Virus record (IMG/VR): IMGVR_UViG_3300030451_003486
Location: 1 to 34,272 of that record
Length of the DNA stretch: 34,272 nt
Source of the DNA: a virus
Reading direction: 5' to 3' (one strand)
Part shown: positions 1 to 34,272 of the stretch, in pieces
Numbering within the stretch: the stretch's first letter is position 1
How the letters are laid out: every line of letters starts with the position of its first letter
The notes under the pieces: model-generated
The model's database searches: none
Told to the model about the DNA's origin: nothing
The model's input: the letters and a program-made list of their open reading frames with translations, nothing else
Translations under genes and position numbers: made by a program

Positions 1-99
1 TTAGAGAAATTACAAGAATCTCAAAAGAAGTATGCTGCTATAAAGCACGACTTAGGACAACTTGAAGTACAGAAACACGGATTACTACATTTGTGGGCA
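1..99. repeat. 99-bp terminal direct repeat, left copy
   Basis: Bases 1-99 are identical to bases 34174-34272. The repeat lies inside one open reading frame that reads across the join without a break. That is what a circular or terminally redundant genome looks like when an assembler closes it with a k-mer overlap of 99. The length therefore probably reflects assembly, not a true phage end repeat. Confidence 0.97.
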
Positions 100-216
100 A
101 GTGTTCAAGAAGAAGATAATAAATTCAAACAAGAGCTAGAAGAAGAGTATGGTAAAATAAATATCAACTTGGAAGATGGATCTTATGAAGAAATAAAAGA
201 AGATAAACAAGAATAA
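1..216 (+). CDS. Small coiled-coil protein, 3' part (gene starts at 34150)
   Basis: This is the C-terminal part of a 79-residue protein whose ATG is at 34150; after the 99-base overlap is removed the frame continues from base 1 to TAA at 214-216. The product begins MSKISKEQLEKLQESQKKYA and is rich in Lys, Glu and Gln in heptad-like spacing, as in a helical coiled coil. The tail after residue 45 is strongly acidic. It has no signal peptide or membrane segment. It follows the tail genes and leads the lysis cassette. Small coiled-coil proteins of this kind occur in other flavobacterial phages, but I know no function. Confidence 0.85.
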   Translation, partial: LEKLQESQKKYAAIKHDLGQLEVQKHGLLHLWASVQEEDNKFKQELEEEYGKININLEDGSYEEIKEDKQE

Positions 217-228
217 TGATATAAAAAA

Positions 229-516
229 ATGAGCAAACCAACTGAAATCGGGGAAGACACTAAATTAACTTTAGACTTAAAAACCATAGGAATTGTAATT
301 GCAGGAGCAGTTTCATTAGTTTTAATGTATACAGACTTAAATGCAGGCATAGAAGATGCTAAACTACTGCCAGAACCTGCTGTATCAAGAACAGAATATG
401 ATTTAAAAGATCAGTTAATTAGGGAAACCATCGAGAATACTGCCGAGCAGGTACAAGAAAATAGCGAGAAGTTAGATAAAATAGATGAAAAATTATATGA
501 AATCATACAGAAATGA
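229..516 (+). CDS. Small membrane-anchored coiled-coil protein (possible holin or spanin partner)
   Basis: This 95-residue protein has one hydrophobic segment at about residues 19-37 (TIGIVIAGAVSLVLMYTDL) after a short polar N-terminus. A charged region rich in Glu, Lys and Gln follows and looks helical. One membrane anchor plus a coiled coil fits an inner-membrane spanin or a single-TM holin-like protein, and the neighbours are lysis genes (M15 peptidase at 844, holin at 1447). Its last codon overlaps the next start (ATGA at 513-516), so the two are probably translationally coupled. The lysis role is inferred from topology and position. Confidence 0.75.
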   Translation: MSKPTEIGEDTKLTLDLKTIGIVIAGAVSLVLMYTDLNAGIEDAKLLPEPAVSRTEYDLKDQLIRETIENTAEQVQENSEKLDKIDEKLYEIIQK

Positions 517-851
517 AACAGATATTTGTCCTAATTGCATTATTTGTATATGCAATTGCTAGTTCACAGGAATATACTGTTTTACATATAAACAGCTCTT
601 GGAACTATAGAAATGATTATAAGCAACTTAATGAAATTAAGGGTGCTAAGATAGTTAAGGCTTTATTAGAAGACCAGAACGCTAATGTAAAAAGACAGAT
701 TAAATCTGTGCCTACTATATTTATATATAAAGGAAACAGTTTAATAGGCAGATGGGATGCAGATATATCATTAAAAATAAAAGCACCTGTAGAAGAAATG
801 CAAGAAGCAATAGAAAACTCTAAGTTTAGAAGAATAAGCACAGATGATTAG
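513..851 (+). CDS. Secreted thioredoxin-fold protein lacking the CXXC site
   Basis: The 112-residue product starts with a likely signal peptide (MKQIFVLIALFVYAIASSQ), cut after about residue 18 or modified. The rest fits a thioredoxin fold: a first strand (YTVLHIN), the active-site position, then SVPTIFIYKGNSLIGRW with the conserved cis-proline (VPT). Where thioredoxins carry WCxxC this protein has SSWNYRND, with no cysteine, so it cannot be a dithiol oxidoreductase. Similar proteins with WN in place of the active site are, as I recall, found in flavobacterial phages. It could be a periplasmic binding or assembly protein, or act on the host envelope. It overlaps its neighbours by 4 and 8 bases. 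Confidence 0.75.
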   Translation: MKQIFVLIALFVYAIASSQEYTVLHINSSWNYRNDYKQLNEIKGAKIVKALLEDQNANVKRQIKSVPTIFIYKGNSLIGRWDADISLKIKAPVEEMQEAIENSKFRRISTDD

Positions 852-1308
852 TAAACATATATCAGATGAAGAAGGAACATATTCTATAACGGCTATTCGC
901 CTGGGCATTGAAAATATGCCAGACGAATATGCAAGACAAAATATGGAACTTATAGCTGAAAAAATATTTGAACCTCTTAGAGAGGCTGCTTGTGGTCCTA
1001 TAAAAATAAATTCATTCTACAGATCTCCTGAACTTAATAAGGCTATTGGAGGTTCAGTTCGGTCACAGCATTGTGAAGGTAGAGCGATTGACCTAGATGA
1101 TACTTATGGCTATATGACTAATAAACAAATGTATAATTACATAAAAAATAATTTAGACTATGATCAGCTCATCTGGGAATTTGGGGATGATAATAATCCT
1201 GATTGGGTTCACGTTAGTTATGTTGATAATGATTTTAACAGACAAAGATGCTTGAAAGCTATAAGAGAAAACGGTAAAACTAAATATATAGATATAACTA
1301 ACGCATAA
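844..1308 (+). CDS. Peptidase M15 family endolysin (zinc D,D-peptidase-like)
   Basis: The 154-residue protein carries the M15 zinc signature: SQHCEGRAIDLD gives ligands H76 and D83, and PDWVHVS gives H123. INSFYRSPELNKAIGG is the usual substrate-loop motif before the first histidine, and E112 in LIWEFG is a candidate general base. Family members cleave D-Ala-containing peptide bonds in peptidoglycan, so this is the likely lysis enzyme. It has no signal peptide and would depend on the holin at 1447 to reach the wall. The start overlaps the previous gene by 8 bases; no better start is visible. Confidence 0.9.
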   Translation: MISKHISDEEGTYSITAIRLGIENMPDEYARQNMELIAEKIFEPLREAACGPIKINSFYRSPELNKAIGGSVRSQHCEGRAIDLDDTYGYMTNKQMYNYIKNNLDYDQLIWEFGDDNNPDWVHVSYVDNDFNRQRCLKAIRENGKTKYIDITNA

Positions 1309-1457
1309 TGGATTTTGCTGTAATCAATAGATTTTATGATGGACCTCTTCTAGGTTTTACTTATTTTCCTGCAGAAGACGAAATAGATTACACTGAAATC
1401 AATATATATTTAATATTCATTATACTACATTTTAAATTTTACAACAATGAGCGATAA
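1308..1457 (+). CDS. Small conserved-looking protein with hydrophobic C-terminus
   Basis: A 49-residue frame begins at an ATG sharing its A with the endolysin stop (TAATG) and ends 11 bases inside the holin gene. The product starts MDFAVINRFYDGPLLGFTYF, then has an acidic turn and a hydrophobic aromatic stretch (INIYLIFIILHFKFY) that could be a membrane helix. It fills an otherwise empty 138-base gap between two lysis genes and its junctions match the rest of the operon. I recall similar short proteins beside lysis genes in other flavobacterial phages. No function is known to me. Confidence 0.7.
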   Translation: MDFAVINRFYDGPLLGFTYFPAEDEIDYTEINIYLIFIILHFKFYNNER

Positions 1458-1908
1458 AAAGAAGTTTAAAGATACAACTGTTGGCAAGCTCCTCTTTGGA
1501 GCAGCGACAGTAATTAATCCTACACTTGGTAACGTATTACAAGGTGTTACAAGTCCTAAAGAAGCAATATCAGAGATAACTAAATCTAAAATACCTACAG
1601 AAGACAAAATTAAATTACAGACACTAATATATGAGCAACAAAATAAAGAAATGGAAGAGATCTCTAACAGATGGAAAGCAGATGCTGCATCTGATTCTTG
1701 GCTTAGTAAAAACGTTCGTCCTATGGTGTTGGTATGGTGTATTGTCGTTTTTTCTTTTGCTGGTATCTTGGATAGTGTTAACAGTATTGACTTCCAGATA
1801 AATGCGTTATGGAACGATACGTTTGAAAAAGTTATGATGGCTGTTGTTTTAGCTTACTTTGGTGGACGTACAACAGAAAAAGCTTCAAGTATTATTAAAG
1901 GGAAATAA
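1447..1908 (+). CDS. Holin, 3-TM gene-transfer-release family
   Basis: The 153-residue protein contains FGAATVINPTLGNVLQG near the N-terminus, a charged helix at about residues 50-80, and the signature WKADAASDSWLSKNVRPMVL, typical of the 3-TM holin family first seen in gene transfer agents. Two clear hydrophobic segments follow (VLVWCIVVFSFAGIL and VMMAVVLAYFGG) and the N-terminal hydrophobic part may be the third. Holins open the inner membrane at lysis and let the endolysin pass. The position beside the M15 endolysin agrees. The last base of the gene is the A of the next ATG. Confidence 0.88.
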   Translation: MSDKKKFKDTTVGKLLFGAATVINPTLGNVLQGVTSPKEAISEITKSKIPTEDKIKLQTLIYEQQNKEMEEISNRWKADAASDSWLSKNVRPMVLVWCIVVFSFAGILDSVNSIDFQINALWNDTFEKVMMAVVLAYFGGRTTEKASSIIKGK

Positions 1909-2036
1909 TGCCTAGAGCTGGATACATACACAGATATAAAGTAAAAAAGAAAAGACCAGGCGTTCACTCTAAGAACGCTTCAGCAACTCAATCGGGTTAT
2001 AAGAAAAAATATAGAGGTCAAGGTAAATCTAAATAA
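1908..2036 (+). CDS. Small basic protein (42 residues)
   Basis: This short frame starts at a TAATG junction with the holin gene and ends at TAA 2034-2036. The product begins MPRAGYIHRYKVKKKRPGVH and continues lysine-, serine- and glycine-rich to KKKYRGQGKSK. Short proteins with KRPGVHSK and YRGQG motifs recur in marine and flavobacterial phage genomes, where they are uncharacterised. The charge suggests nucleic acid or ribosome binding, which is only inference. It has no cysteines and no hydrophobic segment. Confidence 0.75.
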   Translation: MPRAGYIHRYKVKKKRPGVHSKNASATQSGYKKKYRGQGKSK

Positions 2037-2458
2037 TTATCGAACTTAAATATCTTACATTTGAACAATTTGACTGCCCTTATTCAAGGTATGAAGATAC
2101 TGGATATAAATATATGGACAGAGAGTTTTTATGGATGTTAGATCAAGCCTGGCATCTATCTAAGATTAAGTTTAAAATATTAAAAGGTTATGTTTCTCCT
2201 GACGGTCAATTAAGAACCAAAGAATTAAACAACTCAAGTCATCTTATTGGCAGAGCTGCAGAAATAAGATGTAAAGATCCTAGAAAAAGATATAAAATGA
2301 TTACCGCCCTTTTGGAGGTCGGCTTTACCAGAATAGGATTCTCAGACGACAGAATATATGTCGACAATGATGATATGAAGCCAGACTCAATATGGTACTT
2401 TAATAAGCGTCGATTGCTTTCAAATAAATATCCTCACTTGGATCAATATCTTTTATAA
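2036..2458 (+). CDS. Peptidase M15-like protein with degenerate zinc site
   Basis: The first ATG in frame is at 2114 (114 residues), but the same frame is open back to 2033 and the upstream codons read LKYLTFEQFDCPYSRYE, which matches the start of M15A-type domains. No ATG, GTG or TTG exists there; ATT at 2036 sits in the same stop-start overlap (TAATT) as the TAATG starts at 1308 and 1908, so I place the start there. The core aligns with M15 (FKILKGYVSP, then SSHLIGRAAEI, then GFTRIGFSDDRIYVDND), yet the second ligand is Glu (E76, counted from the ATT) and the final HVD is YVD (Y108). Only H69 remains, so it is probably not an active zinc peptidase; it may bind peptidoglycan. It overlaps the convergent gene by 59 bases. 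Confidence 0.75.
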   Translation: MIELKYLTFEQFDCPYSRYEDTGYKYMDREFLWMLDQAWHLSKIKFKILKGYVSPDGQLRTKELNNSSHLIGRAAEIRCKDPRKRYKMITALLEVGFTRIGFSDDRIYVDNDDMKPDSIWYFNKRRLLSNKYPHLDQYLL

Positions 2459-2630
2459 GCTTATATATAAACCTAGAACGCTGTTTAACCGCCTTTTTAT
2501 CGCTTTTAGTGGCAGTTATGCCTAAATACATATACATAGTCGCATCAATCTCTAAAAGCTCATCTATGCGTCTCTTTTTACTCCAGTTCCTTCTATTAGC
2601 TATTTTTATCACTTTATCTTTAAATTCCAT
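2400..2630 (-). CDS. Hypothetical basic protein on the minus strand
   Basis: One of only two credible minus-strand genes here. The 76-residue product begins MEFKDKVIKIANRRNWSKKR and contains MYMYLGITATKSDKKAVKQR; it is basic and probably all-helical. Similar short proteins occur in marine phages as hypothetical proteins. It reads away from the early region and converges on the lysis operon, overlapping it by 59 bases. On its own strand a TATATTTAG sequence (plus strand 2633-2641), close to the TAnnTTTG box, lies just before the ATG, so it may be made from a leaderless or very short transcript. Function unknown. Confidence 0.72.
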   Translation of the reverse strand: MEFKDKVIKIANRRNWSKKRRIDELLEIDATMYMYLGITATKSDKKAVKQRSRFIYKLIKDIDPSEDIYLKAIDAY

Positions 2631-2639
2631 ACCTAAATA

Positions 2640-2727
2640 TACAAAAAAAAAGTGCTTGCTTATATAATATATACTATTATATTATATTATATATAATATT
2701 ATATTGATATTATATATACTATTATAT
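2640..2727. other. Extremely A/T-rich divergent intergenic region (candidate origin)
   Basis: From 2640 to 2727 the sequence is nearly pure A and T, made of overlapping TATTATATTATATAT runs after an A9 tract and a short CTTGC segment. It lies between the minus-strand gene at 2630 and the rightward early genes at 2783. Such a segment melts easily, and with the palindrome just beyond it could be a replication origin or an upstream promoter element. I see no DnaA-box array. Origin function is inference. Confidence 0.45.
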
Positions 2728-2759
2728 ACACTACACAACAACTGAAAGTTGTGTAGTGT
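2728..2759. promoter_or_regulatory. 12-bp perfect inverted repeat (operator or hairpin)
   Basis: ACACTACACAAC at 2728-2739 and its exact reverse complement at 2748-2759 are separated by 8 bases. The right arm contains the TTG of the predicted -33 element, so a protein bound here would compete with RNA polymerase. Only one T follows the right arm before AAAATAATA, so it is not a terminator. It is the most obvious operator-like site in the genome. Confidence 0.7.
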
Positions 2760-2778
2760 TAAAATAATATTATATTTG
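2749..2778 (+). promoter_or_regulatory. Bacteroidetes-type promoter for the first early gene
   Basis: TTG at 2749-2751 and TATATTTG at 2771-2778 match the Bacteroidetes -33/-7 elements (TTG and TAnnTTTG) with a 19-base spacer. The start codon at 2783 lies only 5 bases past the -7 box, so the mRNA would have almost no leader. Confidence 0.7.
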
Positions 2779-2782
2779 CTTT

Positions 2783-2950
2783 ATGAACATTAAAGAAGAA
2801 CAACAATTTTTAGATGATTATGTATTGGTAGCAAAAACACTAAACGATATTTGGTGTTTAGGGGATGAAGAGAAGCAAGAATTAAGAGAGAGTTTAATTA
2901 GAATTGCTTTTTATGTAAATAAATTAGAATCTCATTCTTTTGTTAATTAA
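2783..2950 (+). CDS. Small early protein (55 residues)
   Basis: The frame runs from ATG 2783, just after a strong promoter match, to TAA 2948-2950. The product begins MNIKEEQQFLDDYVLVAKTL and ends in KLESHSFVN; it is acidic and probably helical, with no recognisable motif. It is the first gene of the rightward early block. Its last codons are part of the TGTTAATTAA element that forms the next promoter. Candidate early host-takeover factor by position only. Confidence 0.6.
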   Translation: MNIKEEQQFLDDYVLVAKTLNDIWCLGDEEKQELRESLIRIAFYVNKLESHSFVN

Positions 2951-2968
2951 TTTTTTTATTATATTAGC
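2941..2968 (+). promoter_or_regulatory. Early promoter of the annealing-protein operon
   Basis: TGTTAATTAA (2941-2950), a T-run and TATATTAGC (2960-2968) lie just before ATG 2973. The same arrangement occurs at 13514-13545 before the ATG at 13549. TATATTAG is one base from the TAnnTTTG box. Two copies in front of two separate gene blocks argue for a real promoter class. Confidence 0.6.
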
Positions 2969-2972
2969 CAGT

Positions 2973-3509
2973 ATGAAATCATTACACACTAAATTGGTGC
3001 AGGTTCAATCAGAACTTAAAGCACCTAAAAACCAAAGAAACAAGTTCGGTAATTATAATTACAGATCTTGTGAAGATATCTTGGAAGCTGTTAAACCTAT
3101 TTTGTCTAAACACGAATTAGTATTAACAATAAGCGACAAGATAAATAATGAACCTTTGTATTGTGAAGCAACTGCTTCAATTACAGACGGTGAGAACACA
3201 ATAAGTGTAACTGCGCAAGCAGGTATAGATCCAAACAAAAAAGGTATGGATGTTGCACAATCTTTTGGAGCTTCTTCTAGTTATGCTAGAAAATATGCTC
3301 TTAATGGTTTATTCTTAATCGATGACACTAAAGATGCAGATGCAACCAACAAACACGGGAAAACAGTTACTGAAAAAGAAACGTTAACCCCTAAACATCC
3401 AAACTTTAATAAGGTAAAACAATACCTTAGTAACGGTGGTAATCCAGATATGGTACACGAAAAGTATAACGTATCTGATGCTGCAATGGTGAAGTTAGTA
3501 CAATCTTAA
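2973..3509 (+). CDS. erf: ERF-family single-strand annealing protein
   Basis: Read from ATG 2973 the product has 178 residues and starts MKSLHTKLVQVQSELKAPKN. A TTG 33 bases upstream is in frame but lies in the preceding stop/promoter sequence. ERF features are the N-terminal helix followed by FGNYNYRSCEDILEAVKPIL (residues 25-44), the central beta part, and the helix MDVAQSFGASSSYARKYALNGLFLI from about residue 92. ERF proteins anneal complementary single strands and promote phage recombination and end joining, usually with an exonuclease; the RecB-like nuclease at 6850 is the probable partner. It heads the early operon. Confidence 0.88.
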   Translation: MKSLHTKLVQVQSELKAPKNQRNKFGNYNYRSCEDILEAVKPILSKHELVLTISDKINNEPLYCEATASITDGENTISVTAQAGIDPNKKGMDVAQSFGASSSYARKYALNGLFLIDDTKDADATNKHGKTVTEKETLTPKHPNFNKVKQYLSNGGNPDMVHEKYNVSDAAMVKLVQS

Positions 3510-3520
3510 ATATTTATATT

Positions 3521-3787
3521 ATGTCTTTATTAGGAAATATCTCAATTGATGTAAAGAAAATAGATAAGTCTAAATTATATAAAGGACAGTATCTAAATCT
3601 AGACATCAGTGTAAGAGACGAAACTAATCAGTATGGTCAAAATGTATCTTTATGGTATTCCAGGACTAAGGAAGAAAGAGACAATGGAGTCGAAAAGTCT
3701 TATATTGGAAACGGTAAAGTGATTTGGACAGACGGAAAAGTTACTGTCGCTGAGAAGCCAAACAAAGAAGAACTGGTTGATTTTTAG
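3521..3787 (+). CDS. Small protein downstream of ERF (possible ssDNA-binding accessory)
   Basis: The 88-residue product begins MSLLGNISIDVKKIDKSKLY and is predicted mostly beta-stranded, with NLDISVRDETNQYGQNVSLW and a WTDGKVTV turn. Proteins of this type commonly follow annealing or SSB-like genes in flavobacterial phages and often lack a name. The beta pattern and position suggest an OB-fold or recombination accessory protein, but no OB signature is convincing. A terminator follows at 3809, so it ends the short ERF unit. Confidence 0.75.
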   Translation: MSLLGNISIDVKKIDKSKLYKGQYLNLDISVRDETNQYGQNVSLWYSRTKEERDNGVEKSYIGNGKVIWTDGKVTVAEKPNKEELVDF

Positions 3788-3808
3788 TGTTCAATTTGTT
3801 TTTGTGGA

Positions 3809-3836
3809 AGGTGGGTGTAAAAGCCCACCTTTTTTT
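3809..3836 (+). terminator. Rho-independent terminator after the ERF unit
   Basis: AGGTGGG (3809-3815) pairs with CCCACCT (3824-3830) around an 8-base loop, followed by a T-run to 3836. The stem is G+C-rich against an A/T background. It separates the ERF unit from the ATPase operon that starts 15 bases later. Confidence 0.85.
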
Positions 3837-3850
3837 ATCTCTAATTTAAT

Positions 3851-4681
3851 ATGACGTTAAAAGAAAAATTTCAACAACTATCTGACCAAGTATTTGTAGA
3901 TCCAAAGGAAACCGTAACCTACCCTCCAGTTGCTTTGTCATATGGCTATTATAAAATAAACGATGATTATTATCCAGTACCTATCGGAACATATGGAAAC
4001 TTCAGTTTTATCCAAGCTCCTCCAAAAAGTAAGAAGACTTTTTTTGTGTCTATGCTTGCTTCTGCTTATATATCTGGAAGCACCGAATATACAGGAGACA
4101 TTGAAGGACATAGAGGAGATCTGAATCTAGTACACTTTGATACTGAACAAGGTAAGTTTCACGCACAAAAAGTATTTAAAAGGGTTTTGCATATGGCAAA
4201 AGCCGATAACACTAATTATGATACATACGGGCTTAGGGTATTATCTGTACAACGTAGAATAGAGTTTATTGAAATGTATTTAAATCTGCACGGACAAGAT
4301 CTAGGATTTATGATTATTGATGGTGTAGCTGATTTAGTAAACGATGTTAATGATATTGTAGAATCAAATAATGTTGTACAAAAGATTATGGAGTGGACAC
4401 AAAATTACAACATACATATTGCTTGTGTAATTCATAGTAATCATAATTCAGAAAAACCAACAGGACACTTAGGATCTTTTTTAGAAAAGAAAGCTGAGTC
4501 ACAGATACAATTAAAAGTAAACGACAACGACAACAAATTAGTAAAAGTTATATGTAAACGTAGTAGGAACTTTCCATTTGAAGAGTTTAATTTTGAAGTT
4601 GATTCTTTTAGTTATCCTAGACTTGTAGATAAAATAGACGACTTATTAAAATTTAATAATGGAAATAAATTTAACTTTTAA
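3851..4681 (+). CDS. RecA/DnaB-type ATPase (RepA-like helicase candidate)
   Basis: The 276-residue protein has a P-loop variant APPKSKKTF at residues 56-64, a HFDTEQ strand at 95-100 carrying the likely catalytic Glu, a Walker B strand LGFMIIDG at 151-158, and a VIHSN sensor-like strand at 193-197. This order is that of RecA-fold ATPases of the DnaB/RepA type (AAA_25-like). It has no primase or DnaB N-terminal domain, so it may be a hexameric helicase, a loader, or a recombination ATPase. It begins the main early operon and overlaps the RusA gene by 23 bases. No other helicase is visible, which makes a replication role likely. Confidence 0.82.
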   Translation: MTLKEKFQQLSDQVFVDPKETVTYPPVALSYGYYKINDDYYPVPIGTYGNFSFIQAPPKSKKTFFVSMLASAYISGSTEYTGDIEGHRGDLNLVHFDTEQGKFHAQKVFKRVLHMAKADNTNYDTYGLRVLSVQRRIEFIEMYLNLHGQDLGFMIIDGVADLVNDVNDIVESNNVVQKIMEWTQNYNIHIACVIHSNHNSEKPTGHLGSFLEKKAESQIQLKVNDNDNKLVKVICKRSRNFPFEEFNFEVDSFSYPRLVDKIDDLLKFNNGNKFNF

Positions 4682-5069
4682 CATAAGACCTACACCTCAT
4701 CAATCTGTACAATACAGAAGAGGTTATGCCTACACACCCAAAAGAATTATAGAGTATAAAAAAAATATTGTAACTTTAGCTAAACAACAACTACCAAAAG
4801 ATTTTCAAATGATAAAGTCAGGTACTGAAATTACTGTAGAAGAATTACATTACGTCTTTAGATACCCAACTAATTTTAGCAAGAAGAAAAAAGAAACTTT
4901 TTTATTTAGATCAGGTAGACCTGATTTGTTAGATAATATAAACAAAGCGTTTATGGATGCTCTTGAGGGTGTTGTGTTTGAGAAGGATGAAAATATAGTT
5001 CACGTTAAGGATCTTAAAAAATATTATGGACCTGAAGATATGATTAAAATAAAATTAAGTTATGAGTGA
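4659..5069 (+). CDS. rusA: RusA-family Holliday junction resolvase
   Basis: The 136-residue protein fits RusA in length and layout: an N-terminal strand LTFNIRPTPHQSVQYRR, a basic middle, then GRPDLLDNINKAFMDALEGV (residues 86-105) followed by VVFEKDENIVHVKDLKKYY. Acidic residues D89, D92, D100 and D110 correspond to the metal-binding set of RusA; the motif has an extra Leu (PDLLDN for PDLDN), a spacing I have seen in related phages. RusA cuts four-way junctions and so debranches DNA before packaging. It overlaps the ATPase gene by 23 bases and the next gene by 8. Confidence 0.88.
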   Translation: MEINLTFNIRPTPHQSVQYRRGYAYTPKRIIEYKKNIVTLAKQQLPKDFQMIKSGTEITVEELHYVFRYPTNFSKKKKETFLFRSGRPDLLDNINKAFMDALEGVVFEKDENIVHVKDLKKYYGPEDMIKIKLSYE

Positions 5070-5397
5070 TAGAAAAAAGATACCTGTTTTTACAGGAGTG
5101 TTAAATTATTTTCCTGATGCTATAAGAGAAGTGGCTAAAGTGTCTTATGCTGGTAATGAGCAACATCATCCAGGAGAACCTTTACATTGGGACAGAGCGA
5201 AGTCCACAGACGAGCTCGATGCTTTATCTAGACATCTTATACAAGCTGGTACAATTGATGATGATGGTATGAGGCATTCTGCTAAAGTAGCCTGGAGAGC
5301 TTTAGCTAATCTACAGAAAGAAATAGAGAATGATAATGATAAATGGTATAAAGAACAATACAATAGAAACAGAGATCCAAAAGACCATATAAAATGA
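5062..5397 (+). CDS. dATP/dGTP diphosphohydrolase N-terminal domain-like protein
   Basis: The 111-residue product shows GVLNYFPDAIREVAKVSYAG, then GEPLHWDRAKSTDELDALSR and DDDGMRHSAKVAWRALANLQ. These are hallmarks of the small phage family annotated as dATP/dGTP diphosphohydrolase N-terminal domain (formerly DUF5664). The His and Asp residues are well kept. The family name rests on association with nucleotide-pool enzymes; catalysis by this domain alone is uncertain. No PurZ-like or other 2-aminoadenine gene is present, so I do not infer a modified genome. It overlaps the sigma-like gene by 4 bases (ATGA). Confidence 0.75.
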   Translation: MSDRKKIPVFTGVLNYFPDAIREVAKVSYAGNEQHHPGEPLHWDRAKSTDELDALSRHLIQAGTIDDDGMRHSAKVAWRALANLQKEIENDNDKWYKEQYNRNRDPKDHIK

Positions 5398-5978
5398 TAT
5401 TAAAGCAACTAGCTAAAAGAAATAAAGAATGGTTGAAAGTTGCAAAGTCTATTTGCAGAGATGAAGATCTTGCAAAAGAAATGGTCCAAATAATGTATTT
5501 TAGAATGCTTAAATATATTAGTGATCCGTCAAGAATTATGGTTGACGGTAAGATAAACAAGATATATATTTATGTTACTCTGAGAAATATATTTTACAAA
5601 TTAAAGAACGACAAGAATAAAATTCAATTCTATGAATTTAAAGAGTTTGATACATTTGATGAGAATTTTGATACTTCTAAATATAGTACCGATTTAAGTT
5701 ATTCATTTGAAGATCAAATTGATGTTGAAAAAATGGAAGCTGCAAATGAAAAAATAATGAAGATGATTGAAGATGAAATAGAAACTTGGCACTGGTACGA
5801 TAAGAAACTTTTTAGACTATATTATTATACAGATTATAGTATGAGAGACATAGCAAAGAAAACAAATATATCTTTAACAAGTATATTTAATTCTTGTAAG
5901 AATTATAAACAAATTATAGCTGATAAGTTTGGAGAAGATATTATGGATTTCTTCAATAAAGATTACGATAAAATATAA
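5394..5978 (+). CDS. Sigma-70-like RNA polymerase sigma factor
   Basis: In this 194-residue protein, residues 10-45 (EWLKVAKSICRDEDLAKEMV followed by QIMYFRML) resemble sigma region 2 helices, and residues about 130-180 contain KLFRLYYYTDYSMRDIAKKT and NISLTSIFNSCKNYKQII, a region-4 helix-turn-helix. A polar acidic linker lies between. The layout is that of small ECF-type or phage sigma factors. It could direct host polymerase to late promoters; the two major late units here share a start element (14964 and 26905) unlike the early TAnnTTTG boxes. Regulation of those units is inference. Confidence 0.75.
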   Translation: MILKQLAKRNKEWLKVAKSICRDEDLAKEMVQIMYFRMLKYISDPSRIMVDGKINKIYIYVTLRNIFYKLKNDKNKIQFYEFKEFDTFDENFDTSKYSTDLSYSFEDQIDVEKMEAANEKIMKMIEDEIETWHWYDKKLFRLYYYTDYSMRDIAKKTNISLTSIFNSCKNYKQIIADKFGEDIMDFFNKDYDKI

Positions 5979-5981
5979 AAT

Positions 5982-6404
5982 ATGAAAAAGCCAAAAGATA
6001 AAAGAACAAAAGCGTACAAAGATTGGAAAAAGAAATTTGACGCAAAGAATGAAAACAAGTCTGAAGGACTTGGAGATACTATAGAAAAAATAACTGAAGC
6101 AACAGGAATTAAAAAAGCTGTGAAGTTTTTAGCAGGAGAAGATTGTGGATGTGACGAAAGAAAAGATAAGCTCAATAAGTTATTTTCATATAACAAAATG
6201 GAATGCCTGACAGAAGAAGAGTATTTGTTTTTAGATGATTTATTTAAAAGTAAAAAGAGAACTCTTCCTGCTCCTATTGTTAGTAAATGTATAAATATAT
6301 ATAACAGGGTTTTTAACGCTAAACAAAAAGGAACAAGCTGTAGTTCTTGTTTTGTAAATAATGTATATAAACCTTTGAAGAAAATATATGAGGCTTATTT
6401 ATAA
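5982..6404 (+). CDS. Conserved phage protein with CxC and CxxC cysteines
   Basis: The 140-residue protein has a basic N-terminus, then GLGDTIEKITEATGIKKAVK and a DCGCDERKDKLNKLF motif, and near the C-terminus SCSSCFVNN. The GLGDTIEKITEATGIKK...CGC...KLNKLF block recurs in flavobacterial phages without assigned function. The paired cysteines could bind zinc, but the CxC...CxxC spacing is long. It follows the sigma-like gene by 3 bases and overlaps the next gene by 17, so it belongs to the same transcript. A DNA-binding or transcription accessory role is possible; I would not name it. Confidence 0.75.
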   Translation: MKKPKDKRTKAYKDWKKKFDAKNENKSEGLGDTIEKITEATGIKKAVKFLAGEDCGCDERKDKLNKLFSYNKMECLTEEEYLFLDDLFKSKKRTLPAPIVSKCINIYNRVFNAKQKGTSCSSCFVNNVYKPLKKIYEAYL

Positions 6405-6783
6405 AGAAGAAGATCTCTTTAAGTATTTAAAGTTAAATTACTTTCCTGACTTAGTTAAATCCAGAAAGAAGATGTCTAAGTGGGATTGTTATTCTGTTGA
6501 TAACAAATATAGAATAGAACTCAAATGTAGGACAAGGCATTATAACACCTTATTGCTAGAGAAGATGAAATATGAAGCAATGATCAAGACTTGTTCTGAG
6601 CATAGAGATACTCCTCTTTATATTTGCAGTACACCAAAAAATGTTTACTGCTTTAATTTATACACAATTGAACCTAGTTGGGAAGTAAACTACAGAAACC
6701 CTGCTACAACTCATTTTACCAATAGAAAGAGAGTAGCCAAAGAAGTAGCATATTTAGACGTAATAGACGCAACAGTATTATGA
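6388..6783 (+). CDS. Putative PD-(D/E)XK nuclease-like protein
   Basis: In the 131-residue product, residues about 30-50 read KWDCYSVDNKYRIELKCRTR, with a candidate Asp followed by a strand carrying E-x-K (IELK), the core of PD-(D/E)XK nucleases. LLLEKMKYEAMI then gives the usual following helix, and TPLYICSTPKNVYCFNL a beta hairpin. The small single-domain size fits VRR-Nuc-like or related restriction-like folds. Substrate unknown. It sits among recombination and replication genes. Its stop overlaps a short frame at 6780 (ATGA). Confidence 0.62.
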   Translation: MRLIYKEEDLFKYLKLNYFPDLVKSRKKMSKWDCYSVDNKYRIELKCRTRHYNTLLLEKMKYEAMIKTCSEHRDTPLYICSTPKNVYCFNLYTIEPSWEVNYRNPATTHFTNRKRVAKEVAYLDVIDATVL

Positions 6784-6869
6784 TTTGGTATTATAACTTT
6801 TCCAGGCCAGAGTTCGATGATTACGAAGTAATTTATTATATTGTAGATAATGAATATAAAATTATTTGA
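6780..6869 (+). CDS. Possible very short gene (29 residues)
   Basis: An ATGA overlap joins this frame to the preceding gene, and it ends 20 bases inside the next. The product starts MIWYYNFSRPEFDDYEVIYY and is aromatic and acidic. It fills the 66-base gap between two genes with operon-style junctions. The evidence is only frame and spacing, and the gap may simply be a leader. Confidence 0.35.
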   Translation: MIWYYNFSRPEFDDYEVIYYIVDNEYKII

Positions 6870-7581
6870 TGGCACTGTTTGGTCGCAAAAAGATCTTCTG
6901 GATAAAATGGATGATAATTCTTTTTATTACGGTTACCTTGGTGTTAACTGTTTATCATCTAGTTCTATTAAGAAACTTGTTGATGGCGTTGACGATTATC
7001 TTTTCGAAGATAATAAGTTTGATCCAGATTCTAAGCCATTAAGAGACGGCAGATTAATTCACGTAACTATATTAGAGAATGATAAGATTGATGACTACTA
7101 TGATTTTGTTGATGTAGCTACAAGAAGAAATAAAGAGTACAAAGAATTAAAAGAAACAAGCCAGAAAGAAGTAATGCTTCAGAAAGATAGATTATGGGCC
7201 GAGGATCTTAGAGAAGCAATAATGCAAAACAGTAGAGCTGAAGAGTTAATTCAACACGGTCAGTGTGAAGTTCCTGCAATAGGCTACATACAAGGCTTGC
7301 CTTTCAGAGGCAAAGCCGACTGTTTAAATTCTGATAGAGTTATTGATTTAAAAACAACCAGTGATATTGATAACTGGGATTATAATAAATATTTTTATGG
7401 TTATGATATTCAAGCTTATTTATATTGTGAGTTGTTCAACAAAGATAAGTTTGAGTTCGTGATTATAGATAAACGAACTAAAAAAGTTAAGACAGATATA
7501 GCTGATGACGATTTTATCCAATCGGGAAAAGAGAAAGTTACGAAGGCAGTTAAGAATTATATTAGATACTTTGGATTCTAA
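6850..7581 (+). CDS. RecB/Exo VIII-like PD-(D/E)XK exonuclease
   Basis: The 243-residue protein matches the YqaJ/RecE-like family: CLSSSSIKKLVDGVDDYLF near residue 35 (substrate-entry helix), LRDGRLIHVTILEND (the conserved G-x-x-x-H position), a lysine-rich helix, then GLPFRGKADCLNSDRVIDLKTT (about residues 149-170) with the catalytic D...DLK core, and YGYDIQAYLYCELF (conserved Q-x-x-x-Y). Such enzymes resect double-stranded ends and work with an annealing protein; ERF is at 2973. The two are in separate transcription units, unlike the tight pairs in many phages. Confidence 0.85.
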   Translation: MNIKLFDGTVWSQKDLLDKMDDNSFYYGYLGVNCLSSSSIKKLVDGVDDYLFEDNKFDPDSKPLRDGRLIHVTILENDKIDDYYDFVDVATRRNKEYKELKETSQKEVMLQKDRLWAEDLREAIMQNSRAEELIQHGQCEVPAIGYIQGLPFRGKADCLNSDRVIDLKTTSDIDNWDYNKYFYGYDIQAYLYCELFNKDKFEFVIIDKRTKKVKTDIADDDFIQSGKEKVTKAVKNYIRYFGF

Positions 7582-7837
7582 ACATCCTGTAACGAGATTA
7601 TATTTTAGATTAACTTGTAACGATATTATAGACGGAGCAAATGACAAAGACTTAAACATAAGTTTACATTTCTTTGAAGAGCTTGAATTATATGAAGAAT
7701 GTTTAGGAATTTATTTAGCTAGACAATATGCAAATTTTTTTATATTTACAACACTATTAAACAATTACTATGAATTTGAACCAGATACTAGAATACGTCC
7801 AAGACCGAACAGGATTGGATTTACAAACAAAAAGTAG
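7505..7837 (+). CDS. Hypothetical protein overlapping both neighbours
   Basis: From ATG 7505 the frame gives 110 residues and overlaps the nuclease gene by 77 bases and the DnaA-like gene by 68. The middle (HPVTRLYFRLTCNDIIDGAN and FFEELELYEECLGIYLARQY) reads like a genuine helical protein; nothing else fills 7582-7769. A TTG at 7571 would give an 88-residue product with only 11 bases of 5' overlap and may be the true start. The C-terminal 22 residues lie under the DnaA-like start. No family recognised. Confidence 0.55.
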   Translation: MTILSNREKRKLRRQLRIILDTLDSKHPVTRLYFRLTCNDIIDGANDKDLNISLHFFEELELYEECLGIYLARQYANFFIFTTLLNNYYEFEPDTRIRPRPNRIGFTNKK

Positions 7838-8291
7838 AGAAAGAAGCTATGTTTATGCCAGGGCTGTTTACTTTTATTTATGTAGAGAATACACGCCTTT
7901 AAGCACAAAAAAGATAGGAGAGTCTTTAGGTAAAGATCACGCTACAGTTCTTCACGCAATAAAAAAAGTTATTCCAATAATACTTAGGCACGAAGAAGCT
8001 TTAGCTGATATCTGTTTGACTTTTAGAGACGAAAATAAATCTTATATAGACGTGAGCAAAAAAAAGATTGATTTGCTGTTAGATAATAAAAAATTATCAA
8101 TACAAAATGAGTTGCTTTCTAATAAGTTAGAAATGTTAGAGAAAAATAAATTTTATAGATTATCTCAAAACATTCCTGACAATCAAGAAGAGATAGCTTA
8201 TAAAATGTTCTTAGATATATTGTGTGATTTGTCAAAGGATAACGACAAGACAAAAGTTTATTCAGGTTATAGTTCTGTAGATGCTTTTTAA
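7770..8291 (+). CDS. DnaA domain IV-like DNA-binding protein
   Basis: The 173-residue product begins MNLNQILEYVQDRTGLDLQT and contains YARAVYFYLCREYTPLSTKK, then IGESLGKDHATVLHAIKKVI. This is DnaA domain IV (helix-turn-helix with GRDHxTVLHA), without the AAA+ domain. After it comes a coiled-coil-like stretch (residues 95-135) and a unique tail. DnaA-C proteins recognise DnaA boxes, so it may act at the phage origin, block host DnaA, or regulate genes. It is the last gene of the early operon before the terminase block. Confidence 0.82.
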   Translation: MNLNQILEYVQDRTGLDLQTKSRERSYVYARAVYFYLCREYTPLSTKKIGESLGKDHATVLHAIKKVIPIILRHEEALADICLTFRDENKSYIDVSKKKIDLLLDNKKLSIQNELLSNKLEMLEKNKFYRLSQNIPDNQEEIAYKMFLDILCDLSKDNDKTKVYSGYSSVDAF

Positions 8292-8552
8292 ATGCCAAGA
8301 AAGAAAAAGAGATGTAATCCCAGGTATGATCTTGATGCTATTAGCTGGTGCTTCAACAATGGCTATAAGGCTTATCCAGTACCTATATTACCTCAACAAA
8401 AGACTTTTAGAATTGTACTTGAATACAAAGGACAAAAGAAAGAATCAAAAGAGATCTATGGAAAGAAAGAATGGAGTGATAAGATTTGGGAACTATATGA
8501 ATTAATTTACGACCAGAAATGCCCAGAAAGAAACCAGAAAGAAAATATATGA
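8292..8552 (+). CDS. Small conserved phage protein, MPRKK type
   Basis: The 86-residue product has YDLDAISWCFNNGYKAYPVP (residues 12-31), then a basic beta part KTFRIVLEYKGQKKESKEIY and a helix EWSDKIWELYELIYD. Similar proteins lie near terminase genes in flavobacterial phages, unnamed. It begins directly after the stop of the DnaA-like gene and overlaps the small terminase-like gene by 34 bases. The 15 bases at its start differ by one from those of the next gene. Confidence 0.75.
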   Translation: MPRKKKRCNPRYDLDAISWCFNNGYKAYPVPILPQQKTFRIVLEYKGQKKESKEIYGKKEWSDKIWELYELIYDQKCPERNQKENI

Positions 8553-8920
8553 AGTCTACCGATGGTAGAAAGAATAACGGTCAGAAGCGAGGAGACGCCA
8601 TTTTAAGGCGTTCTCTGAGCACTCCAACTAAAATCAATAAGGCTATGAAGGTCAGGTCAAAACTATTAGCTACAAAGGCTATAAAGGATGTTTATGGATC
8701 TGAAGAAGAGTTCTGGGTTATGGTTGCCGAGAATGCCAGGAACTCACAGTTCGATAGAAAGATGATAGCTGAGTACGTTTATGGTAAACCTGGAGAGAAC
8801 TTAGATATTACGAAAGGAGCTGAGAATGTAGATATATCTATTATGAATTTCTTTCAAGGCACTCCTCAAATAGAAGAAGATAATACAATTGATATAGATG
8901 AAGACACCGAAGCTGAATGA
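8519..8920 (+). CDS. Putative small terminase subunit
   Basis: The 133-residue protein has a very basic N-terminus with TDGRKNNGQKRGDAI, a helical middle (TKINKAMKVRSKLLATKAIK, then DVYGSEEEFWVMVAENA and DRKMIAEYVYGKPGE), and a strongly acidic tail. This basic-helical-acidic plan, the GKP motif and its place directly before the large terminase are typical of small subunits that recognise phage DNA and regulate packaging. Sequence similarity alone is weak. It overlaps the large terminase gene by 23 bases. Confidence 0.7.
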   Translation: MPRKKPERKYMKSTDGRKNNGQKRGDAILRRSLSTPTKINKAMKVRSKLLATKAIKDVYGSEEEFWVMVAENARNSQFDRKMIAEYVYGKPGENLDITKGAENVDISIMNFFQGTPQIEEDNTIDIDEDTEAE

Positions 8921-10109
8921 TAAGTATCAAGCCTTTGGGAATGACTCCAGGTATTTTATTATAACAGGCGGTAGAGGTTCTGGTAAATCTTTTGCTGTGA
9001 ATGTTTTCTTATTGCTGTTGACTTATGAAAGAGGCCATAAGATATTGTTTACTAGATATACAATGGTATCTGCAGCTTCATCTATTATTCCTGAATTTAT
9101 TGAAAAGCTAGAAATGATGGGAGTGAGCGAAGACTTTAGAATAACTAAAGACGAGATCACGAACATTAAAACTAAGTCTAGTATATTATTTAAAGGTATA
9201 CGTACAGCTTCAGGTAACCAGACGGCATCACTTAAATCTTTAAACGCAATAACTACTTTTGTATTGGATGAGGCGGAAGAGCTTACAAGCGAAGACGACT
9301 TTGATAAGATTGATCAGTCTGTTAGAGTTAAGAATAAACAGAATAGATGTGTACTTATATTAAACCCAACTACAAAAGAACATTGGATCTTTAATCGCTT
9401 CTTTGAGAACAGGCATATACCAGATGGCTTTAATGGTATCAAAGGAGGCATCACTTATATTCATACAACCTACTTAGACAATAAAGATAATCTATCTATA
9501 TCATTCTTGAATCAGATACAAGACATAAGAAGAAGAAGGCCAGAGAAATATAATCATCAGATTATGGGGGCCTGGCTTGAGAAACAAGAAGGTGTTATAT
9601 TTAGAAACTGGAGGATAGGAGAGTTCAATGAGAACTATGATTTATATTATGGTCAAGACTTTGGATTTAGTATTGATCCAACAGTTCTTGTAAAACTAAG
9701 CATAGATAAAAAAGGCAGGAGAATATTCTGTAAAACAATGTACTGCAAAGCTGGGTTGTCAACAACACAGATTGCAGATTACAATATTAGATATGCTGGT
9801 CCTCATTTAATTATCTGTGATAGTTCTGAACCACGTCTAATAAAAGAAGTTAAACTTAAAGGAGTTAATATAAGACCGACCGTTAAACGCAGTGGGTCTA
9901 TACTTACTGGTATTGCTTTACTTCAGGACTTTGATTTGATTGTGGATCCTGACTCCACTGAACTTATAAAGGAACTTAACAATTATGTTTGGGCAACTAA
10001 GGGTCAAACAAAACCTGTTGACAAATGGAATCACAACATTGACGCGATCCGCTACGCAGCTCAATACGCTCTTGAAGGATTTAACAAAGGCTCTTACTCT
10101 ATTCGTTAA
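8898..10109 (+). CDS. terL: Terminase large subunit
   Basis: The 403-residue protein has a complete ATPase domain: Walker A GGRGSGKS at 24-31, Walker B FVLDEAEEL at 121-129 and a coupling motif ILNPT at 154-158. The RNase H-like nuclease domain keeps three metal Asp residues: D254 (YGQDFGFSIDPT), D308 (IICDSSEP) and D382 (NHNIDAIRYA). It drives DNA into proheads and cuts the concatemer. The codons for KRSGS (330-334) are one copy of the dispersed repeat, using CGC for Arg where this genome normally uses AGA, and its TAA lies inside the next copy at 10106. The portal is 17 kb away. Confidence 0.96.
   Translation: MKTPKLNDKYQAFGNDSRYFIITGGRGSGKSFAVNVFLLLLTYERGHKILFTRYTMVSAASSIIPEFIEKLEMMGVSEDFRITKDEITNIKTKSSILFKGIRTASGNQTASLKSLNAITTFVLDEAEELTSEDDFDKIDQSVRVKNKQNRCVLILNPTTKEHWIFNRFFENRHIPDGFNGIKGGITYIHTTYLDNKDNLSISFLNQIQDIRRRRPEKYNHQIMGAWLEKQEGVIFRNWRIGEFNENYDLYYGQDFGFSIDPTVLVKLSIDKKGRRIFCKTMYCKAGLSTTQIADYNIRYAGPHLIICDSSEPRLIKEVKLKGVNIRPTVKRSGSILTGIALLQDFDLIVDPDSTELIKELNNYVWATKGQTKPVDKWNHNIDAIRYAAQYALEGFNKGSYSIR
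9893..9908 (+). repeat. Dispersed repeat copy inside terL
   Basis: TTAAACGCAGTGGGTC matches the repeat found in three clusters downstream, with one G fewer in the G-run. It is read in frame as VKRSGS within the terminase nuclease domain. As the copy inside an essential gene, it may be the source of the others. Confidence 0.75.
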
Positions 10110-10165
10110 ACGCAGTAGGGTTGCATCATTAAACGCAGTAGGGTCGCTCTTAAACATAGTAGGGT
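10106..10165 (+). repeat. Repeat cluster 1: three copies of TTAAACGCAGTAGGGT
   Basis: Copies begin at 10106, 10129 and 10150 (steps of 23 and 21). The first contains the TAA of terL. The third reads TTAAACATAGTAGGGT and also encodes the last residues (PYYV) and the stop of a minus-strand gene. All are in the same orientation. Between copies only short unrelated bases remain. Confidence 0.85.
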
Positions 10166-10278
10166 TTGCCCGTATCTTCATCGTAGAACTCTGTTGATTC
10201 TTTACACTCACTACATCTATTTAGATCAGGTTCGCCTAACCAAGGTGGAGCTGAACAACATTCTGATTTTAAATACAT
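10150..10278 (-). CDS. Small zinc-ribbon-like protein on the minus strand
   Basis: Reading leftward from ATG (10278) to TAA (10150-10152) gives 42 residues: MYLKSECCSAPPWLGEPDLN, then RCSECKESTEFYDEDTGKPY and a final YV. CC...CSEC is the pattern of tiny phage zinc ribbons of the type CCGAP...RCSxCKE...F, which I recognise from many phages as unnamed proteins. It converges on terL and ends inside a dispersed repeat. Its 5' end shares a control region with the rightward gene at 10350. It probably binds zinc; partner unknown. Confidence 0.7.
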   Translation of the reverse strand: MYLKSECCSAPPWLGEPDLNRCSECKESTEFYDEDTGKPYYV

Positions 10279-10284
10279 AACAAT

Positions 10285-10308
10285 TTGTTAACATTAAGTT
10301 AACACTAA
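10285..10308 (+). promoter_or_regulatory. TTAA-rich regulatory element heading accessory cassette 1
   Basis: TTGTTAACATTAAGTTAA and the following CACTAA form a 24-base element that matches 20 of 24 positions at 12001-12024, in front of the next cassette. It has two GTTAAC palindromes with an 11-base step, about one helical turn, as expected for a dimer-binding operator or a UP-like element. It lies between divergent genes (10278 leftward, 10350 rightward). No clear TAnnTTTG box follows here. Confidence 0.6.
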
Positions 10309-10349
10309 GCTACAAAACTTTTCTTAATATTGCTACAAATATTTATTAT

Positions 10350-10613
10350 ATGACAAAAATTGAACACTTTATTAACGGGACCAAAGATGGTCAAATCTTC
10401 TCAGCTACCTTTGTAAAGAAGGATGGTAGTTTGAGAAAGATTACAGCACGTAGAGGCGTAAGAAAAGGAGTCACTGGAAAGGGACTTTCTTTTGAGCCTC
10501 TGACTAAAGGACTACTTCCAGTGTATGATATGCACAAAGAAGGCTTTAGAATGATTAATCTTAATACTTTACAAGAAGTAAAGTTCGAAGGTATAACTTT
10601 AAAATTTAATTAA
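10350..10613 (+). CDS. SH3-barrel-like small phage protein
   Basis: The 87-residue product reads FSATFVKKDGSLRKITARRG, VRKGVTGKGLSF, then LLPVYDMHKEGFRMINLNTL. This resembles the short phage proteins named SH3 beta-barrel fold-containing, with K-x-DGSxRK-x-x-AR-x-GV followed by VYD and FR-x-IN. Members are unstudied. It is the first gene of the accessory block after terL and precedes a TAATATG junction with the next gene, suggesting co-transcription. Confidence 0.72.
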   Translation: MTKIEHFINGTKDGQIFSATFVKKDGSLRKITARRGVRKGVTGKGLSFEPLTKGLLPVYDMHKEGFRMINLNTLQEVKFEGITLKFN

Positions 10614-10614
10614 T

Positions 10615-11157
10615 ATGGAAATAACAGATTTAAATAATAAAATAAGAATTTACACTAGGTTTAAGAGTTATGGTGGTTATGAAGATCCTGACTTGGGAAA
10701 TGGTCATTGGTGTGGATATATAGAGATACCAAAAGGACATCCAGTAAACAATAGAGCATTTGGAGATGCTTGGGAAGATTATGCCATTATAGATAGTTAT
10801 GGTAGAGAAATCAATTACTCTGTTTTTAATGACGGAGTCCTGACTTTAGGTTTTGATTGTGGTCACTCAAGCGACACAAAAGAAACTAATACAGAAGAAT
10901 ACGCAATGAAATGTTTAGAGTTAATGAAGAAAGATGTAATTCAAGAAGGTATTGATTATGTAACAGTCCTTTATAAAGATGGAAGCACAGCTATCTTGAA
11001 CGATATGGATGAAAAACTTAATGATTGTGTAACTAAGGTTATTGACTCTATTGATACATTACATTTTGTAAAAGAATGTTTTGGGAATAATTTAGATGAT
11101 AATTGCTTAATGCATTTATCAAGAACAGTTTTCGGTAAACTAGCAGATAGGTTATGA
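10615..11157 (+). CDS. Conserved phage protein of the GYIxxPxGHP type
   Basis: This 180-residue protein shares features with a widespread unnamed phage family: HWCGYIEIPKGHPVNN near residue 31, followed by a beta region and LTLGFDCGHSSDTKETN. In family members a VHGG motif lies between these blocks; here that region reads GREINYSVFNDG. The His and Cys residues in GHP and DCGH might bind metal. The C-terminal half is helical with no clear match. Its stop overlaps the next ATG (ATGA at 11154). Confidence 0.68.
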   Translation: MEITDLNNKIRIYTRFKSYGGYEDPDLGNGHWCGYIEIPKGHPVNNRAFGDAWEDYAIIDSYGREINYSVFNDGVLTLGFDCGHSSDTKETNTEEYAMKCLELMKKDVIQEGIDYVTVLYKDGSTAILNDMDEKLNDCVTKVIDSIDTLHFVKECFGNNLDDNCLMHLSRTVFGKLADRL

Positions 11158-11330
11158 GAGAGTTAGGTAAAATATTAAGAAGGTTCTGGGGTGCTAAAAG
11201 CACCCAGTACTGGATTTGCGTTCCAACAGAAATGGATAGCAAAGAGGCTAAGGAGGATTTTATCTTCCAGACAATAGAATTTTTAAACAGTAAAATAATT
11301 ATCAAAGATGATACATTCAGCAGACATTAG
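11154..11330 (+). CDS. Small hypothetical protein (58 residues)
   Basis: The frame starts in an ATGA overlap with the previous gene and ends 23 bases inside the next. The product begins MRELGKILRRFWGAKSTQYW and ends KDDTFSRH. Codons 12-17 lie in a perfect 7-bp hairpin (11189-11195 with 11199-11205, loop AAA) that has no T-run after it, so it may be an mRNA element inside the gene. Function unknown. Confidence 0.55.
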   Translation: MRELGKILRRFWGAKSTQYWICVPTEMDSKEAKEDFIFQTIEFLNSKIIIKDDTFSRH

Positions 11331-11541
11331 AAGATTAAAAGATGAGGCTCAGGTTAGATCTGAGGTCTCAAAAAGAGATGAAATAATCTCAAAAAAAGAT
11401 GAGGAAATCTCAAAAAGAGATGTTCAAATCCAAGAGTTAAAAGAAAGGATTGAAGCTTTAACAATAAAGGTTGAAATGCTTCAAGAGTTTATATCCGATG
11501 TGGATGATAAGTATAATTCAAAAACTAATAACAATGGGTAA
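11308..11541 (+). CDS. Coiled-coil protein with tandem repeat
   Basis: The 77-residue product is almost entirely Lys/Glu/Asp-rich helix: SEVSKRDEIISKKDEEISKR, then VQIQELKERIEALTIKVEML. Residues about 20-40 come from three tandem 21-bp DNA units, giving SKRDEII, SKKDEEI, SKRDVQI, exactly seven residues or one heptad each. Slippage can therefore lengthen or shorten the coil without breaking frame. No family is recognised. It overlaps both neighbours. Confidence 0.65.
   Translation: MIHSADIRRLKDEAQVRSEVSKRDEIISKKDEEISKRDVQIQELKERIEALTIKVEMLQEFISDVDDKYNSKTNNNG
11366..11428 (+). repeat. Three 21-bp tandem repeats inside a coiled-coil gene
   Basis: TCTCAAAAAGAGATGAAATA-type units begin at 11366, 11387 and 11408. 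Units one and three also have a small palindrome, CTC-A5-GAG. The 21-bp period equals one heptad. Confidence 0.8.
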
Positions 11542-11809
11542 AAGTAAATCAACATACGTTCACGACATTCACACGCTTCAAGGATCTGACGGAGAGCTGT
11601 ATCTAGGATATAGTGACAATTGTGATGTTGTTATAGAGATTAAGACTTTATGGGACTGGCTACCAAGTATAATTGAAGTAGCTGTTGAACAAAAGAAACT
11701 TCAAGATCTTTTTGACAAAGAAGAGTTTGGAAGAGCAATTGACAAGCTCGATAACTTTGTAGACTTTTCTGATCCTGAAATTCTTAAACGCAGTGGGGTC
11801 GAAAAATAA
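11534..11809 (+). CDS. Hypothetical protein ending in a repeat-encoded tail
   Basis: From ATG 11534 the product has 91 residues; an in-frame ATG at 11471 would overlap the coiled-coil gene by 71 bases and is less likely. It contains VHDIHTLQGSDGELYLGYSD and IEIKTLWDWLPSIIEVAVEQ, with no recognised family. The last residues LKRSGVEK are encoded by the first copy of repeat cluster 2, in the same reading phase as the KRSGS codons of terL. The repeat thus seems to have been captured at the gene's end. Confidence 0.62.
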   Translation: MGKSKSTYVHDIHTLQGSDGELYLGYSDNCDVVIEIKTLWDWLPSIIEVAVEQKKLQDLFDKEEFGRAIDKLDNFVDFSDPEILKRSGVEK

Positions 11810-11875
11810 TTCTTAAACGCAGTGGGGTGCGCCTTCTTAAACGCAGTGGGTTGTTTCTCTTAAACGCAGTAGGGT
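11781..11875 (+). repeat. Repeat cluster 2: four copies of TTCTTAAACGCAGTGGGGT
   Basis: Copies begin (at TTAA) at 11784, 11813, 11837 and 11860, steps of 29, 24 and 23. Copies one and two share 19 bases exactly; copy three has GGG-TT and copy four GTAGGGT. All are in the plus orientation. The first is coding for the end of the previous gene; the rest lie between that gene and the promoter at 12001. Confidence 0.88.
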
Positions 11876-11889
11876 CCGCCTTTGGGCGG
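11876..11889 (+). terminator. G+C-rich hairpin after repeat cluster 2 (possible terminator)
   Basis: CCGCC and GGCGG flank TTTG, followed by a C-rich then pyrimidine-rich tract rather than a clean T-run. In such an A/T-rich genome a fully G/C 5-bp stem stands out. It could end the transcript of cassette 1 or be a DNA structure tied to the repeats. The rest of 11890-12000 holds no gene I can support. Confidence 0.4.
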
Positions 11890-12000
11890 TCCTGCGCCCC
11901 CTCTGTTCTCTTTCTGGTTTTCTGTTCTGGTGGGTCCTGCTATTCATACCGCCAATATTACGACTCAAATTTAACCTGCATATTTCCTCAATTTTAAATA

Positions 12001-12048
12001 TTGTTAATGTTAAGTTAATATTAAATTAACACGGCTTTGCTATGTTTG
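12001..12048 (+). promoter_or_regulatory. Regulatory element and promoter of accessory cassette 2
   Basis: TTGTTAATGTTAAGTTAA plus TATTAA at 12001-12024 repeats the element at 10285 with the same 11-base step between GTTAA units. TATGTTTG at 12041-12048 matches the TAnnTTTG box, and the ATG at 12053 follows 4 bases later. No TTG lies at the expected distance; the GTTAAT at 12014 may take its place. Confidence 0.62.
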
Positions 12049-12052
12049 GGCT

Positions 12053-12436
12053 ATGGAAAATAAATTTAATATTAATGATTTAGAGCTCTTTATCAAGAGT
12101 TTTAAATATTGTTATTTCCTCGAAGGGGATGACAAGACACACAAAAGGCTAGATGATAGCCTTGAACTAATTCAAAAACTGAGAAAATTAGTAGAGAAAG
12201 AACAAGAGATTAAAACGGTTTACGTTGTTAATCATTATGAGGGCGGGGTCCCTGGAGAGTCTGACTGTTGCGGGGTTTATTCTTCGCTTGAAGATGCAAG
12301 AAAAAATCTTCAAAAGGTTGTTAAAGATTTAGACATAAGAAACGCAGGAATTGAAGACGATGAGGCGGACCTTGTGACGTGGGACGGTGACCACGGCTGG
12401 GGACAAATAACAATAGAGGAAAACAAACTAAAATAA
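12053..12436 (+). CDS. Hypothetical protein with VxxVxHYEGG and WDGDHGWG motifs
   Basis: The 127-residue protein has a helical N-terminal half and a C-terminal half with TVYVVNHYEGGVPGESDCCG, VYSSLEDARKNLQKVVKD, then DEADLVTWDGDHGWGQITIE. This looks like a small alpha/beta domain found in several phage and bacterial hypothetical proteins that read VYxVxHY..GxESxCCGVYSS..EA. From about residue 60 the codons (GCG, GGC, GAC, GGG) are clearly richer in G+C than early and late genes. Directly followed by the next gene. Function unknown. Confidence 0.65.
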   Translation: MENKFNINDLELFIKSFKYCYFLEGDDKTHKRLDDSLELIQKLRKLVEKEQEIKTVYVVNHYEGGVPGESDCCGVYSSLEDARKNLQKVVKDLDIRNAGIEDDEADLVTWDGDHGWGQITIEENKLK

Positions 12437-13189
12437 ATGGAATTACAATTGATTAAAAAGGAGCAAGGGTACAAGGTACCTGCGCGCTTATTATCGAACG
12501 GCATCACAAACGCCAAGACAAAAAAGAATAAATTGAAAACATTTATTTTGTATTTAGCACCGCACAAACAAAACAGCAAACGAAAAAATATTTGCCCTTT
12601 TGCGTCTAGAGGTTGCGCGGCTGCGTGTCTTTATACGGCTGGACGCGGTAAATTCTCAAACGTTCAAAACGCCAGAATGAACAAAACAGAATATTTTCTG
12701 GCTGATAAAAAAGGATTTCTTAAGCAATTATTTAGCGAGATTTACAAAGAATATAAAAAGGCTTTAAAAGGTGATTATAAAATCGCCGTCAGGCTTAACG
12801 GCACAAGTGACATTGATTTCTTGCACCTGCTTAAAAATGCCTACGGCTTGGACCCTGCTTTAGCAAAGGGCCGTTTATTGTTTTATGATTACACTAAGGA
12901 TTTTAAAAGGGCTTTGAAATACAAGGATAATGAATTTTATTCTTTGACTTTTTCACGTAGTGAGGACAACTGGGAAAAGTGCAAAAAGGCATTAATTCAA
13001 GGCGTAAATGTTTCGGCTGTTTTTGGTGGTGAGTTGCCAAGATATTACAAAGGTTTTAAAGTTGTAGACGGTGACGAAAGAGACGACATAATGATAGACC
13101 GAAAGGGCGTTATTTTAGGACTTAGGGCAAAGGGTGAAGGTAAAAAAGATTATTCAGGTTTCGTTATAAACAATTATACATTATGGTAA
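12437..13189 (+). CDS. DUF7227-type phage protein with Cys cluster
   Basis: This 250-residue protein carries GITNAKTKKNKLKTFILYLA, then NICPFASRGCAAACLYTAGR and VQNARMNKTEYF, followed by IAVRLNGTSDIDF, and later FYDYTKDFKRAL and LTFSRSEDNWEKC. This is the phage family I know as DUF7227 (CPxASxGCxxxCLxxAGRG, then RLNGTSDIxWE). Three close cysteines suggest a metal or Fe-S site, and YDYTK, FSRSE and VSAVFGG could be strands of a TIM-like barrel; the enzyme activity is not known. In many relatives the last Asp-Phe position is Trp-Glu. It begins directly after the previous stop. Confidence 0.78.
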   Translation: MELQLIKKEQGYKVPARLLSNGITNAKTKKNKLKTFILYLAPHKQNSKRKNICPFASRGCAAACLYTAGRGKFSNVQNARMNKTEYFLADKKGFLKQLFSEIYKEYKKALKGDYKIAVRLNGTSDIDFLHLLKNAYGLDPALAKGRLLFYDYTKDFKRALKYKDNEFYSLTFSRSEDNWEKCKKALIQGVNVSAVFGGELPRYYKGFKVVDGDERDDIMIDRKGVILGLRAKGEGKKDYSGFVINNYTLW

Positions 13190-13410
13190 CAAATAAAAGT
13201 TATTTAACATATATATTAATGACTCGATATTTTGGCACTAAGCAGGCTAATTATAATCAAGATGAAATTGTAAACCATATTATTGATAAAATAATTCAAG
13301 AGGTTAATGACGAAGACGTCGACGAAAAAGACCAATATTCTCTATTGAAAGAGTTGATTTTTTTTGCTGTGGATCTGGACGCGTTAGAAGACCATTTAAA
13401 GGGTTATTAA
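13183..13410 (+). CDS. Small hypothetical protein ending in a repeat stop codon
   Basis: The 75-residue product (MVTNKSYLTYILMTRYFGTK, then IVNHIIDKIIQEV and LLKELIFFAVDLDALEDHLK) is acidic and helical. It overlaps the DUF7227-type gene by 7 bases. Its TAA at 13408-13410 is the TAA of the first repeat of cluster 3, so the repeat replaces the gene's natural end. No family recognised. Confidence 0.6.
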   Translation: MVTNKSYLTYILMTRYFGTKQANYNQDEIVNHIIDKIIQEVNDEDVDEKDQYSLLKELIFFAVDLDALEDHLKGY

Positions 13411-13441
13411 ACGCAATGGGCTTTCTTAAACGCAATGGGGT
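13407..13441 (+). repeat. Repeat cluster 3: two copies of TTAAACGCAATGGGGT
   Basis: Copies start at 13407 and 13426, a 19-base step. Both have CAATGGG where other clusters have CAGTGGG or CAGTAGG, so each cluster has its own variant. The first forms the stop of the gene before it. The bases between 13442 and 13513 hold no gene I can support. Confidence 0.82.
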
Positions 13442-13513
13442 TGCCAGAGGAAAAATACGAAAATCAAAAATTCTGAACCTCGCAAAATAAGTCAAAAATA
13501 TTTTATGAACAAA

Positions 13514-13545
13514 TGTTAATTAATCCATTTTTTTTATATATTAGC
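13514..13545 (+). promoter_or_regulatory. Early-type promoter of accessory cassette 3
   Basis: TGTTAATTAA (13514-13523), a T-run and TATATTAGC (13537-13545) precede ATG 13549. The same parts in the same order lie before the ERF gene (2941-2968), with 4 fewer bases between them and nearly the same distance to the ATG. This suggests that cassette 3 is expressed with the early genes. Confidence 0.6.
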
Positions 13546-13548
13546 ACT

Positions 13549-13746
13549 ATGAGAAACAAAGAACAACTCAAGCACTTGCACAAGTCCAGAAAAGAGGCGC
13601 GCAAGTTAAAGGCTGTGAAAAAGAGTAACAGTAACTTTATTTTAAATCAAATTTTTGAGGACCAGTATAGAGGTTTAAACAAACCTTTTAGACTGGAAAG
13701 CAAGCAAGAAATTATTGACAGACTGTTTAACTATAAAAGAGGATAA
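13549..13746 (+). CDS. Small basic hypothetical protein (65 residues)
   Basis: I start at ATG 13549, directly after the promoter; an in-frame ATG at 13513 would put the promoter inside the gene. The product begins MRNKEQLKHLHKSRKEARKL, is very basic for 30 residues, then reads NFILNQIFEDQYRGL and QEIIDRLFNYKRG. No family is recognised. A short nucleic-acid-binding protein is plausible from charge alone. Confidence 0.6.
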   Translation: MRNKEQLKHLHKSRKEARKLKAVKKSNSNFILNQIFEDQYRGLNKPFRLESKQEIIDRLFNYKRG

Positions 13747-13750
13747 AGAG

Positions 13751-14107
13751 ATGAACTACGAAAATAAATTTATAGAATTACAGGACGAACTTAAAGGCAT
13801 TAATATTGACCTTGATAATTATTGTAAACCTGAGGACATTTATTTACTTCAGGATGCAACAGACCTTTACGACTTATTAAATGACCACGCGGCATTTGGT
13901 GAGCAAATTATTGGATACTATAAAGCGGCAAAGTACTTAAGTATTAATGACCCTAGTTTTCATAATTCGATAAACTGGGCGCAGCAAAGAGGCTACAAGG
14001 TTGCGGATTTTACAAGTGAATTACTAGCAAGTGTCCACAAGAGTCAAACCTTGATACATTCCTTCTGGAATTGTGAAAAAGAAATTAACAATATAATTTG
14101 GAAATAA
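13751..14107 (+). CDS. Hypothetical helical protein (118 residues)
   Basis: The start at ATG 13751 follows an AAAGAG stretch 4-9 bases upstream, one of the few possible Shine-Dalgarno sites here; an in-frame ATG at 13715 lies inside the previous gene. The product has ENKFIELQDELKGINIDLDN, LYDLLNDHAAFGEQIIGYYK and a Trp-rich C-terminus. It looks all-helical and soluble. I do not recognise it. The next gene starts in a TAATG overlap. Confidence 0.6.
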   Translation: MNYENKFIELQDELKGINIDLDNYCKPEDIYLLQDATDLYDLLNDHAAFGEQIIGYYKAAKYLSINDPSFHNSINWAQQRGYKVADFTSELLASVHKSQTLIHSFWNCEKEINNIIWK

Positions 14108-14334
14108 TGAGCGAAACAAAAGAAATTAAAACTGTTAGAATAATGAACAAAGCGGAAAGCATCAAGCTTTGTGCTGTCGGCAGGGTTCAGGAAATACTAG
14201 AAAAAAGGGGCGTCAAAATGGACGTCCCGACTTTCAACATAGCTATGCAGGCGGCAGGCCACGCAATTGTTGAAATGGCAACAAGAGATTTATTGAAAAT
14301 AGATTTAAATAAATTATACGGATATGAAGATTAA
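14107..14334 (+). CDS. Small hypothetical protein (75 residues)
   Basis: A TAATG overlap favours ATG 14107 over the in-frame ATG at 14098. The product contains NKAESIKLCAVGRVQEILEK and VPTFNIAMQAAGHAIVEMAT, all predicted helices with a small-residue pattern that suggests a dimeric bundle. GC-rich codons (GCG, GGC, GAC) continue here. No family recognised. Confidence 0.6.
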   Translation: MSETKEIKTVRIMNKAESIKLCAVGRVQEILEKRGVKMDVPTFNIAMQAAGHAIVEMATRDLLKIDLNKLYGYED

Positions 14335-14434
14335 AGACAAACTAAATAAACTTTTAGACGATAATAGATTCATCGCCCTTGTTGTATATTTGGGCGCGTT
14401 CGCCTTCACTGTATTTTTTAGTATTGATTTTTAA
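14324..14434 (+). CDS. Small single-span membrane protein (36 residues)
   Basis: This frame overlaps the end of the previous gene by 11 bases. The product has a charged start (MKIKDKLNKLLDDNR) and a hydrophobic helix FIALVVYLGAFAFTVFFSI ending next to the C-terminus. Its size and single span resemble tiny phage membrane effectors or exclusion proteins; that role is speculative. A terminator follows 17 bases after the stop. Confidence 0.55.
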   Translation: MKIKDKLNKLLDDNRFIALVVYLGAFAFTVFFSIDF

Positions 14435-14450
14435 TAAATACGTGATAATA

Positions 14451-14479
14451 TTTAACCCTCTTATTTTTAGGGGGTTAAA
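14451..14479 (+). terminator. Terminator closing the accessory region
   Basis: TTTAACCC (14451-14458) pairs with GGGTTAAA (14472-14479), extended inward by a T-G and a C-G pair, with an A/T loop. A short TTTT follows at 14480-14483. Because both arms have T/A ends it could work on both strands. It separates the accessory cassettes from the late region. Confidence 0.65.
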
Positions 14480-14594
14480 TTTTACTCTTCCTGCTTCACC
14501 CTTCTCGGATATCATTTTAACAAAATCCGCCCTCTAATCTCACAAAAATGGCCTTAAAACGGGTCCAGATAGGACCATTCAACGTAAAACGGAT

Positions 14595-14735
14595 ATGTCT
14601 AGTGGTACTTTCCTACCTTTAATCAAATCAACCCAAAACGATATGAGTTGTTTAGCGATCGGATTAAGCACACCAATAAACATCAAAGAGTTGGACGCTG
14701 ATCTAGCGTCTAACGAAATACCTGTAATTATATAA
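14595..14735 (+). CDS. Possible small gene or gene remnant in the 14.4-15.0 kb gap
   Basis: An open frame of 46 codons starts MSSGTFLPLIKSTQNDMSCL and ends ADLASNEIPVII; the frame is open upstream to 14538 without another ATG. The residues look plausible for protein and the codons are unlike those of its neighbours, but there is no recognisable family and no junction with another gene. It may be a real small gene, a decayed remnant, or chance. Otherwise 14435-14978 (544 bases) holds only the terminator, inverted repeats and start element listed separately. Confidence 0.25.
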   Translation: MSSGTFLPLIKSTQNDMSCLAIGLSTPINIKELDADLASNEIPVII

Positions 14736-14817
14736 GGAAAAAATTAGATATAGTATGCCCGAGGCCACTCTATATATAATATATATCTATTTTTAAATCT
14801 GGTTTATTGTTGCTGTA

Positions 14818-14858
14818 GAGAATCTATTGACGTTCATCTGTATCAGATTCTCGTCAAT
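14818..14858 (+). other. Interlocking inverted repeats (pseudoknot or switch candidate)
   Basis: GAGAATCT (14818-14825) is the reverse complement of AGATTCTC (14845-14852), and ATTGACG (14826-14832) of CGTCAAT (14852-14858). The order is A-B-A'-B', so the two stems cross: either a pseudoknot or two exclusive hairpins. The arms share base 14852. A perfect 12-bp palindrome, TCTATATATAGA, follows at 14859-14870. All lie 120-160 bases before the first late gene. Confidence 0.5.
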
Positions 14859-14963
14859 TCTATATATAGATAATCATTTTTTTTTGACTTTGTTCCACTT
14901 TTTGAGGGGTAAAATATTAAAAGTTATTAACAGGCCAAACTGCTTGGTACAATAATATAATTA

Positions 14964-14975
14964 TTTGATTATCTA
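14964..14975 (+). promoter_or_regulatory. Late start element TTTGATTATCTA, copy 1
   Basis: TTTGATTATCTA stands exactly 3 bases before ATG 14979. The identical 12 bases occur exactly 3 bases before ATG 26920. Both are the first genes after a terminator. It does not fit the TAnnTTTG box. It may be a late promoter read by the phage sigma-like protein or a translation start signal. Confidence 0.6.
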
Positions 14976-14978
14976 ATT

Positions 14979-15689
14979 ATGAGTAAAACATATAAGTTAC
15001 AAGTCCCTGTTTCTTTAGATGATATAACGATAAGTCAATACCAAAAATACATAAAGGTATTAGAAGACAATAAAGATTCAGAAGACACTAATTTCTTAAA
15101 CTTAAAGCTCTTGAATATCTTTTGTGATATTACAATGAAAGAGGCTTATGAGTTGCCAATCCAGGAGTTTGAATATATATTAAATCACCTGGCGACTATT
15201 CTATCAGAAAAACCATTTTTACATCACAGGTTTTTTATGGAAGATCCAAAAGGAGATACAATTGAATTTGGCTTTATACCAAATTTAGATAAAATCACTC
15301 TAGGTGAATATGTAGATGCAGAAAACTATTTATCTAACTGGGAAGATATGCATAAAGCTATGTCGGTCCTTTATAGACCGATCATAGCGGGTAATAAGGA
15401 TTTTTATAAAATAGAAAAATATGAAGGAAGTGATAAGTATTCTGAAATTATGAAAGATGCTCCAGCTTCTGTTGCATTAGGCACTATCCTTTTTTTTTTG
15501 AATTTAGGGATAGACTTGTCGAAAATTACAATGGACTCTTTACTCAAACAGCAGGAGACATTGAAAGAGGATCCTACACACAAGGATTCAGTAAAAAGTG
15601 GGGATGGTATCAATCAATATACTCACTTAGTAAAGGAAATGTCTTCAAAATTGACGAAGCTACAAAACTCAATGTACATAAAGCAATGA
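14979..15689 (+). CDS. Tail assembly chaperone (zero-frame product)
   Basis: The 236-residue product starts MSKTYKLQVPVSLDDITISQ and has FGFIPNLDKITLGEYVDAEN and MSVLYRPIIAGNKDFYKIEK, features of an unnamed flavobacterial phage family encoded ahead of the tail genes. After residue 170 it crosses a run of ten T (15490-15499; codons CTT TTT TTT TTG) and continues to TGA 15687-15689. Overlapping this end, the -1 frame is open for 87 codons to the next gene's start. Position before tail genes, the 0/-1 pair and the T TTT TTT slippery heptamer match the lambda G/GT type of tail assembly chaperone. Chaperone identity is inferred mainly from this architecture. Confidence 0.75.
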   Translation: MSKTYKLQVPVSLDDITISQYQKYIKVLEDNKDSEDTNFLNLKLLNIFCDITMKEAYELPIQEFEYILNHLATILSEKPFLHHRFFMEDPKGDTIEFGFIPNLDKITLGEYVDAENYLSNWEDMHKAMSVLYRPIIAGNKDFYKIEKYEGSDKYSEIMKDAPASVALGTILFFLNLGIDLSKITMDSLLKQQETLKEDPTHKDSVKSGDGINQYTHLVKEMSSKLTKLQNSMYIKQ

Positions 15690-15757
15690 TGTGGTTAGAA
15701 TTTGAAAAAGAGAAAAACGATTTAGAAGCAAGATTAATTAAACAAGCTCACAGATGA
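15497..15757 (+). CDS. Minus-1 frame extension of the tail assembly chaperone
   Basis: This open segment has no start codon at its beginning and would be reached by a -1 shift on T TTT TTT (15491-15497). It adds 86 residues to the first 173, giving about 259 in total. It contains FSKKWGWYQSIYSLSKGNVF and ATKLNVHKAMMWLEFEKEKN, the kWGWyxxiyxLxxgxxxkidxvtxl pattern I associate with T-domain extensions of flavobacterial phage chaperones. The stop overlaps the next start (ATGA at 15754-15757), as for real genes in this operon. An error in the T-run (eleven T) would give the same fused product without recoding. Confidence 0.72.
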   Translation, partial: FEFRDRLVENYNGLFTQTAGDIERGSYTQGFSKKWGWYQSIYSLSKGNVFKIDEATKLNVHKAMMWLEFEKEKNDLEARLIKQAHR

Positions 15758-16215
15758 TAGCAGTATACGAAACACTAGACAAAATAAAAAATCTACTTAG
15801 AGAAAATCCGTCAACTCAAACAGTGACGTTTGGAGATCTGATGGAAGTAGACCTAGCTAAAACAACTATATTTCCATTAGCACACGTGCAAATAGGGAAC
15901 GTAACATTTAGAGATCATATAATTGTTATGGAAGTTGCGGTTCTATTTTTAGATATAGTAGACGACAACAGAGAAACAAATTCTTTTGATCAATTTTATG
16001 ATAACGATAATCTTATTGACATCTTAAACACTCAGCTATCTGCAGCTAATATTTTACAAGGCAAACTTAGAAGAGGCGCAGCATACAATGAGTTATTTCA
16101 AGTCCAAGGAGATATATCTGCTCAACCGTTCTTAGATAGATTTGAAAATCAATTAGCAGGATGGGGAGTAGATTTAGTAATTGAATTACCTAATAAAACT
16201 ACAAGCGTTTGTTAA
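15754..16215 (+). CDS. Minor structural protein (tail completion/terminator candidate)
   Basis: The 153-residue protein begins MIAVYETLDKIKNLLRENPS and has FPLAHVQIGNVTFRDHIIVM and FENQLAGWGVDLVIELPNKT; the GWGxDxxIxLPN ending is typical of a structural protein in flavobacterial siphophages, in a strand-rich fold like tail terminators. It lies between the chaperone and a gp10-like protein, where tail completion proteins are expected. The exact role is inferred from order. Confidence 0.68.
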   Translation: MIAVYETLDKIKNLLRENPSTQTVTFGDLMEVDLAKTTIFPLAHVQIGNVTFRDHIIVMEVAVLFLDIVDDNRETNSFDQFYDNDNLIDILNTQLSAANILQGKLRRGAAYNELFQVQGDISAQPFLDRFENQLAGWGVDLVIELPNKTTSVC

Positions 16216-16713
16216 ATGGCAGTAAACCTAGAACCTATATTAGATAAATTAGCAGATGATCTCATAGAACAAATGAGAATAGAGATAATGCAAAAATATC
16301 CTCATCCTGCAAAAGCAAGCGGAAGACTACTCGATTCTTTCAGCAAAGAGGTGACTGACAATAAACTTACAATATTAAATGAAGCTTCAGAGTCAGGTTA
16401 TTTTTATTCTGGTAATGTAGACTTAGGTAGAAGACCTGGTCAAATGCCACCTGTAAGTAAAATAAGACAATGGATGGAGAGAAAAGGAATTACAAGTAGA
16501 GATAGCAAAACAGGTCGATTTATGAGAAAAAGAGATGGAGCTTTTGCTATAGCTAAAAAAATAGCAGACTATGGATACCACGGAATAAATTATACAGAAA
16601 ACGCAGTCAGAAAATTTGAAAGCTATATTATAGATTCATTAGGAGAAAAATATGTAGAAGAATTAAACGAGATGTTAAAACAAAATATATCAAGATTTGA
16701 ATTAAACGATTAA
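16216..16713 (+). CDS. HK97 gp10-like head-tail or tail completion protein
   Basis: In this 165-residue protein, NVDLGRRPGQMPPVSKIRQW (residues 72-91) and MERKGITSR are close to gp10-type motifs (GRxPGxMPPxxxIxxWMxxKGI), followed by AFAIAKKIADYGYHGI. Such proteins help join head and tail or finish the tail. The C-terminal helix is extended. It follows the previous stop directly and is 4 bases before the next gene. Confidence 0.75.
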   Translation: MAVNLEPILDKLADDLIEQMRIEIMQKYPHPAKASGRLLDSFSKEVTDNKLTILNEASESGYFYSGNVDLGRRPGQMPPVSKIRQWMERKGITSRDSKTGRFMRKRDGAFAIAKKIADYGYHGINYTENAVRKFESYIIDSLGEKYVEELNEMLKQNISRFELND

Positions 16714-16717
16714 AAAT

Positions 16718-18508
16718 ATGCCAGCATTTTATACACCACAATTAGCAAGAAGTCCAATATTTTATAAAGCTGCTGCCGCATTAGCAGAAAAATTTACATA
16801 CAGTATTTATATATATACAGGACACTATACAACAAATAAACCATCGACAGCAACTTACACAATCACAAAAGATAAAGTTGCAGATGTAGTTGAAGTTGGA
16901 ACAATAACAAGTAAAACAGCAAATAAGCTTGTTGATTCAGTTAAACTGTTTAGCGAAACGGTTGAAGCTGGAGACTTAGTATATAATACTACAGGTAACA
17001 CAATAGCTATAGTAAGCTCAGTAGATAGTGATACTCAATTAACTTTAGATACAGACATATTTCCTGTTTCTGGAAACTTAGATTCTTATAAAATATTTAG
17101 TAAAACGTCAGCATCTATAGAGATCGCTGAACTTATAAGGGATTATTTTAAAACTGAATATTACAACTTAGCCGTAGACGCAGTATGGGTAGAGATAGAT
17201 ACAACAGTACAAATAACGTCTGGAACAACAACATCAGCAACAACTAACAAATTAGTTGATACTGATAATAATTTCATCAGAAAGTTATTACCGTCTTCTT
17301 TTACATTAACTGCAAACAATACTACGGATGCTACGTCAGCAACTGTTTCAGCAGTTGATGATGATAATACTTTATCTGTATCTAGTGATATTTTTGCGTC
17401 AGGAGAAACCTACACAATAAATATGTCAGCTACGGCTAGTAACGGAACTCCCTGGATTACTTTAGATGGATATGGGTTTTTTAAAGATGGTTTAAATCCT
17501 GGTAATACAATACTTGCTCAAAAGCAAGTCTTAATGACTAACTCTAAAATATACTTTATTAAAGGTAAAGATATTGTAATACCAGTTTATGCTCCTTTGC
17601 AATCTACACTCAGTTTCAATATATCAGGATCTTCTACAGTTTTTTGGAATGCTGTAGATAATTTCTGGAACACTTATTCTCAAAGCTGGGGTACAATAGT
17701 AGATCCTATAAAAATTACAGATGGTGATGTTAAAGATTCTGGAACTGCAGATGGAACAACAACTAACAAATTAGTAGATGGATCTGTAGGTAAAAGTTTT
17801 ACTACTACAGTAAAAGTAGGTATGACGGTATATAACACAACCGACAGCACGTTTACAAACGTGACTGCGGTTGATAGTGACACTCAATTAACTTTAGCAG
17901 ATGATATAATGGTTTCAGGAGAAAGTTATCAAATACAAGACGGAAGATCTGCAGACAAAATTCAATACGTAGTCATATCTCAAACTAATAATTTTACAGG
18001 AGGTACAATTACAGTTACAGACGGAACAGGACAATCCTTAACAAGAACGTTGACTCTAGAAGAGTCCAGGTGTTCTAAGTATACTGCATATAAAGTTATA
18101 TTCTATAACAGATTTGGTGCACTGCAAGAAATATTATTTACTAGAAAATCTACTAAAACATTAGAAACAAACTTCGATGAATATAAAAGAAGCACAGTTA
18201 ATTTTAATTTAGCTAGTTTTTCTTATGATAAATATAAAGCTCAAAAACAAAGAATAGATATTCAAGGAACAGAAACCCTTACATTAAATACAGATTTCTT
18301 AGAAGAGGGTATTTCTGATCCTATACAAGAATTATTAATGAGTGAGCAAATATGGGTAGATGAAGGTATTTTAAATACAGAAGCTTCAATTCATCCAGTA
18401 ATTATAAGAAGTACGTCTGTAGAAAAGAAAACAAATGTAAATAATAAATTAGTTAGCTATACAATAGAATTTGAATTTGCTAACGATAAAATACAAAATA
18501 TCAGATAA
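16718..18508 (+). CDS. Large structural (tail) protein with three internal repeats
   Basis: The 596-residue protein starts MPAFYTPQLARSPIFYKAAA and has IYIYTGHYTTNKPSTATYTI and IEIAELIRDYFKTEYYN, a framework I know from flavobacterial phages, followed by a beta-rich C-terminal domain with SADKIQYVVISQTNNF. Three similar 65-70-residue modules occur at 61-128, 169-234 and 342-407, each with TxNKLVD, then VDSDTQLTL or a variant, then DIF or DIM and a final SGxxY. Without them it would be near 400 residues. The modules look like inserted beta sandwiches or barrels displayed on the virion. It overlaps the next gene by one base. Confidence 0.75.
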   Translation: MPAFYTPQLARSPIFYKAAAALAEKFTYSIYIYTGHYTTNKPSTATYTITKDKVADVVEVGTITSKTANKLVDSVKLFSETVEAGDLVYNTTGNTIAIVSSVDSDTQLTLDTDIFPVSGNLDSYKIFSKTSASIEIAELIRDYFKTEYYNLAVDAVWVEIDTTVQITSGTTTSATTNKLVDTDNNFIRKLLPSSFTLTANNTTDATSATVSAVDDDNTLSVSSDIFASGETYTINMSATASNGTPWITLDGYGFFKDGLNPGNTILAQKQVLMTNSKIYFIKGKDIVIPVYAPLQSTLSFNISGSSTVFWNAVDNFWNTYSQSWGTIVDPIKITDGDVKDSGTADGTTTNKLVDGSVGKSFTTTVKVGMTVYNTTDSTFTNVTAVDSDTQLTLADDIMVSGESYQIQDGRSADKIQYVVISQTNNFTGGTITVTDGTGQSLTRTLTLEESRCSKYTAYKVIFYNRFGALQEILFTRKSTKTLETNFDEYKRSTVNFNLASFSYDKYKAQKQRIDIQGTETLTLNTDFLEEGISDPIQELLMSEQIWVDEGILNTEASIHPVIIRSTSVEKKTNVNNKLVSYTIEFEFANDKIQNIR

Positions 18509-20598
18509 TGTTTGTAATTGAATTATTCATACAAGATAATGACGGTTCTGATGTCAGAATGGATATGTTTAAAGATGAGTCTGTGTCTATAACACAGACC
18601 ATCCAAGACGTTAGAGATATAGGCAGTGTATTTACAGACTTTACAAGAACATTCAGCTTACCTGCTTCTAAAACAAACAATAAAGTATTTAAACATTATT
18701 ATAACTCAGATGTAGTTAGTTCTAGTAATAATTTGTTAAGTGACTTTGATGCAAGAAAAAGAAGATCTGCTAGAATAGAATTAAATCATACTCCTTACAA
18801 AAAAGGTAAAATAAGATTAGATGGAGTGAATATGAGAGATGGTAAACCTTATACTTATAGGGTTACATTTTTTGGTGAGACTATTAACTTGATCAGCTTA
18901 ATGGCAGATGATAAATTAAGCTCACTAGATCTATCTTCTTTTGATACAACTTATACAGCAACTCAACTAAAATCAAAGCTTGTAAATGCTGTTTCTGATT
19001 TGATAGTTCCTTTAATTACTCATACAAGAAGATTAGTATATGATTCAGGATCTACTACTTATGACGGAATTGTAGATAATTTAGGAAAACAACCTAGCTC
19101 AGGAACTGATAACAAAGGATTACTTTTAACTGAATTAAAATATGCTCTTAGGGTGCATAAAATAGTTGAAGCAATACAAACAAAATATGATCTAACATTT
19201 TCAGATGATTTCTTTAACACAACAAATACACCATATTATAATTTATTTATGTGGTTACACAGAAAGTCTGGTGATGTTGGTTCTGATTCTCAAGTATCAG
19301 AACCTTTTATCAAGCAAATAAAAACATTTCAAACAGGAACATTTAATGCTGGATCAGGATATGACAGTTCTATTGTATCAAACGGAACAACATTGACTGT
19401 AGAAGGAGACGATAATCTTAACTTTCAAATACAAGTTGTTCCTTCAGACAGTTCAATAACATATAAGATAGACGCTTTTTTAGGCGGTAATTTAGAATAT
19501 AGCACGTCAGGAACAGGAACTCAAACTTTAGATATGGTAGGATTATTTAGTCCTAGTGTTGTTGGAGAAGGTGACTACACTTTCAATGTTAGTACAACTT
19601 CATCTTCACCTTTATCAGTATCTGGTACAGTTACTATGACTGTTGAAGGTGGTATTTCTTTACCTGAAACAACTTACAGCTTAACATTTAGTTCTACTTC
19701 AATTTCAGCTAACCCTCCGTTCAATATATCTACAGAAATACCTGAAATAAAAAATATAGATTTTTTAACAGGGTTATTTAAAATGTTTAATCTAACTGCT
19801 TTTGTAGAGGACGATGGAACAATTAAAATACAAACTTTAGATTCTTTTTATGCTGCAGGTGTAGATTATGACATAACAGATTACATAGATATAAATGAAT
19901 CTCAGATAGATTCTGCTTTACCCTATAAAGAAGTTGATTTTAGATATCAAGGAAGAGATTCTTTCTTTTCTATAACACACGAAAAGATATTTGGTTTAGA
20001 ATGGGGTACAGATGAATTTTTAACGGTAGATCCAGACGGAAGTGTTTATAAAGTAGAAGCACCTTTTGAACATCATAAGTTCCAAAGATTATTAGATCTA
20101 AATGATACATCTGGAGATACATCTACTAAAATTCAATGGGGCTGGTCTGCAAATGAAAATCAAGAACCTTATATTGGTAGGCCTTTATTGTTTTACCCTA
20201 TAAGAGTAACTTCAGGAGAAGAAATATATTTCAGAGAGTCTACAGGATCTTCAGGAAGCAACACAAGTTATATTGTTCCTTCTAATTCTGTAGAATTAAA
20301 TAATACTTCTCAAAGTATAAACTTTAGTGCTGAATTTAATGAGTATGAGGTTGCTCCTCCTAAAGTATCTACAAACGGATTATTTAAAACTTATTATAAT
20401 AAATATATAAGTGATGTATTTGATGCTAAAAATAGACTTACTAAGGTTACAGCATTTTTGCCACCTGAAGTTTTATTGAACTTCACGTTGGCTGATAGAT
20501 TTATTATCAATCAGAAAAGTTATAAGATAAACTCAATAACTACTGATATGTATAATGGTAAAAGTGAAATAGAATTATTAAATGACTTCGATGCTTAA
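18508..20598 (+). CDS. Tail tip or baseplate structural protein
   Basis: The 696-residue protein starts MFVIELFIQDNDGSDVRMDM and continues DVRDIGSVFTDFTRTFSLPA, LNHTPYKKGKIRLDGVNMRD and YTYRVTFFGETINLISLM; the C-terminus has VLLNFTLADRFIINQKSYKI. This set (RxxxxLPAxxxN, KGKIRLxxV, FFGxxxxL) marks a family of large flavobacterial phage proteins encoded just before the tape measure. The middle (residues about 280-400) is Ser/Thr/Gly-rich beta, perhaps an inserted host-binding module. Baseplate role is inferred from gene order. Confidence 0.72.
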   Translation: MFVIELFIQDNDGSDVRMDMFKDESVSITQTIQDVRDIGSVFTDFTRTFSLPASKTNNKVFKHYYNSDVVSSSNNLLSDFDARKRRSARIELNHTPYKKGKIRLDGVNMRDGKPYTYRVTFFGETINLISLMADDKLSSLDLSSFDTTYTATQLKSKLVNAVSDLIVPLITHTRRLVYDSGSTTYDGIVDNLGKQPSSGTDNKGLLLTELKYALRVHKIVEAIQTKYDLTFSDDFFNTTNTPYYNLFMWLHRKSGDVGSDSQVSEPFIKQIKTFQTGTFNAGSGYDSSIVSNGTTLTVEGDDNLNFQIQVVPSDSSITYKIDAFLGGNLEYSTSGTGTQTLDMVGLFSPSVVGEGDYTFNVSTTSSSPLSVSGTVTMTVEGGISLPETTYSLTFSSTSISANPPFNISTEIPEIKNIDFLTGLFKMFNLTAFVEDDGTIKIQTLDSFYAAGVDYDITDYIDINESQIDSALPYKEVDFRYQGRDSFFSITHEKIFGLEWGTDEFLTVDPDGSVYKVEAPFEHHKFQRLLDLNDTSGDTSTKIQWGWSANENQEPYIGRPLLFYPIRVTSGEEIYFRESTGSSGSNTSYIVPSNSVELNNTSQSINFSAEFNEYEVAPPKVSTNGLFKTYYNKYISDVFDAKNRLTKVTAFLPPEVLLNFTLADRFIINQKSYKINSITTDMYNGKSEIELLNDFDA

Positions 20599-20734
20599 AC
20601 ATATATTAGACTTATTAAAACTAAATGATTATAACGGAATATCTCCGTATATCGATATAGCTAAGGGTAAATACGAAGCTCCTAGCAACTTAAAAGAAGC
20701 AATAAACAAAACAAAACGATTTAAAAATGGCTAG
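20591..20734 (+). CDS. Small protein between tail tip and tape measure
   Basis: A 47-residue frame starts 8 bases inside the preceding gene and ends 8 bases into the tape-measure gene. The product begins MLKHILDLLKLNDYNGISPY and contains LAKGKYEAPSNLKEAI-like sequence (here IAKGKYEAPSNLKEAI) and KTKRFKNG. Short proteins with IAKGKYEAPxNLKEAI are, as I recall, found at this place in related phages. It is too short for usual gene callers. Role unknown. Confidence 0.65.
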   Translation: MLKHILDLLKLNDYNGISPYIDIAKGKYEAPSNLKEAINKTKRFKNG

Positions 20735-22898
20735 ACAAAAAATAGAAGTAGAAATTAAAATAGTTGGAACACAAGCTCAAGTCAAAATAAAACAACTTGA
20801 CGATGCTTTCAGAGATGCAGCTACAGGAGCTGATTTAATGAATGAAGCTATTGATCGTGGCAGTAAATTATTAAAAGGTAGTGTTGGAGACTTAAGAAGA
20901 CAAATAAGAGCATTAGAATTAGTAAGAGACAATACGGCAAAAACAACTAAACAGTTCTTTGAACAAGATAAACAAATACAAGTATTAAGAAATAGAGTTT
21001 CTGAGATAACTGATACGAACTCAAAATTTGCTAAAGTAAATCAAGATTTAATATCTTCTTCTGGTTTAGCTGGCGCTACTTTAACAGAACTTGGTAGAAC
21101 TATATCAGATATGCCTTATGGTATACGAGGTGTAACAAACAACTTATCTCAGTTATCTACTTTGATGGTTACATTAATGGCTAAAACTGGAGGAACTACA
21201 AAAGCTTTTCAATTATTAGGAGCTCAATTAAGAGGACCTTTAGGTCTTATTTTAGCATTCCAGGCGGTTATAGCTGCCATTGATTTTTTCTTTGGTTCTA
21301 CTAAAAAAGCAGAAGAAGCAACAGATGATTTTACAGACTCATTAAATATAAATCTAGAAGTTACAAGAATATATTTAGAAGCATTAGAAAACACAAATGA
21401 TTCTTTAGAGGAAAGGTCAAAACTTTTACGTGGCGCATCTACAAGGCACAGTGCACTTAAAAAGATACTAGCAGATGAAACTTTAACCCAGGAACAAAGA
21501 ACTGAAAAAGCTCAGAAGTTTTTAGATCTTGAGTTTTCTAGACTTTCTTTGAATGATGAGATGTTGTCTCAACAAAAACATTTATTTGATGCTGAAGCAA
21601 ATTTATCAGAACAAAAATCAAAACTAAATGATTTAAAACAGCAAGAGTCAAAGCTTAATAAAGAAGTAATTGAAGATGGTGGACTTCAAAGTGAATTAAA
21701 CGAAAGAATAGAAGCGCAAACCATACAATTAACAAATGCTGAAAAAGAGTTTAATGATACTAGACACGTTTTTCTTGAGTTGTCTAACCAATTAGCTATT
21801 GTAGAAAAACAGCAAGTTGAATTAACTAAGCAAGTTAAAAAAGCAAAAGACGATGAAACAAAAAGTCAGCTTGATTTAAATGCTGCGATTTTTGAAGGAT
21901 TAAACTTTTACACTAAATATAATGAACTTCAAGAAAGACAGAGAGATATTCAAAAAGTTAGAAGAAATATAGAAATAGCTAACATTAAAAAAATATTAGC
22001 TCAAGATATATTAGGATTAAAAGAAAGATCTACATCAAGAGAGCAATTTGAAAAAGACAAAGAAAAGTTAATTGATAAAGCTATACAAAAAGAAATAGAC
22101 TCTATAGAAATAGCTTTAAAAGTAGATACGTTAAGTGTATTGGAAAGAGAAAAGCTTTACGAAAGACTTTATAAATTAAAAGCTTCTTTAATAGATTTAG
22201 ATGGTGATGCTGCAAAAGGTCTCGACAAGGTCATTAACGCTGCTAAAAAAGCAGCAGAGTTTTTAAAATTTGGCATAGATTCTATTACCGCTCAAATAGA
22301 CGCAGAAATATCTCAAGAAGAAAGAAAGACTATGCTTGTTAATAATGAATTAAAAAAGAGAATTATTAATGAGAAGTTAACTGCAGACCAAAAAGAAGCT
22401 ATAAACAACCAGATAGAAAAAAACGAAGTTGCTTTACAAGAAAAAAGAGATAAGCTAGCAGAGAAAGCATTTAAAACTCAAAAAGCCTTATCTATAACTT
22501 CAGCCTTAATAGGCACTGCTGAAATGGCTATAGATGCTTTTGGTACTATTAAAGGTATGAAGTTCTTAGGTCCTGCAGCATTGCCTTTAGCAATAGCTGC
22601 GGCAGCAACAGCAACCGCATTTGGATTAAAACAAGTTGATGCAATAAGAAAAACTCAATTTGTTCCTAGTGCAGCTCCTGGATCAACTAGAGTTTCTGGA
22701 CTAGGTGGAGCAGGTGGTACTGGAGGCGGAATACAAGATCCTACATTCAACATAGTCGGTACAGGTCAACAATTCCAATTATCTCAAGCAATTGCACAAA
22801 GAACTGGAGAGCCTGTTAAAGCTTATGTTGTAACAGGAGATGTAAGATCTGGATTAGCTCTTGAACGTAATATAATTAAAGGTTCTAAGCTAGGATAA
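20727..22898 (+). CDS. Tail tape measure protein
   Basis: The 723-residue protein is mostly long helices with many Lys, Glu and Gln. Hydrophobic segments lie near residues 165-190 (GPLGLILAFQAVIAAIDFFF) and 618-637 (ALPLAIAAAATATAFGLKQV), and a Gly-rich C-terminus follows. It begins MARQKIEVEIKIVGTQAQVK and has ISDMPYGIRGVTNNLSQLST, common in tape measures of flavobacterial phages. Its length sets tail length; at about 1.5 angstrom per residue the tail would be roughly 110 nm. Order (after chaperone and tail proteins) agrees. Confidence 0.88.
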   Translation: MARQKIEVEIKIVGTQAQVKIKQLDDAFRDAATGADLMNEAIDRGSKLLKGSVGDLRRQIRALELVRDNTAKTTKQFFEQDKQIQVLRNRVSEITDTNSKFAKVNQDLISSSGLAGATLTELGRTISDMPYGIRGVTNNLSQLSTLMVTLMAKTGGTTKAFQLLGAQLRGPLGLILAFQAVIAAIDFFFGSTKKAEEATDDFTDSLNINLEVTRIYLEALENTNDSLEERSKLLRGASTRHSALKKILADETLTQEQRTEKAQKFLDLEFSRLSLNDEMLSQQKHLFDAEANLSEQKSKLNDLKQQESKLNKEVIEDGGLQSELNERIEAQTIQLTNAEKEFNDTRHVFLELSNQLAIVEKQQVELTKQVKKAKDDETKSQLDLNAAIFEGLNFYTKYNELQERQRDIQKVRRNIEIANIKKILAQDILGLKERSTSREQFEKDKEKLIDKAIQKEIDSIEIALKVDTLSVLEREKLYERLYKLKASLIDLDGDAAKGLDKVINAAKKAAEFLKFGIDSITAQIDAEISQEERKTMLVNNELKKRIINEKLTADQKEAINNQIEKNEVALQEKRDKLAEKAFKTQKALSITSALIGTAEMAIDAFGTIKGMKFLGPAALPLAIAAAATATAFGLKQVDAIRKTQFVPSAAPGSTRVSGLGGAGGTGGGIQDPTFNIVGTGQQFQLSQAIAQRTGEPVKAYVVTGDVRSGLALERNIIKGSKLG

Positions 22899-22936
22899 GA
22901 AACAAAACAAATTAACTAAAAAAAGATTTACTTATT

Positions 22937-24484
22937 ATGGAAGAAATAAAACTTGTCGAATTAGTTATAGACGAAGATAGCGACTTTGCAGGAATACAAG
23001 CAATTTCTATTGTAGATGAACCTGCAATAGAAGAGGATTTTGTTGCACTTGCATCACACGAAATAAAACTTGCTGAAGTTGATAAAGAAAAGAAGATCTT
23101 AATGGGAGCAGCTTTGATTCCTAACAAAAAGATATATAGATCAAATGGAGAAGAGGAATATTATATCTATTTCAGTGAAGATACCGTCAAAAAAGCCTCA
23201 GAGCTTTTTTTGACTAAAGGAAATCAAAATAATTCTACTCTAGAACACGAAATTGAACTTAATGGGCTTTCTGTTGTAGAATCTTGGATTGTAGAAGATG
23301 AAAAACAAGATAAATCGAGAAAATACGGTTTTAACGTACCTGTAGGAACCTGGATGGTGTCTATGAAGGTAAATAATGATGAAATTTGGGATAATTACGT
23401 AAAAACAGGTAAAGTAAAAGGTTTTTCTATTGAAGGTCACTTTGTAGATGCAATAAAAGAAGATAAAAAAGAGCAAGAAGCACTTTCTTTATTAGAAGAA
23501 CTTACAGATGTTTTGGATGTTGAACTTGAAACGTATGGAGACTATGGAAGCGGTGTTAGAAACAATGCTAAAAGAGGTATTGAACTCAATAAGAAGGTCA
23601 ATAATAAGTGTGCGACAAGTGTAGGTAAGATTCGAGCTCAACAATTAGCTAGAGGAGAAAAATTATCAGTTGGAACAATAAAAAGAATGTATTCTTATTT
23701 GTCTAGGGCTGAAACATACTATGATCCAGGTGATTCTAAAGCTTGCGGTACTATTTCATACTTATTATGGGGTGGAAAAGCAGGTTTAAACTGGTCAAGA
23801 GGTAAATTAAAAGAGTTAGGAGAGTTGAAATTAAAATCTATGGTTATAGATGAAGAATTTGCTATCATAGATGATAGATTAGCTTTCTCTAGTAAAGAAG
23901 CTGCAGAAAAAGCAGCTTTAGATCTTGGTTGTAAAGGATCACACGAACACGATTACGAAGGTAAGATTTGGTATATGCCTTGTGAAAAACATTCATTAAA
24001 AGATTCTTGTCCTAAAGGATTTGTAAAGAAAAATGGCAAATGTATAAAAAAGACAGATAATTATGCAGAAGTTGGACCAAGAGGAGGAGTAAGAAAAAGT
24101 CCTAAAGCACCTAAGTCAGACACACCTAATAAAAATCCAAAAGGTAAAGGAACTGCTAAAGGAGACGCATCTGGCAAAACAGGAGCTAAAGTTTCTGCAA
24201 AAGACAGAGCTTCTTTACAGAAAAAAGCTGATGATTTCAATAAAAGATATAAAGAGAAATTAGGTTACGGTGTTACAGTAGGAATGCTAGCTTCTGTATT
24301 TCAAAGAGGACTAGGAGCATTCAATACAAGTCATTCTCCTAATGTAAAATCAGCTTCACAGTGGGCACACGCGAGAGTCAACGCTTTTATGTACTTGGTA
24401 AGAAATGGAAGACCACAAAATGCCAAGTATACAACTGACTATGATATATTACCCGCTAAACATCCTAAAAGCTCTAAGAAATGA
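22937..24484 (+). CDS. Prohead protease (XkdF/S78_2-like) fused to further domains
   Basis: The 515-residue protein has several parts. Residues 1-172 are an XkdF-like protease domain: FAGIQAISIVDEPAIEEDFV, STLEHEIE (H104), VESWIVEDEKQDKS, PVGTWMVSMKV and GFSIEGHF (S164). Residues 205-290 have the AKRGIEL...VGKIRAQQLARG...TIKRMYSYLSRAE...LLWGGKAGLNW block seen with phage proteases. Residues 310-372 contain GCKGSHEHDYEGKIWYMPCE and more Cys. Residues 376-515 form the DUF5824-like region, with VSAKDRASLQKKADDFNKRY and FQRGLGAFNTSHSP. It lies before scaffold and capsid genes. The tail domains may be cleaved off or act as an internal scaffold. Confidence 0.85.
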   Translation: MEEIKLVELVIDEDSDFAGIQAISIVDEPAIEEDFVALASHEIKLAEVDKEKKILMGAALIPNKKIYRSNGEEEYYIYFSEDTVKKASELFLTKGNQNNSTLEHEIELNGLSVVESWIVEDEKQDKSRKYGFNVPVGTWMVSMKVNNDEIWDNYVKTGKVKGFSIEGHFVDAIKEDKKEQEALSLLEELTDVLDVELETYGDYGSGVRNNAKRGIELNKKVNNKCATSVGKIRAQQLARGEKLSVGTIKRMYSYLSRAETYYDPGDSKACGTISYLLWGGKAGLNWSRGKLKELGELKLKSMVIDEEFAIIDDRLAFSSKEAAEKAALDLGCKGSHEHDYEGKIWYMPCEKHSLKDSCPKGFVKKNGKCIKKTDNYAEVGPRGGVRKSPKAPKSDTPNKNPKGKGTAKGDASGKTGAKVSAKDRASLQKKADDFNKRYKEKLGYGVTVGMLASVFQRGLGAFNTSHSPNVKSASQWAHARVNAFMYLVRNGRPQNAKYTTDYDILPAKHPKSSKK

Positions 24485-24618
24485 ACAAAAAGAAACTAAC
24501 AGTAAGTAGAACCAGTCCGCGTTCCTCAAGACGCGGCTGCTTATGTGCAGATGGTAAAAGATATTCAAGAAAATGTTGTAAAGGTTATTTGATCAATCAA
24601 GGTATTGGTAAGATCTGA
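24481..24618 (+). CDS. Small cysteine-rich protein (45 residues)
   Basis: The frame starts in an ATGA overlap with the protease gene. The product begins MNKKKLTVSRTSPRSSRRGC and continues LCADGKRYSRKCCKGYLINQ, then GIGKI. The pattern GCLCxDGxYSxxCCxGxLxxQGIG is found, as I recall, in many flavobacterial phages beside capsid genes, always as a short unnamed protein. Four cysteines could bind zinc. It may be a minor head component. Confidence 0.75.
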   Translation: MNKKKLTVSRTSPRSSRRGCLCADGKRYSRKCCKGYLINQGIGKI

Positions 24619-24668
24619 AAATACAACAGACAGATAAATAATTAATTAACTATATATATTTTATTATT

Positions 24669-25187
24669 ATGAAAGCAAGCGAAATCGTAGAAAAATTCAA
24701 AAACGTTCTTTTGAATGCTGACGAAGAGCAAGTACAACCTGAAGCGGAAATGAAAGAAGAGTCTGACATTGAAGTTAAAGAGGAAGAAGTTGTTTTAAGT
24801 GAGCAAAAAGAAGAAGTAAAAGAAAGCGAAGAAACAACTGAACTTTCTGAAGAAGTCGAAGCTGGTTACCACGACAAAGATGGCAAAGAAATGGAAGAAA
24901 TGCCTAAGCCAAAAGAATCAGACTTTGTGACTAAGGAAGAGCTAGCAAAAGCGATTGCTGAAGTAAAAGCAATGGTTTCTAAACTATCTCAAGAAGAAGA
25001 AGCTTTAGAAGTTCCACAAGAACTAGAAGCTGAAGAAAAACAAGAATTATCTGCTCAAGAGCCAGAGGTTGAGCCAATTAAACATAGCCCTGAATCTGAA
25101 GTAGGTAAAAAACAAGAGTTTCTATATGCTCAAAAAAGAAATATGAGCACTAGAGACGTTGTATTTAACAAAATATCAAACTTTTAA
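24669..25187 (+). CDS. Acidic scaffold-like protein
   Basis: The 172-residue product is extremely rich in Glu (for example EEVKESEETTELSEEVEAGY) with Lys, few aromatic residues and helix-forming stretches such as EELAKAIAEVKAMVSKLSQE. Just before the major capsid gene this is the profile of a scaffolding protein or of the delta domain that is removed in maturation. The C-terminus (EFLYAQKRNMSTRDVVFNKI) turns basic and could bind the capsid protein. No enzyme motif. Confidence 0.72.
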   Translation: MKASEIVEKFKNVLLNADEEQVQPEAEMKEESDIEVKEEEVVLSEQKEEVKESEETTELSEEVEAGYHDKDGKEMEEMPKPKESDFVTKEELAKAIAEVKAMVSKLSQEEEALEVPQELEAEEKQELSAQEPEVEPIKHSPESEVGKKQEFLYAQKRNMSTRDVVFNKISNF

Positions 25188-25199
25188 TATTAAATAATT

Positions 25200-26147
25200 A
25201 TGGCTACTACTACAAGTATAACTACTACTTACGCAGGCGAATTTAGTGGCAAGTATATATCTGCTGCTCTATTATCGTCTCCGACAATCGAAAATGGAAA
25301 CATTGAGATTAAACCAAACATTAAGTACAAAGAAGTAATCAAGAAAGTTGCAACTGACGCTAACGTAATAAAAGACGCTACTTGTGATTTTACAGATACT
25401 GCTACTGTTACTTTAACTGAAAGAGTCCTACAACCAGAAGAGTTTCAAGTGAACTTAGAACTTTGTAAAAAAGATTTTATTTCTGACTGGGAAGCTATTC
25501 AGATGGGATATTCTGCATATTCAAATATGCCTCCAAAATTCTCTGATTTCTTAATCGGACACGTTGCAGGTTTAGTTGCAGAAAAGAATGAGCAAAACAT
25601 CTGGGGAGGTGTAAACGGAAACGCAGGAGAATTTGACGGATTCACAGTATTAATGGCTGCTGATTCAGATGTAAATGACGCTGCTAACGGTTCTGAAACT
25701 TCTTTTTCAAGCTCAAATATTGTAACACTTTTAGGAAACGTTGTAGACGCACTTCCTTCTAAAGTTTATGGTAAAGAAGATTTAAAAATTTATGTTCCAA
25801 CTGCTGCTTGGCAATCGTACATCAGACATTTAGGCGGATATGCTGCTAATGGTGTTGGTGCTGCAGGTTTTGAAAGCAGAGGTAATCAATGGTACAATCA
25901 AGGCAACTCACTATCATTTGATGGTATTGAGCTAGTATTAGCTCCAGGTATGCCTTCAGATCATATCGTTGCTGGACAAAAATCTAACTTATACTTCGGT
26001 ACAGGATTAATCTCTGACCATAATGAAGTAAAAGTATTAGATATGGCTGATCTTGATGGATCTCAAAATGTAAGAGTAATTATGAGGTTTACAAGTGGCG
26101 TTCAATATGGGATTGGAAGTGATCTAGCATTACTTACTTTAGCATAA
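25200..26147 (+). CDS. Major capsid protein (HK97-fold candidate)
   Basis: The 315-residue protein has AGEFSGKYISAALLSSPTIE, a helix with SDWEAIQMGYSA, FLIGHVAGLVAEKNEQNIWG, then VVDALPSKVYGKEDLKIYVP and AGQKSNLYFGTGLISDHNEV. The order (N-arm, long helix, P-domain, AGQKSNLYFGT strand, final F-x-x-GVQYGIGSDLALL strand) fits flavobacterial phage major capsid proteins. A scaffold gene lies before it. Codons are regular and ATG 25200 follows a short A/T gap. A hairpin after the gene may stabilise its mRNA. Confidence 0.88.
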   Translation: MATTTSITTTYAGEFSGKYISAALLSSPTIENGNIEIKPNIKYKEVIKKVATDANVIKDATCDFTDTATVTLTERVLQPEEFQVNLELCKKDFISDWEAIQMGYSAYSNMPPKFSDFLIGHVAGLVAEKNEQNIWGGVNGNAGEFDGFTVLMAADSDVNDAANGSETSFSSSNIVTLLGNVVDALPSKVYGKEDLKIYVPTAAWQSYIRHLGGYAANGVGAAGFESRGNQWYNQGNSLSFDGIELVLAPGMPSDHIVAGQKSNLYFGTGLISDHNEVKVLDMADLDGSQNVRVIMRFTSGVQYGIGSDLALLTLA

Positions 26148-26165
26148 TAAATTATTGTATAATCG

Positions 26166-26186
26166 ATGGGCGGGTTTACCGCCCAT
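26166..26186 (+). terminator. Hairpin after the capsid gene (partial terminator or mRNA stabiliser)
   Basis: ATGGGCGG (26166-26173) and CCGCCCAT (26179-26186) form a perfect 8-bp stem with a GTTTA loop. No T-run follows, so full termination is unlikely. Such a stem would protect the abundant capsid message from 3' decay or lower expression of the next gene. Confidence 0.6.
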
Positions 26187-26205
26187 TAACTAAAACTATT
26201 ATAAT

Positions 26206-26835
26206 ATGAGTTGCGATTTATCACAAGGAAGACAAAGACCCTGTAAAGACTCAGTAGGTGGCTTGAAAGCAGTTTACTTCATTAATTATGGAGAAACTGA
26301 TTATAGCGTAGTAATGAACACAACTTCTGGTACAGAAGATAACATTGCTTCTATAGGAGCCGTAGGGTCTGTTTATAGATATGACTTAAAAGGCAACTCC
26401 AATTTAGAACAAACGATTGTATCTTCAACAGATACAGGAGGAACATTCTTCGAGCAAGTTCTAACATTGGTTTTACCTAAACTTACTGCAAAAGATCATA
26501 AACAAATTAAATTATTATCTTTTGGAAGACCTCACGTTATCATTAAAGATAACAACGATAATTATTTTCTTGCAGGTCTTGAGCACGGTATGGACGTGAC
26601 AGGAGGAACAGTTTCTTCTGGATCAGCGATGGGAGATTTAAGCGGATATACATTGACTTTAACAGGAACTGAAAGAACTCCTGCTAATTTCTGTGACATT
26701 GATTCTGAAACAGACACTTCATTAGTGTTTAATAATAATGGTGGTTCTACTGTTACTGCAACAGTAGTTCCTGGAGTTGCTACAGATGTTGATGTAGATG
26801 ACAATCAAGCTGGAATACCAGGAGGAGGAAATTAA
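26206..26835 (+). CDS. Structural protein, tail-tube or decoration type
   Basis: The 209-residue protein starts MSCDLSQGRQRPCKDSVGGL, then KAVYFINYGETDYSVV, YRYDLKGNSNLEQTI, GGTFFEQVLTLVLPKL, LSFGRPHVIIKDNNDNYFLA and MGDLSGYTLTLTGTE. Proteins with CxLxxGRxxxCKDxxGGxKxVYFxNY occur next to capsid genes in flavobacterial phages. The GxMxVTxGTxxxGxxxGDLSGYTLTLTG ending resembles tail tube proteins, while the position supports a head decoration protein; I cannot decide. The C-terminus is a Gly/Asp-rich tail. A strong terminator follows. Confidence 0.7.
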   Translation: MSCDLSQGRQRPCKDSVGGLKAVYFINYGETDYSVVMNTTSGTEDNIASIGAVGSVYRYDLKGNSNLEQTIVSSTDTGGTFFEQVLTLVLPKLTAKDHKQIKLLSFGRPHVIIKDNNDNYFLAGLEHGMDVTGGTVSSGSAMGDLSGYTLTLTGTERTPANFCDIDSETDTSLVFNNNGGSTVTATVVPGVATDVDVDDNQAGIPGGGN

Positions 26836-26853
26836 TGATTTCATAACCTTTGT

Positions 26854-26882
26854 AAAAAGCCTCGCATTAAGCGGGGCTTTTT
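26854..26882 (+). terminator. Strong terminator of the first late unit
   Basis: AAAAAGCCTCGC pairs with GCGGGGCTTTTT around ATTAA, a 12-bp stem with one T-G pair, followed by more T. The A-run on the left and T-run on the right make it work on both strands. It is the best terminator in the window and splits the late region in two. Confidence 0.9.
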
Positions 26883-26904
26883 TATTAAAACACTATTGTA
26901 CTTT

Positions 26905-26916
26905 TTTGATTATCTA
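26905..26916 (+). promoter_or_regulatory. Late start element TTTGATTATCTA, copy 2
   Basis: The 12 bases are identical to those at 14964-14975 and lie at the same distance from the ATG (26920). The unit begins 37 bases after the strong terminator, so it needs its own promoter. Confidence 0.6.
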
Positions 26917-26919
26917 TAT

Positions 26920-27276
26920 ATGATAGTATTACAGCCTATTACAACTTCTCAAACTTTACAGTTTGTTCCAAGATCCTATAAGGAAGATAGTTTGGTTCAA
27001 CTTGTAATTACAGAAGACGGTACAAGAAAAACAGAAACCTTAACAGGTTTAACTGCAACGTACACTGGTAACTTTATAAATTTACCTTGTACGTTTAGCA
27101 TATTATCAGAAGGTAAGTTATATTCTATTGAACTTACTAGGTCTGGTAATTTATTATATAGAGATAAAGTATATTGTACTTCTAAGACAAACAGAACAAT
27201 ACCTCATACAATTAATACAGGTAAGTATGATGAGCATACTGCATCTCCTACAGGACAAAAATACATAACAATTTAA
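26920..27276 (+). CDS. Structural protein upstream of portal
   Basis: From ATG 26920 the product has 118 residues and begins MIVLQPITTSQTLQFVPRSY; a TTG at 26896 is in frame but lies within the start element. The protein is all beta: SLVQLVITEDGTRKTETLTG, then FSILSEGKLYSIELTRSGNL, LLYRDKVYCTS and a tail ending GQKYITI. Similar small beta proteins (LxFIPR...YxDxxFCT) appear in flavobacterial phage structural regions. Its role is unknown; it may be a virion decoration. Confidence 0.7.
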   Translation: MIVLQPITTSQTLQFVPRSYKEDSLVQLVITEDGTRKTETLTGLTATYTGNFINLPCTFSILSEGKLYSIELTRSGNLLYRDKVYCTSKTNRTIPHTINTGKYDEHTASPTGQKYITI

Positions 27277-27277
27277 T

Positions 27278-28519
27278 ATGGCAAGAAGAAGAAAAACACA
27301 AGAGTTCAAGGACAATATTAGAGTTGTTAATTTACAAGGATATACGATTCCTGAAATAAAGGAACATTATAAGAATGATTGGGTAACTTATGGAGAAGAC
27401 AATGATTACTTTGACAACCTAATAGACTTGTATTTAAGCAGCCCTACTAACTCTTGTTGCGTCAACGGTATCGTAGATATGATTTATGGTAGAGGATTAG
27501 ATGCAACAGATAGTTCTGAGAAACCTGAAATGTATGCTGAAATGAAACAGCTATTGAAACCTGATCAAGTTAAAAGAGTAGTAAACGATTTTAAATTATT
27601 AGGTCAAGCTGCAATACAGGTAGTATACAACAGAAACAAGACCAAGATTATGAATATACTTCATTTTCCTATGGAAACGTTAAGAGCCGAAAAAGCTCAA
27701 GATGGTGTAATAAAAGCTTATTATTATCATCCTAAATGGTCTGAAATAAAGAATACTGATAAGCCAAAAAGGATTCCTACATTCGGAAATGGAAGAAGAG
27801 GCGATTTAAGAGAGCTTTATATATGTAAACCATATAGACCAGGCTTCTATTATTATGCACCTGTAGATTATCACGGATGTCTACAGTATTGCTCTTTAGA
27901 AGAAGAGGTATCAAACTACCATATAAACAACATAAAAAATGGCTTACAGCCGTCTTTACTGATAAACTTTAATAATGGTGTGCCTGATGAAGAGGCACAA
28001 CAAATTATTGAAAGAAAGATTCAAGACAAATTTGGAGGAACTTCTAACTCTGGTAAATTTATTTTAGCGTTTAATGATGATCCAGATAGAAAGGCAGATA
28101 TCGAACCTATACATTTACCTGATGCTCACGCTCAATATCAATTCTTAGCCGATGAAGCGAGAGAAAAAATAATGTTAGGTCACAGAGTTGTTTCTCCAAT
28201 ATTGCTTGGTATAAAAGACAATACAGGCTTTGGTAATAACGCAGAGGAGCTTAGAACAGCTTCAATCCTTATGGATAACATAGTTGTTAGACCATTCCAA
28301 CAAGCACTCTTAGAATGCTTTAAAATGCTTCTAGAGTTCAATCAGATAGATCTTAACTTATACTTTGTAACTCTACAGCCAATTGAGTTTACTGAACTAG
28401 ACAATATTCAGACTCAGATTAAAAGAGAAGAAGAAACAGGTGAGAAGTTATCTGCTATAGATAAAATTAAGAATATATTTAAAACAAAAGAAGATGAAGG
28501 CACTATTCATAACGACTGA
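27278..28519 (+). CDS. Portal protein
   Basis: The 413-residue product starts with a basic end and YTIPEIKEHYKNDWVTYGED, then DNLIDLYLSSPTNSCCVNGI, VDMIYGRGLDATDSSEKP, FKLLGQAAIQVVYNRNKTKI, HFPMETLRAEKAQDGVIKAY, a central region with GLQPSLLINFNNGVPDEEAQ and the helix IVVRPFQQALLECFKMLLEF. This layout (SPTxxxxxxGxxxxIxGxG, helical stem, AGA-like tunnel helix, late long helix) is typical of phage portals of flavobacterial phages. It makes the ring through which TerL drives DNA. Unusually it lies after capsid and tail genes, far from terL. Confidence 0.88.
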   Translation: MARRRKTQEFKDNIRVVNLQGYTIPEIKEHYKNDWVTYGEDNDYFDNLIDLYLSSPTNSCCVNGIVDMIYGRGLDATDSSEKPEMYAEMKQLLKPDQVKRVVNDFKLLGQAAIQVVYNRNKTKIMNILHFPMETLRAEKAQDGVIKAYYYHPKWSEIKNTDKPKRIPTFGNGRRGDLRELYICKPYRPGFYYYAPVDYHGCLQYCSLEEEVSNYHINNIKNGLQPSLLINFNNGVPDEEAQQIIERKIQDKFGGTSNSGKFILAFNDDPDRKADIEPIHLPDAHAQYQFLADEAREKIMLGHRVVSPILLGIKDNTGFGNNAEELRTASILMDNIVVRPFQQALLECFKMLLEFNQIDLNLYFVTLQPIEFTELDNIQTQIKREEETGEKLSAIDKIKNIFKTKEDEGTIHND

Positions 28520-29003
28520 TGATCTAAGAAGAAAATCCATTATAGGTGGAAATGTAGATGCTGATAAATTCATACAGTTTATTGAGGTGTCTCAAGATAT
28601 ACATATTCAAAATTATTTAGGTACTAAATTATATAACAAGATTTCTACTTTAATTACAGGAAATACTATAGATGACGCAGCTAATTCAGATTACAAAACT
28701 TTGTTAAACTCATACATAACACCAATGTTGATATGGTTTGCTCAGTCAGATTATTATATGTTTGCGTCTTATCAGGTAAGTAATGGAGGAGTATTTAGAC
28801 ATCGAAGCGAGTCATCAGAGACTCCTTCGATGCAAGAAATTAAATCTCTTGTTGACAGCTCTAGGGATAAAGCTGAGTTTTATGTACGTAGGTTTTTAGA
28901 TTATATAGATAACAATAGTAATTTGTTTCCTGAATATAATGAATCTAATGAGGATGGTATGTACCCAGATAAAAATGAGAATTTTAATAGCTGGGTATTA
29001 TAA
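28494..29003 (+). CDS. Head-tail connector (DUF6712-like adaptor)
   Basis: The 169-residue protein contains FIQFIEVSQDIHIQNYLGTK, LYNKISTLITGNTIDD, YKTLLNSYITPMLIWFAQSD, NGGVFRHRSESSETPS and RDKAEFYVRRFLDYI. This is the DUF6712 family pattern (IQxxLGTxLYxkI, then L..YI.pmLiw, N.Gv.rh.s..s, AeFY..Rl..Yl), found beside portals and resembling gp6-type adaptors. It overlaps the portal gene by 26 bases, as expected for partners. Confidence 0.78.
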   Translation: MKALFITTDDLRRKSIIGGNVDADKFIQFIEVSQDIHIQNYLGTKLYNKISTLITGNTIDDAANSDYKTLLNSYITPMLIWFAQSDYYMFASYQVSNGGVFRHRSESSETPSMQEIKSLVDSSRDKAEFYVRRFLDYIDNNSNLFPEYNESNEDGMYPDKNENFNSWVL

Positions 29004-29101
29004 TGAGGAAACCTACTTATAAACCAAAAGAAAAGAATATAGTAAAATTAAAGTCTTTTATAGAAAAGATTATGCAGAAGGATAATAAAACAAAAAAATA
29101 A
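29003..29101 (+). CDS. Tiny basic protein (32 residues)
   Basis: A TAATG overlap leads into a short frame: MRKPTYKPKEKNIVKLKSFI, then EKIMQKDNKTKK. It fills the space between connector and fiber genes and is strongly basic and helical. Similar tiny Lys-rich proteins in such places are usually overlooked; no function can be given. Confidence 0.5.
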   Translation: MRKPTYKPKEKNIVKLKSFIEKIMQKDNKTKK

Positions 29102-29104
29102 TTT

Positions 29105-32100
29105 ATGGGTACTACATTAACAGGAACGGTAATATCGGCTACCTATGATTCGTTACTAAAGGTAACAGATAATGATGCGATAACATCAACAGCAAAAAGA
29201 ATTACAGATGGTTTAGGAAATGATACTCCTTTATACATCTCATCAACTAGAGTAGGAATAGGCGTTAGTCCTACAACTACGTTTCACGTTTCAGGTAACT
29301 CTCAGATAGGAGGTAACTTAACTGTAACAGGAGACTTATTGGTTGAAGGAAGCACAACAACAATTGATACAGAAACGTTAAGTGTAGAAGATCCATTGAT
29401 TATTGTTGGTAGTAACAACACTACAAGTGACGCAGTAGATCTAGGAATCTACGGCGTCTATGATACTTCAGGATCACAAAACTTATATGCGGGTATATTT
29501 AGAAGAGCTGCAGATAATAAGTTCCATATATTTAGAGATCTTCAATCAGAACCAACAACTACAGTAAACTTAAGTGGAACAGGATATGCAAGAGCAAGTT
29601 TAGTTCTAGGTACTTTAGAATTTGAATCTCTTAAAGACTTAGGAGAATCAATTACAGTCACAAAGTTTGTTGATCAAGCTGACGGTATTTCAAATAATGA
29701 TAATGATACAACAATACCTACAAGTGCTGCAGTAAAAGACTATGTAGATAATAATTCTAGTAATACTTTATCTCAAGTTTTAGTTGAAGGAAATACTACA
29801 GGAGGGACAAGCATTAGTGTAAGCGCTGATGATGACATTGATTTTAGTGACAGTAGTGAAGCTAGATTTGGAAGCGACCAAGATTTAGTTATTAAACATA
29901 ATGGATCGCAAGGTGTAATAACAAACAATACAGGAACTTTACAAATTGTGCAAAATACAAATGATGGCGATATTAAATTCTTTTGTGATGACGGTGCAGG
30001 TGGTACAGAAAATTATTTTCAAATAGACGGAGGAGAACAAAGAATTAAAGTATTTAACGAAATGCGATTTAGTGATAATGTTGAATTACGTTTGGGTACT
30101 CAAAACGATTTAAGAATTAAGCATAACGTTACAAATTCATTAATAGACAATTATACAGGCGATTTATATTTAAGAAATTTTGCAGATGATAAAGATATTA
30201 TTTTTCAAAGTGATGATGGTTCTGGTGATGTAGCTACTTATTTTAAACTTGATGGTAGTTTAGTAAATGGTTCAACAACTTTAGGTGCTGTAGCTTTTCC
30301 TGATAAATCTAAAATATTTATGGGTACTGATAGCGAGTTTAGGATTTATCACGATGGTAATGATAGTTTTATTCAAAACACTACAGGTTCACTTGTTATT
30401 GAACAATCAAGTGGTGCAATAGCATTAAGACCGGTAACAGGAGAAAATGGAGTACTTATAGTTGAAAATGGTGCAGTCAGTTTATATCACGACAATACTA
30501 AAAAAATTGAAACAACAAGTTCAGGAGTTAGTGTTACAGGAAGTGGAACTTTTTCAGGCGATGTTGCATTAACAGGAAGTGGTGATAAAATTATTTCAGC
30601 AATTTCAAGCGATGATGATGCAACTTTATTTTTAAGTGGTGCTGGAAGTGGTAAAGATACTCATATTGTATTTGGTGGAGATAGAGATTTGTTCATATCT
30701 AAATCCTCAAGTGCAACAGCAACAAGTGAAGGAACGCCAGTTTTAACATTAGGCTCAAACTCTAACGCAAGTTTTGCAGGAAGCGTAGGAATCGGAACTA
30801 CATCACCTGCTGCACCTTTGCAAGTTGTAGCAACGGGAGTTGGTTCAAATGGAACAATAGGAATACAAGGTGCAAATGCTCACGTTGGATTTAAAAATAG
30901 TAGTGGAACTTTTAGAAGCTGGGTTGGTCATTTTAACGCAACAGGTCACGGAAGCGATGCTGATTTAAATATAAAAACAGGATATGGTACAACAGGTAAT
31001 ATAAGGTTTACTGCTGATGGTGACACTACTGGTGCACAAATGTTTTTACAAGGTTCAAATGCTCGAGTAGGTATAGGGACTGTTTCGCCTCAAGCACATA
31101 TTCATATTAATTCTGGCACAGCTAATACAGTTGCAATGTTCGAAAGCACAGATACAGCAACAACAATAAAATTTAAAGATAGTACAGGTACTTGTCAAAT
31201 AGAAACTCGCGATGATTTTAGATTTGCAACTTCAGGTGGAGAAAAAGTTAGAATTGAAAATGGTGGAAACGTAGGAATTGGACAAACAAGCCCTGATACT
31301 ATATTACATATTACTAAAGCGATGTCAAGTTCTCCAACATCTAATATTTATTTAGATGTTTCAGGAACTAATACTGCAGGAGGTGGGGGTTCTGTTATTT
31401 TCAGCACTTCTGCAACAGCAGGTACAACTACAAATTATAATGCAGCAATAAAAGGCGTAAGAGATGCACAAGACAATGCTTCTTCTGAATTACAATTTTT
31501 TACAACGCATACTACCGATGGTATAGCAGCAACAGAAAAAATGCGTATTACTTCTGATGGTAAAGTAGGAATAGGAACTACTGCCCCGACAGTAAAACTT
31601 CACGTTGAAGGAGCTATAAGGTCTGATTGCTTAAAAACTAGTATATCTGATGGTGATGGAACTGCAGGTAATCAAAATGTATATAAATTAGGAAGATTAA
31701 CTCTATCAGGTTCAAATGGTTGTATGATTAAGGTTTTAGGTACAGTAAGTTATGGTGCAGGAAACAACACGTCAGGGATTACTTATATATTTATAAGAGG
31801 AAATAATGCATCTACAACACTTGATGGTCATTTTTTTGGATTTAATAAACAACAAAATACAATATCGGAAGTTCGTTATGTAAATATTTCAGGTAATGTT
31901 TTTGATATTTATATAAAATACGATGGTACTTTTGCAGGTTTAGATACTATTGTTGAAACAGGAGGTGATTTTGCTCCTGATTTAACAGATACAGGCTCTA
32001 CAACTTTTCCAACAAGTATAGCATTGACAAGTGTTTTTTCTGTTACTACAGCAGGTGCTGAAAGATTAGTGGTTGATAGTTCAGGCAATGTTGGAATTGG

Positions 32101-33244
32101 AACTACTTCACCTGCTAGTTTATTAGAAATATATGGTGCTGGTAATACATTTAGAATGGATAGTGCTGGTAATACTAGCAAAACATTTTTAATGAGAAAT
32201 GTTAATACTGCAACTGCTGAAATAAAAACAGATGGTAATCTTGATATAAATATAGAGGATGCTAATAGAACAATGCGATTCTTAAATGGTAACACAGAAA
32301 GAATGCGTATTGACAGTTCAGGCAATGTTGGAATTGGAACTACAAGTCCTAGTGGTGGTGCAATTGGTGGTAAAGTTGTACATCTTGTTAATTCAGGTAG
32401 TACAGCATCATTTAGAGTTGATAGAAGTGATAGTTCAACAACAGGAACAATATCATTAATGGATACTAACTCTACAATTGGATTATATGGTACTGGTCAA
32501 AAACCTATGGCATTTTCTACTAATAGCACAGAAAGAATGCGTATTTCTTCTGATGGTAAAGTAGGTATTGGTACTACATCTCCAGCTGGTATTTTACAAG
32601 TAGTTAATACTAATGTCTCACAACTTATATTAGGATATAATGGTAATTCTGACAATTATTATGATGCTGATGACCATTTTTTTAGAACTGGTAGTGGTAC
32701 AAATGTTTTTGAAATTGATAGTGATGGTGATGCACATTTGAATAGATATTTGAGACACAATGGCGATTCAAATTCATACATTGGTTGGGGTGCAGCAGAT
32801 GATTTTAGAATAAATGTTGGTGGTGTACAGATGTTAAGATATGATGAAGGTATAAGTGGTACTGATTATACACAAATGATGGATGATGAGTTTAGATTAT
32901 ATGCAAATGGTGATTTTCACGCAGACGGAGATTTAGTTGCATACTCAACAACAGTTAGTTCTGACAAGAGATTAAAGAAAGATATTAAGCCGATTGATAA
33001 TGCTTTAGATATAGTTGATAAACTACAAGGAGTTCATTTTAATTGGAAAGAAAATGATGAGAAATCAATAGGATATATTGCACAAGATGTAGAAAAAGTA
33101 TTGCCAGAAATGGTTACAGAAAAAAATCATTTTGATAAAGGAGAGTTTAAAACTGTAAATTATGCAGCTATGGTTTCTATAATGGGCGAAGCAATAAAAG
33201 AATTAAGAGCAGAAGTTGAACAATTAAAAAAACAAATTAAATAA
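29105..33244 (+). CDS. Long tail fiber with C-terminal S74 chaperone domain
   Basis: This is the largest gene, 1379 residues. The middle is made of beta repeats with about eight copies of GNVGIGTTSPxxxLxI or close variants (TRVGIG, GSVGIG, GKVGIG), each before a Ser/Thr/Gly/Asn-rich strand block, as in trimeric beta-prism or triple-helix fibers. The end, residues 1285-1379 (SSDKRLKKDIKPIDNALDIV, then GVHFNWKENDEKSIGYIAQD), is a peptidase S74 intramolecular chaperone; the SDKRLK segment holds the self-cleavage site (S1286) and the last helix AIKELRAEVEQLKKQIK trimerises it. It trims itself after folding the fiber, which likely binds the host surface. Confidence 0.9.
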   Translation: MGTTLTGTVISATYDSLLKVTDNDAITSTAKRITDGLGNDTPLYISSTRVGIGVSPTTTFHVSGNSQIGGNLTVTGDLLVEGSTTTIDTETLSVEDPLIIVGSNNTTSDAVDLGIYGVYDTSGSQNLYAGIFRRAADNKFHIFRDLQSEPTTTVNLSGTGYARASLVLGTLEFESLKDLGESITVTKFVDQADGISNNDNDTTIPTSAAVKDYVDNNSSNTLSQVLVEGNTTGGTSISVSADDDIDFSDSSEARFGSDQDLVIKHNGSQGVITNNTGTLQIVQNTNDGDIKFFCDDGAGGTENYFQIDGGEQRIKVFNEMRFSDNVELRLGTQNDLRIKHNVTNSLIDNYTGDLYLRNFADDKDIIFQSDDGSGDVATYFKLDGSLVNGSTTLGAVAFPDKSKIFMGTDSEFRIYHDGNDSFIQNTTGSLVIEQSSGAIALRPVTGENGVLIVENGAVSLYHDNTKKIETTSSGVSVTGSGTFSGDVALTGSGDKIISAISSDDDATLFLSGAGSGKDTHIVFGGDRDLFISKSSSATATSEGTPVLTLGSNSNASFAGSVGIGTTSPAAPLQVVATGVGSNGTIGIQGANAHVGFKNSSGTFRSWVGHFNATGHGSDADLNIKTGYGTTGNIRFTADGDTTGAQMFLQGSNARVGIGTVSPQAHIHINSGTANTVAMFESTDTATTIKFKDSTGTCQIETRDDFRFATSGGEKVRIENGGNVGIGQTSPDTILHITKAMSSSPTSNIYLDVSGTNTAGGGGSVIFSTSATAGTTTNYNAAIKGVRDAQDNASSELQFFTTHTTDGIAATEKMRITSDGKVGIGTTAPTVKLHVEGAIRSDCLKTSISDGDGTAGNQNVYKLGRLTLSGSNGCMIKVLGTVSYGAGNNTSGITYIFIRGNNASTTLDGHFFGFNKQQNTISEVRYVNISGNVFDIYIKYDGTFAGLDTIVETGGDFAPDLTDTGSTTFPTSIALTSVFSVTTAGAERLVVDSSGNVGIGTTSPASLLEIYGAGNTFRMDSAGNTSKTFLMRNVNTATAEIKTDGNLDINIEDANRTMRFLNGNTERMRIDSSGNVGIGTTSPSGGAIGGKVVHLVNSGSTASFRVDRSDSSTTGTISLMDTNSTIGLYGTGQKPMAFSTNSTERMRISSDGKVGIGTTSPAGILQVVNTNVSQLILGYNGNSDNYYDADDHFFRTGSGTNVFEIDSDGDAHLNRYLRHNGDSNSYIGWGAADDFRINVGGVQMLRYDEGISGTDYTQMMDDEFRLYANGDFHADGDLVAYSTTVSSDKRLKKDIKPIDNALDIVDKLQGVHFNWKENDEKSIGYIAQDVEKVLPEMVTEKNHFDKGEFKTVNYAAMVSIMGEAIKELRAEVEQLKKQIK

Positions 33245-33771
33245 TGGGAGTACCAGAATCGCCAAACGAACTTAGTATGAATAAAATAGCAAGAGAAAGA
33301 AAAGGTTTTGGTTATGATTCTGCTACAAATGTTACATCACCTATATATATGTCAGATATATCAAGACTAACTGGTGGTAACTCAAGTGGTTCTGGGACAA
33401 GCTATCCTGCTGTAAATACATTAAATCCAGCATTAGAAAGACCTGATGGAGCTGACCCTTTACAGATGTCAGAGTTTTATAGTTATGAGCAGAATGTTAC
33501 ATTGACTGCATTTGATTATATATACGATTCATCAAGCTCTTCTGATTCTTGTGCTGCAGGATTTCCTGAACCTTCGCCTTATTATCATAATGATACAAAC
33601 AATCAATATCCTGACGCATTAGATGGTAGATACACAGCTTATCAGAACACTTCAGGTAGTTTAGTTGCTGCTTCTGGGTTTTATCAGGTATTTACAAGTG
33701 GTGGTTCATCAACAGGAAAATATATACAAGTAGGAAGTAATGGTTCAATAATAGGAGGAGGAACGTGTTAA
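33244..33771 (+). CDS. Structural/adhesin-like protein with LSxxxIAxE start
   Basis: The 175-residue protein begins MGVPESPNELSMNKIARERK and continues IYMSDISRLTGGNSSGS, LNPALERPDGADPLQMSEFY and a Ser/Gly/Tyr-rich C-terminus with GKYIQVGSNGSIIGG. Proteins of this form (LSMxxIAxExG, then S-M-S-D, MSEFYxY) are common near phage fibers and are probably virion parts or fiber tips. It overlaps the fiber stop by one base. Two cysteines near the middle and one at the end could form a disulfide. Confidence 0.68.
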   Translation: MGVPESPNELSMNKIARERKGFGYDSATNVTSPIYMSDISRLTGGNSSGSGTSYPAVNTLNPALERPDGADPLQMSEFYSYEQNVTLTAFDYIYDSSSSSDSCAAGFPEPSPYYHNDTNNQYPDALDGRYTAYQNTSGSLVAASGFYQVFTSGGSSTGKYIQVGSNGSIIGGGTC

Positions 33772-33792
33772 ATAAAATAAATAAATATAAAA

Positions 33793-34113
33793 ATGGCAAA
33801 TACTTATAATTGGAAAATTAATGCGTTAGACGCAAAAATTCAAGAAGGTGATAACAGCAATGTTATCTACGCAGTACACTGGAGTTATATAGCTTCAGAT
33901 GAATCTGGAGAATATAAAGTCAATTCAATAGGCGCGATGAGCGTTGAATATGACCCAGAGAACTTTATTCCTTATGCTGACTTAACTAAAGACGATGTAG
34001 TTTCTTGGTTAGAAGCAGGACTAGATGTAGCATCAATGCAAGAAAATTTAGATAAACAAATTGAATTAGAAATAAATCCAGTAGATGAAACATTAAAGCC
34101 TGACTGGGATTAA
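33793..34113 (+). CDS. DUF7936-like small phage protein
   Basis: The 106-residue product starts MANTYNWKINALDAKIQEGD and continues NVIYAVHWSYIASDESGEYK, FIPYADLTKDDVVSWLEAGL. The TYxWxIxxLD...VxWxxxxxD...LTxxxVxxW layout is that of small proteins encoded beside fibers in cyanophages and other marine phages (DUF7936, by recall). Some are thought to help fiber assembly; not proved. The C-terminus is acidic and ends PDWD. Confidence 0.72.
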   Translation: MANTYNWKINALDAKIQEGDNSNVIYAVHWSYIASDESGEYKVNSIGAMSVEYDPENFIPYADLTKDDVVSWLEAGLDVASMQENLDKQIELEINPVDETLKPDWD

Positions 34114-34118
34114 TTTAT

Positions 34119-34126
34119 TATATTTG
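34119..34126 (+). promoter_or_regulatory. TATATTTG promoter box before the lysis cassette
   Basis: TATATTTG fits the TAnnTTTG box; the ATG at 34150 follows 23 bases later. A clear TTG does not lie at the usual distance, so it is a weak prediction. It could give separate expression to the coiled-coil, lysis and M15-like genes across the join. Confidence 0.45.
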
Positions 34127-34149
34127 GATATAACTTTAAATTTAATAGG

Positions 34150-34272
34150 ATGTCAAAAATTAGTAAAGAGCAATTAGAGAAATTACAAGAATCTCAAAAG
34201 AAGTATGCTGCTATAAAGCACGACTTAGGACAACTTGAAGTACAGAAACACGGATTACTACATTTGTGGGCA
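34150..34272 (+). CDS. Small coiled-coil protein, 5' part (continues at base 100)
   Basis: ATG 34150 follows an AGG six bases upstream (ATAGG directly before ATG). The frame reads MSKISKEQLEKLQESQKKYA and runs off the right end. In the closed molecule it joins base 100 and ends at TAA 214-216, 79 residues in all. See the entry at 1-216 for the rest. Confidence 0.85.
   Translation, partial: MSKISKEQLEKLQESQKKYAAIKHDLGQLEVQKHGLLHLWA
34174..34272. repeat. 99-bp terminal direct repeat, right copy
   Basis: Identical to bases 1-99; removing one copy closes the genome to 34,173 bases and restores one intact gene. Confidence 0.97.

Follow-up and report, generated by a model that had tools for sequence, protein, structure and literature searches.

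Short, same-direction repeats after gene-block ends in a phage group point to an undescribed signal that perhaps ends transcripts

In the window, the whole 34,272-nucleotide viral record analyzed here, the large terminase gene terL (8898..10109, plus strand; PF04466, 4.8e-29; phrog_2, 3.7e-48) is followed by arrays of a short direct repeat. Allowing up to 3 mismatches, TTAAACGCARTRGGGT occurs at 10 sites, on the plus strand only, compared with a mean of 0.85 and a maximum of 4 in 100 dinucleotide shuffles, which confirms an earlier note that described ten direct copies on one strand. With at most 1 mismatch, the full 34,272-base record holds 8 forward and 0 reverse copies. One copy lies within terL (9883..9898, plus strand, as are all that follow), not at 9893, where it had been placed; it reads TTAAACGCAGTGGGTC, codes for VKRSGS, and is codon-conserved among relatives. 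Array 1 comprises copies at 10106..10121, 10129..10144, and 10150..10165, the last of which reads TTAAACATAGTAGGGT and includes the end of a 42-amino-acid minus-strand ORF (10278-10150). Array 2 has copies at 11784..11799, 11813..11828, 11837..11852, and 11860..11875, and array 3 has copies at 13407..13422 and 13426..13441. As had been claimed, the repeat supplies the TAA stop codons of terL (copy 10106) and of the gene at 13183-13410 (copy 13407), and the copy at 11784, coding for LKRSGV, lies within the last few codons of the gene that begins at 11534. The further claim of one variant per cluster holds only loosely: copy 4 of array 2 carries GTAGGG like array 1, and copy 10150 reads TTAAACATAGTAGGGT. 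Steps between neighboring copies are 23, 21, 29, 24, 23, and 19 bases, odd in five of six, and the lineage-specific body in the window is TTAAACGCARTRGG.

The repeat is common to related phage records and not peculiar to the window. It had been argued that a repeat lacking from relatives would be a neutral amplification; the relatives do carry it. Of the 63 loci that extend 500 nt or more past terL, 57 have an array 3' of it, and none of the 63 contains a close pair on the opposite strand. In all eleven sequence classes into which the arrays downstream of terL fall, the body is AT-rich and the tail a run of G or of C; for classes F, H, and I, the body was first assessed by eye and later counted. 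At least 118 loci matched within 3 mismatches, 109 of them on one strand and 9 on both, these counts and those of two other scans being lower bounds, with fewer loci listed than matched. Throughout, records are related by descent, some loci are present in more than one set, and gene calls come from a simple script that finds ORFs. Single copies outside arrays, which were compared with permuted motifs anywhere, numbered 62 forward and 0 reverse at up to 1 mismatch in 30 records; 20 of the 62 represent one terL site, and G020 and G021, excluded from the array counts as unrelated, are included here.

The arrays, of 2 to 6 copies, lie at the 3' ends of operons. Their start was found at -4 to +30 nt from the upstream stop in 39 of 66 cases, compared with 5.6% of random positions, and in 20 of the 66 the repeat itself furnishes that stop codon, and for 16 the called stop upstream is over 100 nt away. 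This anchoring fits one part of the earlier proposals, that of a protein-binding array or transcript-end element, as far as 3' position goes. Counting family-labelled genes only, the upstream stop was no more than 15 nt away for 47% of 58 distinct arrays, and the next start was that close for 3%. Of the gaps downstream of terL, 31 of the 58 that measure 150 nt or more contain copies, versus 11 of 189 smaller ones. The operon ends are shared by the other classes: elements follow terL in 9/9 outgroup records, gene 26206 in two, and the lysis genes in two. Since elements recur at these operon ends throughout the terL clade, local spread after arrival, as had been suggested for the window, is not supported as the whole story.

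Repeat copies also occur within genes. Of 24 class A loci, 15 have exact TTAAACGCAGTGGG within terL and 9 lack it; L262 and L267 have it too, and none of the remaining 54 do. L289, mainly class A2, was counted as A in this comparison. The internal copy persists down to 64% terL identity. We take this as selection on the sequence itself: the codons of terL, and apparently its protein, conform to the motif. Since copies lie within needed genes, any effect of the element would have to be conditional.

Neighboring copies are mostly an odd distance apart: odd:even counts were 107:17, 91:11, 96:7, and 86:9 in four sets that overlap in part, and odd spacing recurs in classes with differing bodies, which sharply limits the mechanisms that can be proposed. 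Symmetric pairing about spacer centers was not seen as a cause. Between 14-base cores, spacers of 3 to 7 nt are commonest and common to several arrays, and spacers overall are mostly 3-13 nt, many of them shared. CRISPR arrays likewise consist of direct repeats with spacers, but theirs are long, unique, and of similar length; judged by its spacers, a CRISPR array was rejected, and the earlier note had likewise called the steps too short for CRISPR spacers.

RNA folding is not supported for the window's class, A. In class A, we saw no covariation in local pairing, the arrays folded no more strongly than shuffles, and single and first copies gave no fold signal. Hairpins 3' of the last copy did exceed shuffles (mean z -1.0, n=76). 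Intrinsic terminators share the operon-end position, and some arrays of other classes appear by eye to form a C-run/G-run hairpin followed by a T-run, but class A arrays mostly lack a hairpin plus T-run. Terminator-like sites were no commoner at arrays (9/45) than at other operon ends (20/95), and the class A array was rejected as an intrinsic terminator of the GC hairpin and T-run type; reverse strands had 1/45 at arrays and 7/95 at other ends, and random positions had 14/224.

Taken together, these same-direction repeats just past the ends of gene blocks suggest a signal not described before, which may serve to end transcripts. Tentatively, and with a probability somewhat short of even, we read the arrays as polar, factor-read transcript-end sites and as candidates for a stoperator-like system, the mechanism being inferred from sequence. 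Each array would be the polar 3'-end element of one transcription unit; a phage factor would read the lineage-specific body (in the window, TTAAACGCARTRGG) in a single orientation, and this reading would halt or insulate transcription between operons, with a conditional effect. We infer that the reader would be a protein, that DNA and not RNA would be read, and that a transcript end would be the outcome. On this reading, the arrays would be a sequence-readable mark of transcription-unit ends in this phage group. In cluster A mycobacteriophages (L5 and related phages), stoperators are described as short, asymmetric sites, more than 20 to a genome, that occupy short gaps between genes, mostly point the same way relative to transcription, and drift in motif along the lineage (PMC9283540, PMC6550527). 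By that description, the repeats here are alike in being short, asymmetric, and lineage dependent in motif, and they share the single orientation (62:0 for singles; no close pair on the reverse strand at the 63 loci). They differ in forming arrays at operon 3' ends and in having G-run or C-run tails and odd spacing. Stoperators are moreover bound by the phage's immunity repressor, halt elongation in just one orientation, and diverge in motif along with the protein that binds them. Here, neither an integrase nor an immunity repressor was found among the PHROGs matches of 40 window proteins. Because the body varies by lineage while the place is constant, the arrays offer a natural experiment, akin to repressor and stoperator, on how a nucleic-acid site evolves together with whatever reads it.

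The transcript-end reading does not account for the odd spacing, the strangest part of the finding. It could be taken in by a bolder reading, which we consider doubtful: a clade-wide punctuation code, new to science, in which each lineage has its own body at the same operon ends and an odd distance is obligatory, since a reader that binds or advances two bases at a time would be guaranteed a match by opposite registers.

Alternatively, the repeat may act in RNA, as a 3'-untranslated element whose sense sequence is bound by a phage or host protein or RNA that sets mRNA stability or processing. The sense orientation and 3' position agree with this, and as class A folding is not above shuffles, the repeat would be unpaired; an Rfam search of the window gave 0 matches above the gathering score and no RNA partner, and sequence cannot separate DNA from RNA. 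We regard this as unlikely.

It is distinctly less probable that the arrays control the next operon from upstream, as sites for a phage sigma-like protein or other activator. They do occupy large gaps ahead of that operon, but they keep a close distance to the stop codon before them and a variable one to the start codon after them, and the gene-internal copies have no promoter context. Two genes in the window are weak reader candidates, one for a sigma-factor-like protein (5394..5978, plus strand; phrog_1740, 4.1e-09; UPF0122, 9.1e-06) and one for a DnaA domain IV-like protein (7770..8291, plus strand; PF08299, 1.3e-18; PDB 3pvp, 7.5e-10), which also has one weak anti-repressor profile match (0.0036). 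Measured as partial r given terL distance, the fit of the sigma-like HTH to the motif (0.29, p 0.003, n=26) is slightly above that of the DnaA-like HTH (0.17, p 0.009, n=34), yet the whole sigma-like protein gives 0.14 or -0.01, depending on gap treatment. The sigma-like correlation lies on one shared phylogeny. Protein 5982 gave 0.23; the highest value was 0.37 (n=13), for protein 14979, and that for exonuclease 6850 was below zero, at -0.37 (n=23). With these last two in view, the protein-motif fits carry little.

Very unlikely, in our estimation, is a replication or packaging signal for a putative motor advancing in two-base steps, with odd spacing presenting both registers. Odd spacing across differing bodies and the single genome-wide orientation are in line with it, but the arrays sit at several operon ends, not at one origin or packaging site.

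Hardly probable, too, are DnaA-box-like iterons that the DnaA domain IV-like protein would read, at an origin or as titration sites. Both DnaA boxes and plasmid iterons are asymmetric short direct repeats, and a DnaA-like gene lies near the phage repeats and is present in 27/27 terL-bearing class A records. In an alignment of 14 proteins, the residues at DnaA's conserved Arg and His, which we take to be DNA contacts, are invariant, and TTAAACGCA matches the DnaA box at 6 of 9 letters, which chance alone could explain. However, the element-bearing G046 (41,340 bases) gave no PF08299 match, nor did G043; the protein as a whole fits the motif at 0.08 (p 0.057); the HTH changes with no change in the class A motif; and strict orientation, at several operon ends, would be odd for an initiator site. 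The missing PF08299 match in G046 and the fit of 0.08 weaken the DnaA-like protein as sole reader.

A recombination seam for cassette gain, as the earlier note had proposed, or neutral local amplification is the least probable of all: copy number and gene content between arrays do vary between relatives, but conserved adjacency across arrays (28/840) was no less than elsewhere in the region (84/4100; 21 of 28 class A records, unlabelled genes scored as unconserved), and position, orientation, and spacing common to differing bodies are not expected of neutral repeats.

Promoter and stem-loop cassettes of the T4 type, regulatory pieces that recur between genes within a phage lineage, resemble the arrays in kind, but class A has no stem-loop signal and there is no seam signal. 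The earlier statement that no described family has this sequence agrees with the Rfam result and with a literature search whose listed papers included none on the repeat sequence. Consensus arrays searched against named phages gave only matches at E 4 to 6, and four deposited phages (L245-L248) lack the exact 14-mer, the closest match having 1 mismatch; this phage group was met in our analysis almost solely as metagenome records. The pair pattern matched two bacterial stretches. One, a Segatella copri tandem with an even period of 22 and 17 copies at up to 1 mismatch, was taken as unrelated. The other, in a Flavobacteriaceae MAG, is a two-copy array with a 17-base step, ~1.1 kb from a recombinase-like ORF.

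The 16-base direct repeat TTAAACGCARTRGGGT reported in the earlier note proved to be real, with ten plus-strand matches in the window at up to three mismatches against 0.85 expected; at up to one mismatch, the entire 34,272-base record has eight forward copies and no reverse copy. Of the ten, one lies inside the large terminase gene terL (8898-10109) at 9883; three more (10106, 10129, and 10150) are found where terL ends, and the stretches 11784-11875 and 13407-13441 contain four and two, respectively. A weaker second terL-internal match, TTAAACGCAATAAC, with two mismatches, lies at 9240-9253, and several relatives have matches at the corresponding place. It was also observed that a small minus-strand ORF, MYLKSECCSAPPWLGEPDLNRCSECKESTEFYDEDTGKPYYV (10150-10278), with a CC/CxxC pattern, is convergent with terL, and its end is contained in the third copy of the array; a minus-strand ORF came next after the array in 19 of the 62 cases counted.

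The exact pattern occurs in at least 118 stretches of IMG/VR, with up to six copies per cluster among the matches listed. We read the window and 29 virus records with matches; 28 of these 30 belong to this lineage, and the other 2, with one copy each, are unrelated. In the lineage, arrays (two or more copies) most often follow terL and next most often accessory operon ends, and in some records they also follow the gene at 26206 and lysis genes. The array start fell -4 to +30 nt from the upstream stop codon in 39 of 66 arrays (random, 5.6%), with the repeat itself furnishing the stop codon in 20; in 16 arrays the distance exceeded 100 nt. When only family-labeled genes were counted, 47% of 58 distinct arrays were at most 15 nt from the upstream stop and 3% were that close to the next start. 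The anchor of the element is the upstream gene's 3' end, not the start of the next gene.

The same places are occupied by other sequences in other lineages. When 80 loci were ordered by terL identity, the TTAAACGCA form was common until identity fell to ~64%, and other loci carry different repeats in the corresponding region (TTAAACATAGTAGG, GTTTAATATGATGGGG, GTTTAACATGAGGGG, CAATTCAATACCCC, TTTTTTTTAGTACCCC, and TTTTCATAGGGG) or additional versions (GAATTTAATAGGGG, CTTTAACATAGTAGGGG, CCGTCTTTGTTATGGGGG, and CTTTAACGTAGGACC); an AT-rich body and a run of either G or C are common to them. In 63 loci the sequence extends at least 500 nt beyond terL: 57 have a downstream array of one of eleven classes, 6 have none, and none has close pairs on the reverse strand. 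In 37 of the 57, no more than 60 nt separate the first copy from the end of terL. Outgroup records of other classes had the element after terL (9/9), after the 26206 gene (2/9), and after a lysis gene (2/9).

Single copies are also polar. Across 30 records there were 62 forward and no reverse copies at up to one mismatch (200 permuted motifs: mean, 0.87; maximum, 9), and 137 forward and 4 reverse at two mismatches (permuted, 15.5; maximum, 62). The 62 lie in plus-strand ORFs (57), intergenic regions (4), and a minus-strand ORF (1); one terL site accounts for 20 of the 62, which collapse to 24 distinct surroundings in all. Exact TTAAACGCAGTGGG, coding [VI]KRSGS in terL, was found in 15 of 24 loci labeled class A (the window's class), plus L262 and L267, at terL identities from 98% down to 64%. 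It was found in none of the other 54 loci, 35 of which encode IKKKGS there, and one class A locus (L024) retains VKRSGS but with other codons. Most class A phages thus conserve the nucleotide string, beyond the protein alone.

Start-to-start steps between neighboring copies are mostly odd, as are five of six in the window. Odd-to-even ratios in class A were 176:17 for steps (arrays with distinct flanks) and 107:17 for distinct spacers, or 50:12 once spacers were merged at 60% identity; other classes at terL loci gave 91:11, and pattern scans with a gap permitting either parity gave 96:7 (GTTTAATATG body) and 86:9 (GAATTTAATA body). The excess had a binomial P of <1e-15 in four sets tested, although the rows are related by descent and certain loci appear more than once. 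Symmetric pairing about spacers, considered as a cause, showed no peak at the spacer centre; a reader with two-base steps is our guess.

Polarity, 3' anchoring, shared places, a lineage-specific body, and conservation within terL together fit best with polar, factor-read transcript-end sites. Each array would be an oriented site read by a factor, and because copies lie within needed genes, the putative stop, if a stop at all, would have to be conditional. The nearest known system is the stoperators of cluster A mycobacteriophages, and the arrays may work like them. According to PMC9283540, stoperators are asymmetric and oriented, the repressor stops elongation there, and the effect is lost on reversal; according to PMC6550527, motif distance tracks repressor distance. 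However, stoperators have a repressor, whereas PHROGs hits of 40 window proteins included neither integrase nor repressor, and these phages differ in their arrays, their tails, and their odd spacing; for these reasons, we do not claim membership. The closest named terL found was that of Nonlabens phage P12024L (49.8%).

For a candidate reader, the DnaA domain IV-like protein (7770-8291) is encoded in 27 of 27 terL-bearing class A records; G046, a virus record, has elements yet no PF08299 match. The HTH of this protein varies among class A, in which the motif is constant, and with terL distance taken into account, the protein fits the motif weakly (0.17 for the HTH, P = 0.009, n = 34; 0.08 for the whole protein, P = 0.057, n = 35). 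Fits were 0.29 for the HTH of the sigma-like protein at 5394-5978 (P = 0.003, n = 26; whole protein, 0.14 or -0.01 in two computations), 0.23 for the 5982-6404 protein, and 0.37 for the 14979-15689 protein (13 loci). None of these fits is decisive; all depend on a single phylogeny. The 5982-6404 protein, with the conserved stretch GLGDTIEKITEATGIKKAVKFLAGEDCGCDERK, occurred in 8 of 9 outgroup records scanned.

The window had no Rfam matches. In class A, 76 arrays folded no more than shuffles did (mean z, -0.12), and neither did single or first copies (z, -0.11 and -0.12), but the stretch 3' of the last copy folded more (mean z, -1.0). Classes B, C, and G fold somewhat (z, -1.54, -2.11, and -1.5 for 19, 7, and 7 arrays), so structure may matter there; by eye, some of their C-run/G-run copies are hairpins ahead of T-runs. 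Plain intrinsic terminators were rejected for class A: terminator-like sites were found at 9 of 45 arrays, and the corresponding counts were 20 of 95 at other operon ends and 14 of 224 in random stretches. Recombination seams, proposed earlier, were not supported, as gene adjacency was conserved in 28/840 cases across arrays versus 84/4100 elsewhere in the region.

A palindrome, TTTAGAATNATTCTAAA, absent from the window, lies shortly 3' of some arrays (L193:12428, L208:865, L210:2251, and L313:9920, among others). TTTAGA-N5-TCTAAA had five sites in 63 loci, four of them within 200 nt after an element, and the reversed-half control had none; the palindrome is perhaps an operator of the next operon. 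One 35,302-base record (G014; loci L191 and L192) carries terL at both ends with identical motif positions, 33,925 bases apart, and thus is probably a complete, permuted genome of ~33.9 kb. In Segatella copri, an intergenic minus-strand tandem, TTAAACGCAATAGGCTTCGACC (L127:3693-4053; period, 22), has 17 copies at up to one mismatch and a terminator-like hairpin at its end; its period is even, and it is probably unrelated. A Flavobacteriaceae MAG has an array of two copies (L128:3543-3575), set apart by the 17-base step of the phages and ~1.1 kb from a recombinase-like ORF.

Follow-up and report, generated by a model that had tools for sequence, protein, structure and literature searches.

The window analysed here is a stretch of viral DNA of 34,272 nucleotides, from a phage whose host group is probably flavobacterial. 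The 12-mer TTTGATTATCTA occurs in it exactly twice, both times on the plus strand and each time followed by 3 bp and an ATG, just as the first-pass annotation had reported. The genes starting at these ATGs head two predicted late operons (Table 1). Exactly 12 bp upstream of both copies we found the trinucleotide ACA, which that annotation had overlooked. The common layout of the plus-strand sites is ACA-N12-TTTGATTATCTA-N3-ATG, with the promoter consensus (G/A)(G/A)(T/A)ACA - 16 bp - ATT - 8 bp - ATG. A third copy of this arrangement on the minus strand had likewise been overlooked.

Table 1. Features of the late promoters and associated genes in the window.
Feature	Position	Strand	Remarks
Candidate reader: ECF-like sigma factor gene, 194 aa	5394..5978	+	Assigned by fold, profile and co-occurrence
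Host-type -7 box TATATTTG of an early gene	2771..2778	+	4 nt before ATG 2783; contrast class
Intrinsic terminator closing the preceding rightward operon	14450..14480	+	Terminator scan
Predicted sigma-dependent small RNA, ~120 nt	14738..14863	-	Covarying 5' stem and 3' terminator hairpin; conserved
Third promoter copy, TGGAACA-N16-ATT-N8	14864..14897	-	14897-14872 + N8; divergent from late promoter 1; no ATG after it
-33 element of late promoter 1, TTGGTACA	14944..14951	+	ACA at 14949-14951; retained in orthologues
Late promoter 1, 12-mer TTTGATTATCTA	14964..14975	+	Core ATT 14968-14970; 8 bp to ATG; ranked first by a matrix whose training set excluded the window
Head gene of late operon 1, 236 aa, phrog_32199	14979..15689	+	Predicted +1 is the A of ATG
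Intrinsic terminator just 5' of late promoter 2	26854..26882	+	Hairpin -17.6 kcal/mol, z -4.2
-33 element of late promoter 2, TTAAAACA	26885..26892	+	ACA at 26890-26892
Late promoter 2, 12-mer TTTGATTATCTA	26905..26916	+	Core ATT 26909-26911; 8 bp to ATG; matrix rank 4
Head gene of late operon 2, 118 aa	26920..27276	+	Adjoins portal gene 27278, upstream of it

A shared 12-mer at equal offset among 50 starts has a rough expectation of ~3e-4, which is too low for AT-rich upstream DNA because a simple composition was used. When up to three mismatches to TTTGATTATCTA were allowed, 128 matches were found in the window versus a shuffle mean of 121, so that what stands out is the exact pair at gene starts alone. 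Scored without the ATG, the site at 26909 reached 14.7 bits and the minus-strand site 16.2 bits, values that do not exceed the range of the best sites in six shuffled windows (12.6-17.7 bits). In the matrix used for these two sites the frequencies of the ACA and TT letters are inflated, because the training sequences were anchored on them, and we relied on the other counts and on held-out matrices instead. Each head gene had also been described as the first after a terminator. This applies to gene 26920, whose ATG sits 37 bp past the hairpin, but only loosely to gene 14979, because its nearest plus-strand terminator lies ~500 bp upstream. The hairpin before gene 26920 was missed by the terminator pattern scan, probably because its T-run pairs with an A-run.

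The layout resembles that of promoters read by ECF sigma factors. Promoters of Mycobacterium tuberculosis SigH have a -35 element GGAACA (-34 to -29), a -10 element GTT (-11 to -9) and a best spacer of 17 bp (PMC6411747). The window sites GGTACA, AAAACA and GGAACA are of the GGAAC kind, and all three are followed after a spacer of 16 bp by a -10 element with T at -10 and -9. Position -11 is G or A and not always G; compared with the SigH GTT, the window clade has GATT and the related, cultured Nonlabens phage P12024L has CGTT, with a spacer of 17 bp in most of its heads. SigH itself differs in being a cellular stress sigma, and the consulted passages on it do not link the AUG to +1 (PMC6411747). 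We therefore consider it likely that TTTGATTATCTA is only the downstream (-10) half of a two-part ECF-type late promoter and not a stand-alone box.

By the published SigH geometry, GTT-N8 would place the A of the ATG at +1 (PMC6411747). With a constant 8 bp between the TT and the ATG, the predicted start of the late mRNAs is the A of the AUG or a base at most 1-2 nt away, which would make them leaderless or nearly so. The basis for this is the geometry: (A/G)TT lies exactly 8 nt before the ATG in 25 of the 35 late heads, and in some relatives leaders of 1-10 nt are predicted. The first-pass annotation had expected essentially leaderless mRNAs if the element were a -7 box; such mRNAs are consistent with this geometry, but the element is not a -7 box of the host kind. 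As that annotation had noted, the element differs from the host TAnnTTTG, since neither window site fits TAHHTTTG at positions -12 to -5. Ordinary variants of the host-type (-33/-7, TAnnTTTG) promoter, used with no dedicated sigma, are thus a very improbable source of the sites, even though the 12-mer starts with TTTG and is preceded, at both sites and with a gap of 4 bp, by a TA. TA-N4-TTTG does not match TAHHTTTG, and in relatives TTTG is lost (TTTAG, TTGCG, TTTCCG) while ACA and TT are retained. Moreover, the distance between a host-type box and the ATG varies among the other heads, being 3-5 nt in 6 of 23. For this reason the idea that host-type boxes form another leaderless class was dropped, and no general leaderlessness of early genes is claimed.

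We then compared the starts of orthologous genes in related records. For gene 14979 we used 39 starts (41 loci minus the partial L041 and L056); the layout is retained while the letters drift, with 27 of the 39 starts within 0-4 nt. Twelve starts do not have the ACA form and carry ACG or AAA instead; the gap between core and ATG is N7 or N9 in 12/39, and a leader of 2-4 nt is predicted in 3/39. For gene 26920 the layout is likewise retained, with drifting letters, in 8 of 10 distinct upstream sequences, and one orthologue (G011) has a predicted leader of 10 nt. The annotation had held that relatives with the sigma-like gene 5394 but lacking the element would speak against a link between the two. 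Many relatives do carry the gene without the exact 12-mer, but they have GATTTACTA, AGTTATATA, CGTTAATA and others at about equal distance from the ATG, and the two-part element is missing only at the 12 starts with ACG or AAA. The 12-mer thus marks the two late operons of the window as proposed, yet it is only the downstream half, its letters are clade-specific and its third copy is not at an ATG.

The late heads were also compared with operon-internal starts. In a set of 35 late heads (L051, L052, L053, L055 and near-duplicates were excluded here, whereas the 39-start test includes all), ACA was found 26-28 nt before the ATG in 31; among 277 operon-internal starts it was found in 18. The two elements occurred together in 26/35 and 4/277, respectively. 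With held-out matrices, from which each genome's own group and the ATG were excluded, 9 of 11 genomes have a site reaching 13.5 bits, and in all nine the best site is non-coding with an ATG exactly 8 nt past the core. Strict matches occurred at 25 of 257 heads versus 1 of 79 in three flavophages without a detected sigma (RAP44, 11b and Harreka_1; Fisher p 0.014), in which an empty profile search is not proof of absence. In three records with the sigma gene (G011, G033 and G034) a strict match was found at no head.

The third copy heads a predicted small RNA with a covarying 5' stem and no start codon. The element is therefore not confined to ATGs, which favours a promoter over a translation signal. 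Such a signal, by which the 12-mer would recruit the Bacteroidota ribosomes that work without Shine-Dalgarno sequences, could account for the fixed distance to the ATG, and Bacteroidota are described as using nucleotides 5' of the AUG, chiefly adenine at -3 (PMC6847099). However, A at -3 is not constant in the late set, an accompanying element lies ~28-30 bp upstream of the ATG, and both parts are present at so few operon-internal starts, which need translation too, that we regard this explanation as highly improbable. An Rfam search of 14000-15100 gave a single match at chance level (E 0.82), and the small-RNA model, run with default filters on 44 sources, found nothing beyond the clade of the window.

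The sigma-like product of gene 5394, already named in the first-pass annotation, is still the best candidate reader of the late promoters. Its AF2 model, of modest confidence (pLDDT 67, pTM 0.50), has the two-domain sigma2 and sigma4 architecture (helices 2-79 and 111-185). Foldseek and VIA match both halves to ECF sigmas, and almost all of the top-ranked Foldseek chains belong to ECF sigma factors (best E 4e-3). At the sequence level, the best sigma-70 match in Pfam was Sigma70_r4_2 with 18.2 bits, below the cut-off of 25.7, while UPF0122 scored 26.3 bits (cut-off 22.7); Sigma70_r2 was found in 9 of 13 members of the family with E up to 0.1. A sequence search of the PDB returned no sigma factor, and weak matches to plant EDS1 were taken as chance. 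No homologue was confirmed in cellular genomes, where two short patterns only were used, and plain tblastn found none in named phages; the family profile was needed to detect that of P12024L.

The sigma gene is present in 13/13 related records over 21 kb, which had been chosen only by gene 14979. It was undetected in 10 of 40 records, one of 20 kb (G019) and nine shorter, all short enough to be fragments. Its presence could track phylogeny instead of function. It is also conceivable, although unlikely, that a host ECF sigma or a modified housekeeping sigma reads the promoters and that the 5394 protein acts for example as an anti-sigma or co-activator. Flavobacteria have several ECF sigmas, seven in F. 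psychrophilum, and in one host motif, SM6, the -10 element is a CGT box (PMC9723704). However, the sigma gene accompanies the promoters in all 13 long relatives and, distantly, in P12024L. In addition, the most diverged sigmas (G027, G028 and G031; E 7e-11 to 1e-21) are found among records with a non-ACA element (L033, L035 and L039), as would be expected of a matched pair.

We thus favour, with reasonable confidence, a scheme in which the phage sigma reads the late promoters. Early on, host polymerase would read host-type TAnnTTTG promoters, yielding the 5394 product among others. On the host core polymerase, domain 4 of this sigma would bind the GGTACA/AAAACA/GGAACA element, and domain 2 would melt the DNA at (A/G)TT, 16 bp downstream of the -33 element. 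Both late operons would be transcribed as leaderless mRNAs, and the same sigma would drive the divergent promoter of the structured RNA. Such mRNAs would be made in a phylum without Shine-Dalgarno mRNAs, in hosts that seldom use leaderless messages. Leaderless mRNAs are common in mycobacteria. In F. psychrophilum they were reported to make up 5.5% (PMC9723704). The late mRNAs would offer a compact system in which initiation at leaderless AUGs by the ribosomes of this phylum, and its possible use by phages, can be studied. More tentatively, and with slightly less than an even chance in our view, a Bacteroidota phage lineage may have fused sigma-dependent late promoters to start codons. One sigma would then change not only the specificity of the polymerase but also the way in which translation begins, and the new ~120-nt RNA family, divergent from late operon 1, would act in the late programme.

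A phage ECF sigma is in itself of a known kind. In phiEco32 and 7-11, an ECF-type sigma steers host polymerase to a few phage promoters before structural genes, and early genes use host-type promoters, as proposed here (PMC4331800, PMC7881722). These are enterobacterial podophages, likened to the window phage by description, and neither leaderless geometry nor a divergent small RNA was found in the consulted passages. PL1/PR2 are predicted divergent promoters of Corndog-type mycobacteriophages, phages that differ in their mycobacterial host; there, too, +1 is predicted to coincide with the first base of a start codon (PMC4351075). As far as our searches go, the AUG-fused geometry and the structured phage RNA are new, and no mapped late promoter of a Bacteroidota phage was found in the literature searched. 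For late transcription in these phages, the window thus supplies a pair of reader and site that can be tested. It also illustrates that phage-sigma promoters can be revealed when the starts of two orthologous genes are compared among relatives.

The same promoter layout is found in P12024L, with AAACA...CGTT-N8-ATG at six heads chosen by eye from 20 starts; the unpicked strict count was 5/19 heads. Its core differs (CGTTAATA), and the small-RNA model finds nothing in this phage. Its gp35, encoded slightly upstream of terL, is a distant homologue of the sigma (family profile, E 9.6e-12), scores 25.2 with Pfam Sigma70_r2 (cut-off 24) and carries the GenBank note 'Sigma-70 region 2'.

As a tracer in relatives, the exact 12-mer was mostly uninformative; many matches without ACA belong to a few near-identical sequence families with long open frames and were taken for coding. 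In viral contigs TTTGATTATCTANNNATG has at least 119 matches. Peaks of ACA at offsets 16, 25 and 40 among them may stem from such repeated families. Among the matches listed to the exact 12-mer with its ATG, 14 have a rightly placed upstream ACA, and all 14 precede a 118-codon frame resembling gene 26920.

The window, a virus record of 34,272 bp with a terminal repeat of 99 bp, belongs to a tailed phage, since it encodes the five markers listed in the table. Its closest named relatives are the Nonlabens phages P12024L/S (terminase 50%, portal 37%). From this kinship and from the TAnnTTTG boxes we infer that the host is a flavobacterium.

Features of the window
Feature	Position	Strand	Remarks
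Terminase	8898		tailed-phage marker
Portal	27278		tailed-phage marker
XkdF-type protease	22937		tailed-phage marker
Tape-measure-like protein	20727		tailed-phage marker
Endosialidase-chaperone fibre	29105		tailed-phage marker
TTAAACGCARTRGG copies	9883, 10106-10163, 11784-11873, 13407-13439	+	one within terL, clusters beyond terL
Structured non-coding RNA, ~120 nt	14738-14863	-	own late-type promoter, terminator hairpin, conserved, divergent from late operon 1

As noted in the first-pass annotation, the 12-mer TTTGATTATCTA precedes two ATGs by 3 bp; the copies are located at 14964-14975 and 26905-26916, with no further exact copy in the window. The proposal that this 12-mer is the late start element captured half of the promoter, as an ACA exactly 12 bp upstream of TTTG, common to both sites, had been overlooked. 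Including the ACA, the two sites are CTTGGTACAATAATATAATTATTTGATTATCTAATTATG and ATTAAAACACTATTGTACTTTTTTGATTATCTATATATG. Most probably, the complete element is a late promoter of the ECF type, fused to the start codon and recognised by the sigma factor that the phage itself encodes. The phages phiEco32 and 7-11 are known precedents for ECF sigmas with dedicated promoters (PMC4331800, PMC7881722), and single leaderless promoters have been predicted in phage Corndog (PMC4351075). For Bacteroidota phages, no report of such an arrangement was found among the open-licence papers covered by the search. In a matrix ranking of the window, 14968(+) came first, 14874(-) second and 26909(+) fourth, and among these only 14968(+) scored higher than the top sites in six shuffled windows.

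Relatives were drawn from viral contigs (41 loci with relatives of gene 14979, the first of late operon 1, and 15 with sigma relatives). A search for the element in relatives had been suggested; its bipartite layout indeed recurs at both late heads, while the letters of the 12-mer have drifted (GATTTACTA, AGTTATATA, CGTTACTTT, GATTACTTT, GGTTACTTA). Upstream of gene-14979 orthologues (39 starts, 30 distinct), ACA-N15-17-(A/G)TT-N8-ATG was found in 12/39, an N7 or N9 spacing in another 12/39 and an implied leader of 2-4 nt in 3/39. The element is missing in the other 12/39, where ACG or AAA replaces ACA. It recurs independently upstream of orthologues of gene 26920, the first of late operon 2, right behind a terminator-like stretch. 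Here 14 relatives were reduced to 10 by dropping G012, whose element is identical to that of the window, and G032, G035 and G038 (one member from each of three near-identical pairs); N8 was observed in 8/10 and N7 in G034. The orthologue in G011 (the record of locus L013) fits the geometry only when the ATG is preceded by a leader, predicted at 10 nt (AAGCAAACGA), and is a naturally occurring exception to fusion with the AUG. In G009 contig 1, extra high-scoring late-type sites were seen at 21035 (-) and 28376 (-), with an ATG 8 nt past the core; certain relatives may therefore hold more than two late-type promoters.

An ACA 26-28 nt upstream of the ATG was present at 31/35 late heads versus 18/277 operon-internal starts, and both promoter parts at 26/35 versus 4/277; these figures are descriptive, because the test was framed after the window and relatives had been seen. 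Across 16 sigma-bearing genomes, the strict pattern occurred at 25/257 operon heads, mainly the same two loci in each and five in P12024L, compared to 8/432 other starts (Fisher p 8e-6) and to 1/79 heads in three flavophages without a detected sigma (Fisher p 0.014). G011, G033 and G034 carry the sigma and gave no strict match. The strongest of the controls is a scan with a held-out matrix, which was trained without the genome's own group, contains no ATG and could place its sites at any position of either strand. Sites scoring ≥13.5 bits were obtained in 9/11 genomes (none in G025 and G034), and in all nine the top site was non-coding with an ATG exactly 8 nt past the core.

The candidate reader is the 194-aa product of gene 5394. 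It matched UPF0122/YlxM above and sigma-70 region 4 below the Pfam cut-off, and the RNA polymerase sigma factor family in PHROGs (4e-9). An AF2 model built from 13 sequences has two helical domains (pLDDT 67, pTM 0.50); ECF sigma factors made up nearly all of the top-ranked Foldseek matches (best E 4e-3), and VIA gave Z ~8-10. As single domains align at ~2-3 A, the large rmsd over both domains is read as a difference in how the two are arranged. The sigma gene was found in 30/40 records, 11 of the 40 having been picked because of it; among those picked by gene 14979 it occurs in 19/29, including 13/13 longer than 21 kb, and the ten records without it are all ≤20 kb. In the cultured phage P12024L there is a distant homologue, annotated as 'Sigma-70 region 2' (E 9.6e-12). 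In the records with the three most diverged sigmas (G027, G028, G031) the element has something other than ACA, which hints weakly that sigma and element form a matched pair. Across the family, N55, Y58 and N65 show no or almost no variation and, aligned by eye, are candidates for the place of the SigH residues reading T-10 and T-9. Directly 3′ of the sigma gene, 5982-6404 (+) encodes a small protein that has cysteines in CxC and CxxC motifs and matched nothing in Pfam; it could be a partner or anti-sigma of the sigma factor.

In the M. tuberculosis SigH open complex, as described in PMC6411747, the -35 GGAACA spans -34 to -29 and the -10 GTT spans -11 to -9, and a 17-bp spacer is best. Laid on this geometry, GTT-N8-ATG places +1 on the A of the ATG, and we infer that late transcription would start there. 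P12024L (AAACA, CGTT, mostly spacer 17) fits SigH closest, whereas the window promoters have spacer 16 and ATT. The host sigma-A box TAnnTTTG sits at -12 to -5 (PMC6847099); given TATATTTG-N4-ATG, the mRNA of early gene 2783 also looks leaderless, but no more than 6/23 host-type heads in this phage group fall within 3-5 nt of the ATG. Leaderless mRNAs are uncommon in hosts: they are put at 5.5% in F. psychrophilum (PMC9723704), and 87% of predicted leaders in F. johnsoniae at >10 nt (PMC6847099). The TAnnTTnG host-box variant TATATTAG lies 5 nt before ATG 2973 and 4 nt before ATG 13549, which falls inside an ORF called from 13513; some early mRNAs may thus be leaderless.

A third copy of the promoter, TGGAACA-N16-ATT with exact ECF -35 letters, is located on the minus strand at 14897-14872, with a predicted start 8 bp further at 14863 (-) and no ATG downstream. 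This matters to the finding: here the element is not followed by a start codon, which is compatible with a promoter. When viral contigs were searched for a pattern joining the promoter to the initial bases of the RNA, 15 stretches came up; 13 of them (exceptions L252 and L255) have a rightward ACA-N-ATG late promoter just behind. The 12 distinct RNAs, 115-126 nt long, have in common a GAGRAU/AUYCUC stem and, at the 3′ end, a hairpin resembling a terminator. In their alignment 97% of cells are paired versus at most 62% when slid, a figure favoured because the structure came from that very alignment, and 17 cells changed on both sides. The inner hairpin varies with pairing kept (AUCUG/CAGAU, AUCUC/GAGAU, AUCGC/GCGAU), and nine RNAs folded singly gave z of -1.0 to -4.6. 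Rfam returned nothing convincing, and matches of a covariance model in 44 sources were confined to the window's clade. Our guess is a late regulatory RNA.

The 14-bp repeat TTAAACGCARTRGG is present nine times exactly and once, at 10150, with 2 mismatches, always on the plus strand. Allowing ≤2 mismatches, the window holds 13 matches versus 0.8 expected. The repeat also occurs in 23/259 fetched loci, in many of which the first two copies are 223 bp apart, and these repeats are candidate packaging or replication sites.

Follow-up and report, generated by a model that had tools for sequence, protein, structure and literature searches.

A gene in the tail module of a virus from the IMG/VR collection almost certainly encodes two proteins with a common front and different ends, through a programmed -1 transition of the reading frame at a run of ten T's. 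The DNA read as written would yield a protein of 236 residues, while the frame of some messages or translations would move by -1 at the run to give a 259-residue fusion, whose last 85 residues belong to a different conserved domain. The overall explanation that fits the evidence best, to which we give a probability of a little under 60%, is a tail-module gene with two products whose frame is moved mainly by slippage of RNA polymerase.

The slippage site and its two reading frames

The window is the whole 34,272-base stretch of the IMG/VR virus record analyzed here, and all of its features are given in coordinates of that stretch. The T10 run lies on the plus strand at 15490-15499, where an earlier sequence-only reading of this DNA had found it, and the codons across it are CTT TTT TTT TTG in the zero frame. 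It contains the in-phase heptamer T TTT TTT that the same reading had pointed out (plus strand, 15491-15497), and a second in-phase heptamer, T TTT TTG, follows at 15494-15500 (plus strand). The zero-frame open reading frame (14979-15689, plus strand) does encode 236 residues, as had been counted: 173 residues up to the slip, which make up the N-terminal domain shared by both products, and a tail of 63 residues. We propose that this is a gpG-like product, and its AlphaFold2 model has a pLDDT of 82.

The -1 frame is open from 15446, before the run, to 15757, and holds FSKKWGWYQSIYSLSKGNVF and MMWLEFEKEKNDLEARL. The domain that it encodes behind the run (15500-15757, plus strand) has 85 residues plus the stop codon, carries a KWGWY motif, and would be the C-terminal part of a gpGT-like fusion, for which a -1 shift at the T run predicts 173 + 1 + 85 = 259 residues. 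That this frame lacks a usable start of its own and ends in an ATGA overlap, both noted before, holds up as well. It has ATGs only at 15686 and 15689, after the greater part of the conserved domain, and no GTG or TTG precedes them; its TGA stop (15755-15757) shares bases with the start codon of the next gene, an ATG at 15754. A second run of nine T's, at 14877-14885, is non-coding, lies about 100 bases upstream of the frameshifted gene, and is possibly part of a promoter region.

Conservation in relatives

Scans of IMG/VR and of a prokaryote genome collection, queried with the proteins of both frames and with alignments of them, produced 355 loci that encode both domains, the conserved N domain among them, with 189 distinct junctions. 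The P12024 phages came from a phage collection by way of the N domain; the other loci were not selected by their T run. The sequence-only reading had proposed checking both frames for conservation in relatives, and the check bears it out: both frames are kept open, and relative to the first domain the second is encoded in the -1 frame in 354 of the 355 loci. A run of exactly nine or ten T's is found at every one of the distinct junctions (189/189), and the in-phase T TTT TTT heptamer is present in every relative. The matches from the genome collection fall on contigs labelled Bacteroidetes, Flavobacteriaceae, Winogradskyella, Dysgonomonas and Prevotella, labels that point to Bacteroidota hosts.

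The two open frames are more than a product of chance. Synonymous resampling of one frame in 55 representatives left the other frame open with a median probability of 0.008 for the zero frame and 0.002 for the -1 frame. Past the run the zero frame stays open for a median of 60 codons and the -1 frame for a median of 85; the +1 frame runs into a stop after two codons in 161 of 188, which is probably a by-product of a near-invariant TTTAGG (Leu-Gly and Phe-Arg in the two frames). Conservation of the -1 frame starts directly behind the T run, and its domain shows the motif KWGWYxSIY, in which W-G is invariant in the alignment. Synonymous constraint was considered and set aside as proof that the zero-frame protein functions: codon conservation is 1.33 times the expected level in the overlap, hardly above the 1.26 at the single-coding end of the -1 frame, so that the zero-frame tail is seen to be kept open while selection on its residues is not demonstrable. 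The last helix before the T run (PxxVxxGxxxFFYxLGxEL) and the final one of the -1 domain (LxVHxCLxxLxFEKEKNELE) are similar, and MAFFT aligned the two to each other, a possible internal repeat.

The sole exception among the 355 loci, designated L283, is a prophage of Dysgonomonas sp. 520 (NZ_QVMP01000015) with ten T's at 7979-7988, vs. nine in its sister prophage L282. The two domains are fused in the DNA of L283, and the frame of the short product is still open. The T10 of L283 is either a natural variant or a homopolymer error, and one assembly error would explain it. If L283 makes two products, polymerase slippage could supply them and a -1 ribosomal shift could not.

Mechanism of the frame transition

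We infer that RNA polymerase slippage is probably the main mechanism that moves the frame. The nine to ten T's would span the RNA:DNA hybrid, the nascent U run would slide back one step, and one extra U would be added. Because one added U leads to the -1 frame, ordinary translation of such a message would then enter it; slippage of the ribosome on the in-phase U UUU UUU may contribute, and polymerase and ribosomal slippage may both be acting. Runs of nine A's or T's cause bacterial RNA polymerase to slip efficiently (PMC5009743), single insertions dominate in homopolymer slippage (PMC5574713), and conservation of a 9T run in all homologues has been held to point to purposeful slippage (PMC1088944). 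The sequence-only reading had proposed a lambda-type -1 shift and had named polymerase slippage as a mere alternative. The programmed -1 transition and the two proteins are strongly supported, with 354 of 355 loci behind them; the ribosomal mechanism is not established, since nine to ten T's are kept where a heptamer needs fewer, and slippage of the polymerase on this conserved run is the somewhat better supported of the two.

Judging from the aligned homologues, the length of the run is kept beyond coding need, with some amino-acid confounding remaining. On a FastTree phylogeny of 156 representatives, at least 38 amino-acid changes fall on the codon holding the first T and at least 30 on the residue that follows the run; the run switched codon phase on at least 10 occasions and was never under nine. 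The next codon starts with T in all 146 cases in which eight or fewer T's precede it, vs. 7 of the 10 in which nine or more do (Fisher p 2e-4, a value that kinship makes optimistic). Leucine after the run is likewise encoded by TTR (TTG or TTA) in 30/30 cases with fewer than nine preceding T's, and CTG appears only where nine already precede, even though a change from TTG to CTG would be synonymous in the zero frame, would keep the -1 Phe where a T run precedes, and would spare the heptamer. The Phe codons of the site are TTT in all 156 representatives, vs. 58-84% at other conserved Phe columns. Long runs are avoided elsewhere in these loci: among 649 other genes, runs of nine or more T's were observed once vs. 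12.1 expected (computed without the site gene), and runs of nine or more A's four times vs. 39.6, with the steepest drop at nine. Replication slippage may be the cause of this avoidance. A preference for certain amino acids (V/L/I-F-F-Y/W/L), and Leu and Phe in the -1 frame, can account for some of the extra T's.

Ribosomal -1 frameshifting alone, the P- and A-site tRNA-Phe slipping on U UUU UUU and the extra T's reflecting an amino-acid constraint from two frames, is a possibility that we entertain only tentatively. The in-phase heptamer of every relative suits it, and tail chaperones are known to rely on ribosomal frameshifting, mostly at a low level (PMC5009743), with 7% measured in one tested cluster (PMC3711429). 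Moreover, because an in-phase T TTT TTT lies within each T9 run, the sequence always leaves room for it. The length of the run speaks against it: the heptamer requires only seven T's, and no run has fallen below nine despite the many codon changes. Stimulators of ribosomal slippage, which are not always needed, did not emerge from the searches either. A Shine-Dalgarno-like sequence near the site is absent in 45 of 55 representatives; RNAalifold, applied to pseudoknot-free structures on 20 sequences, predicts no pair downstream; and fold energies near the site are average vs. shuffled sequences. L283, if its sequence is right, would be unable to make both products in this way. A heptamer that needs seven T's, a run never under nine, the avoidance of such runs in neighboring genes, and the failure of the searches to show a ribosomal stimulator together favor polymerase slippage over ribosomal slippage alone.

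It is very improbable that the -1 domain is instead translated on its own, whether from a start codon inside its frame or through coupled re-initiation. One homologue, P12024L_41, is annotated as a separate gene in just this way, and in 71 of 156 representatives an ATG, GTG or TTG occurs in the part of the -1 frame that is open ahead of the motif. No such codon exists in the other 85, the window included, which rules out an internal start for most relatives, and both the invariant T run and the conservation that begins right behind it speak against a start within the -1 frame. Phase variation, in which replication slippage would toggle the DNA between fused and unfused states, deserves still less credence: T9-T10 runs are mutable in DNA, and L283 differs from L282 by one such change, but a switch would leave many loci in the fused state and only 1 of 355 is found there, the other 354 ruling it out. 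Weakest of all, and hardly conceivable, is a sequencing or assembly error in a true genome of eleven T's with one continuous gene, an alternative raised by the sequence-only reading and lent some color by the error-prone nature of homopolymers and by the in-frame fusion that one extra T creates in L283, since the -1 arrangement recurs in 354 of 355 loci from independent assemblies, the cultured P12024L and P12024S genomes included, and the zero frame continues well beyond the run without a stop, against a single long gene.

Genome neighborhood and a likely chaperone-like role

Gene order places the frameshifted gene in a tail module. The terminase large subunit gene (8898-10109, plus strand) anchors the module upstream, as it does in 233 loci, and the gene joined to the frameshifted gene by the ATGA overlap (15754-16215, plus strand) is found directly downstream in 332 loci. 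The predicted structure of its product (pLDDT 78) has a tail terminator fold, like that of lambda gpU: nearly all of its best structural matches are phage tail terminators (Foldseek E 4e-5 to 1e-3), and its comparison with gpU itself gives Z 12.2 and an rmsd of 2.9 over 126 residues. This neighbor, together with the synteny, argues for assignment to the tail module, and it supports the tail chaperone-like role suggested earlier. Next is a neck or tail completion-like gene (16216-16713, plus strand), which matches phrog_29822, the family of its P12024L homologue; that homologue has a weak match to phrog_5, "tail completion or Neck1." Two large tail genes lie downstream in about 250 loci. The 723-residue tape-measure-like product of 20727-22898 (plus strand) matches Pfam TMP_N with E 9e-4, below the curated cut-off. 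Its gene begins 5 kb downstream and is not adjacent, contrary to the earlier placement of the frameshift just before the tape measure. Across 8898-28519 the terminase gene comes first, followed by the frameshifted gene, the terminator and other tail genes and the tape-measure-like gene; the protease, the likely capsid and tail tube genes and the portal gene come only after these, an order that differs from that of lambda.

From this genome position and the two-product architecture we infer that the pair very likely has a chaperone-like role in the tail. Acting like lambda gpG/gpGT, it would coat the tape measure protein, recruit tail tube subunits and then leave. Searches of Pfam, NCBIfam, PHROGs and PDB gave no informative match, in sequence or in fold, that would tie the pair to a known family of chaperones; the fold of the N domain has no significant match in PDB, and its matches in a viral library are uncharacterized. 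Given this, and the distance from the tape measure gene, the pair is likened to the lambda pair and not filed as a member of its family. A weak match to phrog_166, "tail protein," seen in 5 of 42 members, proved only marginal on follow-up and was not used.

Comparison with known systems

As in lambda gpG/gpGT, a single tail-module gene yields an N-domain protein and, through a -1 transition, a longer fusion that adds a second domain (PMC5009743). The slip in lambda comes close to the 3' end of G, whereas in the present family the zero frame runs on past the slip for tens of codons. The family also differs from lambda in having a T9-T10 run as its slip site, a tail terminator gene following directly, and the tape-measure-like gene far off.

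The cultured Nonlabens phages P12024L (JQ823123) and P12024S (JQ823122) have a homologous gene with the same T9 site. They share the order of terminase, frameshifted gene, homologues of the 15754 and 16216 genes, large tail genes and tape-measure-like gene, but their N domain is about 30% identical and their zero-frame tail has only about 24 codons. The gene is annotated in both as two independent hypothetical proteins, without a frameshift; P12024L_40/_41 (8998-9692 of locus L123) and P12024S_38/_39 (3007-3701 of locus L124) each represent one frameshifted gene. The family phrog_38404 (55 positions), matched by 8 of 34 -1 domains, looks like the C-terminal portion of the -1 domain, called as a gene from an internal ATG. 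Flavobacterium phage 6H encodes a distant fold relative of the N domain (L360, 10047-10927, minus strand). The phage 6H gene has no T9 run; after it comes an unannotated gap of some 300 bases, in which the -1 frame is open toward the end.

Thermus dnaX, Shigella mxiE/spa13 and IS elements resemble the present family in having an A or T homopolymer of at least nine, conserved in length, with products from both frames (PMC5009743, PMC1088944, PMC3711429). These examples of programmed transcriptional slippage are bacterial and IS genes, whereas the present family is a phage tail gene whose mRNA is predicted to be heterogeneous at the run.

Implications

Frameshifted tail chaperones are already known, as is programmed transcriptional slippage in bacteria; our searches of the open-access literature turned up neither a case of transcriptional slippage in a tail chaperone gene nor any mention of this gene family. 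There is perhaps a slightly better than even chance that, across a large clade of Bacteroidota phages, the ratio of the two chaperones is set not by ribosomal frameshifting but by slippage of the polymerase on an invariant T9-T10 run. If so, the outcome of lambda gpG/gpGT would be reached through a different molecular step. The family adds a large and so far unannotated two-product tail gene to the phages of Bacteroidota, spanning marine and other metagenomic viruses, Flavobacteriaceae-associated contigs, and contigs of Dysgonomonas and Prevotella, and it shows a cultured phage to be misannotated. Should RNA polymerase prove to slip at these sites, control of the tail chaperone ratio would have arisen by a non-ribosomal route.
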